Positions 1 to 64,000 of a stretch of DNA of 64,000 nucleotides are shown in pieces. The stretch comes from Lepraria neglecta. Lineage: Eukaryota > Ascomycota > Lecanoromycetes > Lecanorales > Stereocaulaceae. The notes under the pieces are model-generated. The model saw nothing but the letters and a program-made list of their open reading frames with translations, searched no databases and had not been told where the DNA came from. Within the stretch, counting starts at the first letter, position 1. Every line of letters begins with the position of its first letter. A program made the position numbers and the translations under genes. Location of the stretch: contig CM065652.1 in assembly GCA_033220425.1 (NCBI GenBank), positions 1,178,001 to 1,242,000 of the forward strand, written 5' to 3'.

Positions 1-1756
1 CGGGGGCTAAAATTTCGGAAACTGAATTCTTTTGGGGGAATCATAGAATACAATCAATCAGAAACGTACAGCCCGGCAGCCAACAGTCGGTGAAAAGATC
101 TTCATCTAGATCACTGCGGGAGGATTCGAACTGAGCGTCACAACTCCATTTGTTTTATTCCAGCGACATTGATCAGACCGACCCGTTATCTCGTTTCAGC
201 CACGAACTTAGAAGCCTGGGCACGGCAAGCTCCTGTGGTACCACACGATAGTCAAGTATTCAGGAACAGCCAAGATAGTGGCCAACGCTATGTACGCCAA
301 CAGTGCTGATATGGCTCGCAAACATTGAAGAAACCATCTGGAACAGATCTTAACCTCAGACTATTTTCTTGATGATCGAGAGTTCTGAGCAGAATTATTG
401 TCTGGTTTAGGCACCAAGTGTGAGCAAGAGGGGTACGCTATGCACTCACTTGGCACATGAGTAATCATTATTACTGGACAAATGCCGAGAACGCAAGAAC
501 GGGCACAAGCGATCGAGAGACCAACAAATTCGGGCCTAACATTATAAATTTCTTTGAAAGCGAGCCAACGATCAGGTGCATACAACCTGAAGAGGGTTAG
601 TATCTTAGTATCACCAGCCAGGTTCTGTCCTGTGCGTTATTAACTCTCCTGGGTCTGGATATCGTCGATCGCCTGCCGTCATAGTCAGATTTCGGCGTAC
701 GACAAAGATCCGGGAAAAACAGAGGGTCAGCTGGTTGTTGACGTCGAAATAAATTCGAGGATGAGAGATTTATGGCCATTGAAACTGACGAATGCAAACC
801 ATTACCCTGCATTACGTTACTCTAGCTGCCCTGACAAAGGGCGTAGTCTGCTTAAAGTTATGCCACTTATATGCACTTTGTGCAAACCCGGGCCCAAAGA
901 AAAGACCGAACGACCGCAAACTCAACCAATGACATGCCCGCCATCCTTTTGCAATCAACAAAGCAGCACGAGCAGGACCAGTCGCAGTCGCAGCGCTAGC
1001 TTTACGTTCCTATTACCCCAATTCTCTCCACTCACATGTCATTGCTGCAGCGCGCATCACACCGCTAAGGTGCTTCCGTCATATCGGCAAGAGCCAACAT
1101 TATGAACCTGCTCGAATCTTCGCACTAACCCACGGTGCGACCAAGGTTAGCTTTCAGCCTTCAGGAGAGATCCCCGATCCAACGGTATTCAGCTCATTCC
1201 CGGTTATGCTTTCCACATCTTCCTGATTTGACGATCAAGGTTACAGCGGAGTTAACAATCTGACATTCTCCATGTTTGCCAAGATTCTGGACGCTCTTTG
1301 GCTCCGAACCCGACGGACGAAGGCACTCCCTGACCCCTTCCAGTTTCATCCTGCCAGCATAAGGTTGACGTACAAAGCGGCTATGCTACATCCTTGCAAT
1401 CCTTATTAATTATTATCTGCCATAATGGGACCCGATATGCAACCAGCTGACTGAGTCAATATTAGCCGGGTTGATTTCATATAATTTACAGCCCCCCATC
1501 TCTTTTCAACTTCACAACATCACCTCTCTGCCACGTTTATGTACCTCCTACCTGCATTGCATTAGTCTTATCCACCCGTAGAGCTTTCATAAGCCTCTCT
1601 TGCACGCCAAACGCTAATAACTCCTGTACCTTTCAATACTAGCGGCTGCCTAGCATATTCCTGTGGTGTTGCTCCACAGCGTCTCTATTTGGTTTGGACC
1701 TCGCCCACATTGTACCCCACTTGGGAACGGTATTCCGCCTCTGGGATCCTATCATT
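1..1756. other. Intergenic, no gene seen; probable promoter of the Zn2Cys6 gene
   Basis: Only short overlapping open frames without domain signatures are present. The 1490-1690 part is pyrimidine-rich, as is usual upstream of ascomycete genes, and directly precedes the regulator gene starting at 1757. No tRNA, repeat or transposon end was recognised. Confidence 0.5.
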
Positions 1757-2861
1757 ATGGGTAGCCAACACAGGGATCCGCTTTCAGATTCTGAGACCAG
1801 CGGCCGCAAGAGAGTTTGTAAGGCCTGTGACCGATGCAGATTAAAAAAATCAAAGGTTCAATCCAAGCACAATGCGTGATTGAACCGCAGCTCATCCAAA
1901 CAGTGTGACGGATCAAGTCCATGCAATCGATGTCAGACAGACAATCAAGTATGTGTCTTTGGGGAGCGCAAGAAGTCTCACGACAAGGTTTATCCTAAAG
2001 GGTGAGCCAATCTGCTGAAGCATTGGAGACACGAAGCTGACGCCCTCTAAGATACGTCGAAATGCTCGAGCAGCAGCAAGAGAAGCTAGTCAATGCCACA
2101 CGAGAATTATACACCCGCGCAGTAGATGGTGGGAGATGGCCCGGACAGCCATTACAGGTCACACCTAAAGGATATCCCCTCACTCATGACATTCTTGAGC
2201 GGTTGGGGCTCCTCAGGCTTGGACCTCAAGATGATGGGACTTTTGAAGAAAACACAGAGATTTTACGGCAGAAGATGATGATAATAAAGCAAGAAGAGAA
2301 TCCATATCCCACACCAACTACAACGCAATCGGAATTTAGCCCGGTCGACAGCCCAAATTATGAGTTGACGTCCAGATCTTTCGTAGACGGCATGCCTCGG
2401 ACCCCATTTCAACCGACACCGCCTATAAGTCCTGAGGAGCAAGAGTCGATGATATTTCCGGTAAACGGTCTAGGTATTGACACATCTATGTGTATGGAAT
2501 CGACGTCGATACAAGCATGTCAGGCTTGGATCCCTTCTGCATCCAGGTATGTGCGGAGTTCTTTTCCCTTAATGTACGTCGTAGTCTTTATAAGAGGAGC
2601 TGTCTCGAGGGCAAAACATGGGGATTTAACCCCTGTATACTCTAAACCCCGATCTTATAACCCCTTCGCGGACTCAGGTGCTGATTCCGAGTTATCTATA
2701 GGTATGGAGATGATACAGACTATCTTGGCTACAATTGTGCGCCTACCTACGCCAACCTGGAGATGTTACACCAGAGATCGAATCCATGCTTACCGATATC
2801 ATCCTGTTTCGAGGACGATAATGCGATGAGTGGTATGGGGATTAATACGATGTTAGCTTGA
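1757..2861 (+). CDS. Zn(II)2Cys6 fungal transcription factor, four exons
   Basis: Predicted nuclear DNA-binding regulator of 283 aa. Exons read as 1757-1855, 1904-2001, 2052-2546 and 2702-2861, all joined by GT/AG introns that keep the frame. The zinc cluster spans the first intron: C-x2-C-x6-C-x5-C-x2-C-x6-C within residues about 24-50, with the basic RLKKSK segment between the second and third cysteine. Just after it comes GYVEMLEQQQEKL, probably a short coiled coil for dimerisation, then a conserved-looking segment with HDILERLGLL. The middle is Pro/Ser/Thr-rich. The last exon ends in an acidic, Cys-containing tail. The ATG at 1757 is chosen because it is the first in-frame ATG before the cluster. 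The product is short for the class and no fungal-specific TF middle domain is visible. Target genes are unknown. The 155-bp third intron is the least certain boundary. Confidence 0.85.
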
Positions 2862-3457
2862 AGGTGTCACAGCAACGTGAGAGTAATTTAATGGGGCATT
2901 TGGGTTGGGCTGTGTTCATGATGCATGGGAAGCGGATACTAGCGTTTGCTACGAAATCAAGTAAATATGTCCTCTACCTCAGCTTGCATCACAGCGAACT
3001 CTATTCAATTACTCCAGAATCTTCTCTCTCAACTGTGACGAAGCCCAAGCGAGGGTTTAGTCCGGAGCCATCTCCAACTCTCTCGTGGGAGAGGGATCGG
3101 CACCTCCAATACCAAGAGCTTCGACAGCGCCATAGGCTTATCGGTTTCAGCACAGCACCCCCTACTAAGGGATGTCGAAAGAAATTGAACAGTTCTCCAG
3201 AGAACGGATCATCGCCTTTTCCAAAAGATAACGTGCAACACGTGGCACCATCTTCTACCGAGACCAAAAGTTTTAATTAATTGAACCGAGGACCGACGTA
3301 ATTAGACGGGACGTCATTCCGTCCATTCACATTTCAACTTCACCACACCCACCTTCACAATTAGCATTATCTGCAAGTCTGGAAGTCCTCCGCGGAATTT
3401 GGCCGTCGTAGACAACTCCGCATCCACACCGCAACCGTGTCGAGCTAAACGAACTTA
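2862..3457. other. Intergenic: 3' UTR of the regulator and promoter of the epimerase
   Basis: An open stretch follows the regulator stop, but it begins without a good start and shows no domain, so it is read as 3' UTR. The last 150 bases are pyrimidine-rich and lead into the ATG at 3458. Confidence 0.5.
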
Positions 3458-4536
3458 ATGCCCGAATCAGCCTTCACGTTCCTCTCCCAAGGAGCAACTA
3501 TCCAAGAATTCAGGATCAGTAATCACAACATCGTCCTGGGTTTCCCAGAAGCGAAATTCTACAAGACGCACAATGTGCCCTACTTCGGGGAAACGATCGG
3601 ACGCACCACGAACCGCGTGAAGGATGCGCAGCTGCATGACCTTAATGGAAAGACTTATCAACTGCATGCTAATGATGGACCGAACTGCTTGCATGGAGGG
3701 AAGGAAGGGTGGGGCAAGAAGGATTTTGAGGGCCCAAGACCTGTGATGAGGGGTGGGAAGGAGGGAGTGCAGTTTACGTACTTGAGTCGGGATGGGGAGG
3801 AGGGATATCCGGGGACAGTGGAGTGTCGTGTTTGGTATACGGCTGGTAAGGAGGGGGAGGTGACGGTGCTGGATGCGGAGTATCAGGTTGAGTTTGTGGG
3901 GGATGAGTGTGAGGAGACTGTGGTGGGGGTAACGAATCACAGGTATGGCCATTTACCACCATCTACTGCCATCTGCATCTAATTGAAGATTGATCAAATC
4001 AATGATGTGTTTTCAGCTACTTCAACCTCAACCCTACCTCCCCAACGATCGCAGACCACCTCATCAACCTCTCAACAACCAACCACCTAGCCCTCGACTC
4101 GAACTCCATCCCAACCGGGGACATCATCCCTCACCCCTCCGCCCCCTCCCCAAATACACCCTTCACCCTAGGCGCCAACCACCCCTCCTTCGACGACTGC
4201 TTCGTCCTCGATCCCCACCCAACCACCATCCCCCTAGACACGCGCACCGTTCCCCTCCGACATCTCGTCACCCTTTCACATCCAGCTACGAAACTACATC
4301 TCGAAATACTGAGCACGGAACCGGCGTTTCAGTTTTATACGGGCGAGCATATTGATGTGCCGGAGCTGGTTGGGAGTGATGGGGTTAAGATCCCGGGGAT
4401 GGGACCGAGGAAGGGGATTGCGGTTGAGCCGAGTAGGTATGTGGATGCGCAGAGACGGGAGTGGATGGGGATGTGTAGGTTGAAGAAGGGGGAGGTTTGG
4501 GGGGCTAGGAGTCGGTATCGGGCTTGGGAGGAATAG
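3458..4536 (+). CDS. Aldose 1-epimerase (galactose mutarotase)
   Basis: Cytosolic enzyme interconverting alpha and beta anomers of galactose or glucose, feeding the Leloir pathway. Two exons, 3458-3942 and 4017-4536, with a 74-bp intron, give 334 aa, the usual family length. Visible family motifs are GETIGRTTNRV (about residues 46-56), LHGGKEGWG (the substrate-binding His region), NHSYFNLN (catalytic acid His; the intron splits the Ser codon of this motif), LEILSTEPAFQFYTG, and AVEPSRYVDA, which carries the catalytic Glu. No signal peptide is seen. The second exon is C-rich at third positions. Start is the ATG closest to the conserved beginning. Fungal homologues vary in sugar preference, so the exact substrate is inferred only. 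Confidence 0.93.
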
Positions 4537-7500
4537 GGGGGTTGATGGTATTGATGATTTCTACGACGGCCAAGGGATATGAGTAATGGGATTGCATGGA
4601 TTTGGATTTGGACGGGTTAGGGCTAGTGCATGGTTTTGACAGGCATATATACAATATGAGAGCATGATAGCTTGAACTGTACATATATACAAAAAGCAGA
4701 GCGGAACGGAACAGAACAACATCGCATGCGGAAATCTCCTCAACACCGCCATACATCATCGCCACACGCACTTGAGGCATTTCTAATCCTCCCCCCATCC
4801 CTCGTAAAAACCCATACCCAAAGCGTTACCACTTCCATACCACAGACTCCCTTAGCCTTCACGCAATCACACACGGACCCTTGTTCCCAAGCCTGAGCCG
4901 AGATGCAGGCTTCAAATTATTATTACTATTATTATTATTATTATTATTATCATCACAACCTTGGCAGCGAGCAAGCGGTAGTATCTCCGAAATCATCATC
5001 ATTAAAATAATATGATCGACACTCCCGCCACTCGATTGTAATAAGTCCTCAAGCCCGAAGTCTCGCTCGCGCTCGGATAGCGGGGCGAATATTGATAGGC
5101 AGGGTCGAAGTTCCAAGCCGGTAGCTACGGCCGCTTCTCGGACGCTTCCCTCGTCCGAACTTCGGCGGCCGGGATAAGTACGAGCCTACTGACCTTACCT
5201 GTCTTAAATTATTTTTTGTGCACGGTACATGGAGGGGAGTGGAAATATTTGGAATCGAATCGCTGCCATTGAAATGGAAACGGAAACAGAAACGGGGGTA
5301 TTGGACGGTTGAGGGAATTTTAGGGCAGAGGGGTTGAGGTCTTTATGCGCAAAGTTGCGGTGCTGCCGACGCCGACGCCGACGCTGTGTATAGGGGAGCA
5401 AATTGGAAGGGTGTTGCCAAGACTTGGATGAGATGGGATAGGCTTGGGATGATCAGAGGTGTTTATGGAGTATATAGAGTCTGCTTTCTTCTAATGAGGA
5501 GGCAGAAAGTATTGGAACCTCCTGTCTCGATCATCGTCTTCTTCTTGTGATACCATCCAGCCCCTTTTTCAAGTCTTGCGCAACCGTCCTATAGCCCCGA
5601 CTACTCTCTGCACCATTGCTGTAGGTACCAGTAACTTCGACCCAGCTCTCGAGCCTTGCCGTGGTAGACACTCCACTCCATGTACCAATTCATCGACCAT
5701 GTATTTCTTCACCTGGTATCGCAACACCGTATCCTCCGTCCCATAACGATTTCTCGGCGGAGTGACTAAGTTGGGTAACAAGAGGGCGATGATACACGAC
5801 ACACATCCTAATGGCTTTTACCTGGCAGCGAAACCGAGTTGTCGGAAAGGCGGTGATTGTGGAGGTTTAGTGGGAGAAGTAGGGGTTGGACGAGGCGCGG
5901 ATTCGATGGAAGAGGTGAGACGATGGGTTGTAGTCCTTGATAGTCGATCATGCGGACTGGCCAGGTGTCAGATACACAAGAGGCTATCTGATGGCCTGTC
6001 AGCTGTCAGTGTTTCAGCGAGACTATCGAAACTGCAAATTCCTGCTGTTGGATCTGTCAGGAACTGGGTTCATTACGACGAGACATGGGCCATGGGGGCG
6101 CGTCAAACAACATGTACCAAACGTGTTTGCCGTATCGCTTTTTTCTGATGATCTTCACAACGATAGCTTCGTTGTAGGTGAGTGAATATGGGACTGGTCT
6201 TCTGGCATGGAGAGTGTCGAGATCTCGAGTACGATGGTCAATTGTCCGAGTCGCTGCGGTCATTGCTGGAACAAGGCCTAGTCAGAATACCACAACCACG
6301 CGACCGGAAGGCTCGCAGATAAGTGCACAAGACTCGATTTCAGAGCCGCACAGGGTGGTCTTCGCGGCCTAGGAGAGCCAGAACGTACGTCGGGGATGAG
6401 ATCCGCTCTGATTGATTGCTCTTGCAGGAAAGCAGACCTCATTGAGATCCTAATTCTTTGCCAAATTTGCAACCGAGGTCTCCAAACCCGAGCTTCTGGC
6501 TCGGGAAGGGCACACTTAACGGGTTGTAGCGGCACCAGTACCGTCTACTGCATGTTGGAAAGGGCATGGAGCGGGGAAAGCGATTCTTGAAGGCTTCAGG
6601 CGAAGAAAAGTATTTTGCGGCCATCATAGGAATGTTTGTAATAGACTTGCATGCAGCAGCTGCCCTCCATGAAAAAATTCTCAGGCAGCAATCGATGCCG
6701 TCACGCCCCTTCCGCTTCCAGAAATGCCGCACAGGCTTAGAAATTTGGCCTCATTCCGGTCGAAGGGCCAGTGTTCTAGGGGCTATGTCATTGGCTCAGG
6801 GTCTTAGATTGTTACCAAATCTCCACCCTGCCATGAAGTCGCTCCCATAGGGTCGCCACCTAGGACATAGTAGTCTGAGACGGCCCATGCCCCAGCTCGG
6901 CTGAGCCATTTGAATGGTCTAATGCTGTAGTGCCAGTCCAGCCCTCAATCGTTGGGAGTAGCCCCTGAACCCTTGGCCGTGCAGATTTCACATTGGTCAG
7001 GACCATAGGCGGCAGAGCAGGAGTAGGTATTGCCGGCGAATTCTGCATTGACAAAGCATGAATAAGCTCGGCGTGCTTGGATAATGGGACGCATATAGTC
7101 GGGACATTGTAGATATGCATGTTAGACTGCATGTCAAATGCCCATGGTTTCTTGTTTTGCACATGTCAACGCTAGAGTTCATAGCGCTGGTGAAGACTTC
7201 TGCTGCAAGACAGGCTACGACGGATGCCACGTGTGTGAAGTCATGGAGATAGCTTCTGGTCTTGGTTGTCTAGGGGCGGGCGGTCGACTTCTGCTAGCGA
7301 GGAGTTGCATTGTCTTAGGATTCGCATCTGTTCCATTTTCCAATGGTCCAGCACTTCCTGTAGCCTGAACTGACAAGCACTTTCAACATTATGAAGTCGT
7401 GGAGGGTGTTATCGAGGTGTAGCACATTGGGAAGCCATGGTGGGACTTGAACGACCAGAATGCTTGGACGACTCGTTCTGGCATATTCCTTAGCGGCAGA

Positions 7501-8248
7501 TTTAATCTATTTTACCACCAGCCAAGCCAAGCCAAGCCAGGAGATGCTATCACTTGTAGCTCATGGTTAGTCCAATCAATTTTGCTCCACTGTTTTTGAC
7601 GTCTGAAGGCTGACCTCACAATTGTTTCATCACGGCTAGTACTCCATTTGGTGATGCAAATTCGTTGGTGCCCCTTGATAAAATAATAGAAGCTGGAATC
7701 GCTGATTATGCTGAACCATAAGGACTTCATGATGATATCTTTCTACAGAGAATTATTCTGCACAAGGGATCGAGCGCTCCACGTATCTTGCTCAAGCGAT
7801 GGCGTTCTGCACGAGTGGGCGAATATGGATTACTGATCTATGGCAATTTGAATTTATCTGCAGATCCTCGAGTTAATTTATGCAAGTTCGAAATGCACTT
7901 CGCAGAAGGATTCTTTGGAGGTGGGGGAAGTAGAGGTACGTGCAGAAGGAATATTACATGGAGATGCAGTATGGAACAATTTCTGATGATATGGGTCTGT
8001 AAAATGTTTGTAATTGAAAAGTTTTGTTGAGCGTACGTACTTTCAAGAAGCTTTTGTGAACGCTTTGGTAGCATCGATAGTGGCTGAGTCGGTGAGTTCG
8101 ATATCTGGCTGGCGCCTTGCAGCCCATTGTTTTTCGAGCTGATTGCATCTGGCACTTGACTGGCGTCATTTTCGCATTATTCGCCAGCGTTTGTTGAATA
8201 GTTGTGTCGCTGTTATTCTCGATGGTGTCCCTTGGTGAGCCATCCTTA
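4537..8248. other. Long intergenic stretch without a supported gene
   Basis: About 3.7 kb with only short open frames (up to about 130 codons) on both strands, none with a recognisable domain or a convincing splice series. It includes an ATT microsatellite and a short CCGACG-type repeat near 5367-5385. It could hold a long non-coding transcript or strongly decayed genes; nothing specific is supported. Confidence 0.4.
4916..4951. repeat. (ATT)n microsatellite
   Basis: A run of about twelve ATT/TTA triplets with one interruption, seen directly. It lies in the intergenic stretch after the epimerase. Confidence 0.9.
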
Positions 8249-9203
8249 TCAAATAATCTTCAACGAAAAGTCGACGTGCGGCACCCCCTGGTGTATACTA
8301 CTCGTGCTGATAACGTCCACATCTTTGCAAACGAACTCCTTCACATTCGCTTCCGTCAATCCACCGCTGACTTCAAGCAGGAATTCTCTCTTCCCCCTCC
8401 ACCGTTCCTTCAAGCTTCTGGCTGCAACTTTAACGCCTTCGCCAGTAAAGTTATCAAGCATAACGATATCGGCACCCGCATTGATGGCTTCGTCAGCCTC
8501 CTCCTCAATCTGGCATTCCACTTCCACCTTGATAGCCATACCCCCAGCAGCTTTCGCCGCCTTCACCGCCCTGGTGATACTTCCAGCAGCTTTAACATGA
8601 TTATCCTTCAGCATTGTCATGGCACTCAAGTCTACCCTATGAGGATCACATCCACCAGCAAGCATGCCATATTTCTCTACCAATCTAAAGCCCGGGGTGG
8701 TTTTGCGCGTGCCACAAAGGGTATTGGGGTAGCCTGCTTGCCGGACGAGGGAGAGTAGGTGAGCACTCTTGGTTGCAATGCCGGAGCAGCGGGCGAGCGT
8801 GTTGAGGGCGACACGCTCGCCGAGGAGGATTTTGCGAACGGGACCGCGGACGGTGGCGATGTGGGTTATGGGTTTGAAGGTGGTGCCTTCGGGGTGGTGC
8901 CATTCTACTCTGGGAACTGGGGTGTTAGCTCGGGTTTGATATGGTAGATTAGGTAGGAGCAGGGTGGGGAGGCGAGCATGAAGAAGCCTACGTGCAGTCT
9001 AATTGTCTGAAGACTTCATCGAAAAATGGAACACCTGCTACCATGCCTGGACTCTTCCCTAGTAGTTTCGCCTCAGCCATTGCTTCTCCTACGACGAATC
9101 CACCGTAGTCGAAGCTCGGGCAGTCTTCTTCTAGCCATGTTGATACCATGCGCTTGTAGGTTTGCGGGAGGAGATGGGCGACGTTTCCACTGCTGGTGGC
9201 CAT
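8249..9203 (-). CDS. bna6: Nicotinate-nucleotide pyrophosphorylase (quinolinate phosphoribosyltransferase)
   Basis: Converts quinolinate and PRPP to nicotinate mononucleotide, CO2 and PPi, the last committed step of de novo NAD synthesis from tryptophan. Two exons on the minus strand, 9203-8992 and 8909-8249, with an 82-bp intron, give 290 aa, the normal family size. Exon 1 encodes the N-terminal alpha/beta part ([19 protein letters not shown]). Exon 2 encodes the barrel with [32 protein letters not shown] (PRPP/quinolinate-binding Arg and Lys), [22 protein letters not shown] and the closing STSSIHQG. The enzyme is usually a cytosolic hexamer in eukaryotes. Frame is continuous and all family landmarks are present, so it looks functional. 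Confidence 0.96.
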
Positions 9204-9761
9204 GGCCTTTGGGGAGATGTGATAGCGGTTGTTCCGGAGCCCTCGAGCAGTCGTTGCAGATGCGTAGTCTCAGAGATTTGAGTGACAGTTGTTCTAAGCC
9301 TATCTTGGGGCAGCCGTGTGTAGAGTATTTATTGGAGGAGAGAAAGCATTGAATGACCGAGAAGAACCTTGGGTCTTAAGTCCGACTCGTCCGATTCATA
9401 GACTTGCCTATTTGGGACATTAAGCCCTAAGTGCCTCAGTAAACTGCCCTCGAGTCGTATACAAAGATCTAGTTGCACGTGTCTACAGTTATATGATCGT
9501 CAGTCGAAAGCACCGAGGTCTTGCAAATGTTTTATTTATCTTGTTGCATGCATTTGTATACAATTGCATCCTAGATGCTGACCCTGTTCCAGAGCATCTG
9601 GCCCTTGCAAAAAAGAACCACCCATGACCTGTCGTTCACGCATTTGATGTCGTTGTCGCTGTCTTCGTCATGTCATCCATGATCCAAAGGGTATCAGTCC
9701 CGACTCCCCAATATTGAAGCTCCTATGCCAACATCAAACGAACGCCTTTCGCTGCCCAGTC
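9204..9761. other. Intergenic: probable promoter of the NAD gene and 3' UTR of its neighbour
   Basis: This interval lies between the 5' end of the minus-strand phosphoribosyltransferase gene and the 3' end of the minus-strand gene at 9762-10574. No other coding signal or repeat is seen. Confidence 0.5.
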
Positions 9762-10574
9762 CTAAATTTCTAAAAAGCGAACTTTCCTACCCTCCTCTGC
9801 CCTGCTACTATTCTCTCCTTGATCAATAGCATAAGCTCCTGATGCAATATCCACATCTCTCCTCCTGCGCCGATCGCTCCTCTTCTGCCTTGCCTCCCTT
9901 GCCTCCCTGTTCTTCCACTCCGCGACCTGCCTCTTCCTTCTCTCACTCCTCGCATTTGCTATTGCTGGCGTAGGCAAGAAGCCAACCCCATTAATACCGT
10001 AGCCATCATCTGTTGGATCACTAGGGTTATGACCTGTAATTTCGGTATCTGTCCACCATAATGCGTGAGGTGGAGGGGAAGGAGACTTCAGTTTCGTAGC
10101 TGATGGCGGAGGCGTTGGTGATGATACCGGCCGTAGACGTGGGGTCTCGGGAAACTCGAGAGGCAAGGTTCGAGATTGAGGTTGAAAAGCAGGTCGTGAT
10201 GTTCCTAATGGCGGGCCACTGGAACTGGGTGGAGGCGTGATAGGACCCACGAAGCTTTGGGATGGTAGGAATATTTGAGGACGGAAGCTGCTAGATTCGT
10301 TGTTTGAGCCGCCACTCTGAGGTGCAATTGGTGGGCCGAAGTCCAGCTTTGGTATTTGATGTTGCTCTTCCAAGTCTAGGTTTTGTAGATGCCCTGCAAC
10401 GGATGTCCGGGGGCTGCCCTCCCTGGAACGAGCTTCCGGTAGCGAAGGACGAGTTGGCAGATTGGTAGTCCTCAAGCGTGAGGGGGACGGAGCGTAGGTA
10501 AACAGCATTCCATCATCGTCTCGTTTTCGCTTTGGTGACATGTACGAGCTGCTCGGTGGGGTTGAGTCTTCCAT
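9762..10574 (-). CDS. Conserved fungal protein, disordered, function unknown
   Basis: Single exon of 270 aa from the ATG at 10574. Residues 1-170 are Pro/Ser/Thr-rich and probably disordered, with a basic PKRKRDD motif near the start that could be a nuclear localisation signal. The C-terminal 100 residues differ in character: ALWWTDTEITGHNPSDPTDD, then GYGINGVGFLPTPAIANARS, then a strongly basic helix (RRKRQVAEWKNREAREARQK) that looks coiled-coil or nucleic-acid-binding. I recall similar C-termini in hypothetical ascomycete proteins but know no assigned function. An upstream non-ATG extension is open, but the ATG is preferred. Confidence 0.75.
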   Translation of the reverse strand: MEDSTPPSSSYMSPKRKRDDDGMLFTYAPSPSRLRTTNLPTRPSLPEARSREGSPRTSVAGHLQNLDLEEQHQIPKLDFGPPIAPQSGGSNNESSSFRPQIFLPSQSFVGPITPPPSSSGPPLGTSRPAFQPQSRTLPLEFPETPRLRPVSSPTPPPSATKLKSPSPPPHALWWTDTEITGHNPSDPTDDGYGINGVGFLPTPAIANARSERRKRQVAEWKNREAREARQKRSDRRRRRDVDIASGAYAIDQGENSSRAEEGRKVRFLEI

Positions 10575-11775
10575 TATGTTCCTGGTAGTTCGGAGTGAGT
10601 TGTATTCGGGTTCAGACAAAACGAGGTCTTTGGACTAAGGGCTTCAAAATATACAGGTCCATCGTGACGATATCCTAGGGCATTGATTCATCAAATCTCG
10701 CTGTAGGCGGGTATGCGTTCTTTTGTCAGCTTTGATTATGGAACGCTGAAGTATCAGAGGTATGAATTAGCCTAGTGCGGTGAGTGCGGGTCGGTCTCCG
10801 GGGTCCATGTGGGGAAGAAGCCCTGGCCTGAAAGCTTCTCAACGGTCTAGGCTCATTGCCCCTTCCATTGTTTACCAATTTCACTCTTCAGAAAGCTGCA
10901 AGACTCTGATCTTCTTGACATCCTGCCTGCATTCGTGACCAGTCATACGGCGTTCTCCAACTTCAAGAATTGGCGACGGTAAAGAGCCAAACCGCGTCCT
11001 AGGATTCAGCTGATGCTACCATAACTTTCTTAGCTGTACGCAAGGTCCCTACCGGAGATGAACATGCTCTCTAAAGTTTAAGCCTCTGAGATCTTTCACA
11101 AGCTTTAAAAGAGAGCTCTGCTTCCAGATCCTCTCTCAAGAGCTGGTCCTAATGGCGCAGCTCACTCACCATACATCTAGCTATTCAATACTAAGATGGC
11201 TTCTTCCAATATGACTCTGGGATGAAAAGGATTCGTTATTATAATTTCGAATGCCGCCAGATTGTGAGGCTGATGGGGAGACAGAATCCTTCTGCAAGAT
11301 CGAAGCCGTTTACTTCCACTTTCGGCAGGAATGATCCAGGACTATCGTCTGATTGATCAACTAAAGGCTGTCTTCCCTCCTAAATATCATTGGAACACGA
11401 GCATTGAATCATTTGACGCATGCAAGTGCCGAGAATCCCAACCTGGACGTCTCACGTTACAAGTGCTGGGTGAGACGCTCGCGGATGTTTCAAAGGTTTC
11501 CGAAGGATGCGCTAAGCCACTGCTAAGCCCACTTTAGCGATGCATGATCCTATTTTCGTGGTCTACAGCCTCGCTACCGCTGGTGTATAGATATGTTTAA
11601 CATTCCATCCACTTAACATTTTTTTCACTCAATATTTGTTGCTGTGTTCTTATACTTTACACTTCTCAACTTTTATCTCAACAGCTTTTCCGCCTGAACG
11701 TTGCAACTGTACTCCCATCTCTCTTGCTCTGGCTGCGAGGATAATCTGCACTTCGAAAAGCCTGATACAGCCAAA
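10575..11775. other. Divergent intergenic region, no gene seen
   Basis: Lies between two divergently transcribed genes, so it probably carries both promoters. The last 200 bases before 11776 are T/C-rich. Only short open frames without domain signatures occur. Confidence 0.5.
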
Positions 11776-13012
11776 ATGTCATACTCCGGAGACCAGAGAG
11801 GCTCCTGGAGCGAAAAGACACATATCGGTGGAGATTCTGATCCATTCTTCAAGGCCATTGCGGGCCTTGATGGCCTTTGGCTAGTTTCGCTTGTCTTGGT
11901 CGCCATATGGGCTGCCGTCGCCAGCAGCAAAAGAGACCGAAACACACCACCGACAACTAGGCTGAACAAATTCTGGGTCACCATTTCCATAGCTATCGTG
12001 TAAGTCGAATACTTCCACTCGGCGAGCGCTCGCTATAAGAGCGCTCATAGTCTTTACCTTGCTCATCACTTCACAGATTCTACGCATTCAGCTTTGGCGA
12101 TGATGTCTTGGTAGATCGTGGAGCCGAGGTCACAGCCTCCTATGTTCTGGCCGAGGTCATCTTCGGAACTCTCGCTGGGCTAGTAGACATCTGCATGCTC
12201 GTCACCATTTACTACCTACTATTCCGAATACTTCGACAACCGGGCTCTAGCCACAGCACAGCAAAGAACGGAATATTATGGGCGCATTATTGCTTCTGTG
12301 TCCTCCTCCTAGGTCCGTTGTATCTCGCTAAGCTGGGCCTCCGAGTGAAGCATTTACACGACGAAATCATCGATCTTGACGACACTTCCTCTTTCTACAA
12401 GGGCATAAACATTTCGGATATCTTAGGCACGGCGTTTTTCGCTCTATACGTCTGTGCATCCTTGGAGATCGTGGCAGGAGCCGTCATGACTTTCACCGTC
12501 CGCCGCCAGGGGCGAGGCCGCAGCACAGTAATTACCCCTCAATCTTCACGATGAACATGGACTGATAATTTAAATAGATAGGGATTCTTCTACTCTTGCT
12601 TGTTGCATTCCCCCTCCTCGTCCGTTCGCTCTTCAATTTAGGGTTCGACGCCGTCGTTGTTGACCCAGAAGCTTTGCAATACGTTAATATCCCCGCCCTG
12701 GAGATTGCTCAAGAAGTTCTGGATGGCCTTTGCTGGGTAATGATTTTCATCGGTATCATCATCATCAGCCTTCAAGAGTCCATTCCATCCATTTCTTCGC
12801 CCTTCAGTATGGAGAACCTACACGAGCCGAGCAGGGGTCCTCTACTTGCAACAGATTCGCAGCCCCTTCCTATTAGAGATCACTCCGAGGAGGAGTCGGC
12901 GTTGGATGGTGCTATCTACAGTGATCATGGGAAGCCTTCACAGGGTCGAAAGATACATTGGCCCAGTTGGAGGATGAGGGGAGGGGGTGGCCTGGGAATG
13001 ATGGCGTTCTGA
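11776..13012 (+). CDS. Seven-transmembrane protein, function unknown
   Basis: Three exons, 11776-11999, 12077-12527 and 12578-13012, with 77- and 50-bp introns, give 369 aa. The start CCAAAATG fits the fungal start context. Hydrophobic segments at about residues 33-52, 66-82, 98-125, 146-168, 197-222, 228-250 and 278-296 suggest seven membrane helices (for example LWLVSLVLVAIWAAVA, LAEVIFGTLAGLVDICMLV, VMIFIGIIIISL), followed by a polar tail of about 75 residues with acidic and Ser-rich stretches. The second intron removes an in-frame stop, and the exon 3 frame resumes with ILLLLLVAFPLL, supporting the model. No ligand-binding signature is recognised. It could be an orphan membrane receptor or a structural membrane protein. 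Confidence 0.8.
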
Positions 13013-15225
13013 AATTTGGAAGTTGATGGAAGCTGTCTTGAGCAGCATTTATATGATTCATGACTACTATCAAATCCCTCTTACGAAAAGAGTACACCGA
13101 GTTTGCTAATGAAATAGCCAAATTGGACTCTATCTAGAACAACCTATTAAGTTGCAGGCCGAGTAAGTGTCTGTCTCTCTGAAGGTGCTTGTGTGGCTCG
13201 ACTCCCATGTTTACCACAGGGCATTCGAACGTATCCGAGCAAAAAACAGAGTGTAGTCAGCTCTCCACCCCAACGCCATGATTAGACTCCAGCTCCTCGT
13301 TGGTATTAAGTTCTGGTTATCCAGCTCGCTCCTACCCTCCCCCTCCATTATTTCAAATTGTGAGTCCCTCACCATTTCTATTTTGCTCCAGCCTTGATGT
13401 GAGACAATGATTTTGGCATTTATATGATCCACCTACCAATTTGAGACATTTACGCGTCTTATCACAAGCCACTGAGTAGGACTTCATAAGATCGAGTATC
13501 GTTGGGGAGAAAATATTTTTCATTCCATTTTGCTCTTGTAATTCAGGTTTAGCCTAAAGAGAACATCGTTCACTAAGCCTTTTGCCCCCTTTCCATCTTC
13601 AATTGCGTTGGAATTCTCCTCCTCCCTCGAAGGACCCCACAGTAGATAGCTTGCTCTTGGTTCAATTCCACTCGTTACTTAAGACTTCAACTTGATTGGT
13701 TTTTCTGTGACAAACGAAGGCACCTGCCAACTTTGTCGAACATCATCATACACTAGAGGCCCTGGTAGCCCAGACGCCCGGTCCGCAAAGCTAGCTAGGA
13801 CAATACGAACAGAATACACAAATCGAAAGCAGCTTGGCCAGATACGAGGCCAACGGCCCGACCCTACCCTTGTCTTACTCAGGTATTGGCAGAGAGGCGA
13901 GACATCCTGAATCTGGGCCCTGCATGGGTATGCAGCATAATCAGACACCTTCCCAGGATATGGTCAGCATCTTGCATTTCCGTCTAGTCGACCATTTGAC
14001 TCGGCGGCATGCTGAGATTGCTGGAGTAGCATCAGCAACGTGTATTCCGAGTTGGAAGATCCAAGAGACGTTGATCGTATTCTGCATCCACAGTTGTCAA
14101 CATATTGCATTAGCACCAGGCTCCTCCCGCACAACAAGCATCTCTTTTTATGCTTACAGAGACTGCATGTGGTGGCAGGAGCCGCTCAAATGACTAACGT
14201 TCAATGCGGCTGATTAGCAAGCTTCCTAACATCCGTCAGCTAGATGCATACACTAGGCATGAACCTTCTAGATTTATTGCCCAGTGAACCCTGCCTAGCA
14301 GATTCCTGAGTATTCATAATTGTATTCTCACCAACCAGTGGAAAAACAGGAATGAAGATGTGATTGTAGCAGTAGCAGATTTATTGTGCGAAACCTAACA
14401 ACTGCATCCTCGAGCATAATGCAGAGATTGGCAGTGATGCCGGCTCCTGTATGTCCCATGTGTAGAGAAAAGCATTTTCACAAGTACTGAAGAATTGAAG
14501 GAAGGAAGCCAATGAGGTGTACCATTGTCGATACACCACCCGGTGTAGATGAACATAGTCATGGAAGCCTTGACCGTGATAAATTGTTCGAGTAATGGCT
14601 CAAGACGCGATGTCGATGGTCTTCCTTCCTCGTCCTTCCATTGCAACCCTTTCGCCCTTCTCATGGGCCTGTAGAAGGTATATTGAGGGTATGAAGAAAG
14701 AGAGAAGTATGGAAAGCGGAAGGGTGAAGGACGAAAGGGGAAGGAGAAAAGGACGTGTCTAGGCGCACATTCTAGGTTATGAAAAAGATATGATAACCTG
14801 GTCAGTAGCTTGGGACAGGGCGTACAGTACAGCTGAAGAGCGCCCAAGATTCCCCTTCCGGTATTGGTGGGGAAGTTCTCAGATGCGCTCGAGTCACGAT
14901 GCACAGCAAAAGTAAAGGTACTAAAATTGTTCTGATAGATCATCGCACGAAGTGTAAAGAAAAGACATTTTTGATCTGCCAGATCACGTGTGTGACCGTT
15001 GCTAGCTAGCAAGCGGGCCTTTTGAGCATTTTTGACAATTTTCTCTTCTTTCCCCTTCTTACTGTTGCTGTTGTTGTGTATCATAGGTGTATTCACTGTA
15101 TCGACAAGAATAGAACCTTTCTTAGGAACTTAGGACGGATAGGAAAAAGAAAGTAGTCTCTGCACCACTCCCCCCTTAGAGAATTACAACGGATTGACCT
15201 CTGAAGTGCACCTCTAACATCTCTT
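13013..15225. other. Convergent intergenic region and H+-ATPase 3' UTR; no gene supported
   Basis: Between the plus-strand membrane protein and the minus-strand H+-ATPase. A 233-codon open frame on the minus strand at 14395-15096 follows the ATPase stop, but it has no domain, lies in the likely 3' UTR and is not called. The rest shows only short frames. Confidence 0.5.
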
Positions 15226-18200
15226 CTACTCGTCCATCTCGGCCTCGGTGGCCCTCGTGCCCAAGTGCCAGCGGCTTCCGCCCTTGTCGTCGCGCTCGTG
15301 CTCGATGGCGACTTTGCTGAGATGTCCAAGGATGTTCTCCATCTGGGTATCGCTGCGGCTACGGCTCTTGCGGCCGAGGTTGTCGAGCCAGTCGATCTTG
15401 TTCATGAGGTAGTAGACGATAGCAATGACGATCTAGACGTGCAAAAGATGTTAGCCCATGATCTCAACGCGCAACCGAATGTCGGGATGGTAAATACTTA
15501 CGGTAACACCAATGGAGTAAATCCAGATGACGACAGCAGTGACAACGCTGGTACGTCCATTGGGGTTGAGGTTGGCACGGTCACGAGGATCTGTGGCATA
15601 GCCAGGTCCAGAGAGCCAGCCGAAGACGCAGAACAGAGTCGAAAGGACATCAACACCGAAGATGGCGGCCACAAGTTGCCACGAAGGCCAAGTATTACCA
15701 CCGCGGGTGACGAAAATGAGCCAGTTTTCGGTTAAGGAGACTTCTAGGAAGAGGATCTCTTGAACGTTGCCAAAGTTCTGGATGACACCACCGTTAGGAA
15801 GGAAAAGAGAGCCACGAATGATCCAGGTTGCCAGAGCGAGCAAGATACCTAAGGTGACGGAAATGACCCAGATCTTGGGCAGTTGCCATTCGACGGGACG
15901 AGCTTCGTAATGGGCATTGTCGTAGGCCACAGCGATCGTTGCCAAGTCAGCGAAGAGGGCGAGGAAGACGATGAGCCCGACGTCGATGGTTTCGTTGATG
16001 ATGATCATGGAAGTGACCAAGTAGATTTCCAAGTGGAAGCAGAGGGCGATACGGTATTGGATATACGCCTTCATACGCTGGAAGATTTGACGGGCAATCT
16101 TGATGGCGGAGACGATAGTGCTGAGACCGGGAGCAAGGAAGACGATATCGGCAGCGGCCTGGGCGGCTTCTGAAGCACCCTCCACAGCAATACCGCAGTC
16201 AGACTTCTTGAGAGAGGGGGCATCGTTGACACCGTCACCAGTCATAGCAGTAAGATGTCCACGCTGTTGGATCATTTCGACAACCTGGTACTTGTGCTCG
16301 GGGAAGACTTCGGCGAAACCATCGGCTCTCTCAACGAGATCATGTTGAGTTGTGCCGCTGAGACCACCGTGAATCAATCTATCAGAGTTGTAGACCTTTG
16401 TGCCCAAAGCCAACATCTTGCATGTTTCCTTTGCAATAGCAATGGCATCACCCGTAAGCATCTTGACTTGAAGACCGAGGAATTGAGCTTCGGCGATAGT
16501 TTGAGCGGTGTCTTCACGAGGAGGGTCGAACATAGACAGCATTCCGAGTAGCTCCCATTCCTCGTTGTCCTTCTTGACAGCAACACCGAGGGAACGGAAA
16601 CCTCTACGAGCGAATTCCGCAGCCTTGCTCTTGAACAAGTCCGCAGTCTCCTGACTACAGTTGGTAAGGCTGAGAATAGCCTTTGGTGCACCTTTTGCTG
16701 CAACGTAGTTGTGACCATCACACGAACATTCGCAGGTGATACGCTTGGATACGGGATCGAAGGGGGTGTATTTCTGAGTCTTCCAGCCTTGCTCCAAGAT
16801 TTCTCGTGCCTTTGGATACCGCTTGAGTGTGAGAATAGTGACCTTGTCGATGGGATCCAATGACTTGATGTTGTGGGAGGAGGCAAGAACTGCGACGGCC
16901 ATCATCCAGTTGACATCAACATCTTCTGCAACGTAGGGTTCACGAATGGAGAGCTGATTGGCTGTGAGAGTACCGGTCTTGTCAGAGCATAGCACATCGA
17001 CACCCTAGAACGTAACAAGTCAGTACGTAGCATGTCATACGCTCTATGGGATGTACATACAGCCAAAGATTCAATAGCTGTCAATTTCTGGACGATTGCC
17101 TTATCTTTTGCCAAATATGCAGCTCCAACGGCCAAGGTGGTAGTTGTCACGACAGGAAGACCGACGGGTACGCCGACAACGAGTAGAATGAGCACGTAAT
17201 GGAGGAGGTTCTCAGAGCCGATCTGAGGAGTTGCAATTTTGAGGTGGTGGAAGAAGCCGCCAATCCAGGCAAGCAAGATCCAGGCGACGACGATAACGAG
17301 GAGCGCGGTACCGATTGAGTTCATGATAGCTTTGAAATGACCTTGATCCTTCGCACCTTGAACCAATGATGCCGTTCGGCCAACGAAGGAGGTTTTGGCG
17401 GGTGCCGTGACCACAGCAAAGGCCTTTCCACGCTTGCAACCAGTAGTGTAATACGCAGTGTCACCCATGAACTTGTCGACAGCCAAAGATTCTCCAGTGA
17501 TGGCAGATTGATCGGCGGCGATCAAGGAAACTCCATGGTGCTTGTCCTCCGGATCTTCATCCTCATCTTCTGGCTTCTTCTCGGAAGGCTCGTTCAATTC
17601 TTGGCGCATCAGCTCCTTGTATTCCTCGAAAGCTTCTGGATTATCGTAGGCACAGATCAGTCTGCAGTCAGCGGGTACGACTGAACCTTCTTCGATCAAG
17701 ACCTGTGAATTGTAAGCTTTAGTTAAGCTATCGAAACTGGGCAAACCGTACGATATCTCCTGGGACAAGTTCTCTAGCCTTGATATCTTCTTCTTTGCCT
17801 CCACGGACCACAGTAGCTCTCATGGCAATATCACCCTTGAGAGATGCGACCACATCGGCAGCCTGCTTTTCTTGATACCAACCGACAGTCGCGTTAAGGA
17901 GCAGAATGGCGATAATGACGCCGAAATCGATCCATTCCCGAAGACCGGCAGCGATGAGGACAGCAATTTCCATGACTATGCTTCATATTAGCTCAATTAG
18001 CCATTAAATTGATAGAAAGCACACATACCATAGAGAATAGGGCCAGTGAAGTAGGACAAGAACTGGAATTGTCAGTCGGTGAGCTACAAGGGAGGGTGTT
18101 GGTCGCAATGGTTCGCGTGCGTACCTTGAGGAACATGTTCTCCTTCTCGGTGGTCTTTTCATGGTCGGTCAGCTTCTCAATTGCATCGCGGAATACGCGG

Positions 18201-18658
18201 ACAATGTACGAACCAACTCGTTGAACCCAGTCTTCTTGCGACGGCTCTCGACCTCCTGATTTGAGATACCCTGCTTGATATCGGCCTCGAGCCACTGCAC
18301 GTCGCGTTAGCTGCATGTCACGTCAAGGATCGATGAATAGATAGCTTACATCGTCTGGGATCTCCATTGAACCATCGGCACCTTCTTGCTTTGGGCCTCG
18401 CTGCCAAAACTTCCACCACGGCTTCTTGGGCTGGTCACCACCCTCCATCGACACGACCGACTTTCTTCGCGGACCTTCATAGTAGGAAGAGATGTAAGCG
18501 ACTAGATTGGCGTATTCCTCGCCATTTTCCAGATCTGGCTTCGCGTAGATGGAGCCTTTGTGGTCGACACCAGATTGCTTGCGTTCACCTTCGCCTTCGT
18601 GTTTTGGCTCGTCGAAGCGGAGGTGGTTCTCACCCGCATTCTCGTCGGGAGGAGCCAT
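15226..18658 (-). CDS. pma1: Plasma-membrane H+-transporting P-type ATPase, eight exons
   Basis: Pumps protons out of the cell using ATP, energising nutrient symport. Exons (minus): 18658-18350, 18294-18214, 18154-18125, 18062-18029, 17975-17752, 17702-17061, 17004-15502, 15432-15226; total 1009 aa. Two micro-exons are 30 and 34 nt. Family landmarks: RRKKTGFNEL; TTEKENMFL running into the first membrane helices (GPILYVMEIAVLIAAG); actuator QSAITGESLAVDK; CSDKTGTLTANQ with the phospho-Asp; KGAPKA nucleotide-binding loop; MLTGDA; MTGDGVNDAPSLKK hinge; ten predicted helices. The C-terminal tail (SRSDTQMENILGHLSKVAIE) is the regulatory region known to autoinhibit fungal pumps. The ~100-residue N-terminus before the first actuator motif is long and holds RRKSVVSMEGG, a possible phosphosite cluster. 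It resembles the second fungal PMA class, close to plant-type pumps, more than Neurospora PMA-1; that placement is by memory of family sequences. Confidence 0.96.
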
Positions 18659-20044
18659 TGCAGCTTTCTAAGATGATAGAATTACTGCAATGTGAAGATG
18701 TAGAGTGGTGGTGGGCACCGTAGGGGATTAAAAAGAAACGAAATGGAGTGGAGAGGTGGTGTTGAGGAAGATTGGGCCGAGATGGAAAGAGCTTTTTGTA
18801 CTTTGTCTCGCAATCTAAGTCTAGCAACAACAATTCCCCAACTAAGTTTTCGAAACCGTTAAATTGGCGCGAGGAAAACCCTGCAATTCACCCAAATAAT
18901 CCCTCACTTTCGTAAAGCTCTCGTCGGGATTGGGCGGGATCTCCCCAATTATTACGACTAACAGCGCCCTTTTTCCTTACTCCATTCTTACACACCTGTG
19001 CGAACAGCTAACTCGACAGGAGCTTCTAGAAAATGCGCCTTATGCACTCCACGCTCTCCATCTATGCAATCGAAAAGCTTGAATATCCTTATACCTAAGA
19101 GATCGATCACTCATCAATTGCCGCAAATTGTAGTGCGTGATTACGGTGTTACGAGGTGCAGGTCTGTACTGTTCTGGTGGAATATCGTCACTGTTTAGCA
19201 GCCAGCCGCGGGGTAAAATCCGCTCACCGACCGGAAGGGCCAGCCACTTCCAGCACATTTGATGATCCAACTCGACGTCATACCTTAGCTGTAGATAGTG
19301 GGGAGTGCCTCACGGAGAAGAATAAGCTCCCTCGCCTATTCTTTGCCTCCCTGCGATTCCACATCCTCCGATTTCGGCTCATGATCCCGATAGATGACAG
19401 GAAATTCCCTCAATACCCTCAATTGCTCTACCGCTCTTCATCACCAGTTCATGAACAGATTTTCGAGGGTTTTCGAAGCCATTGAAGCAAATGCCCACTC
19501 TGAATTGGGCTTTTGTGCGAACCGTGTCTGAAGGTTCGAAAGCCCTTCTTGTCGCAAAGCTCTAAGGTGCTCTTAGGTGGGTACCAAGCTTCGAGCGGCA
19601 TGGGATTCACGCACATTTAGCGGTTGTTTTCGGTACGGGTAAAGCAGCATATGACAAGGATCACGAAATGGCGGATGCTGACTCGCCGATAAGGCCTTTC
19701 CCATTAGCTGAGGTAATAAAAAGGCCGAGGAGTGGTCGGCCGAACTGTTGGCACTGACCGTGGTGTGACCCTTGCGGGATTTCAAGAAGTGTCTATAAGA
19801 AGCAATTGCATCCTGGATATGTTTCATTCTCGCTCCTAAGTACACATACGTACGCTGTTTCGAAAATTGTGAAGCCGGAAAGACGACTTTATCATCCATA
19901 GCCGCATTGTGTCAGCGGCGCCTGTAATCTTAGAGGAAATCTTTCCAGTTTCGATAGCATTCCTGCAAAGCCAGCAATTATTTCTTCTTTGCAAGGCTGA
20001 ATCACTGGAGAATAATGTACACTTGGATGAGAGCGTAAAATCTT
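18659..20044. other. Intergenic, H+-ATPase promoter side
   Basis: Upstream of the ATPase start; 18659-18840 should include the 5' UTR. No other coding signal, tRNA or repeat recognised in the 1.4 kb. Confidence 0.5.
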
Positions 20045-20929
20045 TCAGAGGACGAAAGCAGCCAAGCTACCAATGCCTGCGAGGAAAACGCTCGCTGATG
20101 TGGCGCCCACACCGCCAGTGAAGGTCGCCGCCGGCGCACTCATCGTCCCGGTCGAGCCGCTCGATGTCATGGACGAATTGAGGGCTGCACACGGTAGTGA
20201 AGTTCTGGCCCCCCAAGAAAACGCCAACGGTCTGCGCATCGGTCATATGTATCATATGGATTAGGCCCGCTGCCAAGGCCGCATTTGTCGCGCAAAAGTC
20301 AATGGTAAAATTGAACGCGGTGCAGCCCCATCGCATACAGGAGTAGCAGTCGTTCCGTCGTAGTCACCTTTCTAACGTCAGCATTTTCCTTTGAAGAGAA
20401 AGGCTTGAGCCAAAAGATAGGCAATTATCTACGAGGCAAAGAGGTCAATGTCCGACTCCCGAAACATCTCTTGCGATTCGGACCATGGTTCAAGCGTGGG
20501 TAATTGACTCAAAAGGTCTGCGTACCGTAGAAGCTGACGTTTGCAGCCGCGATGCTCAGAGGTGCTAGAGTATGGACTTCTTCATACGGCCCATTTGCAG
20601 GCTTGTCATAAACCGTGATAGCTCAATGACATGGGCGCCTGCTCTATCATACGTCCTTGCTATGCCAACCATATTGTCTGTGCCGTTCAACGTCCCTGCG
20701 TTCAATGGGTTTCTAGACTAGGTAAGATTCTGGTAATCGCCGATAATCGAGAGGACTTGGGTATAGGTGTAGGGTACGGTACGGTGAAGAGGACGGTGTC
20801 TGTGCCTGCCGTGTAGCCATCGACGCAGCCAGCTGGTAGTCGTCCGGTCTGGTTGAACGTTGCGAGACGGTCCTGTGCCGCTGCTCCTATGATGGCCAGC
20901 AAAAGTGAGAGTAGTGTTACAGATTTCAT
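20045..20929 (-). pseudogene. Decayed GPI-anchored secreted protein gene
   Basis: A former cell-surface protein gene. The 5' end is clean: ATG at 20929, signal peptide KSVTLLSLLLAIIGAAA, then QDRLATFNQTGRLPAGCVDG. The 3' end is a typical GPI-attachment signal: Ser/Thr/Ala/Gly-rich spacer and FLAGIGSLAAFVL before the stop at 20045. Between them the coding sense is split over frames: YTQVLSIIGDYQNLT, then TLNGTDNMVGIARTYD, then YDKPANGPYEEVHTLAPLSI, and after a plausible intron FNFTIDFCATNAALAAGLIH. The breaks are one in-frame TAG (near 20720) and at least three single-base frame changes that introns cannot explain. The pieces form one protein in order, so this is decay of a single gene or, less likely, poor sequence. 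I know similar secreted ascomycete proteins but not their function. Confidence 0.75.
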
Positions 20930-21770
20930 GTTGTACAGCGATTGCTAATGACAAGATGATATTATTTGCGACTGGAAATTGCAAGACAAGGAAACAGAAG
21001 GAGAAGGATTTGACTTGACCTCACATTTCGTTGCTCCATCCACAAAGCAAGGAAGGAAGCACAGACAGCTCGGACGAGCGCCGCTGTTGATCATTGTGTC
21101 AGTTCATATTACCAAGAATTGGCTTCTTACAGCTTTAAGGCTGCTAGGGACAAGGCTTGGAAGGAAGCTCGAGGCTCAGCGGGCTCAAGGCCAAACTCCG
21201 CATGTGGCGCCGCAAAGGGATTTGACTTTAGGCGAGCTCCAAGTGATTGGAGGGGTAATGATCAGTGAAAATGAACAGTGCGCTTGAAAAGGGCGGCTCG
21301 TGGAGAGCTTGGAGCAGCCCCAAAGCCCAAACAAGAAGCCTTTTCGATAGTCCAGGGACCCTTCTCTTCTAGGGGCTTGGCCGCTGGGAAGATGAAAACC
21401 AAATTTCTTGGGGGGAGGAGCCCCACGCCAGTGACGCTGCAGGAACAAACGCGCCGCTCATCGAAAGCACCGGCATACGCATGAGCAACAGGCGACGGCA
21501 TATCCATCGACCCAGCCTTGCGACATCGATATGTGGCACCTGCGATCATAGAGCTGGGTTGACTGAAAAAGGCAATCAATATGCGGGTGCCGAGGCCTAC
21601 TCGGGTCGAAAGGGAAGTTTAGTGGCCGCTGCGGAAGAATTTTGCGGGGTACGAACGGTACATGGTAGCCGATCAAAACATTGGGCTTGATGGGTACAAA
21701 AGCTGGGGCTCCTCTGTGAGCAGGCCTCGAGCTGTGAATATTGAGAAACGTACCCCTCAAAGTCGCCAGA
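20930..21770. other. Divergent intergenic region, no gene seen
   Basis: Separates the decayed surface-protein gene from the carboxylesterase. Short frames on both strands lack domains. Confidence 0.5.
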
Positions 21771-23712
21771 ATGTTCAAAGCAAGCCTCACCTGCGCAGCA
21801 GCCTCTGTTGCTCTGCTCTCCGGTCTTGCCGCTTCCCAGAGCTCATCCAGCTTGCCAACTGTTGACCTCGGCTATCAGATTCAGCAGGCTACACTGCTCA
21901 ATGTTTGTTTATGCCTGTCCTCATATGGAACATCATTTGCTAACTAGCATAGTCCACTGGCGGTTTTTATAACTTCTCAAACATCAGATACGCCCAACCT
22001 CCTGTCAGCGAGTTGAGATTCCGCGCACCACTCCCTCCTACCGGTAGAAACACCACCGTCGATGACGGAAGTGTGGGAAGAATATGCCCGCAGGCGATTC
22101 CTGCATGGGAGCTCATTGCGGAAGTATTCGACACCGCCTACCTAGAGGGGAAACCATTCAACGCGTCAGCATTGAGCTCGTCATCGTCCGGCATGGCCCC
22201 CTCTCTTCCTCTTCAGGACCCTCGAACAACGGAAGATTGTTTATTCCTCGACGTTGTGGTTCCTCAGTCGAACTTTGAGAAGGCAAGCAATACTACAAAT
22301 AACACTTCTGGTGCACCAGTGCTTGTCTGGATCTACGGCGGCGGCTACACCTCTGGAGAGAAGAGTGCCTACAATGTTGCAGGCTTGATCAAGGCTAGCC
22401 AGGCCGATGACACCGATGGGATCATCTTCGTATCCCTCAATTATCGTCTTGGGGCATTCGGCTGGATTTCTGGTCCAACCCTCCAATCTGATGGCGTAGC
22501 CAATGCTGGACTGTACGATCAGCGCCTTGCTCTCCAATGGGTTCAAGATAACATTCACCTGTTTGGTGGCGATCCCAACAGAGTAACTGTCATTGGCGAG
22601 TCTGCAGGCGGTGGCTCGGTCATGCATCAGATCACAGCTTTCGGGGGGCTCAATGGTCCCGCACCCTTCCAACGGGCTGTTCTACAAAGTGCTGCATTCC
22701 CACTTGCTGTCAGCAATCTCCAGCAAGAGCAAACTACCGACACGTTCCTTGCGCTTCTCAACGTTACTACCATAGAAGAAGTCAGGCAGCTTCCGTCAGA
22801 AGCACTGATCACGGCCAACATCGTTCAAGTGGCGAACTCGTCTTATGGTGATTTTACCTATGGGCCAGTGGTCGACGGCTTGTTCGCACCAGCAATTCCA
22901 GGGAAATTACTGCTCCAGGGCTCGTACGATCACGATCTCACGCTAATGTTGGGTCACAATGCCGACGAAGGTCTGGCGTTCACAAGTCCATTCATCACGA
23001 CTGATACCTTGTTCAATGAGTATATCATGACCTTTTTCCCAACTATCAACCCAAGCGTCGCCAGCTACATTGAGAATGTACTCTATCCTCCAAAGATGCC
23101 TGGCACCCTTGGCCTCACTGGATACTCGGATGAGACTGGGCGGGTTGTCTTAGCACTTGGCGAGTCTATATTCACGTGAGTCGCAAACCCATTCATGGTC
23201 GTGGACTTGGAAGTAAAGCTGACGGCTATAGCTGCAACACTTTCTATCTTGACAAGGCATTCAACAACCAGACCTACGCATATCAATTCAGCGTACCCCC
23301 TGCACTTCATGGAATGGACATTCCGTATACATGTGAGCGACCTTTCTGAGTCATCCTTTCCCAATCAAATCCCAGTTTGAGTCATGAGATATAATTTAGT
23401 AGCCGGAGAAGATCTCCGGCTCCTGACACTTGTCTTTCAACTCAAGGATCATCTCAATACTGACTTCAAAACGTCGCAGTCTTCAACGGTCCAAGCACAT
23501 CTGTGATGAGCGACCCGGCGGCGATAGCTCTTCAAGAGTACATTACCAGCTTTGCTATCAACGGCAAACCTAGCGGACCCATGTTGCCGATGTTCCCTCT
23601 TTACACCAACGCCACCGATATCATCGATCTGAACGCGACAAGCATCACGACGATCTTGGATCCTATTGCCAATCAACGCTGTGACTGGTGGCAGAAGGAA
23701 TTGTACGTATAA
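21771..23712 (+). CDS. Secreted type-B carboxylesterase / lipase
   Basis: Alpha/beta-hydrolase that cleaves carboxylic esters outside the cell; the natural substrate is not evident. Four exons, 21771-21902, 21953-23175, 23232-23332 and 23480-23712, give 562 aa, the usual length. A signal peptide is visible (ASLTCAAASVALLSGLAAS). Motifs: TTEDCLFLDVVVP; oxyanion-hole WIYGGGYTSG; LNYRLGAFGW; nucleophile elbow GESAGGGS (catalytic Ser); GHNADEG (acidic member of the triad by family position); LHGMDIPYTF (catalytic His). Several N-x-S/T sites indicate glycosylation. The protein ends CDWWQKELYV, typical of fungal type-B esterases. The third intron (147 bp) is the longest and its acceptor is supported by resumption of FNGPSTSVMSDP. 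Confidence 0.94.
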
Positions 23713-24139
23713 GGAATTTAGGCGATTTTCCCATGCAAAGGGAGGGAAAGAAATGGATTTTAATGGATGTAATGAGGTGGATGAATATATAAAAGCGCTC
23801 GTATTGGACATTCTGTAACTGGTGTAAATATAAAAAACCAAGATACGCTCGCAGTATGTTATCTGAATTCTCTAAATCATTCCTTGATGACAAAGGCTGC
23901 AACCACAATGTGAATGGCTTTCGACGGTACCTTGGCATGCAGCTCCCCGCCGCCAAGCTTCATGCAACCTTCACAGCCCCGAGCCAACAATGACATTTCA
24001 ATCCAGAGTCCTCTTTCTACACGGCTGTCTACCTTCCTCCACGAAAGTAGAAGCCAGAATCATGATTGACATGGCTGTTTTACCACCATCTGAAACCACA
24101 TTCTCGCCCGGCTGAGTGCTCGAAAGACCTACAACGACC
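23713..24139. other. Intergenic: 3' UTR and promoter
   Basis: Short gap between two plus-strand genes. No coding signal other than trivial frames. Confidence 0.5.
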
Positions 24140-26720
24140 ATGGAGAACATCCCCCCATCCTACGAAAGTGCCGTGGCTCGTAACCCATGGGGGATCATAG
24201 CCCCATACATACCGTCCGCCGAACTGTGTGCTCTCAACAGAGTCAACCATGAACTACATCATGTCTTCGCGCCATGCTTGTGGGGGAATCCGGCATCACA
24301 TTTTGGGACAGAGAATGATAGGGTCTATGGTGGGATAACCTGCTAGTAAAGAAAAAGGCCATGTTGACTGTTGGCAGTCGCTCTCACACGCTTCAAGAGA
24401 ATCCTGAAACGGGTACGGTCGAGCGTGAGGGAGCTCACACATACGCTACATTTACCACCTGCTCAATCTGAGGTATGTTGGAGTCCCATTTTCTCTAGCC
24501 ACCATTCGCTTCTGACTGTGTTGACAGATCTATGATGGACCTCACCCAGAATGGCTTCGAGAAGTCCTCGAGCAACTCCCCAACCTCCAGTCCCTTGTCG
24601 TCTCATGGCTACCCTCCTTCGACCACATGGCCCTACTTGCTTTGAGGAGCTACAGCAATGGCCGGCGAACATCGCAAGATACAGGTCCTACGTTTGCCCT
24701 CAGGCTTCTCATCGCGGCTCATTGTCAGAATACTACATCCCAATGTCTGGCAGAGGCTGTGGATCATTTCCCGAGCCTAGCTTTCCTCGATCTATCGAAC
24801 ACGTTGGCCGCAAGAGATAAGAGTGTTCTGTCAAGGTTACGGAACCTACCCTTACTACAAGTGCTGAAGCTACGGAATGTACATTTGAGAGATGAAGACA
24901 TCGAGACTATCGCAGAGGCCATAGGAATACGAGTACGAAGCTTGGATGTGCAAGGCAATCATCTCACAGATCACAGTGTGAGGGTGCTCCTCGGCACCTG
25001 CTTCCAAGCTGCAGATCAAGCAAATGGACTGCTAGGTGGTAGACCTCGTTCTTCCTCCAATCGCATCATAGAAGACTGGCCAACCGGATTTATTCGACCT
25101 GATCCAGTTGTTCTAGACGAATTCAAGGATGAAAGCTATGATGAACGCCTCGTCCGACGGTTGATATCCGGAATTGTAAGCAGACTGCCATACGAGGATC
25201 TGCCCAATTCTGGAATCACACACTTGTACATAGCAGACAATAACTTGACAGTGGAGGGTGTTGCAGCTCTGGTACTTTCGAAGAAGCTTTACGTTTTGGA
25301 TATCGGCACCGTGAATACAGGAAAGATCGTCAATGGACTTCGATCAGAGACGTCTCCGTCACTGGCCGACTTCGATGCTCGCCACATCAGATTTCCAGGC
25401 GTGGAGAAAATTACACCTATCTTTGCAAAATGCGCTCAAGATATGACTTCACTAAGGCTTCATTATGCGGTCATCACCGAGAATACTCCACCCAAGGATG
25501 AGAACCCAGCTTTAGCTAGGTGTGAACTTGGGGACGATACCGCAAAGCAGGAATTAGAAGGGCCTATGCCAGCGGAGCTGGAAGCGGAGGTCTTTGAAAT
25601 GGATGCTACGCCGCCGCTCCATGAGCTGCCTCATGAGGAGCCCGAGCCACATTATGAGCTTGCGGGCGACTCTACTCATCTCATTCTATCACCTCCAATC
25701 GGCGATAAGCCTACCTTGACTAGAGAGGAGAGTAAGCCTGAAGCCAGACGTGGAAGCGTCTTTGCACCAGAAGTCGTGGAGCCAGAGGAGTCAGACGACG
25801 ATACACCTCCAGTGCTCACAGCGACAGGTCTTGGATCAATGGCCCAGGCTGTCAATGGCATTAGTTGCCCTGAGAGCTCTAGAACTACGGACATGCGTAC
25901 AAAATCCCTCACCACAAGTAAAGGCAATACAGAGATGCAGCTTGCGCTCATCGAACAACAACGAAGAGAGTTACGCTCAACGCGGCTGGACAAGCCCCAT
26001 GGCGTAATTCCAGGCATGCTACCCAAGCTTCGTACACTCACCTTAACAGATGTGCCGTGCTACGCAAAGTCTCGCCACGTTGTTGATGCCCTAATCCAAT
26101 TTATCAAAGATTGCGCCTCAGAAGCTGAGCTTGCTAATCTCCAGGCGCGACTGGAACCAAGCAGTGTGAGAAAGCCCGGAGAAAGGCAATCAAAGCACCA
26201 TCGCCACATTGCTCGCGAGATATTCGCACTTCGACATATCATGCTTGAGATGGCTCCAAATGAACCATCATCTGTTGCAAATAACACCCCAATCTCCAAA
26301 TATGCCAAAAGGACGAAGTCATCCACTGAGGACGCAGATAGTGAAGCTTTCTGGTCAGCAGCGGAAAATGACTTCACCTTCTTCGGTGATGACGAGGAGT
26401 GCGGCTTGCCTTCCATTGACACCGACTCCTACGTTCCTCAATCTGCTCTCTCTGAGAAGATGACAATGCCTATCTCACCAGTTGACAAATTGCGAACTTT
26501 GCAGCGTCCCGCCGCGAAAGAGCCACTGATTGATGTTGTTCAAGAGCTAGCTAAGTTCCGAAAGGAAAGGAAAGCTGTCTACAAGGATGCTGTGAAGAGA
26601 AGCGTGCAGCATGTGGATGGCTACTGGCCTGGTGAGGTAAAAGTGATTAGGGGACATCATGCTGGTGGGAAGACTGACTACTATGGGAATCACTTTGCGA
26701 AGGGAGGAGTTTACCGATGA
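24140..26720 (+). CDS. Large leucine-rich-repeat (RNI-like) protein
   Basis: Probable protein-interaction scaffold of 825 aa. Three exons, 24140-24329, 24378-24472 and 24528-26720. The N-terminus (NIPPSYESAVARNPWGIIAP, then LCALNRVNHELHHVFAPCLW) has the look of a degenerate F-box-like helix set. Leucine-rich repeats follow over about residues 100-300 (FPSLAFLDLSNTL, LPLLQVLKLRNVHLRDEDIE, VRSLDVQGNHLTDHSV, ITHLYIADNNLTVEGVAAL, KLYVLDIGTV). Residues about 390-560 are acidic and Pro/Glu-rich and probably disordered. A third conserved part (GMLPKLRTLTLTDVPCYAKS) continues the repeat register, and the end is basic (KFRKERKAVYKDAVKRSVQH). I recall widely conserved ascomycete relatives annotated only as LRR proteins; the molecular role is unknown. 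Confidence 0.88.
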
Positions 26721-28643
26721 AATCAAAGACTTCTTTGCCGACAGTGAAGTCTTAAGCCGAATCTGACCCAGCGGCATCCCTCATGGCTCCTTCGAAATTA
26801 CTCTACCCGTATCACCGCTCCGCACCAATCAAGCACCGCATAAACTCAAGACAAAAGATGGCAGCAAAGGGCGGTTTGCGCTCAACCAGATGCAACGGCC
26901 AAGATCTAGTCCGCCCGCGCCTGTCGCACTAAGCTTGGATAGGGTTGCATTGAGGCAAACTTTGACACAAGCCAATCATTTAGCTTCATTGTGCCAAGCC
27001 TCTATCGGTTATAAAACATATATTAAGGTAAGATTGGCGAGACAGTCTTTTGCTAGACTTCTTGAGTTTGACTGACGCGTCGTAGCCTCGTGCCGTCAAA
27101 GTCATGGGCTCGCTTCAGTGCTCCCATCTCCGTGAAGCTTGCTAGCTCAAGAGGTGACAGGTGGCAGTAAGATCACTCTCCAAAGTGAGTGAGCTGCATA
27201 CATGCTTGCCAAGGTTAAGAAGATCCTTAAACCAGTCGGAGGAATCGGTGTACCCCTCATAGCCAGTCTAGAGGGAATTACGTTCTTTCCATTGGGCTTT
27301 CCTATTCCTCTGTCATTTCACTTCCTTTCTCATGCTTGAAAAGACTCCAGACTCTCCTTGGTAAGACAGTCTTAACTCTCTGTTTACATGAGATCTCTGA
27401 ACTTTTGTTCACCGGACCAGATGCGACTACTCTTCTCACACTTGTCAACTTCACTAAGTTGATTGACCTCTTTGGTTGGTAAGGGACCCAGATCTTGCAC
27501 CTTCACTCGCCCACTAGCGCGACCCAGCAAGTACAAATACCCTTCGCCGGTTCTATCTCTCCATCCTCTCTACAACACACTCCCACACTTTGACACGTCT
27601 TCATGGTAACTTTCTTGACCGTTGCATACGTTTATGATGCTTGCTTATATATACATATACATACATATGATCAAGCTATTGTATAAGCTATATCAGCTAC
27701 TCTAACAATCCGCGTTATATTACCCTTACATCTGTCACAAATAGAATGTATTTGATGACCTTGAGCTCGGAAAAGCTCACGATCGCAATCCAGAAGTAAG
27801 TTCTGTCGCCTAATGCAAGGCTGCTGCTAGGTCCTCAGACTGGTAGCAACAGCAAAAACAGCAAGAGACACTGTTTTTGCCTGGATAGCGAATGCTCATA
27901 GAGTCATTGAGATGAGTGCGAGTGAACCACTGACGAGATGCAAGTTTGACATTTTCATTGAAGTATCAGTCCATCGAGAAACCACACTTTGTTTCCTCGC
28001 TGCCGTAGTGGTGACAGGCTGTTTTCCTGGACACGAAAAGACAAGACATATCATCGTGGTGATTGGATCTCATATGATTTCGCTGGTGATGGGGAGCTGT
28101 CCTGCACTCGACCAAGCGGATTCTGGCTCAAATATTGATGTGATGAAGTCCTACTGTACACATCATATTTCCCGTCGGCTCATTCGGCTGTTTCTCATCT
28201 TCTCGTTGCCTCTAGCTTTCATGGATCGAGAAGATCCTCATTGCAGGAGGCTCCGAGGTCCTGCCAGATAAAGTCTTCTTCCAAGCTTTCACCTTTCCAG
28301 CACCTTTCGAAGCCATTGGTGGTATGTCTGAGCTACTGGAAGATCTACACAGCTCAGAGAGTGATTGGTAGAGCTCAGATTCTGAGATCGGCAAACTCTA
28401 TGCAAGATTCACACGTCTACTTAGATCATCGCAGTCCTGGTAACCACACGATGGTCATCCGGGCCGAACTTCGAAATAAGCAGAGGAGTGAGGTCCATCT
28501 CTATGGGCCACGCTTTTTAAACGTGGACTGGCAAATCTGACTACGCATGTCCCTTTGTGCCAGACTTCGAATTCTTAAAACGCGTCGAAGGATGCAATGC
28601 CGGAGCCTGGCATTACTCTTCTAAAGGGTTTTCGGGCTTATGA
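26721..28643. other. Intergenic, start of a gene-poor island
   Basis: After the LRR gene the coding signal stops. Around 27500-27602 there is a pyrimidine-rich leader-like stretch, and around 27641-27668 a run of ATAC/ATAT steps. From about 28240 fragments of coding-like sequence in changing frames lead into the relic at 28644. Confidence 0.4.
27603..27901 (+). CDS. Candidate mini-gene with an ATG-only first exon (speculative)
   Basis: A pyrimidine-rich leader ends in ATG directly followed by GTAACT (exon 27603-27605). A 139-bp intron ending in ATAG would join this codon to 27745-27795, reading NVFDDLELGKAHDRNPE. A GTAAGT donor follows, and a CAG acceptor at 27836-27838 leads to 27839-27901 (TGSNSKNSKRHCFCLDSECS, stop). 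The result is 38 aa. Each step keeps the frame, but the second intron would be only 43 bp and no family is recognised, so this may be chance or the 5' end of a larger lost gene. Confidence 0.2.
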
Positions 28644-29322
28644 TCACCATCCGCGTCAACTGGATCAAGAATTCTTGGTACCACCTTCGAGCAGATAAGC
28701 GGATCTCTTGGGCATCGCCTTGTTTCCTGGCTTTTCGGGTGCCAACGCCCCTTTTCAATAAAGCAACAAGCATACCGGACTGGGCTCTTTAAAGAGCTAT
28801 TAGAACGCAGAGAAAAGCTTTCAGGCTACACTGACCCCCTGAACGAAAACAACCCCCCTCGCTTGCTTTTACGCCGTATAGCAGAGTTGGAAAAGTTTTT
28901 AAGTACTGAACACTCGCCTTGGTGGACCAAAAGCAAATGGATCAATCATTGGGAACGTTTATGCGCCGGTTGTCGAGACTTTGAGTCATGGCTAAGCCAC
29001 AAAGCTGCTGTTTCTCGCCAGCTTCGAGAATTTTTAGGCGCGCTTTGGAGAGGTCATCGAGGCATTGAAATGTCAATTGCAGATTCGGCTTCTAGGCCTG
29101 AGAATAGCGCCGCCGGTGGCTCCGAGGATTCTTCTTCTGCTGAGATTGAGAATTCTTCGACTCTTCGATCTCCGAGGGACTTGGAAACCGGTTTATCGCA
29201 GTAAGTGATTCTAAGACGAACAACATTTGAACTGCTTGATATTTTATAGCAAAGTCTATAACAAAGACCTTGTTAATTCATGGATGTTTGCAACTGCTTA
29301 CTTCCGTTTCTCTAAGAAATGA
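28644..29322 (+). pseudogene. 3' part of an unrecognised gene, 5' part decayed
   Basis: A frame open from 28644 reads a coherent protein: FEQISGSLGHRLVSWLFGCQ, KQQAYRTGLFKELLERREKL, GYTDPLNENNPPRLLLRRIA, EKFLSTEHSPWWTKSKWINH, CAGCRDFESWLSHKA. A good GTAAGT donor at 29201 and a TATAG acceptor at 29249 join it to KVYNKDLVNSWMFATAYFRF and a stop at 29320-29322. The composition (Trp, Cys, charged helices) is that of a real protein, but I do not recognise the family. Upstream, 28240-28640 has further coding-like pieces in several frames with stops (for example FPAPFEAIGGMSELLEDLHS), and no good start was found, so the gene seems broken at its 5' side. It might derive from a mobile element or be a lineage-specific gene. 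Confidence 0.4.
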
Positions 29323-30424
29323 ACAAATTGCTGACTTTGGGACTGAATTAGACCGTCGACTCCTCAGACACATTCCCGCAACCCCTCTGCGGATTTCGGT
29401 CCTCCCAACTCCTTGCTTTGCCCTCCTCCGGTTTGCCGGCTCCCGTCTTCTCGGAACTTCGCCGTTACGGTACCACAGAATGATATAGATAGCGATGAGG
29501 AGATCGATCGAGCGACAAGTGATTAATTTGGGGCAATTTTGCCATAAAAGGGGCAGGAAAGGTCTAAGTAATTGTTAGAGTATAGAGTGGGGCTAGAGGT
29601 AGTAGATCGTGAGTGACAATCACAGTAATTGGAGATGATAGTTTTAGCCGAGAAGAAAGAAAGACATTACCTTGATTATATGGCAATAGCAAGATCCCTA
29701 AAACAAGATTTATTCATTAGAGCGTGACTAGCCCTCGATACAGCCTTCACAATTGATGTGCGTTAAATTTCGACCCGAATCTAAATGGAGCTTGACGGTG
29801 ACACTGCTCTTCAGAATTCATGAAGGCCAACCCTAATTGCAAATCCACTAATCATTAATATATAGCTTGTTTGCCGCTTTAATTAGCTGTAGGAGGCTTG
29901 CAGTAGTAGGACGTTGAAGGACGTTACCGTACGTTCTGTAGACCCCACTGTCGCTAAACGCCACCGTACTCTACTGGTATAAGTCTCTATGTTTTATAAC
30001 CTCGTTGTCATCTGACCGCGCTGTCGTCGAAATCTACCGCTTGTCGAATTTTCTCGCCGTGACTCAGGGGTTATACTTGGTCACCAATTGAGGCTTACGC
30101 AGCTGCGAGAAGAGCAAACTCAGGGCTCAACAGCCACAACAGTCAAAGAAGGACTAAAAGATCACTCATGTACGTTCTTACGAGGGCTCAATTGATTGTT
30201 AGCTACTCGCTACGGATGAGCATGTAGTTACAAAGTGGGAAACTGGACACCGCTGCCAATCTGCTAATCCCCAAAGGTCCATAGTGCAGTCACGTGAAAG
30301 GTCCCCTTCACATACCGACGGCCACGGTGGGGATAGAATGAATTCAACCATCGATGAAGACTTCAAGGTTGACCTTGATTACAACATCCTGCGAATCCTG
30401 CAAGCAATCGATAAAACTCCCGTA
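29323..30424. other. AT-rich intergenic, no gene seen
   Basis: Many stops in all frames. No terminal repeats or RNA gene recognised. Confidence 0.5.
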
Positions 30425-31435
30425 TCAGGGGCTCATATTGTCAAGTAAGGGTTGCCAATCCTCGAAGTACTTTCCGGCCCTACTGATCACGTTATTCAAA
30501 GCTTTCCTGTCCAATACAGTCTTCTTCTCCGCTTTCCATCTGGGCATGATAAGCGGAACGAGTTTCGGATCTAAAAGCAAGTTAGGTCAACCCGTCTATG
30601 AGACATTGGAATCTGGACACTTACTTCCAACTTCAGCTACGCATATTCTGCCCTTCCTGTTCTCCTCTGTAGTCCGACATGCACGACGCACTTTTAGATC
30701 GTAAGTTCCACGGGGCCCTTGCCTGTAATACTGCGCACAGAAGGCTGTGGGGCAAACGTCACAGAGACACCGGTAACAGTGCCCTGTCCCTGTTCTAGAG
30801 GCACAATTTCCGCAATGCATACAGCGAAGTACAGGGAACCACATCCAGGACGACCTATTTGACATTTGGATGAAAGGCAGGAGTTGGTCGACAACGGGAT
30901 CCGTCTTAAATCGATCCAATACATGGTCACAACACATGCGTACCGTAGGGCGGTATTCAGCAGTCCCTTCCTCAGACGCACCTTGGAGATACCGGATACC
31001 GTATCGATGTAGCCATGGGAATTGATCCAGTATGCAGAGCGACCATTTTGTAGCCTTCTTATGCGAGTCGATCAGTGCCCAATCTTATCCCTTACCAAAG
31101 TACCTCTTGTGCCGCCTTTTCTTACATAAAGCGCAAGTGATCCAGTCAGTAGTATCCTTCCGGTCGTGTTCGAGAAGACAATATGTCCACCACCTCATGC
31201 ATCTATTGATACGGGAGTAGTCAAGAGGAATTGAATGATGAAATCCTCGGCTGGTACTTCGAAGACAGATTGTAGAGACGGTATCAAGATTGTCGACCAC
31301 AAGGAGTAGAATGTCCAAAGGGACTTTGTCGAGAAGAAGGCAGCATCCGGGGCGGCAAGCCTGGCTAGCGGTTGTATTCAAGGGGGTACGTGACTTTTCG
31401 GTCCTCTTGTGCATGAGATGGCCGAAGAATGACAT
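30425..31435 (-). pseudogene. F-box protein gene with one in-frame stop
   Basis: Likely substrate-recognition subunit of an SCF ubiquitin ligase. Two exons, 31435-30625 and 30570-30425, with a 54-bp GTAAGT...TTTTAG intron. The F-box is clear at about residues 35-75 (LDKVPLDILLLVVDNLDTVS, ICLRSTSRGFHHSIPLD). A Cys-rich part follows (ITCALCKKRRHKRYF and later CMHCGNC, CYRCLCDVCP), probably zinc-binding, then GTYDLKVRRACRTTEENRKG and a basic end. One TAA (31085-31087) sits in frame between the F-box and the Cys-rich half. The frame is otherwise open through 319 codons and no intron of normal size removes it, since the nearest donor/acceptor pair spans only 38 bp and changes frame. It may be a recent pseudogene, or a gene now making a 116-aa F-box fragment. 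A more decayed paralogue is at 48274-49007. Confidence 0.7.
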
Positions 31436-32797
31436 GACTTCGGCAAATCGTGGTCGTTCTTAAGCGTGTGGGACACGATAGACGAAAGATGCTCCTTGAA
31501 AGATATTGTGGCTTGGCGAATCGAGTTCAGCGTCTGAGGAAAGAACACACGCTGGTTGGAAACAGCGAAGTGATGTTTCAAAATATTCAAGATTTTGATG
31601 CGCATGTGACCATGATTAATTATGAATTTGCTTAGCGATATCTTGGCTGAGTACCCAATTTAGCGCAAGCGCAGTCATATGCAAGTGAGTAGCTGCCGTT
31701 GATTCATGAGTTCTGCACATTTGTAAATCGGCTGCAGTCCGTTCATGAAAAAATTCCATGCACAAAGCAACCGTCAATTTATAATAGACGGTCTGTTTAC
31801 CACTATTTGAAAGGAGACTGGTGCCGCCCTTTTCAGTTGCATGACGCTACATAACACATGCCAACGCCGAATTTCTCTTTGTGCTCCCCTGAACCCACGT
31901 ATTCTCAGCTTCGAAGCTTGCTCAGGGAAGTCACGACACTGGGAGGGCTCACACCTCGCAAGGAGAGCACGGAAATGGGAATGGTCAGCGGAATTTGGGG
32001 GCTGGGGTCTTGTTGGATGAAGTAGAAACACGTCTTTTGCGCGTCTTGTAGATGCGAGAATGTAGTCAAACAGATTTGGATGCCCCGAACTTATTTGGTT
32101 GTAAAGACCAGGCGAGGCGCAGGCTTGCGTCGACCTCCAGCGGAGCCCGGAGTGGGTGCCAATTGAGCTGATACCCATGATTATAAGCGAACTTCCTCCA
32201 TACTGGAGTCATTATCGAAATTTCAAGGACGCGTTGGTATCCGAGTGAGAGCCAACTCCTTATCCATTCATGATAGCTCTCCGACGTATTGTTACAGTGA
32301 TGGATCCTGTAATCGTTAGGACTAAAACATTCGAGACCGATTTTGAATCCGACAATGACAACGATGGCAATGGTGAAGATGATGAATGGAGTAACATTGC
32401 CTTTGCATACCCTTATTGCTAGTGGGAAAATGCTTTACCAGGATGAAGGCGTGAATGCAGAAGACAAGTAGCCCTTTTGCTCCGAAGTGGGATGGCAATT
32501 GCATCTAATTACGTGCAAAACCAAAACGTTATCCAATCCAAACCCTGTTTGCTTATTCTCTATCGCTTCAGCCTATAAAAGATGTTGGGAATGGAATTCC
32601 CCAAACTAATTCTGCCAAGAAGCTGGATTCAAACAAGGGGAATGAGATGGGCAGAAAATAACAGTTCGAGAAGAACGCCTTCACGTTCCCAGCGCAGGCT
32701 TCACGGCAGAAGCCAGGTTGATGGATTATGGGGCAGAAGGTGTTGTTCATTGAGTTGATTAAAGAAGAAGAAGCTATTTGCATGCAGACGTCTTCAA
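31436..32797. other. Intergenic between F-box gene and transposon
   Basis: Contains the low-confidence frame at 31774-32178 described separately. The rest shows many stops and no repeat ends. Confidence 0.4.
31774..32178 (-). CDS. Hypothetical protein, weakly supported
   Basis: An ATG-started frame of 134 aa with protein-like composition (for example SGHPNLFDYILASTRRAKDV, DHSHFRALLARCEPSQCRDF). No family, signal peptide or membrane segment is recognised, and no introns are needed. It lies in a decayed region, so it may be the remnant of a longer gene. Listed because it is among the longest ATG frames there. Confidence 0.25.
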   Translation of the reverse strand: MGISSIGTHSGLRWRSTQACASPGLYNQISSGHPNLFDYILASTRRAKDVFLLHPTRPQPPNSADHSHFRALLARCEPSQCRDFPEQASKLRIRGFRGAQREIRRWHVLCSVMQLKRAAPVSFQIVVNRPSIIN

Positions 32798-32799
32798 TA

Positions 32800-34624
32800 A
32801 CGTAATCTACCCCCAAACGAGACATACCCCCAAACGAGACAGCGCCCCACACCGACGCGTCTTTTCAACAAAATTCGAAAATGCCCCCTAACCACAAAGG
32901 CGATCAAGAAGCTAGAATCTCCGAAGCCATTAAAGCTATCCATAATAATGATTCCCCAAGTATACGCGCCGTAGCCCGTACCTACGATGTCCCTCGCTCA
33001 ACTTTAGCTAAGCGTCTTCGTAGGCAGCCAACATATCAACAATCCCGAATAGCAAATCGAAAGCTCCTCCCTACGGAAGAAGAAGCTCTTTTCTAATAGA
33101 TTATATCTATGGGCGAACGGGGATTTCCACCCCGGATTTCTGCTGTACGCAAAATGGCTGATATTCTTCTTTCAGCGCGCGCTGGATCCCCTGCTAACGC
33201 GTCACCTACCGTAGGCGAAAATTGGGTCCGCAAATTCGTCAATCGCTATAAGCAGCTCCAATCGAAATATACACGGAAGTACGACTACTAACGGGCTTTG
33301 TGCGAGGACCCTAAAGCTATAGGTGACTGGTTTCGGCTCGTAGAAAATATACGGGCGAAATATGGTATCCCGGACGAAGACGTCTACAATTTCGACGAAA
33401 CGGGGTTCCAAATGGGGGTTATAGGCACCGCCAAGGTGGTAACAGGGTTACAAAGAGCTGGAAAAGTATTGATTACACAGCCGGGGAATCGAGAATGGGT
33501 GACAGCCGTGGAAGCTATTAACGCTAATGGCTGGGCCCTGCCCCCTATGATCATTTTCGCGGGCAAAATGCATCAGGCCGCGTGGTATGAGGCCCTGCCA
33601 CCGCAGTGGACGATTACTGTTAGTGACAATGGGTGGACTACCGATAAAATTGGCCTGATTTGGCTCCAGACCGTATTCAATGAATACACAAAGGCCCGTA
33701 CGATTGGGCAGTATCGACTACTGATCTTAGACGGCCATGGAAGTCACGCGACCCCTGAATTCGATCGATTCTGCCTGGACAACGCGATTATAACCTTATG
33801 TATGCCACCGCATTCGTCACATCTGCTGTAGCCATTGGATATCGGCTGCTTTTCGCCGCTGAAACGCGCGTATAGATATCAGGTGGAAATCTGTATGCAG
33901 CTTGGACGCAATTATATCGATAAGCTTGACTTCTTAGAGGCTTTTAAACCTGCCCGCGCAGTAGCCCTAAGTTCATTGAATATCCACAGCGGATTTGCTG
34001 TAGCTGGACTAGTGCCACATAATCCTGAGTGAGTCCTATCGCGTCTCCAGTTCAGGCTACGAACGCCTACCCCCCTATATCGGAGATGGCTATAGCAGCC
34101 CGCCAAACCCCCAAAACACCCTACACCGCGGCTCAATTAGCTCAGGAATATACTATAATTAAGGAGTTACTGAAACGACGTTCAAAAAGCCCCCCAAGTC
34201 CGACGGAAAAGGCACTGAAGCGGGTGGTTAAAGGGTGTTAAATGGCTATGTATAACGCTGCCCTTTTAGCCAGCGAAATCAAGGATCTACAGGCTATAAG
34301 CGCGCGTCAAAAGCGCAAGCGAGAAACTCCTCGCTCATATATAGCTAGTAGGGGGGTTCTAACTACGGAGGAAGGACAAGATCGAGTTAAAAGAGCTTAA
34401 GTAGCTGATAAAGCTGTTTTGAGCGGAGTTACTGCGTAAGCTTCTGGCCGCGCGCTACCAAGATGTAGTATATATAGCTCGCTGGAGCATAATGCCAGGG
34501 TATGTCCGACACGTGTAGCTTGATTTCTAGTTATAAATAGCTTAATTCTATGGAAATTTGTTGATATTTCATACGTTAGTTGCATTTCGGGGTGGGCGCT
34601 GTCTCGTTTGGGGGTAGATTACGT
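32800..34624 (+). mobile_element. Fot1/pogo-type DNA transposon with TA target duplication
   Basis: A complete 1825-bp element. Outer ends are inverted repeats beginning ACGTAATCTACCCCCAAACG at 32800 and its complement ending at 34624, both flanked by TA (32798-32799 and 34625-34626), as expected for Tc1/mariner/pogo insertion. The left end has a 17-bp unit (TACCCCCAAACGAGACA) twice in tandem, 32808-32824 and 32825-32841; the right end has it once (34600-34616). The interior encodes a pogo-family transposase with several stops, so the copy is not autonomous. The matching ends and intact target duplication suggest a relatively recent insertion later hit by C-to-T decay. Confidence 0.95.
32881..34400 (+). 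pseudogene. Fot1/pogo transposase, inactivated
   Basis: Begins at ATG 32881. Order of parts: psq-type helix-turn-helix (EARISEAIKAIHNNDSPSIR, then VPRSTLAKRLRR), CENP-B-type DNA-binding part (GERGFPPRISAVRKMADILL, ENWVRKFVNRYKQL), DDE catalytic core with YNFDETGFQMG, LLILDGHGSHATPEF and PPHSSHLL-PLDIGCFSPLKR, then a basic end (ISARQKRKRETPRSYIA). In-frame stops lie at 33094-33099 (two adjacent), 33289, 33829, 34030 and 34239, plus one frame change between about 34040 and 34080. The stops fit Gln, Trp or Arg codons altered by C-to-T on one strand or the other (for example before PLDIG, where the family has Gln), as RIP would produce. Confidence 0.93.
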
Positions 34625-34626
34625 TA

Positions 34627-36041
34627 GTTAAAGACAGTGCTGACTAAGCATGACTAAGCAATTTCCAACACAGGTGTACACAGCTCTTTTCGCAGAATTC
34701 CATGTCGCGCTAGCAATTCTCTCCCGAGTATATGTTTATTTGTTTTTGTTCAAATCCCAAGAATGCTCGTTGTTACATGTTCCCACTAGGAGTCTAGAAG
34801 TGGCGATATGTTGCTGTATGAGTGCTTCAGGCTAACAGTTTTTGGGACTATGTTGTAATTGTCGTAATCGGCGCAGGCTGCGCCTTAACCACGACAGCGT
34901 TTCTGCCTTCCGAGTCCCCTTTCTTCGACTCCTCTTTCATCTGCATTGTTCAGCATAACGTCGGCTCGGCAATGAAACCTCGTTCACATTCAGATAAAGG
35001 CTTACGCCGGAATGGATCCATGCTCAGCAGTGAGAATGGTAAATGCAAAAGCAAAGCCACAAGTGAAGATGGGACCGATCTGAACGTGGACCCAGAACCA
35101 AATCCCAGTGAGAATTACACTGGTGAAAGGGTTAATAGAATGTCGAGCTGCCTAGAGACTATACAATAGATAACTTAATGTACATAATGCAATTACATAA
35201 GCATGGTTTATTGCTTTTACTGCATGTTCTCGTCTCTACTCAGCAATCGACGCACAAATTTTTGAGGCGACGAACCATTGGAGCGTGATCAAGACCAAGG
35301 ACGTCATCCTCAAGCCTGGAGTCTGGCAGTCACCTTAGCCTTTTCCAACCAGTTGGTGGACGCTTTGAGGTGGTAATTGCGTTTGAAAAGCCTAGGGTGG
35401 CCAGGAGTATCGTCAATTACTCTGGCTGGATGGCAAGACGGACCTTTGAGTTTGCCGAGAACATGTGGTCTCTATCTTCAAGGCAGAGCAGTACTGATAT
35501 TACTGGCCTGCTTGATCCTTTCCTTGCATGGGCTATTTATGTTTCAAGGCGATCTTGGAACAACGCCCGCAAGATTTTCAACCTTGTCGAGGAGATCGAA
35601 GCATGTCGGTGTGGAATTCCGTTCTGTTTCAATTGAGGGTGGCGGAAAGAAGCAAGATAGAGCCTACCAGGCCTTCTGATATACCAAAGAAGTTGCCAAA
35701 ATGTCGCCGTCCTGCTCCACCTTGTTCATTTTGCGCGTGTTCGTGCTCCATTTTCGAGCGATGCCGCTGCGTAAGTGAAGTCCCTGTACTCATAGTATTC
35801 TGCTAAGCACCCCGAACGCCGTTACCACCTTTAATGCTACTAGGGATTATGATCTCGAGCAACTTTGAGGCATCACCGGTATTAGAACAACATTTTTGCA
35901 AGCGTTGTTTACTCAAGTACTCAATTATTTGCAGCTCAGATCCTTTCGTCTGCTCATAAACGAATAGTAGATAGCGATTTAAGTGAGCATTGACATCAAA
36001 CATTAGAAATCACTTGTCAATGGTTTATTCGATTATTGAGA
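34627..36041. other. Decayed intergenic sequence
   Basis: Between 35220 and 35810 two overlapping plus frames of 88-100 codons occur, but neither has a start in context or a known domain. No repeat ends seen. Confidence 0.4.
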
Positions 36042-36215
36042 ATGTCTCGTCCTGCGGCCTTCGTCCGGGGGTTCATTGCGGCAATCTCGATGACATATCC
36101 CACTTTCATGGGTGATAACGGATTGCGACCAAAGCCTTGGGGTGCAATCGAGGGAGAGGAATTGATTCGACAAAAGAAATTACCAGAATCATTGTTACGA
36201 AAGGGCCTACGCTAA
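36042..36215 (+). CDS. Possible small ORF, 57 aa
   Basis: ATG 36042 to TAA 36213-36215 reads SRPAAFVRGFIAAISMTYPT, FMGDNGLRPKPWGAIEGEEL, then IRQKKLPESLL. The composition looks protein-like (an amphipathic N-terminus followed by a Gly/Pro-Trp motif), though no family is recognised and the surroundings are decayed. About 320 bp downstream another short frame (36539-36646) begins MAGQQASQAPTSNNKLGYFA. Both could be fragments captured from elsewhere. Confidence 0.2.
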   Translation: MSRPAAFVRGFIAAISMTYPTFMGDNGLRPKPWGAIEGEELIRQKKLPESLLRKGLR

Positions 36216-38161
36216 CGTAAATGTACGGCGGCAGGCCTAGGAGAGTTATTTCATAGGGGATGAGAAGGTTCTGGAACTATTGTACGCATAGTATATAAGA
36301 AAAACGACGCGAGTTGCAGCGAGAGTGGGAGTGGAGAGAGAGATGGCGATGAGAGAGAGACAGTGAAGAAGAATGACCCAGCGGATGAGTTGTCAACTTT
36401 TTTCGCGAACTGTACCATTGGAGATGATAGTGTCTTCGAACGATCACTCGCAAAGACTTCGCTTCAGGCGTAGGATCAAGGCTCGGAAAGAGGACACCAT
36501 ATGTTCAACAACTTTCTGACATTGGCAGACGCATCACCATGGCTGGACAGCAGGCCTCCCAAGCTCCCACCTCCAACAACAAGTTGGGATACTTCGCGAA
36601 TGTAGGCTACTGCCTATGTATTGCAAGTGGGGGAATATTGTTGTAGTATGTAGTTATGATAGCATCATCAGAATAATGCAGCGTCTGTGCCTGCCTCCAC
36701 CTATTAGAACTATAGAGGTAGCTTTAGCTCTCCGCTTAGCTAGCCTGGCAATCTTCAGACTTCGTGCTCGAGCTGCCCATGAGGTGGCTCGTAGGGCAAG
36801 AGGGTTAGAGCTGTCGATTCTACGACGGAAGTAGAGCTCGAAAATGAATGTTTGGACCGCTTGAGAAGATAAAAACAAGTCGTTTTCGAAGGTAGACGAG
36901 CGTAGATTGCCACACTTAGAGCTTTGGAGATCTAATAGTGGACTGCTTTCGCAAGCCGTATGAGCGTAGAATTCGATGTTTGGTGCTTTAGAAGCCTTGA
37001 TACTGGACAATTTTGTGTGCTGGTTAAACAGGGAGTGCCGTGTTAGCTTGATGGAGCATGGTTCGGTAGATCCTTAGTTTCACTTGAGCGGGGGATTTGG
37101 TGCTCAAAATTTTCATATCTTTGATTTAAAGCTATAGTGGGTAATCCATATAATCTAAACTCTATTATCGTATACCTCTATATGAACTTGAAGCCCAAAA
37201 CCCTATTGGACTAGCTATTTAGAGCTTCAAACAGTCTATTAGACAGAAGGACCGACGCTCGAATATCTTTGAACCTTGAGACTTCGTGCTCAAGCAACCC
37301 TTCAAATCGTGACGTCGGCGCTCGACGGTCTTGGGCTTTTACTCAATTCAAGCTCAAGCAACCCATCAAATGGCAAGACCGATGCTCAAACTCCGATAAC
37401 TCTCTAGATTCGAACCTCATGTTCACGCTCAAATAGGATAGATAAATTTCTTTCAAACCGAGATTTGAATTGGACGAGAGCTGATTAGAGCAGCAAAAGA
37501 CTCGTAGGAGCTGAAAGCGGAATGGAGTTCTGCCTGGAAATCAAATCACAGGCTCTGTTTTGGCATACCACGGGCGCTGGAACGGGCGAGACTTGGCCAT
37601 TATGGCTGCATAGTTGAGCTTGATGTTAGTAGTAAGAGTGGATGAAGGAGTTGGTTTTTCGAAAAACTGGGCTCAAGCGGAGCAGAGACTATGGAATATT
37701 CGCGAGGTAAAGGAGCTGAGATTATGGTAAATTTTCCAGTGTTTTTCGAGCTTTAATGCTGCGTCCCACTTGTGATTGTGATAGTGATAGTAGCCCCTGC
37801 CAAAACTCGATGGTTTAGATTGAACCAACTCACTGGCCTTTGTCAATTATATGCGGAATTGATGAGGGAACGCGCTTGCATTGGTAGAGTATAAATCTTT
37901 CTTGAAATTCGCACAACAGCTCTAAAACTACACTATGGTACTAATAAACCAGATACAACATGGTAGATGATAGCTATTTAATGCTGCGAGCAAATAAAGC
38001 CAAAAAGGACTCGAATCCGAAAGAGAAACACAGTTGCAGCTTCCAACCGATCAAATGACAGGTTTGAACAGCGAGAAGAACCCGCTCCTTGCCGCGTGGC
38101 GCTCTATTCCCATCACTTAGGAAGAGATATTATCGTAGACCTCCTCAATCACAAGACTGAC
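36216..38161. other. AT-rich decayed stretch with degenerate tandem units
   Basis: No gene supported. At about 37230-37440 a degenerate unit of roughly 65 bp recurs, with the shared core GCTCAAGCAACCC(T/A)TCAAAT at two sites. The sequence is otherwise stop-rich in all frames. Confidence 0.4.
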
Positions 38162-38615
38162 CTACTGATGAGACCCATTACCGCACTGACAATTATCGCA
38201 AGTGAGGTCTGAATTCTCCCCACACGCCTCGCCCAAAGGAGCGAAAGATGCAAACGCTTCGACACAACCATTATGGTAGCCTCCAGCAGCTATAAAATTC
38301 ATACCCTCAATATAATCGCTTCCAGAAGTCACGTGGACACACGCGCCAACGGTCATTGCAGATTATCTCTAGGAGGGCATCGGGGGTGTAGCCATCCGCG
38401 CTGACGAGTTTGAAGCTTTGGTACTTGTCTGGGCCGTCTGTGCCGTCGGCCGTGGCGCAGGGAGGTATGGCGCAGGTTTCTTGGGCATAGTCGGCGCAGT
38501 TGGTGTCTTGGTATAGGTTTAGGGCTATGCCTTTACAGTCTCGTGGGGTGAGAGCAATTGCGGATGCGTGGGCTGTGAGGAATAAGAGCGTTGCGTAGGC
38601 TGAGATGGTGATCAT
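38162..38615 (-). CDS. Small secreted cysteine-rich protein
   Basis: ATG at 38615 with a clear signal peptide (ITISAYATLLFLTAHASA), then a mature part rich in Cys (CKGIALNLYQDTNC, ETCAIPPC, ACGENSDLTCDNCQCGNG). A two-exon model, 38615-38351 and 38289-38162 with a 61-bp GT...ATAG intron, gives 130 aa, and the frame resumes at GGYHNGCVEAFASFAPLGEA. The donor GTTGGC is weak, and the segment inside the proposed intron also looks coding-like in the downstream frame, so the alternative is a single frame change. Spaced cysteines and a short secreted product are common for secreted proteins of plant- or host-associated fungi, but no specific role can be claimed. It lies in the gene-poor, transposon-rich island. 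Confidence 0.6.
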
Positions 38616-40262
38616 GTTGATTGATTTTTCGAATACCGATAAACTCTGTATCGCGGGTTTCAAAGAAAGAAGACGAAGATAGAATGGTTGGATTTCAGGC
38701 GGAGTCCGACTTACCGTTGACTGCGAGAGAAAGATTGCGAATTGCTTTCGAAATATTTGAGTTGGATGCTTGGTCTGGAGAAGACCATGGCAGAGCAAAC
38801 ACGATGGCTTTATACTTTCAAGTTCCCCCCTGACATGAAAAGTAATTTTGCCTCACACGGAGGCAATGAGAGTCTGCCTCGTAACGGGGCATACACATGG
38901 GGTGTGGGACTATGCAGCCATCCACATATCATGAAACTCGTGATAATAGCAGCAAGGATCCATAGCGATGGCCTCCGTCTCCTTTTCGTGAAGACTCGCC
39001 AGATGTGCGAGATTCGGATGAGAGATGATGAAAATATCGAGGCACAGCTCATAGTTAGGAGGAAGGCATACATCTTCTGAGACTTTGTAAGACTTCAGCG
39101 GCTGAGCCTTTGATGGCTAACATCAAACTTCTATTATAAACCTGCTACCGACCTGGAGTACATTCAACTTCTCCTTGTGCCCAATTGTAAAGCCGAGGGT
39201 AAGCAGGGGCTCCTTATAGCGACTCACGGATGCTCACCTCGTCTCGAAACGGGGATTTGGGCTAGAGTACCTTGGAAGCCTGTGACAAAGCGCAAGCACT
39301 GTTGCAAGGCTGATTGGTGCGAGTCCTGGTGATGCGTCGAACGACACCACCTGGAGAATTGATACCTACCATCCTCTCACAGGGGCATCCGCAGCCACCG
39401 ACCCCATTACACGGCCTACCCCTGTGACATTATTTCGGTTTTAGGATTTCAGACAGAGACAAATTGAGTATTCGTAGATTTGAACTGCGCCTCTAATTTT
39501 TAATGCATTTGGCTGACTTGCGGAGATGCTTAGTCTCTAATCATGCAGCAGCAACCGACAACACGTAGTTGCAAATGGCGTCGGAGACTCCGCGCGTCGT
39601 CAAAAGTCTTGCATAGCCAGGAATAGCACTGTGCTATGGCGTTGCAAGACGGTGTCACTCGCGCGGAGGCATGGGACCTCGAGCTGAGCACGCAGTATTA
39701 GCCAATGTTCAATATTGGAAAAGATGTACTCTTTCATACTAGAATCCATTGATTTTGGGCCACCAACCACGATGCGAACGCGCGTTGATCATACCACTCA
39801 AAGAACGAGTACGGTCCACGAGGCCTCGCACTCTGTTGGGTGACATGCATGTACAGCACACCTGAAGTTTTGTGGAGGCACAGTAGCTCGGGTTTGAAGA
39901 AGAAAAAGCAACCCCAAGGTTGAAGTTGAAACCAAACTTGTACATCGCTTCAGCATGGCTCCAGAGACATGAGACGTTGCCAGGATCTTGGGGAGCGGCT
40001 GAGACCAAGCCTTGAAATAAGCAGCATGTACTCCGAAGGCGCGCGGTAATAGGTGGAAAACCCCCCACACCCAAGCACGCTCGCTTAGGCCGTGGCCGTC
40101 CACGCGGGGACACAGCTCCCCTGAGAGGTCGCAGGAGGCATGGTTATTGATTACGATTTGTGTTAGACAGTTAGCGTTCGACGGGAGAAATTTCATAGTG
40201 GACCAATGATGTCTGGAGAGTGTGTAGAAGGGGGTTGAGGCCCCTCAATACCGCATGTGATA
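38616..40262. other. Intergenic, no supported gene
   Basis: A 132-codon minus frame at 39798-40196 begins with ATG but has no recognisable domain. Near 40225-40250 an imperfect partial copy of the adjacent MITE end is seen (TAGAAGGGGGTTGAGG). Confidence 0.4.
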
Positions 40263-40553
40263 GAAGGGTTCACCCCTCAACCGGCTAGCCTTATAGGGCT
40301 GCCGCCCAGAAATCTCGATCTTTCTGCTCCGGGGGAAAGCTCCAGGGGCTCTCAGGGGTGTATATAGTGGAAGTCTACAGCTTTCTACAGCTCGCCAACT
40401 TCGTAAGTTTCGATAAAGACTTTAGTACGAAACTTATAGAGATTGATAATATCTACAATAGCATACGCGAAAAATTATTATCAAACGCTATATCTGCAGA
40501 GCTAGAGGAGGTAGATGGTTAAGGGGTGCAGACGGTCGAGGGGTGAACCCTTC
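40263..40553. mobile_element. MITE-like element, 291 bp, TA target duplication
   Basis: Inverted ends GAAGGGTTCACCCCTCAACCG (40263-40283) and CGGTCGAGGGGTGAACCCTTC (40533-40553) match at all but one position. TA flanks both sides (40261-40262 and 40554-40555). The interior is non-coding and contains a shorter palindrome around 40400-40440. Size, ends and TA duplication indicate a non-autonomous Tc1/mariner-type element; no autonomous partner with these ends is in the window. Confidence 0.85.
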
Positions 40554-41328
40554 TACTGTTTCATGAAAACGCCAAGTGATGCTGCGTGGCTCAGCTGAGC
40601 TCGCAATGCCTCATCATCAATAGGGATTCAAGAACTCGATCATAGATTCTGATGTTCCTCCATCTTCCATTCGACTAAGCTCTAATTTACAATCACCCAT
40701 TTCAGATTTACACCATGCACCAATGGTAGCTGTGATTAGTGCGCTAGCTTTGCAGAGTCACTATCCAACTATAGCTCGATCAAAGCGCTGTCTTTCTGAT
40801 GGTAGTCATAAGGAGTTTAGCAGACCAGGCGCGTAGAGGGTAGCATTAGTTGAGGCCTAAGATTTAGCCGCTAGGATTGGGGTCGAGCCGAAGTGCCTAG
40901 TAATATGATAATAGACGTTAGTGGTTACATGCCATCCGTGACACAGCCAACCGATTAATCTCTCACCTGGAACTATTTCGCTTCCAAAAAAGGGGCTTCA
41001 CCATGCAATTCCGCAATATCAACCAGGTAGCGGCTTCTCAGCACGTGGCTGAGTGAACGAATCCTGCCCTAAAGATGCAGGACGATTTTGAGAAGTCCTA
41101 AAGCTCTAGCTTGGAGGAAGGAGAGCTCCAATGACGGACAAAGTACAAACATAGAGTGACGGAGGCTCGCTGGCATGAGCCTGAACTTGAGTAGGCATAA
41201 CGAGAACAAAGTGAAGATAGACAAATCTAAAAGGAAGAGGGTATTGATTTACGCTGAAGAGACCTTCCTCCACTTTTTCGACGAAGACACCATCGCGCGC
41301 TGAAAGACACGGACGAACAAGTGTCAAG
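40554..41328. other. Intergenic, no gene seen
   Basis: Lies between the MITE and the 3' end of the GFA gene, possibly including its 3' UTR. No domain or repeat end recognised. Confidence 0.5.
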
Positions 41329-41783
41329 TCAATGCTTTCCAAGGTTGCCTGCTACCATTGCTTCCTCCCAATTCTGTCCATCCCTAGACGTAATAGTAGC
41401 AGAGCGCACGTTATCCCGCTGCAGGCACCTGTAGTTGATGTTGTACCCTTCCGGAAAGCTCCTTGGTACTGTCAACGGAGAGATGCCACAGGTCTTGCAG
41501 AACCAGTGCTTTGCAGTCCCGGTGTTGAATGTGTATTCTTGCAGGTGCTCTTTGCCTTCGAGGGACTTGAGGGCATCTGCCTTGATGACGAGGCCGATGA
41601 AACCTAGGGGTGATGTCAGCAAGGCTCATGGCTTGATGGATTAGTCAAGACTGATATGTTACCTTTCATGGCGCAGATACTGCAATTACATTCGCTCATG
41701 TCCTTCAGATCAGGCGAGTGCATGATTGAGAATTTCACATTGCCGCAATGGCAGCCTCCTTTGTGGAAGACTTGTTCACCCAT
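41329..41783 (-). CDS. GFA-domain (glutathione-dependent formaldehyde-activating/CENP-V) protein
   Basis: Small zinc protein of the GFA/CENP-V fold, 131 aa. Two exons, 41783-41663 and 41603-41329, with a 59-bp intron. Zinc ligands are visible: KGGCHCGNVKF, ECNCSICAMKG in exon 1, and HWFCKTCGISPLTVPRSFPE in exon 2, followed by YNINYRCL and the typical end AMVAGNLGKH. The founding member was linked to formaldehyde detoxification, but most fungal members have no proven reaction, so the name is only a family label. It is divergent from the zinc-finger gene starting at 43587. A decayed copy lies at 49563-49800 in the second segment of the local duplication. Confidence 0.9.
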
Positions 41784-43586
41784 CTTGTGAACCAAAAAGT
41801 TGCGAGCATTCAGACGCAAGTAAGATGTGTCAGCCTCGCGAGTGACAGGAAACGCAGGAATGAGGCTCTTCGCAAGCTTATCCTCGGTGTGCTAAAGTGA
41901 CAGTTCGAGATGCATAGTGAATTATGTATTTTGTCATCACATCAAAATGAGTGGGCTGTTTGAGTCCTGCCGGCAGCTTTGAACACGAATCAGACCCCCC
42001 AGCTTTGGCAAGCATTATCGTCCGCTGATCCCTTAGATGCATGATGCACTATCGCTTCTGTGCTGAGGTAGGTGCGGGCCCTGCAATCATTGGCTCTAGA
42101 AAAGAGCTGCAAAAATGATCAAAACCTTTCGGGCTCACAACCTCCGCCATTCTAGGCCAGAGCGTTGTTTCATGCCCGAGTGCCCGAAATGACTATGCAG
42201 AAAGGTAGGCTGCGCCGCAGCGTTGCATCCAGCATTGCTATATAATTCATCATTTCGTCCTGCCCTTTCCTCAGAGCAACATGCTTCATTTCCAAATGCT
42301 TCAAACCAGAGTGGGGGCGCATAGCGCTTGAGCTTGGACGGAAGGTCTATGGTGGTTTTGTAAACCCCACATTTCAATGGATTTGCGCCCAAAACCAGTC
42401 TTCCTCGTCGGCAATCGCGACTATGCTCGTATTCAGCGTTGGCTAAAGTCCTTCGCCTCCGTGAGTTGATCTTTGTGCATGGTCACCTAGCAAAATTCCG
42501 CTCGCCGTATTTCGAGATGACAAGTTCAAGTTGGCGTGTTCTTAGGCTGGATTGGACCCTTGTTCAATGAATATCTACAAGACATCGAAGCCACATCTGT
42601 CATCTACGCCAAATTCGCCAGGGCTAGACGGACTTTGTCCGCCCCCGAAGGACTTACAAGGACCATTTCGACGTCCCCCAAGGTCTTTCTCATGCAGCTT
42701 ATGCCTTATTATGGCCAGTCTTCGAAAGTCCTCCCTACCTGAAAAGTTGCGCAAACTCGAACGGCGATGCCCGAAGGACTCGTGTGACGAACCTGCAGAT
42801 CACAAAGCACGCAAACCCCACTGCTGAACAACAGATCGTTCGCCTGCTTTCTTAGCCGGTTGCCTTCTTTTCCCATCTCTTGAAGATTGACGCTCCTATC
42901 AAAGCTATACTTATTTGAGCCTCAAAGTCTAGATCGGTCATGGAGACAAGTCCATTGGCGGCGCTCGGTCTGTCCGCCATCCACACAGAAGTCCTACCAA
43001 AGATCGCCAACTGCCATTACCTTCTACATTCTCATACAGATGGGGCGTTCATCCGTCACCCGCGCCGGGGTCAAGGTCGCCTGTTATGCGGCCGCCTGTT
43101 TAAGCATAAAATGGGGTCAATGGGGTAGTTCTGGCCCCCAGTTGGCCAATTGGATGCAGATTCTTCCGAGTTTGATGCAACATCTCCTCTTCCTGAAATT
43201 ATGCAAGACCGTACCGTTAATCCCGTCTCGGAAAATTCAGGGCTCCGAATCGTCAGATCTCCAAGATTTGGCAATGATCGCCTATCTCGAATGCTGTCAA
43301 GGTGTCAAGGAAGCCCCAGACCCAAAAGTCCTCCCAACATGGGCGCATTTCTAACCCCGCCTGCATACGAGTGGTCTCCGCCGATAACATGTTGGACTTT
43401 CTCGAGTCCTGACAGCGTGATTTACTGGCCAGTCGCAAGTCAGGATCTGATCAGGAGGTGCGGTGGAATGCATTGACTATTCAAGTTAAAAAAGGCCGGC
43501 ATTCCAGATTCTTTGATGACTTTGTTAACCCAAATATTTCCGTGGAATACTGCCAAAGGCACAGAACTTTCCCTTTAATACTTACA
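41784..43586. other. Divergent region, duplicated upstream of both zinc-finger genes
   Basis: Short frames only. Parts have counterparts upstream of the second zinc-finger gene: 42060-42110 resembles about 51635-51695 (shared core ATTGGCTCTA), and 42825-42905 resembles about 52360-52440 (shared ATCGTTCGCCT and TTGCCTTCTT). This supports a common ancestral promoter region. Confidence 0.6.
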
Positions 43587-46500
43587 ATGTGCGGGACCAA
43601 CGACCACATCTTTGTTCGGGGAGTGCCTTGCGCGTGAGTGTCTAGCATTAACGCCCATGGTGATGCCTCTTGATAACCCTTACATTGTAGCTTGAAACCA
43701 TACTTCCATCAACATTCTGGCGACAGAGCCTTGGGCGTCGTATCTCCATATGCTTGTGAGGTAAATTTTCAAGATTGGGTCAAATCCTTTCGCCAGAGTT
43801 CGCCGGACATCGAAATGGAAGAGCTCGTGATGTGCCCTATGCTATGGTGTCGTAAAAGCTTTGAGAACCCCTCATCTGTCGAGGACCATGTTCGCAGGTG
43901 TGATCGACTCTCGGATGGGTGGTACTGGTGTCCCATTTGCAGGCGTCCCGAGCGGTTTCTAGAGTGTGACAAGTCTTGTGAAATGGGTCAACGGCCTGTC
44001 TTGCAGAGGAAAAGGTCGAAATTGCACCGTGCTGCCTCCTTTTTCAACTATTTTGGCCGCAAACAGTCGTCGAGGAAAGCCATGTGTATGTTATCTGCTA
44101 CCAATATGAAAACCCAATGTATTGAATCTGACACCTGACAGTGAAGAGAAGTGTGACCGGGGATGAAGTCGACCTAGAGATGGGTAGCGTCATTGCCGAG
44201 GGATTGGGGAAGGAAGAGCTGGACGCAGGGCCAGATTGCCAGATGTTCGGGCTCGACCTAGCCGAAGCCAACCCGTCCAAGGCAGTAAAGCCAGGTCTAT
44301 TAGTAGATGAGAAGGATCTGTACCATTCTAAGACCAACAATGACCTGATGCTTACGACAGCACCTACTGGTCCACTAACCAACCCCCAGTCACAAAGGAT
44401 CACTGTGAGGTCGCTTCACGAGATGTACGATCCGTCCGCATACTCGTCGCAGAATCTTCAAGAAGTGGACCCCTCCTTCAAACAAGAAGAAGAAGAAGTC
44501 GCCTGCTTATCCGGAAGGAGTGAATTGTTGCCACCCGATCGCAGTTACACCAGCGCAGAACTACCTAGTAGCCGTATGACGACTACTTCTTTACCGAAAC
44601 TAGACAGCAGTTTTGTACTCATGGCTTCAAACTCCTCAGAACCAGCTGAAACATATCCCCGGTTTACAATGGATTCTGATACTCTAGCTGGAGTGGTATC
44701 CCTGGTTGACGACGAACATCACGGAGCCCTAATGGATAGTACTTTGGGCCTCGGGTTTGTATCTCCAGTCTCTGATCGCGTCTCCTTGACCTCACCTACC
44801 AGTACACTCATTGGACAGGCTACTTCGCCAGGAGATATCGCTAGCCTGTGGAGACTAAGTAGTCCACCAGATCCTCTCCTAATACCGAAACAGCTGCATC
44901 TAAAGACAGATGCTAATTCTTTAACGGCCTTGACCACATCAAGTGATCCGTCCATCAATAGGCATATCAGCCTTTTCTATGCTGGCCACGAACACTTATC
45001 CGAGTATATGTCTTTGGACCCTTTCAACATCAGTGCGGGGATGTCACCAAGCACTCGTGGTTCAACTTGGAGTTCTTCCCCAGTACCAACGCAGACTCAG
45101 GTCGAGGAGCTTCGAGATTTGGTGAAAATAGTCAATTCCGAGTGGATGCAGAGACTATCGTCGGCTACTGAACTCTACACTCACTGTTCCAGACTCTCTG
45201 CACAAAAACTATTTGATAACGGTACCAGGAGTCTAGAATCGTTGTTTTGCGGCAACCTTCCCAGGAATTTTGAGGATGTCTTCGCTCTGATGCACGTTGC
45301 CTTTGCCGCTGCCTACGTTCTACACAAGGAGCATGCATCGTATGACTGGAGCGACTTTTTCCAAGATGCGCTCCAGTTTCACCTTGCGCTGTCTAGCAAG
45401 AGTGACAGAGATTCCTTCTTGGGAGTCATGGATCGTTGGTGGCTACCACCCGAGCTTTCACTGAGGTCTTCACTCGTCATAAAATTCGGCCCAGTGGTTG
45501 GCCACATGTCACAAGAATCTACGATTGGTATGCACCAGATGGAGTTGGTAAAATTGCTCAAGAATGGTGAAGTCGCTCGAAACTGTTCGGACTTCCTTGA
45601 TGGTCAGTCATTCTCGCGGATTATCGTCCGTACAAGTTATCTAATTGAGATCTCAGGTTTCGAGGAAGCTGGCATTATGGAAAGGAATGCCCACTTCCTG
45701 CCAGGTGCACTGATTTCTAATGCCCAGGGTAGAGAGCCCATTGTTGAGCATATGATCAACGAGATCATCTATCCACTTCAACAGCAAAGAGGGATCGAAG
45801 CACTACGTGACCAAGTGTCGGACGCTGAGGCTCAATTACATAATGGTTTGCTCCGAAACCCGCGTGAAGTTGAGGTTGTGTTGATATCAAGCGGCAAGGT
45901 AAGCAAAAGCTGGAGCACGTCTTGCTTTATTAACCAACGAAGGATTTTAGCGCAACTCGAAATCCCCTCATATTTACGAGAAGTATCACGAATGCATTAC
46001 CAGTCTGTGCGATACGGCTATGGCGCCTTCCGATCCATCCTGGAACCAGGAAAGCTCGTGGACCTCGGAAACCGCCTGGCGTGATCGCTTTTACATTGCA
46101 GACCTCCACGGGATCCTGGCAGTATCACTCGAACTTGACAAATCCCATAGCGCCGAACCTTCCACCAATCATTGGCCCAATACCAGTGTACTGGCAGTTA
46201 TTCGACCTGATCAGACACTGCTAGAGTCACCTACCTCGTTAAGCTCGAGGAGTAGTGGGAACAGCACCAACTCGTCGCCGACAAGCCTTACGTCTCTGGA
46301 CTCGGCGATGAGCTTATCAGGTGATACCCTTGCTAGCTCGCTCACCTCGCCTACGGCTACATCCCAGAGTTCTATATCACCAACCTCGCCTACGTTCCCG
46401 ACACCAAATGCGGAAATTGCATATTGCCAGCTGTGCCCTGCAACATTTAGAGGTACGCCTCAACACCGCAGGTCAAACCTGCAACGCCACATGCGGACTT

Positions 46501-46706
46501 TCAAGAAACATAGTGGCTTTGCTGGCTTCAAATGTCCTGAGCCGGGGTGTAACTCGACGCTCATGCGGACAGATAACTTGGGCAAACATCTGCAGACTAT
46601 GCATGGGCTGTCGTCGCCAATTGAGAAAAATGACGCAATTAGAAGGAGCAGACACATGTCAAATCATGACTTGCCCTTTCCGTTGGAGACGTTTCTCTTG
46701 GATTGA
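43587..46706 (+). CDS. Zinc-finger-like protein, paralogue A (unknown function)
   Basis: Exons 43587-43633, 43691-44085, 44142-45602, 45657-45898 and 45951-46706 give about 966 aa; if the 54-bp fourth intron is retained the frame stays open and adds 18 aa. An N-terminal zinc motif is visible (C64-x4-C69-x12-H82-x3-C86), then WYWCPICRRPERFLECDKSC. Residues 130-440 are Ser/Pro-rich and probably disordered. A conserved helical domain follows (VEELRDLVKIVNSEWMQRL, FEDVFALMHVAFAAAYVLH, DRWW). The C-terminus has two C2H2-type fingers (CQLCPATF...H and CPEPGCNSTLMRTDNLGKH). The layout suggests a nuclear DNA-binding protein. I recall similar unnamed multi-copy proteins in ascomycetes; no function is known to me. 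Its paralogue is at 53131-56383. Confidence 0.87.
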
Positions 46707-47653
46707 ACATGATACCGGTATTATGGCTTATTGCTCTTGCCTATTTGGTTTTTATTTGGAAGCCTTTGGCTTCTTCATACTCATTTGGCAGGCCTTAAGG
46801 TCTACCCTTGACTTTCTATTCTTTAACGCTCAGGCATGCCATCCTATATACGCTTATCTAATATTATGATGATGACAAATGGCCTGAAGTATGCAATTCA
46901 TATTTTCAAGTACGTAATTACCCTCATTAGGTCTTTCTCTCTGGAAGATGAGAGCCGTAAAATCCGCGATGTGCTGTTGACGGTATTATTTGGATACACA
47001 ATCTCCGAAGAGCGCATTCTTGCACGCGGGAAGTGAGTGGCTGTCGTGATATAGACGTAGCCATGGCCTGCCGCAGGAGTTGAGGCGACAAAGGTTTGCT
47101 GCAGGCGGACTTAACTGACTGCCTCAAGCAGTGCTATCGAGCTAAATGCAGGTCCCCGTCCAACGAAAACATGAGAATTCGGCCATCAGGACTATCAGGT
47201 GTGATGGCTAGTGGGGATAGTAGGACTCAGCATCCTGGAATCAAGCCAACGACTATTCCGCATGCGACGGACTCTAGCTCTAGGCGCAGGACGCTGGCCT
47301 AGGTCAGCCTTCGGCAGGACGATACATCTGAAAGTATCCGTTTTGACCTTGCGGATTAGGTAGAAGACACCAGGTTGGGGAGAGGGCAAGAGTCAGCTTA
47401 CAAAATGCTCAAGAAGCCCAGACTTATTGCAATAGCAAGACTTTCAGATCCATTCATATACGCATAGCTTTCGATCACGAATAGTTCCGAGTCTAAATCT
47501 CTCGCTACAATCACCAACCGGTGTATTCGCTCTCGAGAGGCTTGTATCCTAGGAAGGCTCAGACGTCTAGCTCCATCAGACGGACACAAGGCTGGAGAGC
47601 GGCTCGAAGACCCTTGACCTCCCTCTTAACCTAAGCCACAATCCAGATCAACC
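46707..47653. other. Intergenic between the duplicated pair (copy A)
   Basis: Short frames on both strands (for example 47096-47302 plus), no domain recognised. The counterpart in copy B is longer (56384-57709). Confidence 0.45.
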
Positions 47654-47906
47654 ATGCCGTGAGTCTCCATTGTTCCTATACCCTCATCTTCTCAGCTCAT
47701 TGACAATGTTCTATCACAGATCTCAGCACACAGCAAACGAAATCTCTCAACAAACCGGTCCTCTCAAGCCTCAATTAGATAGATGGGCCAAGAAGAAGGA
47801 GAAGCATGAGCAGGTTGCCGTAGGAGAGAAGATCTCGCGATCGGAGAAGAGGATGAAAGCATGGCTTGATGATAAGGAGCAACGATTTGAGGGGAGAAGG
47901 AATTAA
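47654..47906 (+). CDS. 63-aa basic protein, paralogue A, five-base first exon
   Basis: Exon 1 is only ATGCC (47654-47658); a 61-bp GTGAGT...CACAG intron leads to exon 2 (47720-47906). The product starts MPSQHTANEISQQTGPLKPQ and continues WAKKKEKHEQVAVGEK, ending EGRRN. It is strongly charged and probably one long helix, with no signal peptide or membrane segment. The copy at 57710-57960 has the same exon split, the same exon 2 length (187 nt) and the conserved core KKKEKHEQVAVGEK, so both are likely real genes under constraint. No family is known to me. A role with the neighbouring zinc-finger protein is suggested only by co-duplication. Confidence 0.8.
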
Positions 47907-48273
47907 ATAAAGCTTGTGATCTCGGTGACGAAATTCCCGGATATTTTTTTATGGAGGAAAGGTACTACGCTCTCGGCTTCAATTTTCTCATGAAAGGCCT
48001 CCTTTCCACTCAATGAGAACTGAAAGTTTAAAATTTTCCGGTGGAAGTCTTAATTTCACATATCTTTCAAATGCGCATAAGTCGAACAAGATAGAGTGCT
48101 CTAATTTTCTTAACTAATTGGCATATGATCTTGCGCCTGCACTAATTGAGAATTAAGCTATCGCTAGGCGAATCCAAAATCAGCGTCATGGTTGAGCGCA
48201 CATATGATATTCGGCAATCTGATGATCTTTGATTCGTCTCGTAGAGACTGAAATTGGTTCAAGATTTACTCTC

Positions 48274-49007
48274 ATGACCATAACCCAGCCTTACACGCCC
48301 AAAGCCCGCAGTCTCCTCCACGAATTCCCCCCAGACATTCTCCTCGTCATAACCGAACATCTCGATACAGTCCCCACAATCTGTCTCCGAACCACCAGCA
48401 AATAATTTCACAACTCAATTCCACTCGACAACTCCCATATCAACAAATGCGTGAAATAGCGTGTCCACTGCTTCTTAGTACAAGACCGTCAAACCAGTAC
48501 CCATTACATCACGTGCGCACTATGCAAGAAATTGCGCCACGAAAGATGTTTCAGTCCGAGGCATGCCCGGACCCTTGACAACCTCGCAAGAAAAGGCATC
48601 AGAACGGTTTTTGCCTACGCGTATACTAGGCCAGTTCCCATAGCTACAACAGTACAGTATCCTCCATCTAGACGTCGAAATAATTGGCGGGAGAGCCGAA
48701 AGCCCTGCTTTACTACACTCATGTTGTGACCATATTCTAGATCAACCGGAACTTGCACCCATCTTCGTACATTTGGAGCCGTTTATCAAAACGGCCAACA
48801 AACCATTCTGGCTATCTTTCGCCGTGAATCGCTGCACGCATTGCTGGGAGTGTGCTTTTAAACGAGCGGAAGAATGCTGCTACTGGTGTTTTTACAATAT
48901 CTGCCCCGTGGTTTCTTGCAGGCAGTATTAGAGGCAGCCTTAGGATATGGGGGCACGGCGAAGGAGGCGGCACCCGGACGATATCACGAATCTCATGTAT
49001 GACTAGA
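48274..49007 (+). pseudogene. F-box gene relic, paralogue of 30425-31435
   Basis: Reads FPPDILLVITEHLDTVPTIC, then FHNSIPLDNSHINKC, ITCALCKKLRHERCF and, in another frame, CDHILDQPELAPIFVHLEPF, FAVNRCTHCWECAFKRAEEC and CYWCFYNICP. These match the F-box and Cys-rich parts of the minus-strand gene at 30425-31435 in the same order. In-frame stops (TAA after RTTSK, TAG after NKCVK, two near the end) and at least one frame change make it a host pseudogene. The TAG after NKCVK fits a former Trp codon, as in C-to-T decay. Confidence 0.82.
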
Positions 49008-49562
49008 GCCAATGGTGTAATTGAGCTCGTATATTTTGCCTTTATTTACCTAATACACTTCTTCTATCGAAGGCATTCACTTACGGGAGCTTCATCGATT
49101 GCTTGTAGGATAGGGTAATAAAGATCAATAGTTCACTCTTAGGATCAGGAACATCACAATAGAATCTAAGAAATAGAGGTTGCTAGATCGTGACTTTCAC
49201 AACTTCTCTTTCTATAGAGCTCAGAAATCTCATCGAGCGGAAGTGCTAGGAATTCAAAGCCATTGATTATGACACATTTCAATAAGCATGCTCCCTTCTT
49301 CGCCAGAAGCCTCGCTTTCCGCTATAATGACCCTCAATGTACGTGAGAGAGCCAAACTTGCAACGGACGGCAGTATTTACAAGTTCGATACTAGTAGCAA
49401 GACATATAAGGTAGTCGAAATTAGGCATTCAGGGCAAATCAGAGCATAGATCATAGAAATGAGTCAGAAGGAAGGAGTGAAGTTGCGATAATTCGGTTGA
49501 AGGCCGAGTAGAGATTGTAGCGATTTTGTTAGAACGAGCCACTGGGTTTTGTACCAGTTTGT
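49008..49562. other. Intergenic between F-box relic and duplication copy B
   Basis: Stop-rich, no domain or repeat end recognised. Confidence 0.45.
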
Positions 49563-49800
49563 TTAATACTTGCCGAGCTTACCACCTACCGCCATAGATT
49601 CCTCCAAGTACTACCAATCCCTAGCCGTAATAGTACTAGTAGAACGTATATTATCTTATAAACACCGGTAATTAGTATTATATCCCTTTAAAAATTTCTT
49701 AATATAATTAATAAGAAAACATCATAATATAAGAGATCTTTAGGTAGAACTTTGTCTCTAAAAGCGCCGAATTTATAGAAAAAATTGGTATTTGATATAA
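49563..49800 (-). pseudogene. AT-rich relic of the GFA gene
   Basis: On the minus strand the 3' end still reads AMAVGGKLGKY and stop, the typical GFA ending (AMVAGNLGKH in the intact copy). Plus-strand text CCCTAG(C/A)CGTAATAGTA and its surroundings match 41375-41400 of the intact gene. Further in, nearly every difference replaces G or C by A or T, until the similarity fades into AT-rich DNA by about 49800. The 5' half is not recognisable; the Tc1-type element begins about 140 bp further on. Confidence 0.72.
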
Positions 49801-49940
49801 TTTCAATCTATATGTGAGTTGTAACCGCATTTATTGGTCGATGCTATCAATCGGCCAACCCCCGCTGTCCGTATAGGTAGAACGGTAGCGAGGAGCGATG
49901 ATGAGCCCCTAAGGCCCCTTAAAGTAGGCATGAGCCAATA

Positions 49941-51264
49941 GGTGACATAAGTCATTGGGCCTCCAAGGTTTACCCGGGCGAGCATATATATATTTGATAT
50001 CTGGTCTAAAATCTACCATAAATTGCTTCTAACGGCTCTACCACCGTTCCGGGCGACTTCCCGGCACCTAGCAGGCATCTCAGCGATCCTCCGGCGTACC
50101 TTATCTACAGGAATAGCGGCCTATTCCTCCCTAAGAGCTGCCTTAAGCTCCTCTATCGTCTAGGGGCGCTTTCGGCGGCGTATACGCCGTTTTAGAATCG
50201 CCCAAAGACCCTCGATAGGGTTTAGATCTGGCGGATGCGCGGGGTGCTTTAGGGTTGTTATCCAGTTAGCTTCGCGTAGCTTATTAGCGGCTCCTTCGGG
50301 CCCTGAGCGGTCGCCGTAGCTGGGGTCGTTGTCTTCTTGGAGGATTATTAAAGCCTCTATACTCCGGTAACGTTAACCGGAGGCGCTCAATCTCAGTAAT
50401 TAGACCCGGGAGAATCTTTTCGATATAATATATTTACGTTATCGAGTTCCCTTTAGGCTTAATATCTAGGTTATATAGTAGGAGCTCTTTCGACTCTTCC
50501 AGGCGCTGTTTATACTATTCCGGCGTCTTAGTCTTAGGCCGCCGGCGCGGTTTCGGGGGTAGTATTAGCTTAATCGTTAGGGGGTCGTTTTCTATAATAC
50601 CAGGAGCAGCTAGCTGAAAAGTGGACTATAACCCCCGAAAGCTCGGGGTGTATCTATATATTATCGGCGTCAAAACGGGTGCCTAGCTCCCGGAGAACTC
50701 GCTGTTTTGGCTGCTTATCCGGGTTATAATGAGTCTTATCGCTAAAAGAAATATACTACTAGAAGCTCTAGAAGTCCTGGAGCGCATTATCTATGTTCCC
50801 GGCGATTTTTCTTACTAATAGGTCGACCCTGCGCTATAACGTATATCCCAGCGTGCTTTTTTCTATTTCAGAGGGCTCGTTATAGGGTCCGGAGACAATA
50901 AGCTAAGTGGAAAAAGTCGATTTGGTGCTCGAGGCGTTCCAGGGCTTCGTCCCCAATCTTGAATGGGCTCCCAGGACGTTGTTTTCCAGTGCGCCTAGTA
51001 CCTAGGGAGCCCCTTTGCTTGCGTAGTTGCGGCCAGTAATAAGCTGTAGACCGGTAGACATTCTCGGCGTCAAAGACGTCCTTGAGCTTTGATACACCCC
51101 GGGTATCAACCGCGTGGTAGAACTTCGCTTTCCGGCGTGTAGTCGCCTTATTTCTATGCTTTATAGCCCTCTGGGGGGCCCTTGGGGAGTAGTGTATGGC
51201 TATAAGGAATGGAATTAGTTGGCGGTGAAGAATTCAGTGGGGCACTCCAATGACTTTTGTCACC
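49941..51264 (-). mobile_element. Tc1/mariner-type DNA transposon, degenerate
   Basis: Inverted ends GGTGACATAAGTCATTGG (49941) and the complement of CCAATGACTTTTGTCACC (ending 51264) match at all but one position. TA precedes the left end; the right flank has no clean TA, so that border is uncertain by a few bases. The minus strand encodes a decayed transposase with FSDKTHYNPDKQPKQRV (first Asp), ILQEDNDPSYGDRSG (second Asp) and HPPDLNPIEGLWAILKRRIR (Glu), the DDE signature with Tc1-type spacing. Later segments read TIEELKAALREE and VRRRIAEMPARCREVARNGG, separated by stops that fit former Gln or Trp codons. Not autonomous. The element sits inside copy B of the duplication and is absent from copy A. 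Confidence 0.88.
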
Positions 51265-53130
51265 CTGTTGGGGGCGACCAGGTTTAGAGCTCTTCGGCGA
51301 GAGAAGTGGAGGGAATTCTTCTAGCCCGACTCGGCAAGCGCAATGCGCATCACGTGGCTTAGCGCCCTGTTATTATTGACAGCAACTTCCGTTGCCTCGA
51401 CATGCAATCATGCCTAACGCATGGGTACTAATGCAGTGTCAGAGCTCAATTATACTCTCTGTGTGGCCAGTGTGTGCTGGACATCTCCAGTATACTCTGG
51501 AAAACGCAATGAGAAAGCTCGGGTAAGTCTTAGAGAGCTAAACACGCCACCTGGCAAAAGTTTTCGCGTGAAAAACGGATCGTCGAGGCGATGTGTTGTC
51601 GAGTTGCTGAAGAAGTGATGGCGCCATTCCTGAAGTAGATGCGGGACCTATACTCATTGGCTCTAAGCAGAAGTCCGAGAGAGGCAATGATGCCTATCGG
51701 GCATGGAAACTTGCCAGCGCTGCCTCGAGAGCGATCCTTAGGAATCCAGACGGAATGGAAGAAAAAGGGCTGCGACGCGCATCGTTATAATATTGTCATG
51801 TCTTCTTTTTTCCATTCACTAAGGGTGTAGGCCAGTGGCCGAACAACTTTGCATTTGCACAGTCACTGAGCCAGGAGACCATCAAGCTTGTGGAAAGTCT
51901 GTCTGCCTACTTTGTGACCCCCACCTTTCGATCAATCTGCAATCTGAAGCCCGATCCCCGGCTCGCAACATCGCACCCTCATCTTCTGAGATGGCCGTCC
52001 AAGTCCTTCCATGGCGAGTGAGCGTTGGGCCGACTAAATCTGGCCCATTGGCCTCGGGGCAGCACTTACCTGGCGATGTCCATCCTGCATATCTGGGTCA
52101 GTCCTTTCAACGTTCTAAAATCGCTGCCTTCATGCACGCTAATGCTGTCAGGAATAGCGGGGTTTTTTCGGGCGTCATGGACCTTGCAAGGACCTAGCTC
52201 ACTCCAACCGATGCCACTCCCATCGACTCTCTACCTAGATACCATCAGTCCTGCCATAGTCCTGATCAACACGGCTGGTACCATGCACTGAGCGAGAATT
52301 CAAGAAGGACTTGGTGATGGGCCTGCAGACTAGCAAGCCGCATGAGATACACGTCGACTCGGACTATGAACAACGCATCGTTCGCCTTTTTCTTAGCCAT
52401 TTGCCTTCTTCCCCACACCGCAACTGGCCCTCCTATCGAAAACACCTCGTCAGCTAGGTCTAACACGTGAGGCCTAGATCCGGTCGTTGATCTGAGACCG
52501 TGGGTTGCAGGAGGTCCGTCATCGAGTGCCGGATCGCGGCCATGGGTCGCAAAAGGCACAAGAGAGACCGCTGGGCCGCATAGAATGGCTACACAAGGGC
52601 CTGGCTGGGGCTTTCCTAGGGTGAGGTTATATGCATGGGGTCTCAGATTGGGTCGCTAGGTCGCGGCCTTGGCTGAAAACAAGAGTTGGTCCACAGGGGA
52701 AGGACCTTGCTGAATTGTCCAATCGACGCACCTCCGAGCTCGAGTCAACTTCTGTTCACTCATGCGATCATGCAGAACCGCATTGGCTACGACTGTCTAG
52801 CTATCTGCACTCCTTCTGCCAGTCGTCCCTACGGGCTATCGACATTGTCGCTTATCTCTGTGGCCATCATAGCACCACGAAAGTCCTGGACCGCAAGGTC
52901 CTTACACTACGAATGCATCGTCTTCATTCTTGCATATGAGGGGCTGCGACCAATGATACGATATGCCTAGAGCCGTTGCTGCAGCACTGTTAGCCGTCCA
53001 TCGACCCTCGTCGCAATTGTCTGCCGTGGCCTGCCTGACCTTAAAAGGTCCGCATTGCAGCAGATCAAGATACACACCAACCTGGAGAATATTGCAAAAA
53101 ACCCGGAGTGCATTCCTCCTGGCTCTTGTG
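51265..53130. other. Upstream region of zinc-finger gene B
   Basis: Short frames without domains. Homologous in patches to 41784-43586 upstream of paralogue A, with similar distances to the start codon (for example ATTGGCTCTA about 1.5 kb upstream in both). Confidence 0.55.
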
Positions 53131-56100
53131 ATGTGCGGGACCAACAATCCTATTGCTACCCGTGGGGTGCCTTGCGCGTGCGTGTACAATAATAACTTCT
53201 ATCACGATAATCAAACTGATCGTTACGTTCTAGTCTGAAACATAACCTTCATGAAGGTTCCAACCGAAAAGCTCTTGGTGCTTTGTCTCCACACGGATGC
53301 CAGTGGAACTTCCTAGACTGGGTTTCGAACTTTCGTCCTTTCGACTCGAACGTACAAGAAGAAGAGAAGTCAATGTGTCCCATGCTATGGTGCCGCGAAA
53401 ACTTCGAGAGCAGCGCCCTAACCGAACATCATGTCTTCCAATGCCCTTGCCTATCCAACGGGTGGTATTGGTGCCCGTACTGCAAACGGCCGGAACGTTT
53501 CCTGAAATGTGATAAAGGCTGCGAGTTTGTCAAACAGCCTAGGTTGCACAGGAAGACATCTGGGTTACATCGGGCTGTTGCATTCTTCAATTACTTTGGA
53601 AGGAGGCGCTCTTGGCGCATCGCGGCAGGTTGGTTATCCGCCTCGCGCCTAATCTGGACGTTCACTTACGAAAGACAGCGAGAGCAAAGGCGGAGGGAGA
53701 AGATGTGTCACCAGACATATCAACCCTTCAAGGCTTCACGAAGGGAGAGCTTGCCACGGGCTCCAGCAAACAGAGACATGAGATGACAGGTTCGGATCCT
53801 CGTCCGAAGCCATATGTTCCTGTGGGAGGGTGGGTGGACGAGCAAGCGAAATATCCTGGAGATCGATCGAATAGGGCCGAGGTGGAAGGCGGCGATATCT
53901 CCACTGCAGAGCTGGGTCCATCGCAAAGATTCCAAACGCAGGGATTTCAGGAGATGTACGACGCGTCGGCGCCATCAGCCCACCCCGAAGAGCTTCCAGG
54001 GTCTCTGCCGCGGAGGTCTATTGGCTCTGGCTCCACAATGGTGGATGATGAATATTCACTGCCCGCACATATATCACAGCTTGGAAAGGGCCATTGCCCA
54101 TCAATGTGCAAGACTGAGCAAGGCACCTCGCAAGACCAGCCAGTATCATTCAGCCCCGTCAGACATGGTGGCCACATACCATCGTTCAGCGAATACCTCG
54201 GGCAGAAACACTATTCGAACAGAGAGAGCCGCTCCAAGAGACGGCTGACATACTTTCCCAACGGGTCCGAGACCAGCTTTGAGACGACGTGTAGTGAGGA
54301 TGGAGCAGAGCTTCGACCGGCCCGTAGGGCATTGTTGACTCAAGACCCGAATCTTCCTGGCAAGGAATGCTCTAGCAGCGGCTGGGATGTTTCTCACCTG
54401 GCCGCAATGGAGCATGGACCAGCCTTCATGACTCCGGAAACTTCTCCGCTTGAGAATCTTTACGGTAAATCATCTACAGGGTACGGCAATCCCGCCGGTG
54501 TACTTTCACCAATGAACTCCGATTACTCCGAAGGCCCAAGGACGATTTCTCCGCTGTCCAGGCTTCTGTCTCCACTATCGAGCACTGTCTCGCCTGCTTC
54601 AGTGACTCGGACTTCTCCCATTACAGAGAATGTTATCTGTCAAGACATGCTCACTGTCGACGAGGTCATTTCGGATAGCCAAGCCGAGCTACCATTCATG
54701 CAAAGCAGCCACCCCGGCATCAGCCATTGGTATTCAGCCAATACTTCTCAGCGAGCGACATCTGCCTGTCGCCCTCATGGCCCTGCTGACAGCAAGACTA
54801 AAGGGTTTAATGCAGCATTAACTCCGTCCACCGATACTGTTGTGTTCGATGAACACTCTGCACCATCTCAGACACAGATCGAGGAATTGCGGGATCTGGT
54901 GGAAATTGTAAACGAGGAATGGCTACAGAGGCTGAACTCGGACCAGGAACTTTGGTTGCGATGTTCTAAGCTGTCCGTGCACGATTTATTCGAGAACGGT
55001 ATCAAGACTCTGAAACAGTTCTTCTGCGGCAGCCTTGTAAAAGATTTTGACGAAGTATTTGCGTTGATGCATGTAGCCCTTGCGTCAGCGTACATCTTGC
55101 ATAGGGACGATGACGAACCATACAGATGGACTATGTTCATACAGGATGCACTTCAGTGGCAGCTTGCTTTATCAGACAAGAACGACAAGGCTTTGTTTGT
55201 TAAGGTCATGGCTCGTTGGTGGTGGCAGATTGGGGTCTTATCGAGCTCGCTACCAAGTCCCATGCTACACCCAGTGATTGTAGATACGTTCCCAGGGAAA
55301 GATACCAGCCAAAGTCGGCTGCTGGACGTGCTTAGAAGCGGCAAGATTATTGGAGATTGCATGGGCTTCCTAGAAGGTAAATCACCTATTGTCAATAAGC
55401 TGAGAACTTCGTCTAACAGGTTTTCAGGATTTGGCGAAGCAAATATCGTTGAAAGGAACCAACACATATCGCCTGCTGAGCTGACCTCGTACGTCCGGAG
55501 CCCCATTGGGATTGAAAGGACCAAGCATATGATCAAATCAATTACGAAGCCCCTCCAAGAGAAAAGAGGCATTGAAGCACTCCGCCGCAATATGCTAGAC
55601 GCCGAATTTAAATTATGCAGTGGACTACTGTACTGTCCCCGTGAGTTGGAAATTACATTGATTTCAAGTGGCAGGGTAAGTCTAGAATTCGTAATAGCCT
55701 TTTAAAACGCCACTAATAGGATACAGTGGAGCTCTCAATCCCGCCAAGTCTTCGAGAGATACTACAAAACCGTAACTAGTCTTTGTGACAAAGCAATGGA
55801 ATCTTCAGAGCCATCTTGGCGTAATCCTTACTATGTCACGGATCTGGACAACGTTTTAGCGCTATACTTAGAGCTAAACAAGCGCCAGCAAATCGGCTCT
55901 TCTCCAAATCATTGGCCAAATACTAGTGTTTTTGCACTGCTTCGATCACCTCCGCCAATTGCCCAGTCGACCGAATCTTTGGTCTCCAACAGTCATGGAA
56001 GTAATCACGGTGCCTCGCCAGCAAGTGGTATGTCACAGGTGTTGGTGAATAATTCAGCCCCGCCGTCTGAAATTGCGTCCCAAGGCTTGACTTTCCCTCC

Positions 56101-56383
56101 TCCCATTGCCTTGCCCACCTCGGTATCGGAAGTTGAATACTGCCGGCCATGTTCAAAAGCATTCAAGGGCACTCCCCAGAATCGCAAGTCGAACTTCCGC
56201 CGTCACCTCAAAACATCTCGAAAACACAACAAGGACGCAGTATACATCTGCCCCAAGCCAGGTTGCAATTCAAAGCACAAGCGCACGGATAATTTGAACA
56301 AACATCTCCAGGCAGCACATGAGATGCTGTCAAAGTCAGAGCGACGGCAGGCTATCGGAGCTAGCAAGCGCATGGTCAGCTAG
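53131..56383 (+). CDS. Zinc-finger-like protein, paralogue B (unknown function)
   Basis: Exons 53131-53177, 53234-53628, 53679-55376, 55428-55675 and 55727-56383 give about 1014 aa; the 51-bp fourth intron is open in frame and would add 17 aa if retained. Exons 1 and 2 have the same lengths (47 and 395 nt) as in paralogue A. The same architecture is seen: N-terminal zinc motif (CPMLWCRENFESSALTEHHV), WYWCPYCKRPERFLKCDKGC, a long disordered Ser/Pro part, helical domain (IEELRDLVEIVNEEWLQRL, FDEVFALMHVALASAYILH), FGEANIVERN, EKRGIEALRRNMLDAEFKL, and two C-terminal C2H2-type fingers (YCRPCSKAF and CPKPGCNSKHKRTDNLNKH). The start MCGTN is identical to A. The acceptor of intron 2 (53678) is the least certain site. 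Open over more than 3 kb, so probably functional. Confidence 0.87.
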
Positions 56384-57709
56384 GACTTGGCCACGACAGG
56401 TGATACGTGGGTTCAACAAGGAAGGTTGATAGCCTGGTTCTTATTTATTTCTGTTGTCTCCTGCGAAGTAGCCGGCTGCTATCTATTCTTTTCGCGGGGC
56501 TCAATGGCACTCGCTGGATGATCTCTTTGCGTATTGGTATGCTAGTAACCATCTGACCTTAATGAATTGACGAAAATGATCTACTCAAATCTTTGCAATC
56601 AAGGGTGCCTAAAATCAGAGATCTTTATCCTGAGATCACATAATTCGTGTCTCTCAACAGCCTACCACTCTCAGAACTCGATTGCCAGAGGGCATCCGCG
56701 AATACTTTCACGTTATGTAGGAACACATCTACGCAGACGAGGAATCTTAACTCTACAACCACACTGGCGCAGGAATAACCGGCCGCAGGACTTCACGCGA
56801 GCCATTAAAATGATGGCTCTAACACCATTGCTTGATTGCGAAGCCAATTTAAGATGGTTCTCCGTGATACTGACAGCGAAGAGGGCCAGAGCGGCCGGTT
56901 GAGCTTTCCCATATTGGCCTGCAGGACCGCCATGCGCTGCAAATAACATTGTGGCTTGCAGGACTTTCCAACCCGGTGAAAAGAAGGAGCATTACGACTC
57001 CGTACGAGAACAATTTTAGAGTTACGCATAGAAGGACTACAGTGGCTTTCAATAAGGACACTGCCATGACTGTATCCAGAGGTCCAGGACTCGGCTGGCT
57101 TGAGAAGGACCTGGCAATGGACATATAAGATGGCCGCCGATCATCACTCAAGGCCATTCTTGCAACCCATCCGCAGCTAGAAGCCACAAACCCCGAGCGG
57201 CCGCATTTAAGTACTTGACCCAGCCCCAGATCCACGAGACCTCATTCCAAACCCTCGAGACCCTGTTTCCTCAACAACATTATAGAGTAAGTGACATCCA
57301 GCTCCAGTGTACCGTATATTACAGTCAGGCTGTAAGCAACTAGAAAAAGACGCTACCATCTAGCTTGCCACCGATTGGTGTTCACGGCTTCCTGCGGTCA
57401 TTGGTCACAACATGGACTTTTCAGCTGTCATTATAATGCAGTTCTTATATTTCTGGTGACTCTTATACTGACCCTTGACACCTGACTTCAGACTCGGTTT
57501 CTTAAAACGTCTTTCAGACCTACTTGCGTATTTGGACGGCTATCGATCGTTCCAGCACCATTGAAGCAGAACCTTCCTTAAGGCTGTACAGGGAAATATT
57601 CTTATTATCCCCTCCAACAGCGTACTTGCCTATATCCTAGACACTTGAGATCCAAACGGACCCAACGACAAGATCAAACAACAATCGCACCATTGATTGA
57701 CTATCAATT
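56384..57709. other. Intergenic between the duplicated pair (copy B), coding-like pieces
   Basis: A plus-strand series between about 56840 and 57250 reads protein-like segments (for example LRTRTILELRIEGLQWLSIR) interrupted by stops. No domain is recognised; it may be an old relic. Confidence 0.4.
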
Positions 57710-57960
57710 ATGCCGTCAGTCCCCCGTCTCCCATATTACAGCATACACGTTTACTAACACGCCTATATCGCAGATCTGAATACACCAAAGACGAGACATC
57801 CCGACGAGCTGGACAGGTCAAGCCTCAGTTGAACGAATGGGTCAAGAAGAAAGAGAAGCATGAGCAGGTTGCTGTTGGGGAGAAGACGTCGCGGTCGAAA
57901 AAGAATATGAAGGCGTTTGTTGATGATAAAGGGCGGAGGATTGAGGGAAGAAGGGACTAG
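57710..57960 (+). CDS. 63-aa basic protein, paralogue B, five-base first exon
   Basis: Exon 1 ATGCC (57710-57714), 59-bp intron ending CGCAG, exon 2 57774-57960. It starts MPSEYTKDETSRRAGQVKPQ, continues WVKKKEKHEQVAVGEK and ends GRRIEGRRD. It aligns without gaps over 63 residues with paralogue A at 47654-47906; differences are mostly conservative while the KKKEKHEQVAVGEK core is unchanged. The intron sequence is not conserved, although its position is, which argues that the coding sequence is under selection. Highly charged and probably helical; function unknown. Confidence 0.8.
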
Positions 57961-58831
57961 AGCAGTTGGTGAATTAGGTGGAGTTGGTGGACTGATGACG
58001 GGGTAAGGACACCCTCATGTTTTGAGCAATTAGAGTGTGGGCGGCGAGACAGCGTCATTATTAGATTCGCTTTACTACCTAATCTCTTTCACCATTCAAT
58101 GACATTGAATAAATCTGCATCTAGACACACGTGCATAATGAGGGTGCCTATCCTTAGGAATTACAACATTCTAGATCCTAATGAGCGAATAGGGTCCACT
58201 CTGAGGAGAAATCAAAGCTGGTAGAGTGTCGAATATTTAAAATCGAGAGTGTGGACTATATCAAAGTTTGGGCTTCGGCCTTAAAAGTTTGCTATTTCGA
58301 GTCTCATTAAGCGGAAAGCAGAGTATTTAAGGAAGTTTGAAACCGAGAAATGCTACTACAAGTCTTTGTTCATGATTTAGGAGCTGCATCCTTCCATTCT
58401 CAAGTCTTTTTGAACGAAGGAAACGGAACTTCAGCTCCTGCGGAAGCTGGGAAAAATTGAGTGCATAGGACTGTGAGCACAAAATGTATATCGTTTAGGG
58501 ACTCAGCGCTTACAACTTTCAAGATCTTAGGTCTTTTTGAGCGAGCAAATTGGGCCTAACAGAAGCTGTAAGATACAGAAGACGGAAGCAATGAGAGCAT
58601 CAAAGAGGCGGAGATCAGGGCTGTTATCCTAGAGTCCGAACAACGTCCTCGATGAGTCAAGTTCCTCTATTCAAGCTCTAGGCGCAAGTTCCTTGCAAGA
58701 ATTGAGGATGTTCAGACTAGAACCCTTCTGATGAGCTGTTGTGCAAAGTGGATGGGCCTCAGCCAATCCCCGAGTATCAAGCCTTCATAATTAATTCAAC
58801 ATCTTCAATCAAACGTTACCCCATCTTCTAG
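57961..58831. other. AT-rich intergenic, no gene seen
   Basis: Stop-rich in all frames, with weak internal repetition of short motifs (for example AGGTCTTTTTGAGCGA-like and AAGTCTTTTTGAACGA-like words around 58403 and 58530). Confidence 0.45.
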
Positions 58832-59240
58832 TCATTCAAACTCCACCAACCCAGTCGCTGGATAATAGTAGTAGTAACGCATCGGAAGCGGAAGGTTATC
58901 ACCAAACGCTTCCTTTAGGTAAGGCTGAATAATCGTTTCAGCTTCCCTCCAGCGGTGTATATCTTCCCTGCTCATCAGGACAGCAAACAGCTTAGGGCGC
59001 TTGGCCTAGATTGAGTCTCCTGGCTCAATTATTTCTTCCACACCGGTATAGGTGAAGTGCAGGGGGGAGGTAGAAGTTGCATGGAGATTCTAGTGGTGGG
59101 CAGTCCGGAGGTACGATCATGCTGATTGTTATGAGGTTTCCTTCAGGGGAATTTGTTGGCGTTTGTAACGGCATTAGTGGGGTGGTCGTGGGGTCTTTGG
59201 TGAAATTAACAAGCTTGGAGACTCCTTTAGGATGCAAGTC
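58832..59240 (-). pseudogene. Relic of an unrecognised protein gene
   Basis: On the minus strand the 3' part reads FTYTGVEEIIEPGDSI, a stop, then KRPKLFAVLMSREDIHRWRE, AETIIQPYLKEAFGDNLPLP, MRYYYYYPATGLVEFE and a final stop at 58832. The part further 5' (about 59030-59237) continues in another frame (LITISMIVPPDCPPLESPCN). Sequence character is protein-like and the pieces are in order, but I do not recognise the family. At least one stop and one frame change break it. Confidence 0.45.
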
Positions 59241-61403
59241 TTACGCTGAAGAGCCTTGTAATGTGGAAACTACGTGTGCTGAGATCCGAAGCCTAGTTGA
59301 TGTTCAGATGATGCAGAGTTGTTGAATGTACTTATTTGGTCTTCTAATAGTTTTTTGATAGAAGTGATTTTTCACATGTTTTCGAAAAGCGAAAGAATAG
59401 AATTTGTATTGGGATCACAACATTGAGTAAATATGCTCGATATGTCCCCCTCCGAGAAACTTTACCTCGTCCATAACCGCGACACACTTGGTCGAATTCT
59501 CTAGACGCGATCGTTATCAGGGCCGATAGGCCTCTTCCTCCCTTGGGTTACGCTCGGTATAGCTTGGCTATAAATTCGGTCTCAAGTTCGACGTCTATAC
59601 ACTATCAATCATCTCTAGCTTCTCCGCTGAGTCAAAAATGGCTGGTCTCGCATGTAGGTTTCGTGGTAGGACAACTGCCTCACGACTCAATTGCAAGCGC
59701 CATTTGCATTGGAATTTGCAGTATTGTGATGCTCAAAGCATTCTGCCATTCGAAGGCAGCGTGACAGTGCTTGCTTCACACTTCTTAATTCTCGATTTGT
59801 CGGTGTTAGCTTTATGACTGCTGTATAAAGTCGTTCTATTCCTTGCCGACTCCTTGATGCCACTCCTCCAATACTGCTTCCGTCGAACGCGATTAAGCAC
59901 GGCTGTACCGATGACTGCTTCTTGCGGCCGTTGACTACAGAGCGCCAACCGCTGCTGCTCTTAGCACTCTTGTTTGGGCTTCTGTTCGGATTTGGACTAA
60001 GCCAATTGTGCTTCATGCCAACCAACAGTGCTTTAAGACTGACGCCACGCACCAAGAATTTCGCCGATTGCTCAAATCCAGGAGTACAAGCTCATAAGCG
60101 AACCGGATGTTTTCGGATACCGGTCCCCAGGATTCAATATTGCATGAGAGTCCGAGCTGTCCAAGACGTCGATGCTCATCGCTGCATCAGATATGGAGGT
60201 CGAGGAGCCCATGAGTATCAAAATCGCCCATCCCAAAATCGAACCAATCGCCTCCGCGCATCTTATGTTCGACAATCAAATACAACACCCGCCCTGCCTC
60301 TTGAAGCTGGTACGTATCCCTCATTGTTGGCTCACTGAAGGTCGTCTTGACCAATCCACGTTGTTGGTTGACCCTGTATGAGATTCCGAGTCTCGAGCCA
60401 TAGTGGCCTGACCCCAGCCGTCGCCGAATCTGAAATGAAAACCAAATCTCCAATGTCCTCACTGTAATGGATGGTGAGATCTGCACAATGAAATCAACTG
60501 AGCTGTTTCATCGCGCGAGCTTGAGCCTTCAGATCTCAACGGGTTGAGCGCGTATGATTCGATGTGGGTTTCGTTGTGCTTCGCTGAATAGTCATCAGCT
60601 TCTGCCTCTGGCGGAAATGCGGTTTTCGCGCGCCAAGAAGCAGGAGTTCCTCTGTGTCATGGGTCAGCAGGTTTTCCTTGCTCCGTACGGCGTGTAGATC
60701 ACTTCGCTATTCTCGATCGGGTGGAGGTCGTCCAGAACGGTAGCTGAAATTCAGTCAGCCCGATAGATACTCTCTAGTAGTTCGTCAGCACTTATTGTGC
60801 TCTCTCCTTCCCTTGTCCCACCGTTGCCAAAGTTGAGGACTATCATAGAGCCGACTGGTTTTTAGCTCGAAAGCGTGCGCGTCGTCTGTACTGCTGACTC
60901 GCTGAAAAGATGAATGGCCGCCATTGATTGTGAGATGGAAGCTGGGAATGAGTATCGGAGTGTTTCTATTGCGAAGCGCCTAAGACAATGATGTCCGGAA
61001 CATCCTTTCCGTCTCTCATCTGCTCATTCTCGGGAAATTTCTGGATTGGTTCTTATAACTATGTGTCCAGGTTTCGCGAGAGATCGTGATGACTTGGTCG
61101 AATTGACACGACAGAGGCTTTGCATCCTGGAGCTTGCTGTCTCTGGGCTAAAGAAGCTGAATGGCATGGCGCGCCTAGCAGGAAGATTTTTTAGACGATT
61201 TATCATAATTGAACATAGAATTTGTTTTTATATTTAAAGAAGACGTAGTTGGCCGACGGCCACATGGGTAATATAAACACAAAATATAAGCAATTAAGAA
61301 GCGACGCTGCTCAGGTAGGGTTCCCCAATTCTCCTGACCGATAACTGTTCAAACATGGTCAGTATCATCCAAGAATGAAAGGGCCTTACCCGCCAAGCTC
61401 CCC
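59241..61403. other. Intergenic with decayed coding-like pieces
   Basis: Open frames up to 138 codons on both strands between 59690 and 60490 (for example minus 60187-60486, reading RRRLGSGHYGSRLGISYRVN), none with a recognised domain. 60500-61400 holds nothing identifiable apart from the 3' UTR of the decarboxylase gene near 61400. Confidence 0.4.
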
Positions 61404-63085
61404 TTATGGACTTACCAAATCCCTACTTCCCATTCCCACTCCCCTCCCATGCCCTCCCCCTAACTCCATCACCGCCTCAACCAACCCCTCCACACTCCCC
61501 CTCCCCGTCCCCCTACTAACCACAACCCTCATAAAATTACCTCTCTCATCAGTCGCGGCGTAATCAATCATGAACCCCCTCGGCACCAATCCATGCGCGA
61601 TCTCCTTCGTAACCCTTCCATTCTCTTCCGCACTTTCTTTGAGGCTGCCGCCTTTGACGTAATAGAAACATACCTGACAGCAAGGCGGCGGATTCTCGCT
61701 TACGAGATGTAGGTGGGGGTGGTTGGAGACCAGTGAGGCGAGATAAGCGGCTGTGTCGAACGCGGTGTTGATTTGGGACGCGTAGCCTTCTGTGCCGTGG
61801 TAGACCCAGCTGAGGTAGAGTTTGAGGCTGTCGCCCTTGCGGCCACATTGCAGCGTCAGATCCGCGAGATCGTAGACCTCTTCTCCCGAAGTCGTACCGG
61901 ACGAGTGGAAAAGATAGCTTGCTGGGAGAGTAGTTGATTGGTGGAATTGACGCATATCTGCTCCGAGAAGGAAGGAGCATGTGATTGGTACGCCCATCAT
62001 TTTATGCGGGTTTATCGTTATTGAGTCCGCTAGATGGCTGCCTTTTAACTTTGATTTGTGAGTTGGGGAGAAGATGGCAGGTCCGCCCCATGAAGCATCT
62101 ATGTGCAGCCAAATATTGTGGTCTTTGCAGATTTTGGCCAGCTGAGTAACAGGGTCATAAGAGCCGAGGACGGTGGTACCGGCTGTAGCGTTTAGGTAGA
62201 AAGGCGTGTAACCATCTTCCTTGGCCTTAGTGATTAGAGAAGAGAGCGCAGAGTGATCCATGCTCCCAAATTTAGGATCAACGGGAACGGACCATACGGA
62301 TGAAGAGCCAAATCCTAGCATCTGGGCTGCTTTTTCGATGCTATAGTGGCTGTGGGCGCTGCTGAAGAGAGCGAGCTTGCGGTTCTGAGAGGTGTTGCCG
62401 TGCTCCTTTGTGTCAGGGTAGAGGGTATTGCGGGCGATTACAATGGAGGTTGTGTTGGATATTGAGCCTCCTGGGACGGAGATTCCGCCTGCATGGGGTC
62501 CGGTGAGGCCGAAGAGGTTGGCAAGAGCGCGGGTGGTGTGCTTTTCTATGAGAGTCAGAGCCGGTGACACTTCATAGACGTGGACATTTGTGTTGAGAGT
62601 TGCGAGGATGAGTTCTGCAGCGAGACCCGGGGCATCGGTGGAGGCGTAGAGCTTGTTCATAAACCCGCGATCCCAGGTGTTTACTGAGTACTGGAGAATT
62701 TGCTCTACTTGTTTAACGAAGCCCGCTTGTGCCAAGCCTGTCTCGGGCAAAGTTAAGTCCATAAGTTGAGCCAATTTGGGAGGCTTGTGGTGCTCGACGA
62801 GTGCGGTACGTGGGCCGCCGCCTGAAGTCGAGAGACCATGCCCCGTCTTTTTGACGTAGGCATCTTCGTCTGCTGAACGTATGAATGGGATTATTAGGTC
62901 TTGTACAGCATTTAAGAGCTAAGACTTGTCAGTGGTGGCGAGCTTAGGAAAAGAGAGCAAGCGATGTAGAATCGAGATATGCATATAAAATGGACGGTAC
63001 AAACATTAGATACTTCATCAGCCCGACAAGGTACTGCCTGCTTCTCAGACGAGCGATGTGGAAGATCTGAATTTTGATGAGACAT
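61404..63085 (-). CDS. PLP-dependent group II amino-acid decarboxylase (GAD/CSAD-like)
   Basis: Cytosolic pyridoxal-phosphate enzyme removing the alpha-carboxyl of an amino acid; the group includes glutamate and cysteine-sulfinate decarboxylases. Exons 63085-63014 and 62918-61404 (95-bp intron) give 528 aa. Motifs: LSTSGGGPRTALVEHHKPPK, NVHVYEVSPALTLIEK, GISVPGGSISNTTS, AHSHYSIEKAAQMLG (His stacking on PLP), ATAGTTVLGSYDP, HIDASWGGPAIFS (Asp contacting the PLP nitrogen) and INPHKMMGVPITCSFLLG with the Schiff-base Lys, then GRKGDSLKLYLSW and a C-terminal domain ending RVVVSRGTGRGSVEGLVEAV. The first exon is assigned by the in-frame GTATCT donor and the CTTAG acceptor. Substrate cannot be told from the sequence alone. 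The neighbour is NOP9 with the same orientation. Confidence 0.93.
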
Positions 63086-63268
63086 GTTGTAACATAGAAA
63101 ATGTAATTGAAAAGATAGAGCGAACAAGGCAATTTCAAGAGTGTTAGATGTTGAGCAATTGTGTATATGTGCAGCTGTCATTATTAAACATTTTTCGTTA
63201 GCCTATTAGCCACACTTTCGTCATCGTCATGCATTCGGGTAGTGCCGAAGTGCTGAACGGATCTCAAA

Positions 63269-64000
63269 CTAAGATTTCCCCTGGACAGCAGCTAGTTTCT
63301 GAGGAATCCTGTTTGCCCCCGAGGCGCTCTGTACCTTCAATTTAGAAGGATTCTGCGGACGCGTACTTCCATTGGCTACGAAGCGCTCCCTGGCAAGTTC
63401 GATGCTAGTCTTGGCAGGCCCATTTGCGCCCTTTACACTATTCAGCCACTCCTTTCTTCTTGTTTGGTAGACATCCATCTTCCAATTCCGCCATACTGCT
63501 CTGCCTGGAATGGATGTGCGTAATTGGATTTCATTTTGGGCAAGTACTTCGGCGATTTTCTCCCTGATGAATATGAGGCCTTCAGATGCGTACCAAAGTG
63601 AGTCGACGACGTGTGAAGCAACAGCATCGACGGCTAGGTTAGTAACATGACTGTAGAAGCGCGGTATCAGGACTCGACGAAATTTTTGGCTCTGCTCTGA
63701 GCAAGTCAAAGCGTTTTGCAAAACTCGCGATGCTGTTCGATCTTTGGCCATATTTAGCAACATAGGAGTCTCCATTGCAAGCAGTCCGTCCGTGATGAGT
63801 TCGCGCAGTGGACCAGGTGAGTCCAACATGCATTGAGCGAGCAAGGACCCGTGAGCTTTGGTGCTGTCTTGAGCATCTAATTGCTTTCTGCGGTCTTCCG
63901 CCATACCGTCTGCAGGGTGCGCGGTTACTTTCAGCATCGTCATTAATCTTTCGGATGGCTCCTCGCCGTAAGCTTTTTCTAGTGCAGCTGATATGGGTTG
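63269..64000 (-). CDS. nop9: NOP9, nucleolar Pumilio-repeat protein (3' part; 5' end beyond window)
   Basis: RNA-binding protein of the nucleolus needed for early pre-rRNA processing and small-subunit biogenesis. The window holds the C-terminal 243 codons; the frame is open to position 64000, so the gene continues to the right. Recognisable pieces are AALEKAYGEEPSERLMTML, LLNMAKDRTASRVLQNAL and LAVDAVASHVVDSLW (late Pumilio-type helical repeats), then GRAVWRNWKMDVYQTRRKEW, which is characteristic of Nop9, and a basic tail ending at the stop. No intron is needed in the visible part. Confidence 0.92.
   Translation of the reverse strand, partial: QPISAALEKAYGEEPSERLMTMLKVTAHPADGMAEDRRKQLDAQDSTKAHGSLLAQCMLDSPGPLRELITDGLLAMETPMLLNMAKDRTASRVLQNALTCSEQSQKFRRVLIPRFYSHVTNLAVDAVASHVVDSLWYASEGLIFIREKIAEVLAQNEIQLRTSIPGRAVWRNWKMDVYQTRRKEWLNSVKGANGPAKTSIELARERFVANGSTRPQNPSKLKVQSASGANRIPQKLAAVQGKS

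What the first reader, a model, noticed from the sequence alone, without database searches (positions are those of the whole stretch)
41329..57960. Three-gene segmental duplication (GFA, zinc-finger protein, 63-aa protein) dated by a transposon
The order GFA(-), zinc-finger protein(+), 63-aa protein(+) occurs twice. Seen directly: matching protein sequences, identical lengths of the first two zinc-finger exons (47 and 395 nt), same intron positions, and upstream patches at equal distances. The GFA-to-zinc-finger spacing differs by about 1310 bp, close to the size of the 1324-bp Tc1-type element present only in copy B, so the insertion came after the duplication. Two genes of the unit stayed open in both copies while GFA decayed in one, which suggests the pair may act as a unit.
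Basis: partly seen in the sequence, partly recalled or inferred. Interest (0 to 1): 0.8.

Follow-up and report, generated by a model that had tools for sequence, protein, structure and literature searches.

The report
Ancient duplicated fungal zinc-finger gene block
A fungal chromosome carries an old side-by-side copy of a three-gene block (an enzyme gene, a zinc-finger gene and a tiny gene); two of the genes and parts of the DNA in front of the zinc-finger gene survived in both copies, while a jumping gene most likely landed in the third gene of one copy, which is now a wreck.

Summary
Blocks A (41329-47906) and B (49565-57960) are colinear: GFA(-), zinc-finger gene(+), 63-aa gene(+), with shared intron positions. 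New here: (1) the duplication is very old: zinc-finger synonymous sites are about saturated (4-fold sites 46/174 identical; same codon at 126/362 identical residues, 115.4 expected). (2) Yet patches of upstream non-coding DNA still align (71/135 identical without gaps; maximum 61 in 181 random pairs). Tests for coding or RNA found little, so conserved control DNA is likely. (3) AGTCCT/AGGACT is clustered upstream of both zinc-finger genes (7 and 6) and also upstream of the 63-aa genes (2 and 4; 6 together reached in 4 of 2000 shuffles), a test prompted by a dense stretch seen. (4) The Tc1-type element maps by both flanks into GFA exon 1, codon 28-29, and probably broke GFA B, whose remnant shows a C-to-T excess. 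The element is a lower bound, much younger than the duplication. Whether the two surviving genes travel together in other fungi could not be tested: no fungal genomes were searchable.

The parts
41329..41783 (-). GFA A, intact, 131 aa; exon 1 41663-41783, exon 2 41329-41603
   Evidence: model; Pfam GFA 54.4 bits, cutoff 24.3, run on a draft splice that differs by a few residues at the exon junction
42035..42098 (.). Conserved patch 0, aligned with 51602-51665 (47/63 identical)
42600..42903 (.). Conserved patch 1, aligned with 52130-52440 (194/294 in a gapped alignment of 16 blocks); includes a 45-column stretch at 86.7%
43142..43374 (.). Conserved patch 2, aligned with 52715-52943 (135/226); ungapped block 43214-43348 71/135
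42000..43586 (.). Upstream region of zinc-finger A with 7 AGTCCT/AGGACT sites
43587..46706 (+). Zinc-finger gene A, exons 43587-43633, 43691-44085, 44142-45898, 45951-46706; 984 aa
46707..47653 (.). Upstream region of 63-aa gene A with 2 AGTCCT/AGGACT sites (47188, 47222)
47654..47906 (+). 63-aa gene A, exons 47654-47658 and 47720-47906
49565..49688 (-). GFA B remnant (3' part only, in-frame stops)
49941..51264 (-). Tc1-type element, 18-nt terminal inverted repeats, transposase reading frames full of stops, RIP-like composition; no clear TA duplication
51602..51665 (.). Patch 0 in copy B
52130..52440 (.). Patch 1 in copy B
52715..52943 (.). Patch 2 in copy B
51500..53130 (.). Upstream region of zinc-finger B with 6 AGTCCT/AGGACT sites
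53131..56383 (+). Zinc-finger gene B, exons 53131-53177, 53234-53628, 53679-55675, 55727-56383; 1031 aa
56384..57709 (.). Upstream region of 63-aa gene B with 4 AGTCCT/AGGACT sites
57710..57960 (+). 63-aa gene B, exons 57710-57714 and 57774-57960

Best explanation
An ancient tandem duplication copied a block of roughly 6.6 kb (GFA, zinc-finger gene, 63-aa gene) in what looks like a filamentous ascomycete. Both zinc-finger genes and both 63-aa genes stayed intact (shown; purifying selection inferred). Stretches of the region upstream of the zinc-finger gene stayed recognisable although synonymous sites were erased, so they are most likely a conserved control region (inferred). GFA B stayed functional for most of that time (inferred from what its remnant still shares with GFA A), then a Tc1-type element inserted in its first exon (site inferred from spacing on both flanks); the remnant carries a C-to-T bias (shown) that resembles repeat-induced point mutation (inferred). 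Most likely working of the surviving pair: the zinc-finger protein is a nuclear DNA-binding regulator, and AGTCCT-type sites upstream of itself and of the 63-aa gene place both genes under one regulator, perhaps the zinc-finger protein itself (inferred; I give this last step about 0.3).
For: Colinearity, intron positions, spacing. Saturation: 4-fold 46/174 identical; same codon at 126 of 362 identical residues against 115.4 expected. Patches above all shuffles and random pairs. No 3-base periodicity in the three patches (p 0.56, 0.11, 0.90); no hit between reading frames of 40 aa or more inside the patches at E 1e-3; no Rfam match in 41900-43700 at E 0.1 nor in the window at gathering scores; folding of 6 pieces of patches 1 and 2, + strand only, z -1.05 to 0.91. 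Motif: 7, 6, 2, 4 sites, reached in 0, 0, 104 and 3 of 1000 shuffles; C at the second base after the core in 13/19 block sites against 4/23 outside (p 0.0014). Insertion site A 41702 from the left and 41698 from the right, inside exon 1 41663-41783. GFA B: 38/81 C or G changed to T or A against 9/50 in reverse (p 0.0008). 63-aa pair: dN/dS 0.14 (NG86) or 0.38 (YN00). Cys/His pairs conserved in both zinc-finger copies.
Against: Two copies from one genome, no outgroup. dN/dS of the zinc-finger pair could not be computed (dS undefined by NG86, YN00 failed). In the central part of the zinc-finger gene same-codon use is above expectation (48 of 121 against 38.3) and in the 63-aa gene 22 of 38 against 13.6-16.3, so saturation is not perfect everywhere. 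The motif was picked from all 6-mers; 7 of 1653 window pairs hold some 6-mer that frequent, and 2 A sites align exactly with B sites, so A and B are not independent. The 63-aa test was prompted by a dense window at 56301 seen; upstream of 63-aa A alone the count is ordinary (104 of 1000). In patch 0 an aligned reverse-strand ATG opens peptides that agree in 6 of the first 9 residues, so a short upstream peptide of GFA is not excluded there. CpA preference of the GFA B changes is only suggestive (15/24 against 23/57, one-sided p 0.057), and the RIP index forms no gradient: high at 49451-49900, negative at 49751-50050, not raised on the right flank. No zinc-finger model passes Pfam's cutoff in copy A (zf-BED 20.4, cutoff 20.6).
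Confidence: 0.72

Rival explanations
1. The two zinc-finger genes are older than the block: the upstream region (and GFA, 63-aa) was copied between them later by gene conversion or a second duplication.
For: Flanks look less diverged than zinc-finger synonymous sites: 63-aa third positions 36/63 identical against 319/918 (p 0.0006; counts worked back from the percentages); 63-aa same-codon use 22/38 against 13.6-16.3 expected.
Against: Upstream identity is patchy (45 columns at 86.7%; other 50-bp bins at 15-25 identical), which fits constraint better than uniform recent copying. At conserved K/E/Q codons the 63-aa and zinc-finger pairs do not differ (11/16 against 29/48, p 0.77).
Confidence: 0.15
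2. The upstream patches are an unrecognised gene, a short upstream peptide or a structured RNA rather than control DNA.
For: They are conserved like functional sequence. Patch 1 ends in a pyrimidine stretch plus TAG that could be a splice acceptor of a leader exon (read by eye). In patch 0 aligned reverse-strand ATGs open peptides with 6 of 9 first residues shared; one forward ATG in patch 2 is also aligned, with dissimilar peptides.
Against: No periodicity; no shared frame of 40 aa or more in the patches; of 8 aligned ATGs other than the gene's own (1 forward, 7 reverse) only the patch 0 one opens clearly similar peptides (judged by eye); no Rfam family; folding no better than shuffles for 6 pieces of patches 1 and 2.
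Confidence: 0.15
3. The zinc-finger and 63-aa genes are unrelated neighbours, carried together only because the duplication was tandem; the shared motif is chance or a general motif of this genome.
For: One duplication event cannot show linkage. The motif count upstream of 63-aa A alone is ordinary (104 of 1000 shuffles), and the test was not blind.
Against: 6 sites upstream of the two 63-aa genes, reached in 4 of 2000 shuffles; 0 of 858 windows outside the block reach 6, maximum 3.
Confidence: 0.45
4. GFA B died by ordinary AT-biased decay, not RIP, and the element inserted into an already dead gene.
For: CpA preference p 0.057 only; no gradient of the RIP index.
Against: 38 changes of C/G to T/A against 9 the other way; the element next to it has RIP-like indices up to 1.39.
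Confidence: 0.4

Closest known systems
RIP leakage into single-copy genes beside degenerated transposons (Leptosphaeria maculans AvrLm6 region, PMC2973834; passages seen)
   Same: A gene beside a RIP-degraded repeat gains C-to-T changes and stop codons; the passages name affected regions less than 342 bp from a repeat and cite leakage to at least 930 bp in Neurospora.
   Different: Here one member of an old paralogue pair is hit, the element appears to lie inside the gene, and only one flank shows the bias, without a gradient.
Tc1/mariner-type DNA transposon
   Same: Size, short terminal inverted repeats, DDE_3 transposase fragment.
   Different: Dead copy with many stops; no target-site duplication recognised.
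C2H2/BED-type fungal zinc-finger proteins
   Same: C-terminal C-x2-C/H-H and C-x4-C/H-H pairs in both copies; zf-BED passes the cutoff in B; weak PDB profile matches to AEBP2 and YY1 fingers (E 0.012-0.013).
   Different: An N-terminal Cys/His region and a central conserved stretch match no Pfam family above cutoff.
Cis-regulatory conservation in ascomycetes (PMC526180; passages seen)
   Same: Regulatory motifs can outlive alignability of upstream regions.
   Different: There, conservation is described beyond the range in which non-coding regions can be aligned; here paralogues with saturated synonymous sites still align in patches.

Membership tests
Tandem segmental duplication | Several genes plus non-coding DNA in the same order, orientation and spacing | tested here: met
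Tandem segmental duplication | Single event of one age, against an outgroup tree | not testable with these tools
   no fungal genomes searchable, and four empty scans of prokaryote/virus collections
GFA (PF04828) | Pfam match above cutoff | tested here: met
   (54.4 bits, cutoff 24.3; draft splice of copy A)
C2H2/BED zinc-finger protein | Pfam zinc-finger model above curated cutoff | tested here: inconclusive
   zf-BED 21.9 in B and 20.4 in A (cutoff 20.6); zf-C2H2 13.3 and 11.8 in two exons of A (cutoff 25.2), not listed for B
C2H2/BED zinc-finger protein | Paired Cys and His ligands conserved between copies | tested here: met
   invariant columns
Transcription factor | Sequence-specific DNA binding | not testable with these tools
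   needs an experiment
Tc1/mariner transposon | Terminal inverted repeats and DDE transposase | tested here: met
   (DDE_3 31.8 bits, cutoff 28.6)
Tc1/mariner transposon | TA target-site duplication | tested here: not met
   flanks read by eye; TA on the left side only; ends may be worn
RIP | C-to-T excess, preferentially at CpA, in repeated DNA | tested here: inconclusive
   excess met, CpA preference one-sided p 0.057; index positive in most of the element; that the element is repeated in the genome could not be checked

The most novel reading that the evidence does not exclude
The zinc-finger gene and the 63-aa gene form a self-regulating two-gene cassette, tied together by shared AGTCCT-type sites upstream of both genes, duplicated once long ago and maintained in both copies with its control region, in a kind of fungal protein for which Pfam gave no family beyond weak zinc-finger matches.
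Probability: 0.25. Interest if true: 0.55.

Novelty: new member of a known kind. Interest (0 to 1): 0.4.

Why it matters
Old duplicates whose upstream DNA outlasts their synonymous sites are useful: the two copies act as a natural alignment that marks likely control elements without other genomes. Here that gives a concrete candidate motif and two genes to test, including a 63-aa gene that annotation could easily miss because its first exon is 5 nt. It also illustrates how a transposon may end one member of a block while its neighbours persist.

Tried and rejected
Relatives: four scans found none (genome contigs; viral contigs), and no genome of the window is held. These collections hold prokaryotes and viruses, so this says nothing about fungi. 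Structure: AlphaFold on the central zinc-finger stretch gave mean pLDDT 43.7 and on 61 residues of 63-aa protein B 64.5, mainly one long helix; too weak, so no fold search was run. PDB sequence search: nothing for the 63-aa protein at E 10; for the zinc-finger protein 29 sequences at E up to 1, the best being weak finger matches. Coding or RNA origin of the patches: little support, except the patch 0 peptide named under rivals. Motif in print: a full-text search for AAGTCCT with motif and fung gave 144 papers, 10 listed, no listed title naming this motif; none was opened. Literature on the gene family, duplicates and paralogue promoters: listings only, apart from passages of PMC2973834 and PMC526180. 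An F-box gene as a fourth block member was considered and dropped: one copy lies about 10 kb before GFA A in the other orientation.

Full report
Setting. The window looks like nuclear DNA of a filamentous ascomycete (inference): spliced genes with introns of 50-61 nt, an H+-ATPase whose two PDB matches at E below 1e-100 are plasma membrane ATPases (that these are the yeast and Neurospora enzymes is recalled), a NOP9 gene and a pyridoxal decarboxylase, and transposons with RIP-like composition. The species is not known, and no genome is held.

Observation. A DNA self-comparison finds three A/B pairs. A more permissive one finds six direct pairs at E up to 0.005, all in colinear order: GFA 41331-41450/49565-49688, 42600-42900/52130-52437, 43142-43380/52715-52948, zinc-finger 43545-44056/53087-53599 and 45085-46676/54862-56392, and the 63-aa gene 47647-47927/57703-57980. 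Gene models give four-exon zinc-finger genes with three shared intron positions and two-exon 63-aa genes, all intact. GFA A is a two-exon gene of 131 codons. GFA B is a 3' remnant with stops.

Age. Over 918 aligned codons the zinc-finger proteins share 382 residues; third positions are 34.7% identical and 4-fold sites 46/174, close to the 25% expected from base composition. Among 362 identical residues other than M and W, 126 use the same codon against 115.4 expected from independent codon usage; by part, 26 of 77 against 26.9 (N-terminal), 48 of 121 against 38.3 (central), 29 of 89 against 28.0 (exon 4). Synonymous sites are thus nearly erased, with a slight excess in the centre. The 63-aa genes look less diverged: third positions 36/63, NG86 dS 1.5, same codon 22 of 38 against 13.6-16.3 expected. 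They are rich in lysine and glutamate with biased codons, and at conserved K/E/Q codons they do not differ from the zinc-finger genes (11/16 against 29/48).

Upstream DNA. Against this background intergenic DNA should be unalignable, and much of it is: the stretch between patches 1 and 2 (38 of 200 shuffles as good), between the zinc-finger and 63-aa genes (19 of 200), and after the 63-aa genes in direct orientation (118 of 200). Three patches between GFA and the zinc-finger gene are not: 47/63, 194/294 and 135/226 identical in local alignments, with 0 of 200 shuffles reaching any. Gapped local alignments inflate identity, so the fair figure is the ungapped block 43214-43348: 71/135, against a maximum of 61 in 181 random 700-bp pairs, and against 46/174 at 4-fold sites (p 3.5e-6). 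Patch spacing is nearly kept (starts 988 and 1001 bp, and 445 and 416 bp, before the ATGs). The patches show no codon periodicity, no shared frame of 40 aa or more, no Rfam match and, for six pieces of patches 1 and 2 on the + strand, ordinary folding. Of eight aligned ATGs besides the gene's own, one forward and seven reverse, seven open dissimilar or very short peptides; the reverse one in patch 0 opens peptides that share 6 of their first 9 residues (judged by eye), so a short upstream peptide of GFA remains possible there. For patches 1 and 2 conserved control DNA is the simplest reading.

Motif. A comparison of 6-mers in the two upstream regions singles out AGGACT/AGTCCT (6 and 5 in about 1.09 kb each). 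It is the only 6-mer with at least 5 in both, but 7 of 1653 pairs of window stretches hold some 6-mer that frequent. In the wider upstream regions there are 7 and 6 sites; 0 of 1000 shuffles reach either. The 63-aa upstream regions did not serve to choose the motif, but I tested them after a density list showed five sites in a window from 56301, so the test was not blind. They hold 2 and 4, together 6, reached in 4 of 2000 shuffles; separately 104 and 3 of 1000; no window of the same total length outside the block holds more than 3 (858 windows). The second base after the core is C in 13/19 block sites and 4/23 outside (p 0.0014). The longer form AGTCCT.C occurs 18 times in the window, 13 of them in these four regions, though this form was chosen after seeing all the sites. 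Two A sites align exactly with B sites, so the copies are not independent. This is a lead for shared regulation, not proof.

Transposon. The element 49941-51264 has 18-nt inverted ends, a DDE_3 fragment, and stops in all three frames of its coding strand. Counting from the GFA anchor on the left it maps to A 41702, and from patch 0 on the right to A 41698; both lie in GFA exon 1, 41663-41783. GFA exon 1 sequence right of the element was not recognised (no GFA match there; best local match is patch 0), so the site is inferred from spacing. GFA A is intact across the site. GFA B has 38 changes of C/G to T/A out of 81 such sites against 9 of 50 in reverse (p 0.0008); the two larger patches show 49/267 against 63/275. 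CpA preference is weak (15/24 against 23/57, one-sided p 0.057) and the RIP index forms no clean gradient. RIP leakage from a neighbouring repeat is known (PMC2973834, passages).

What it does. The zinc-finger proteins have conserved Cys/His pairs at both ends and weak similarity to known fingers. A DNA-binding role is likely by resemblance; specificity and targets are unknown. The 63-aa protein is highly charged and predicted, at low confidence, as mainly one long helix; it matches no Pfam family above cutoff (best E 0.037, below cutoff) and no PDB chain.

Verdict. The kind of event is known; the alignable upstream region between nearly saturated paralogues is the less usual part.

Noticed in passing
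30599-31459 (-) and 48290-48937 (+): An F-box gene, or its two adjoining reading frames (F-box 21.1 bits, cutoff 20.5), has a degraded relative with in-frame stops just downstream of 63-aa gene A.
   Followed up: partly
47971-48062 and 58257-58348: A 93-column inverted match lies downstream of both 63-aa genes, in opposite orientations (score 27, maximum 14 in 500 shuffles); perhaps a short dispersed repeat.
   Followed up: partly
32790-34635: A DDE_1 (pogo-type, name recalled) transposase fragment at 33292-33831 (88.8 bits) lies between inverted repeats near 32790-32855 and 34587-34635, with RIP-like composition in two of the 500-bp bins.
   Followed up: no
38307-38852 (-): ORF that by eye has a possible signal peptide and several cysteines; no Pfam match at E 0.01.
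   Followed up: no
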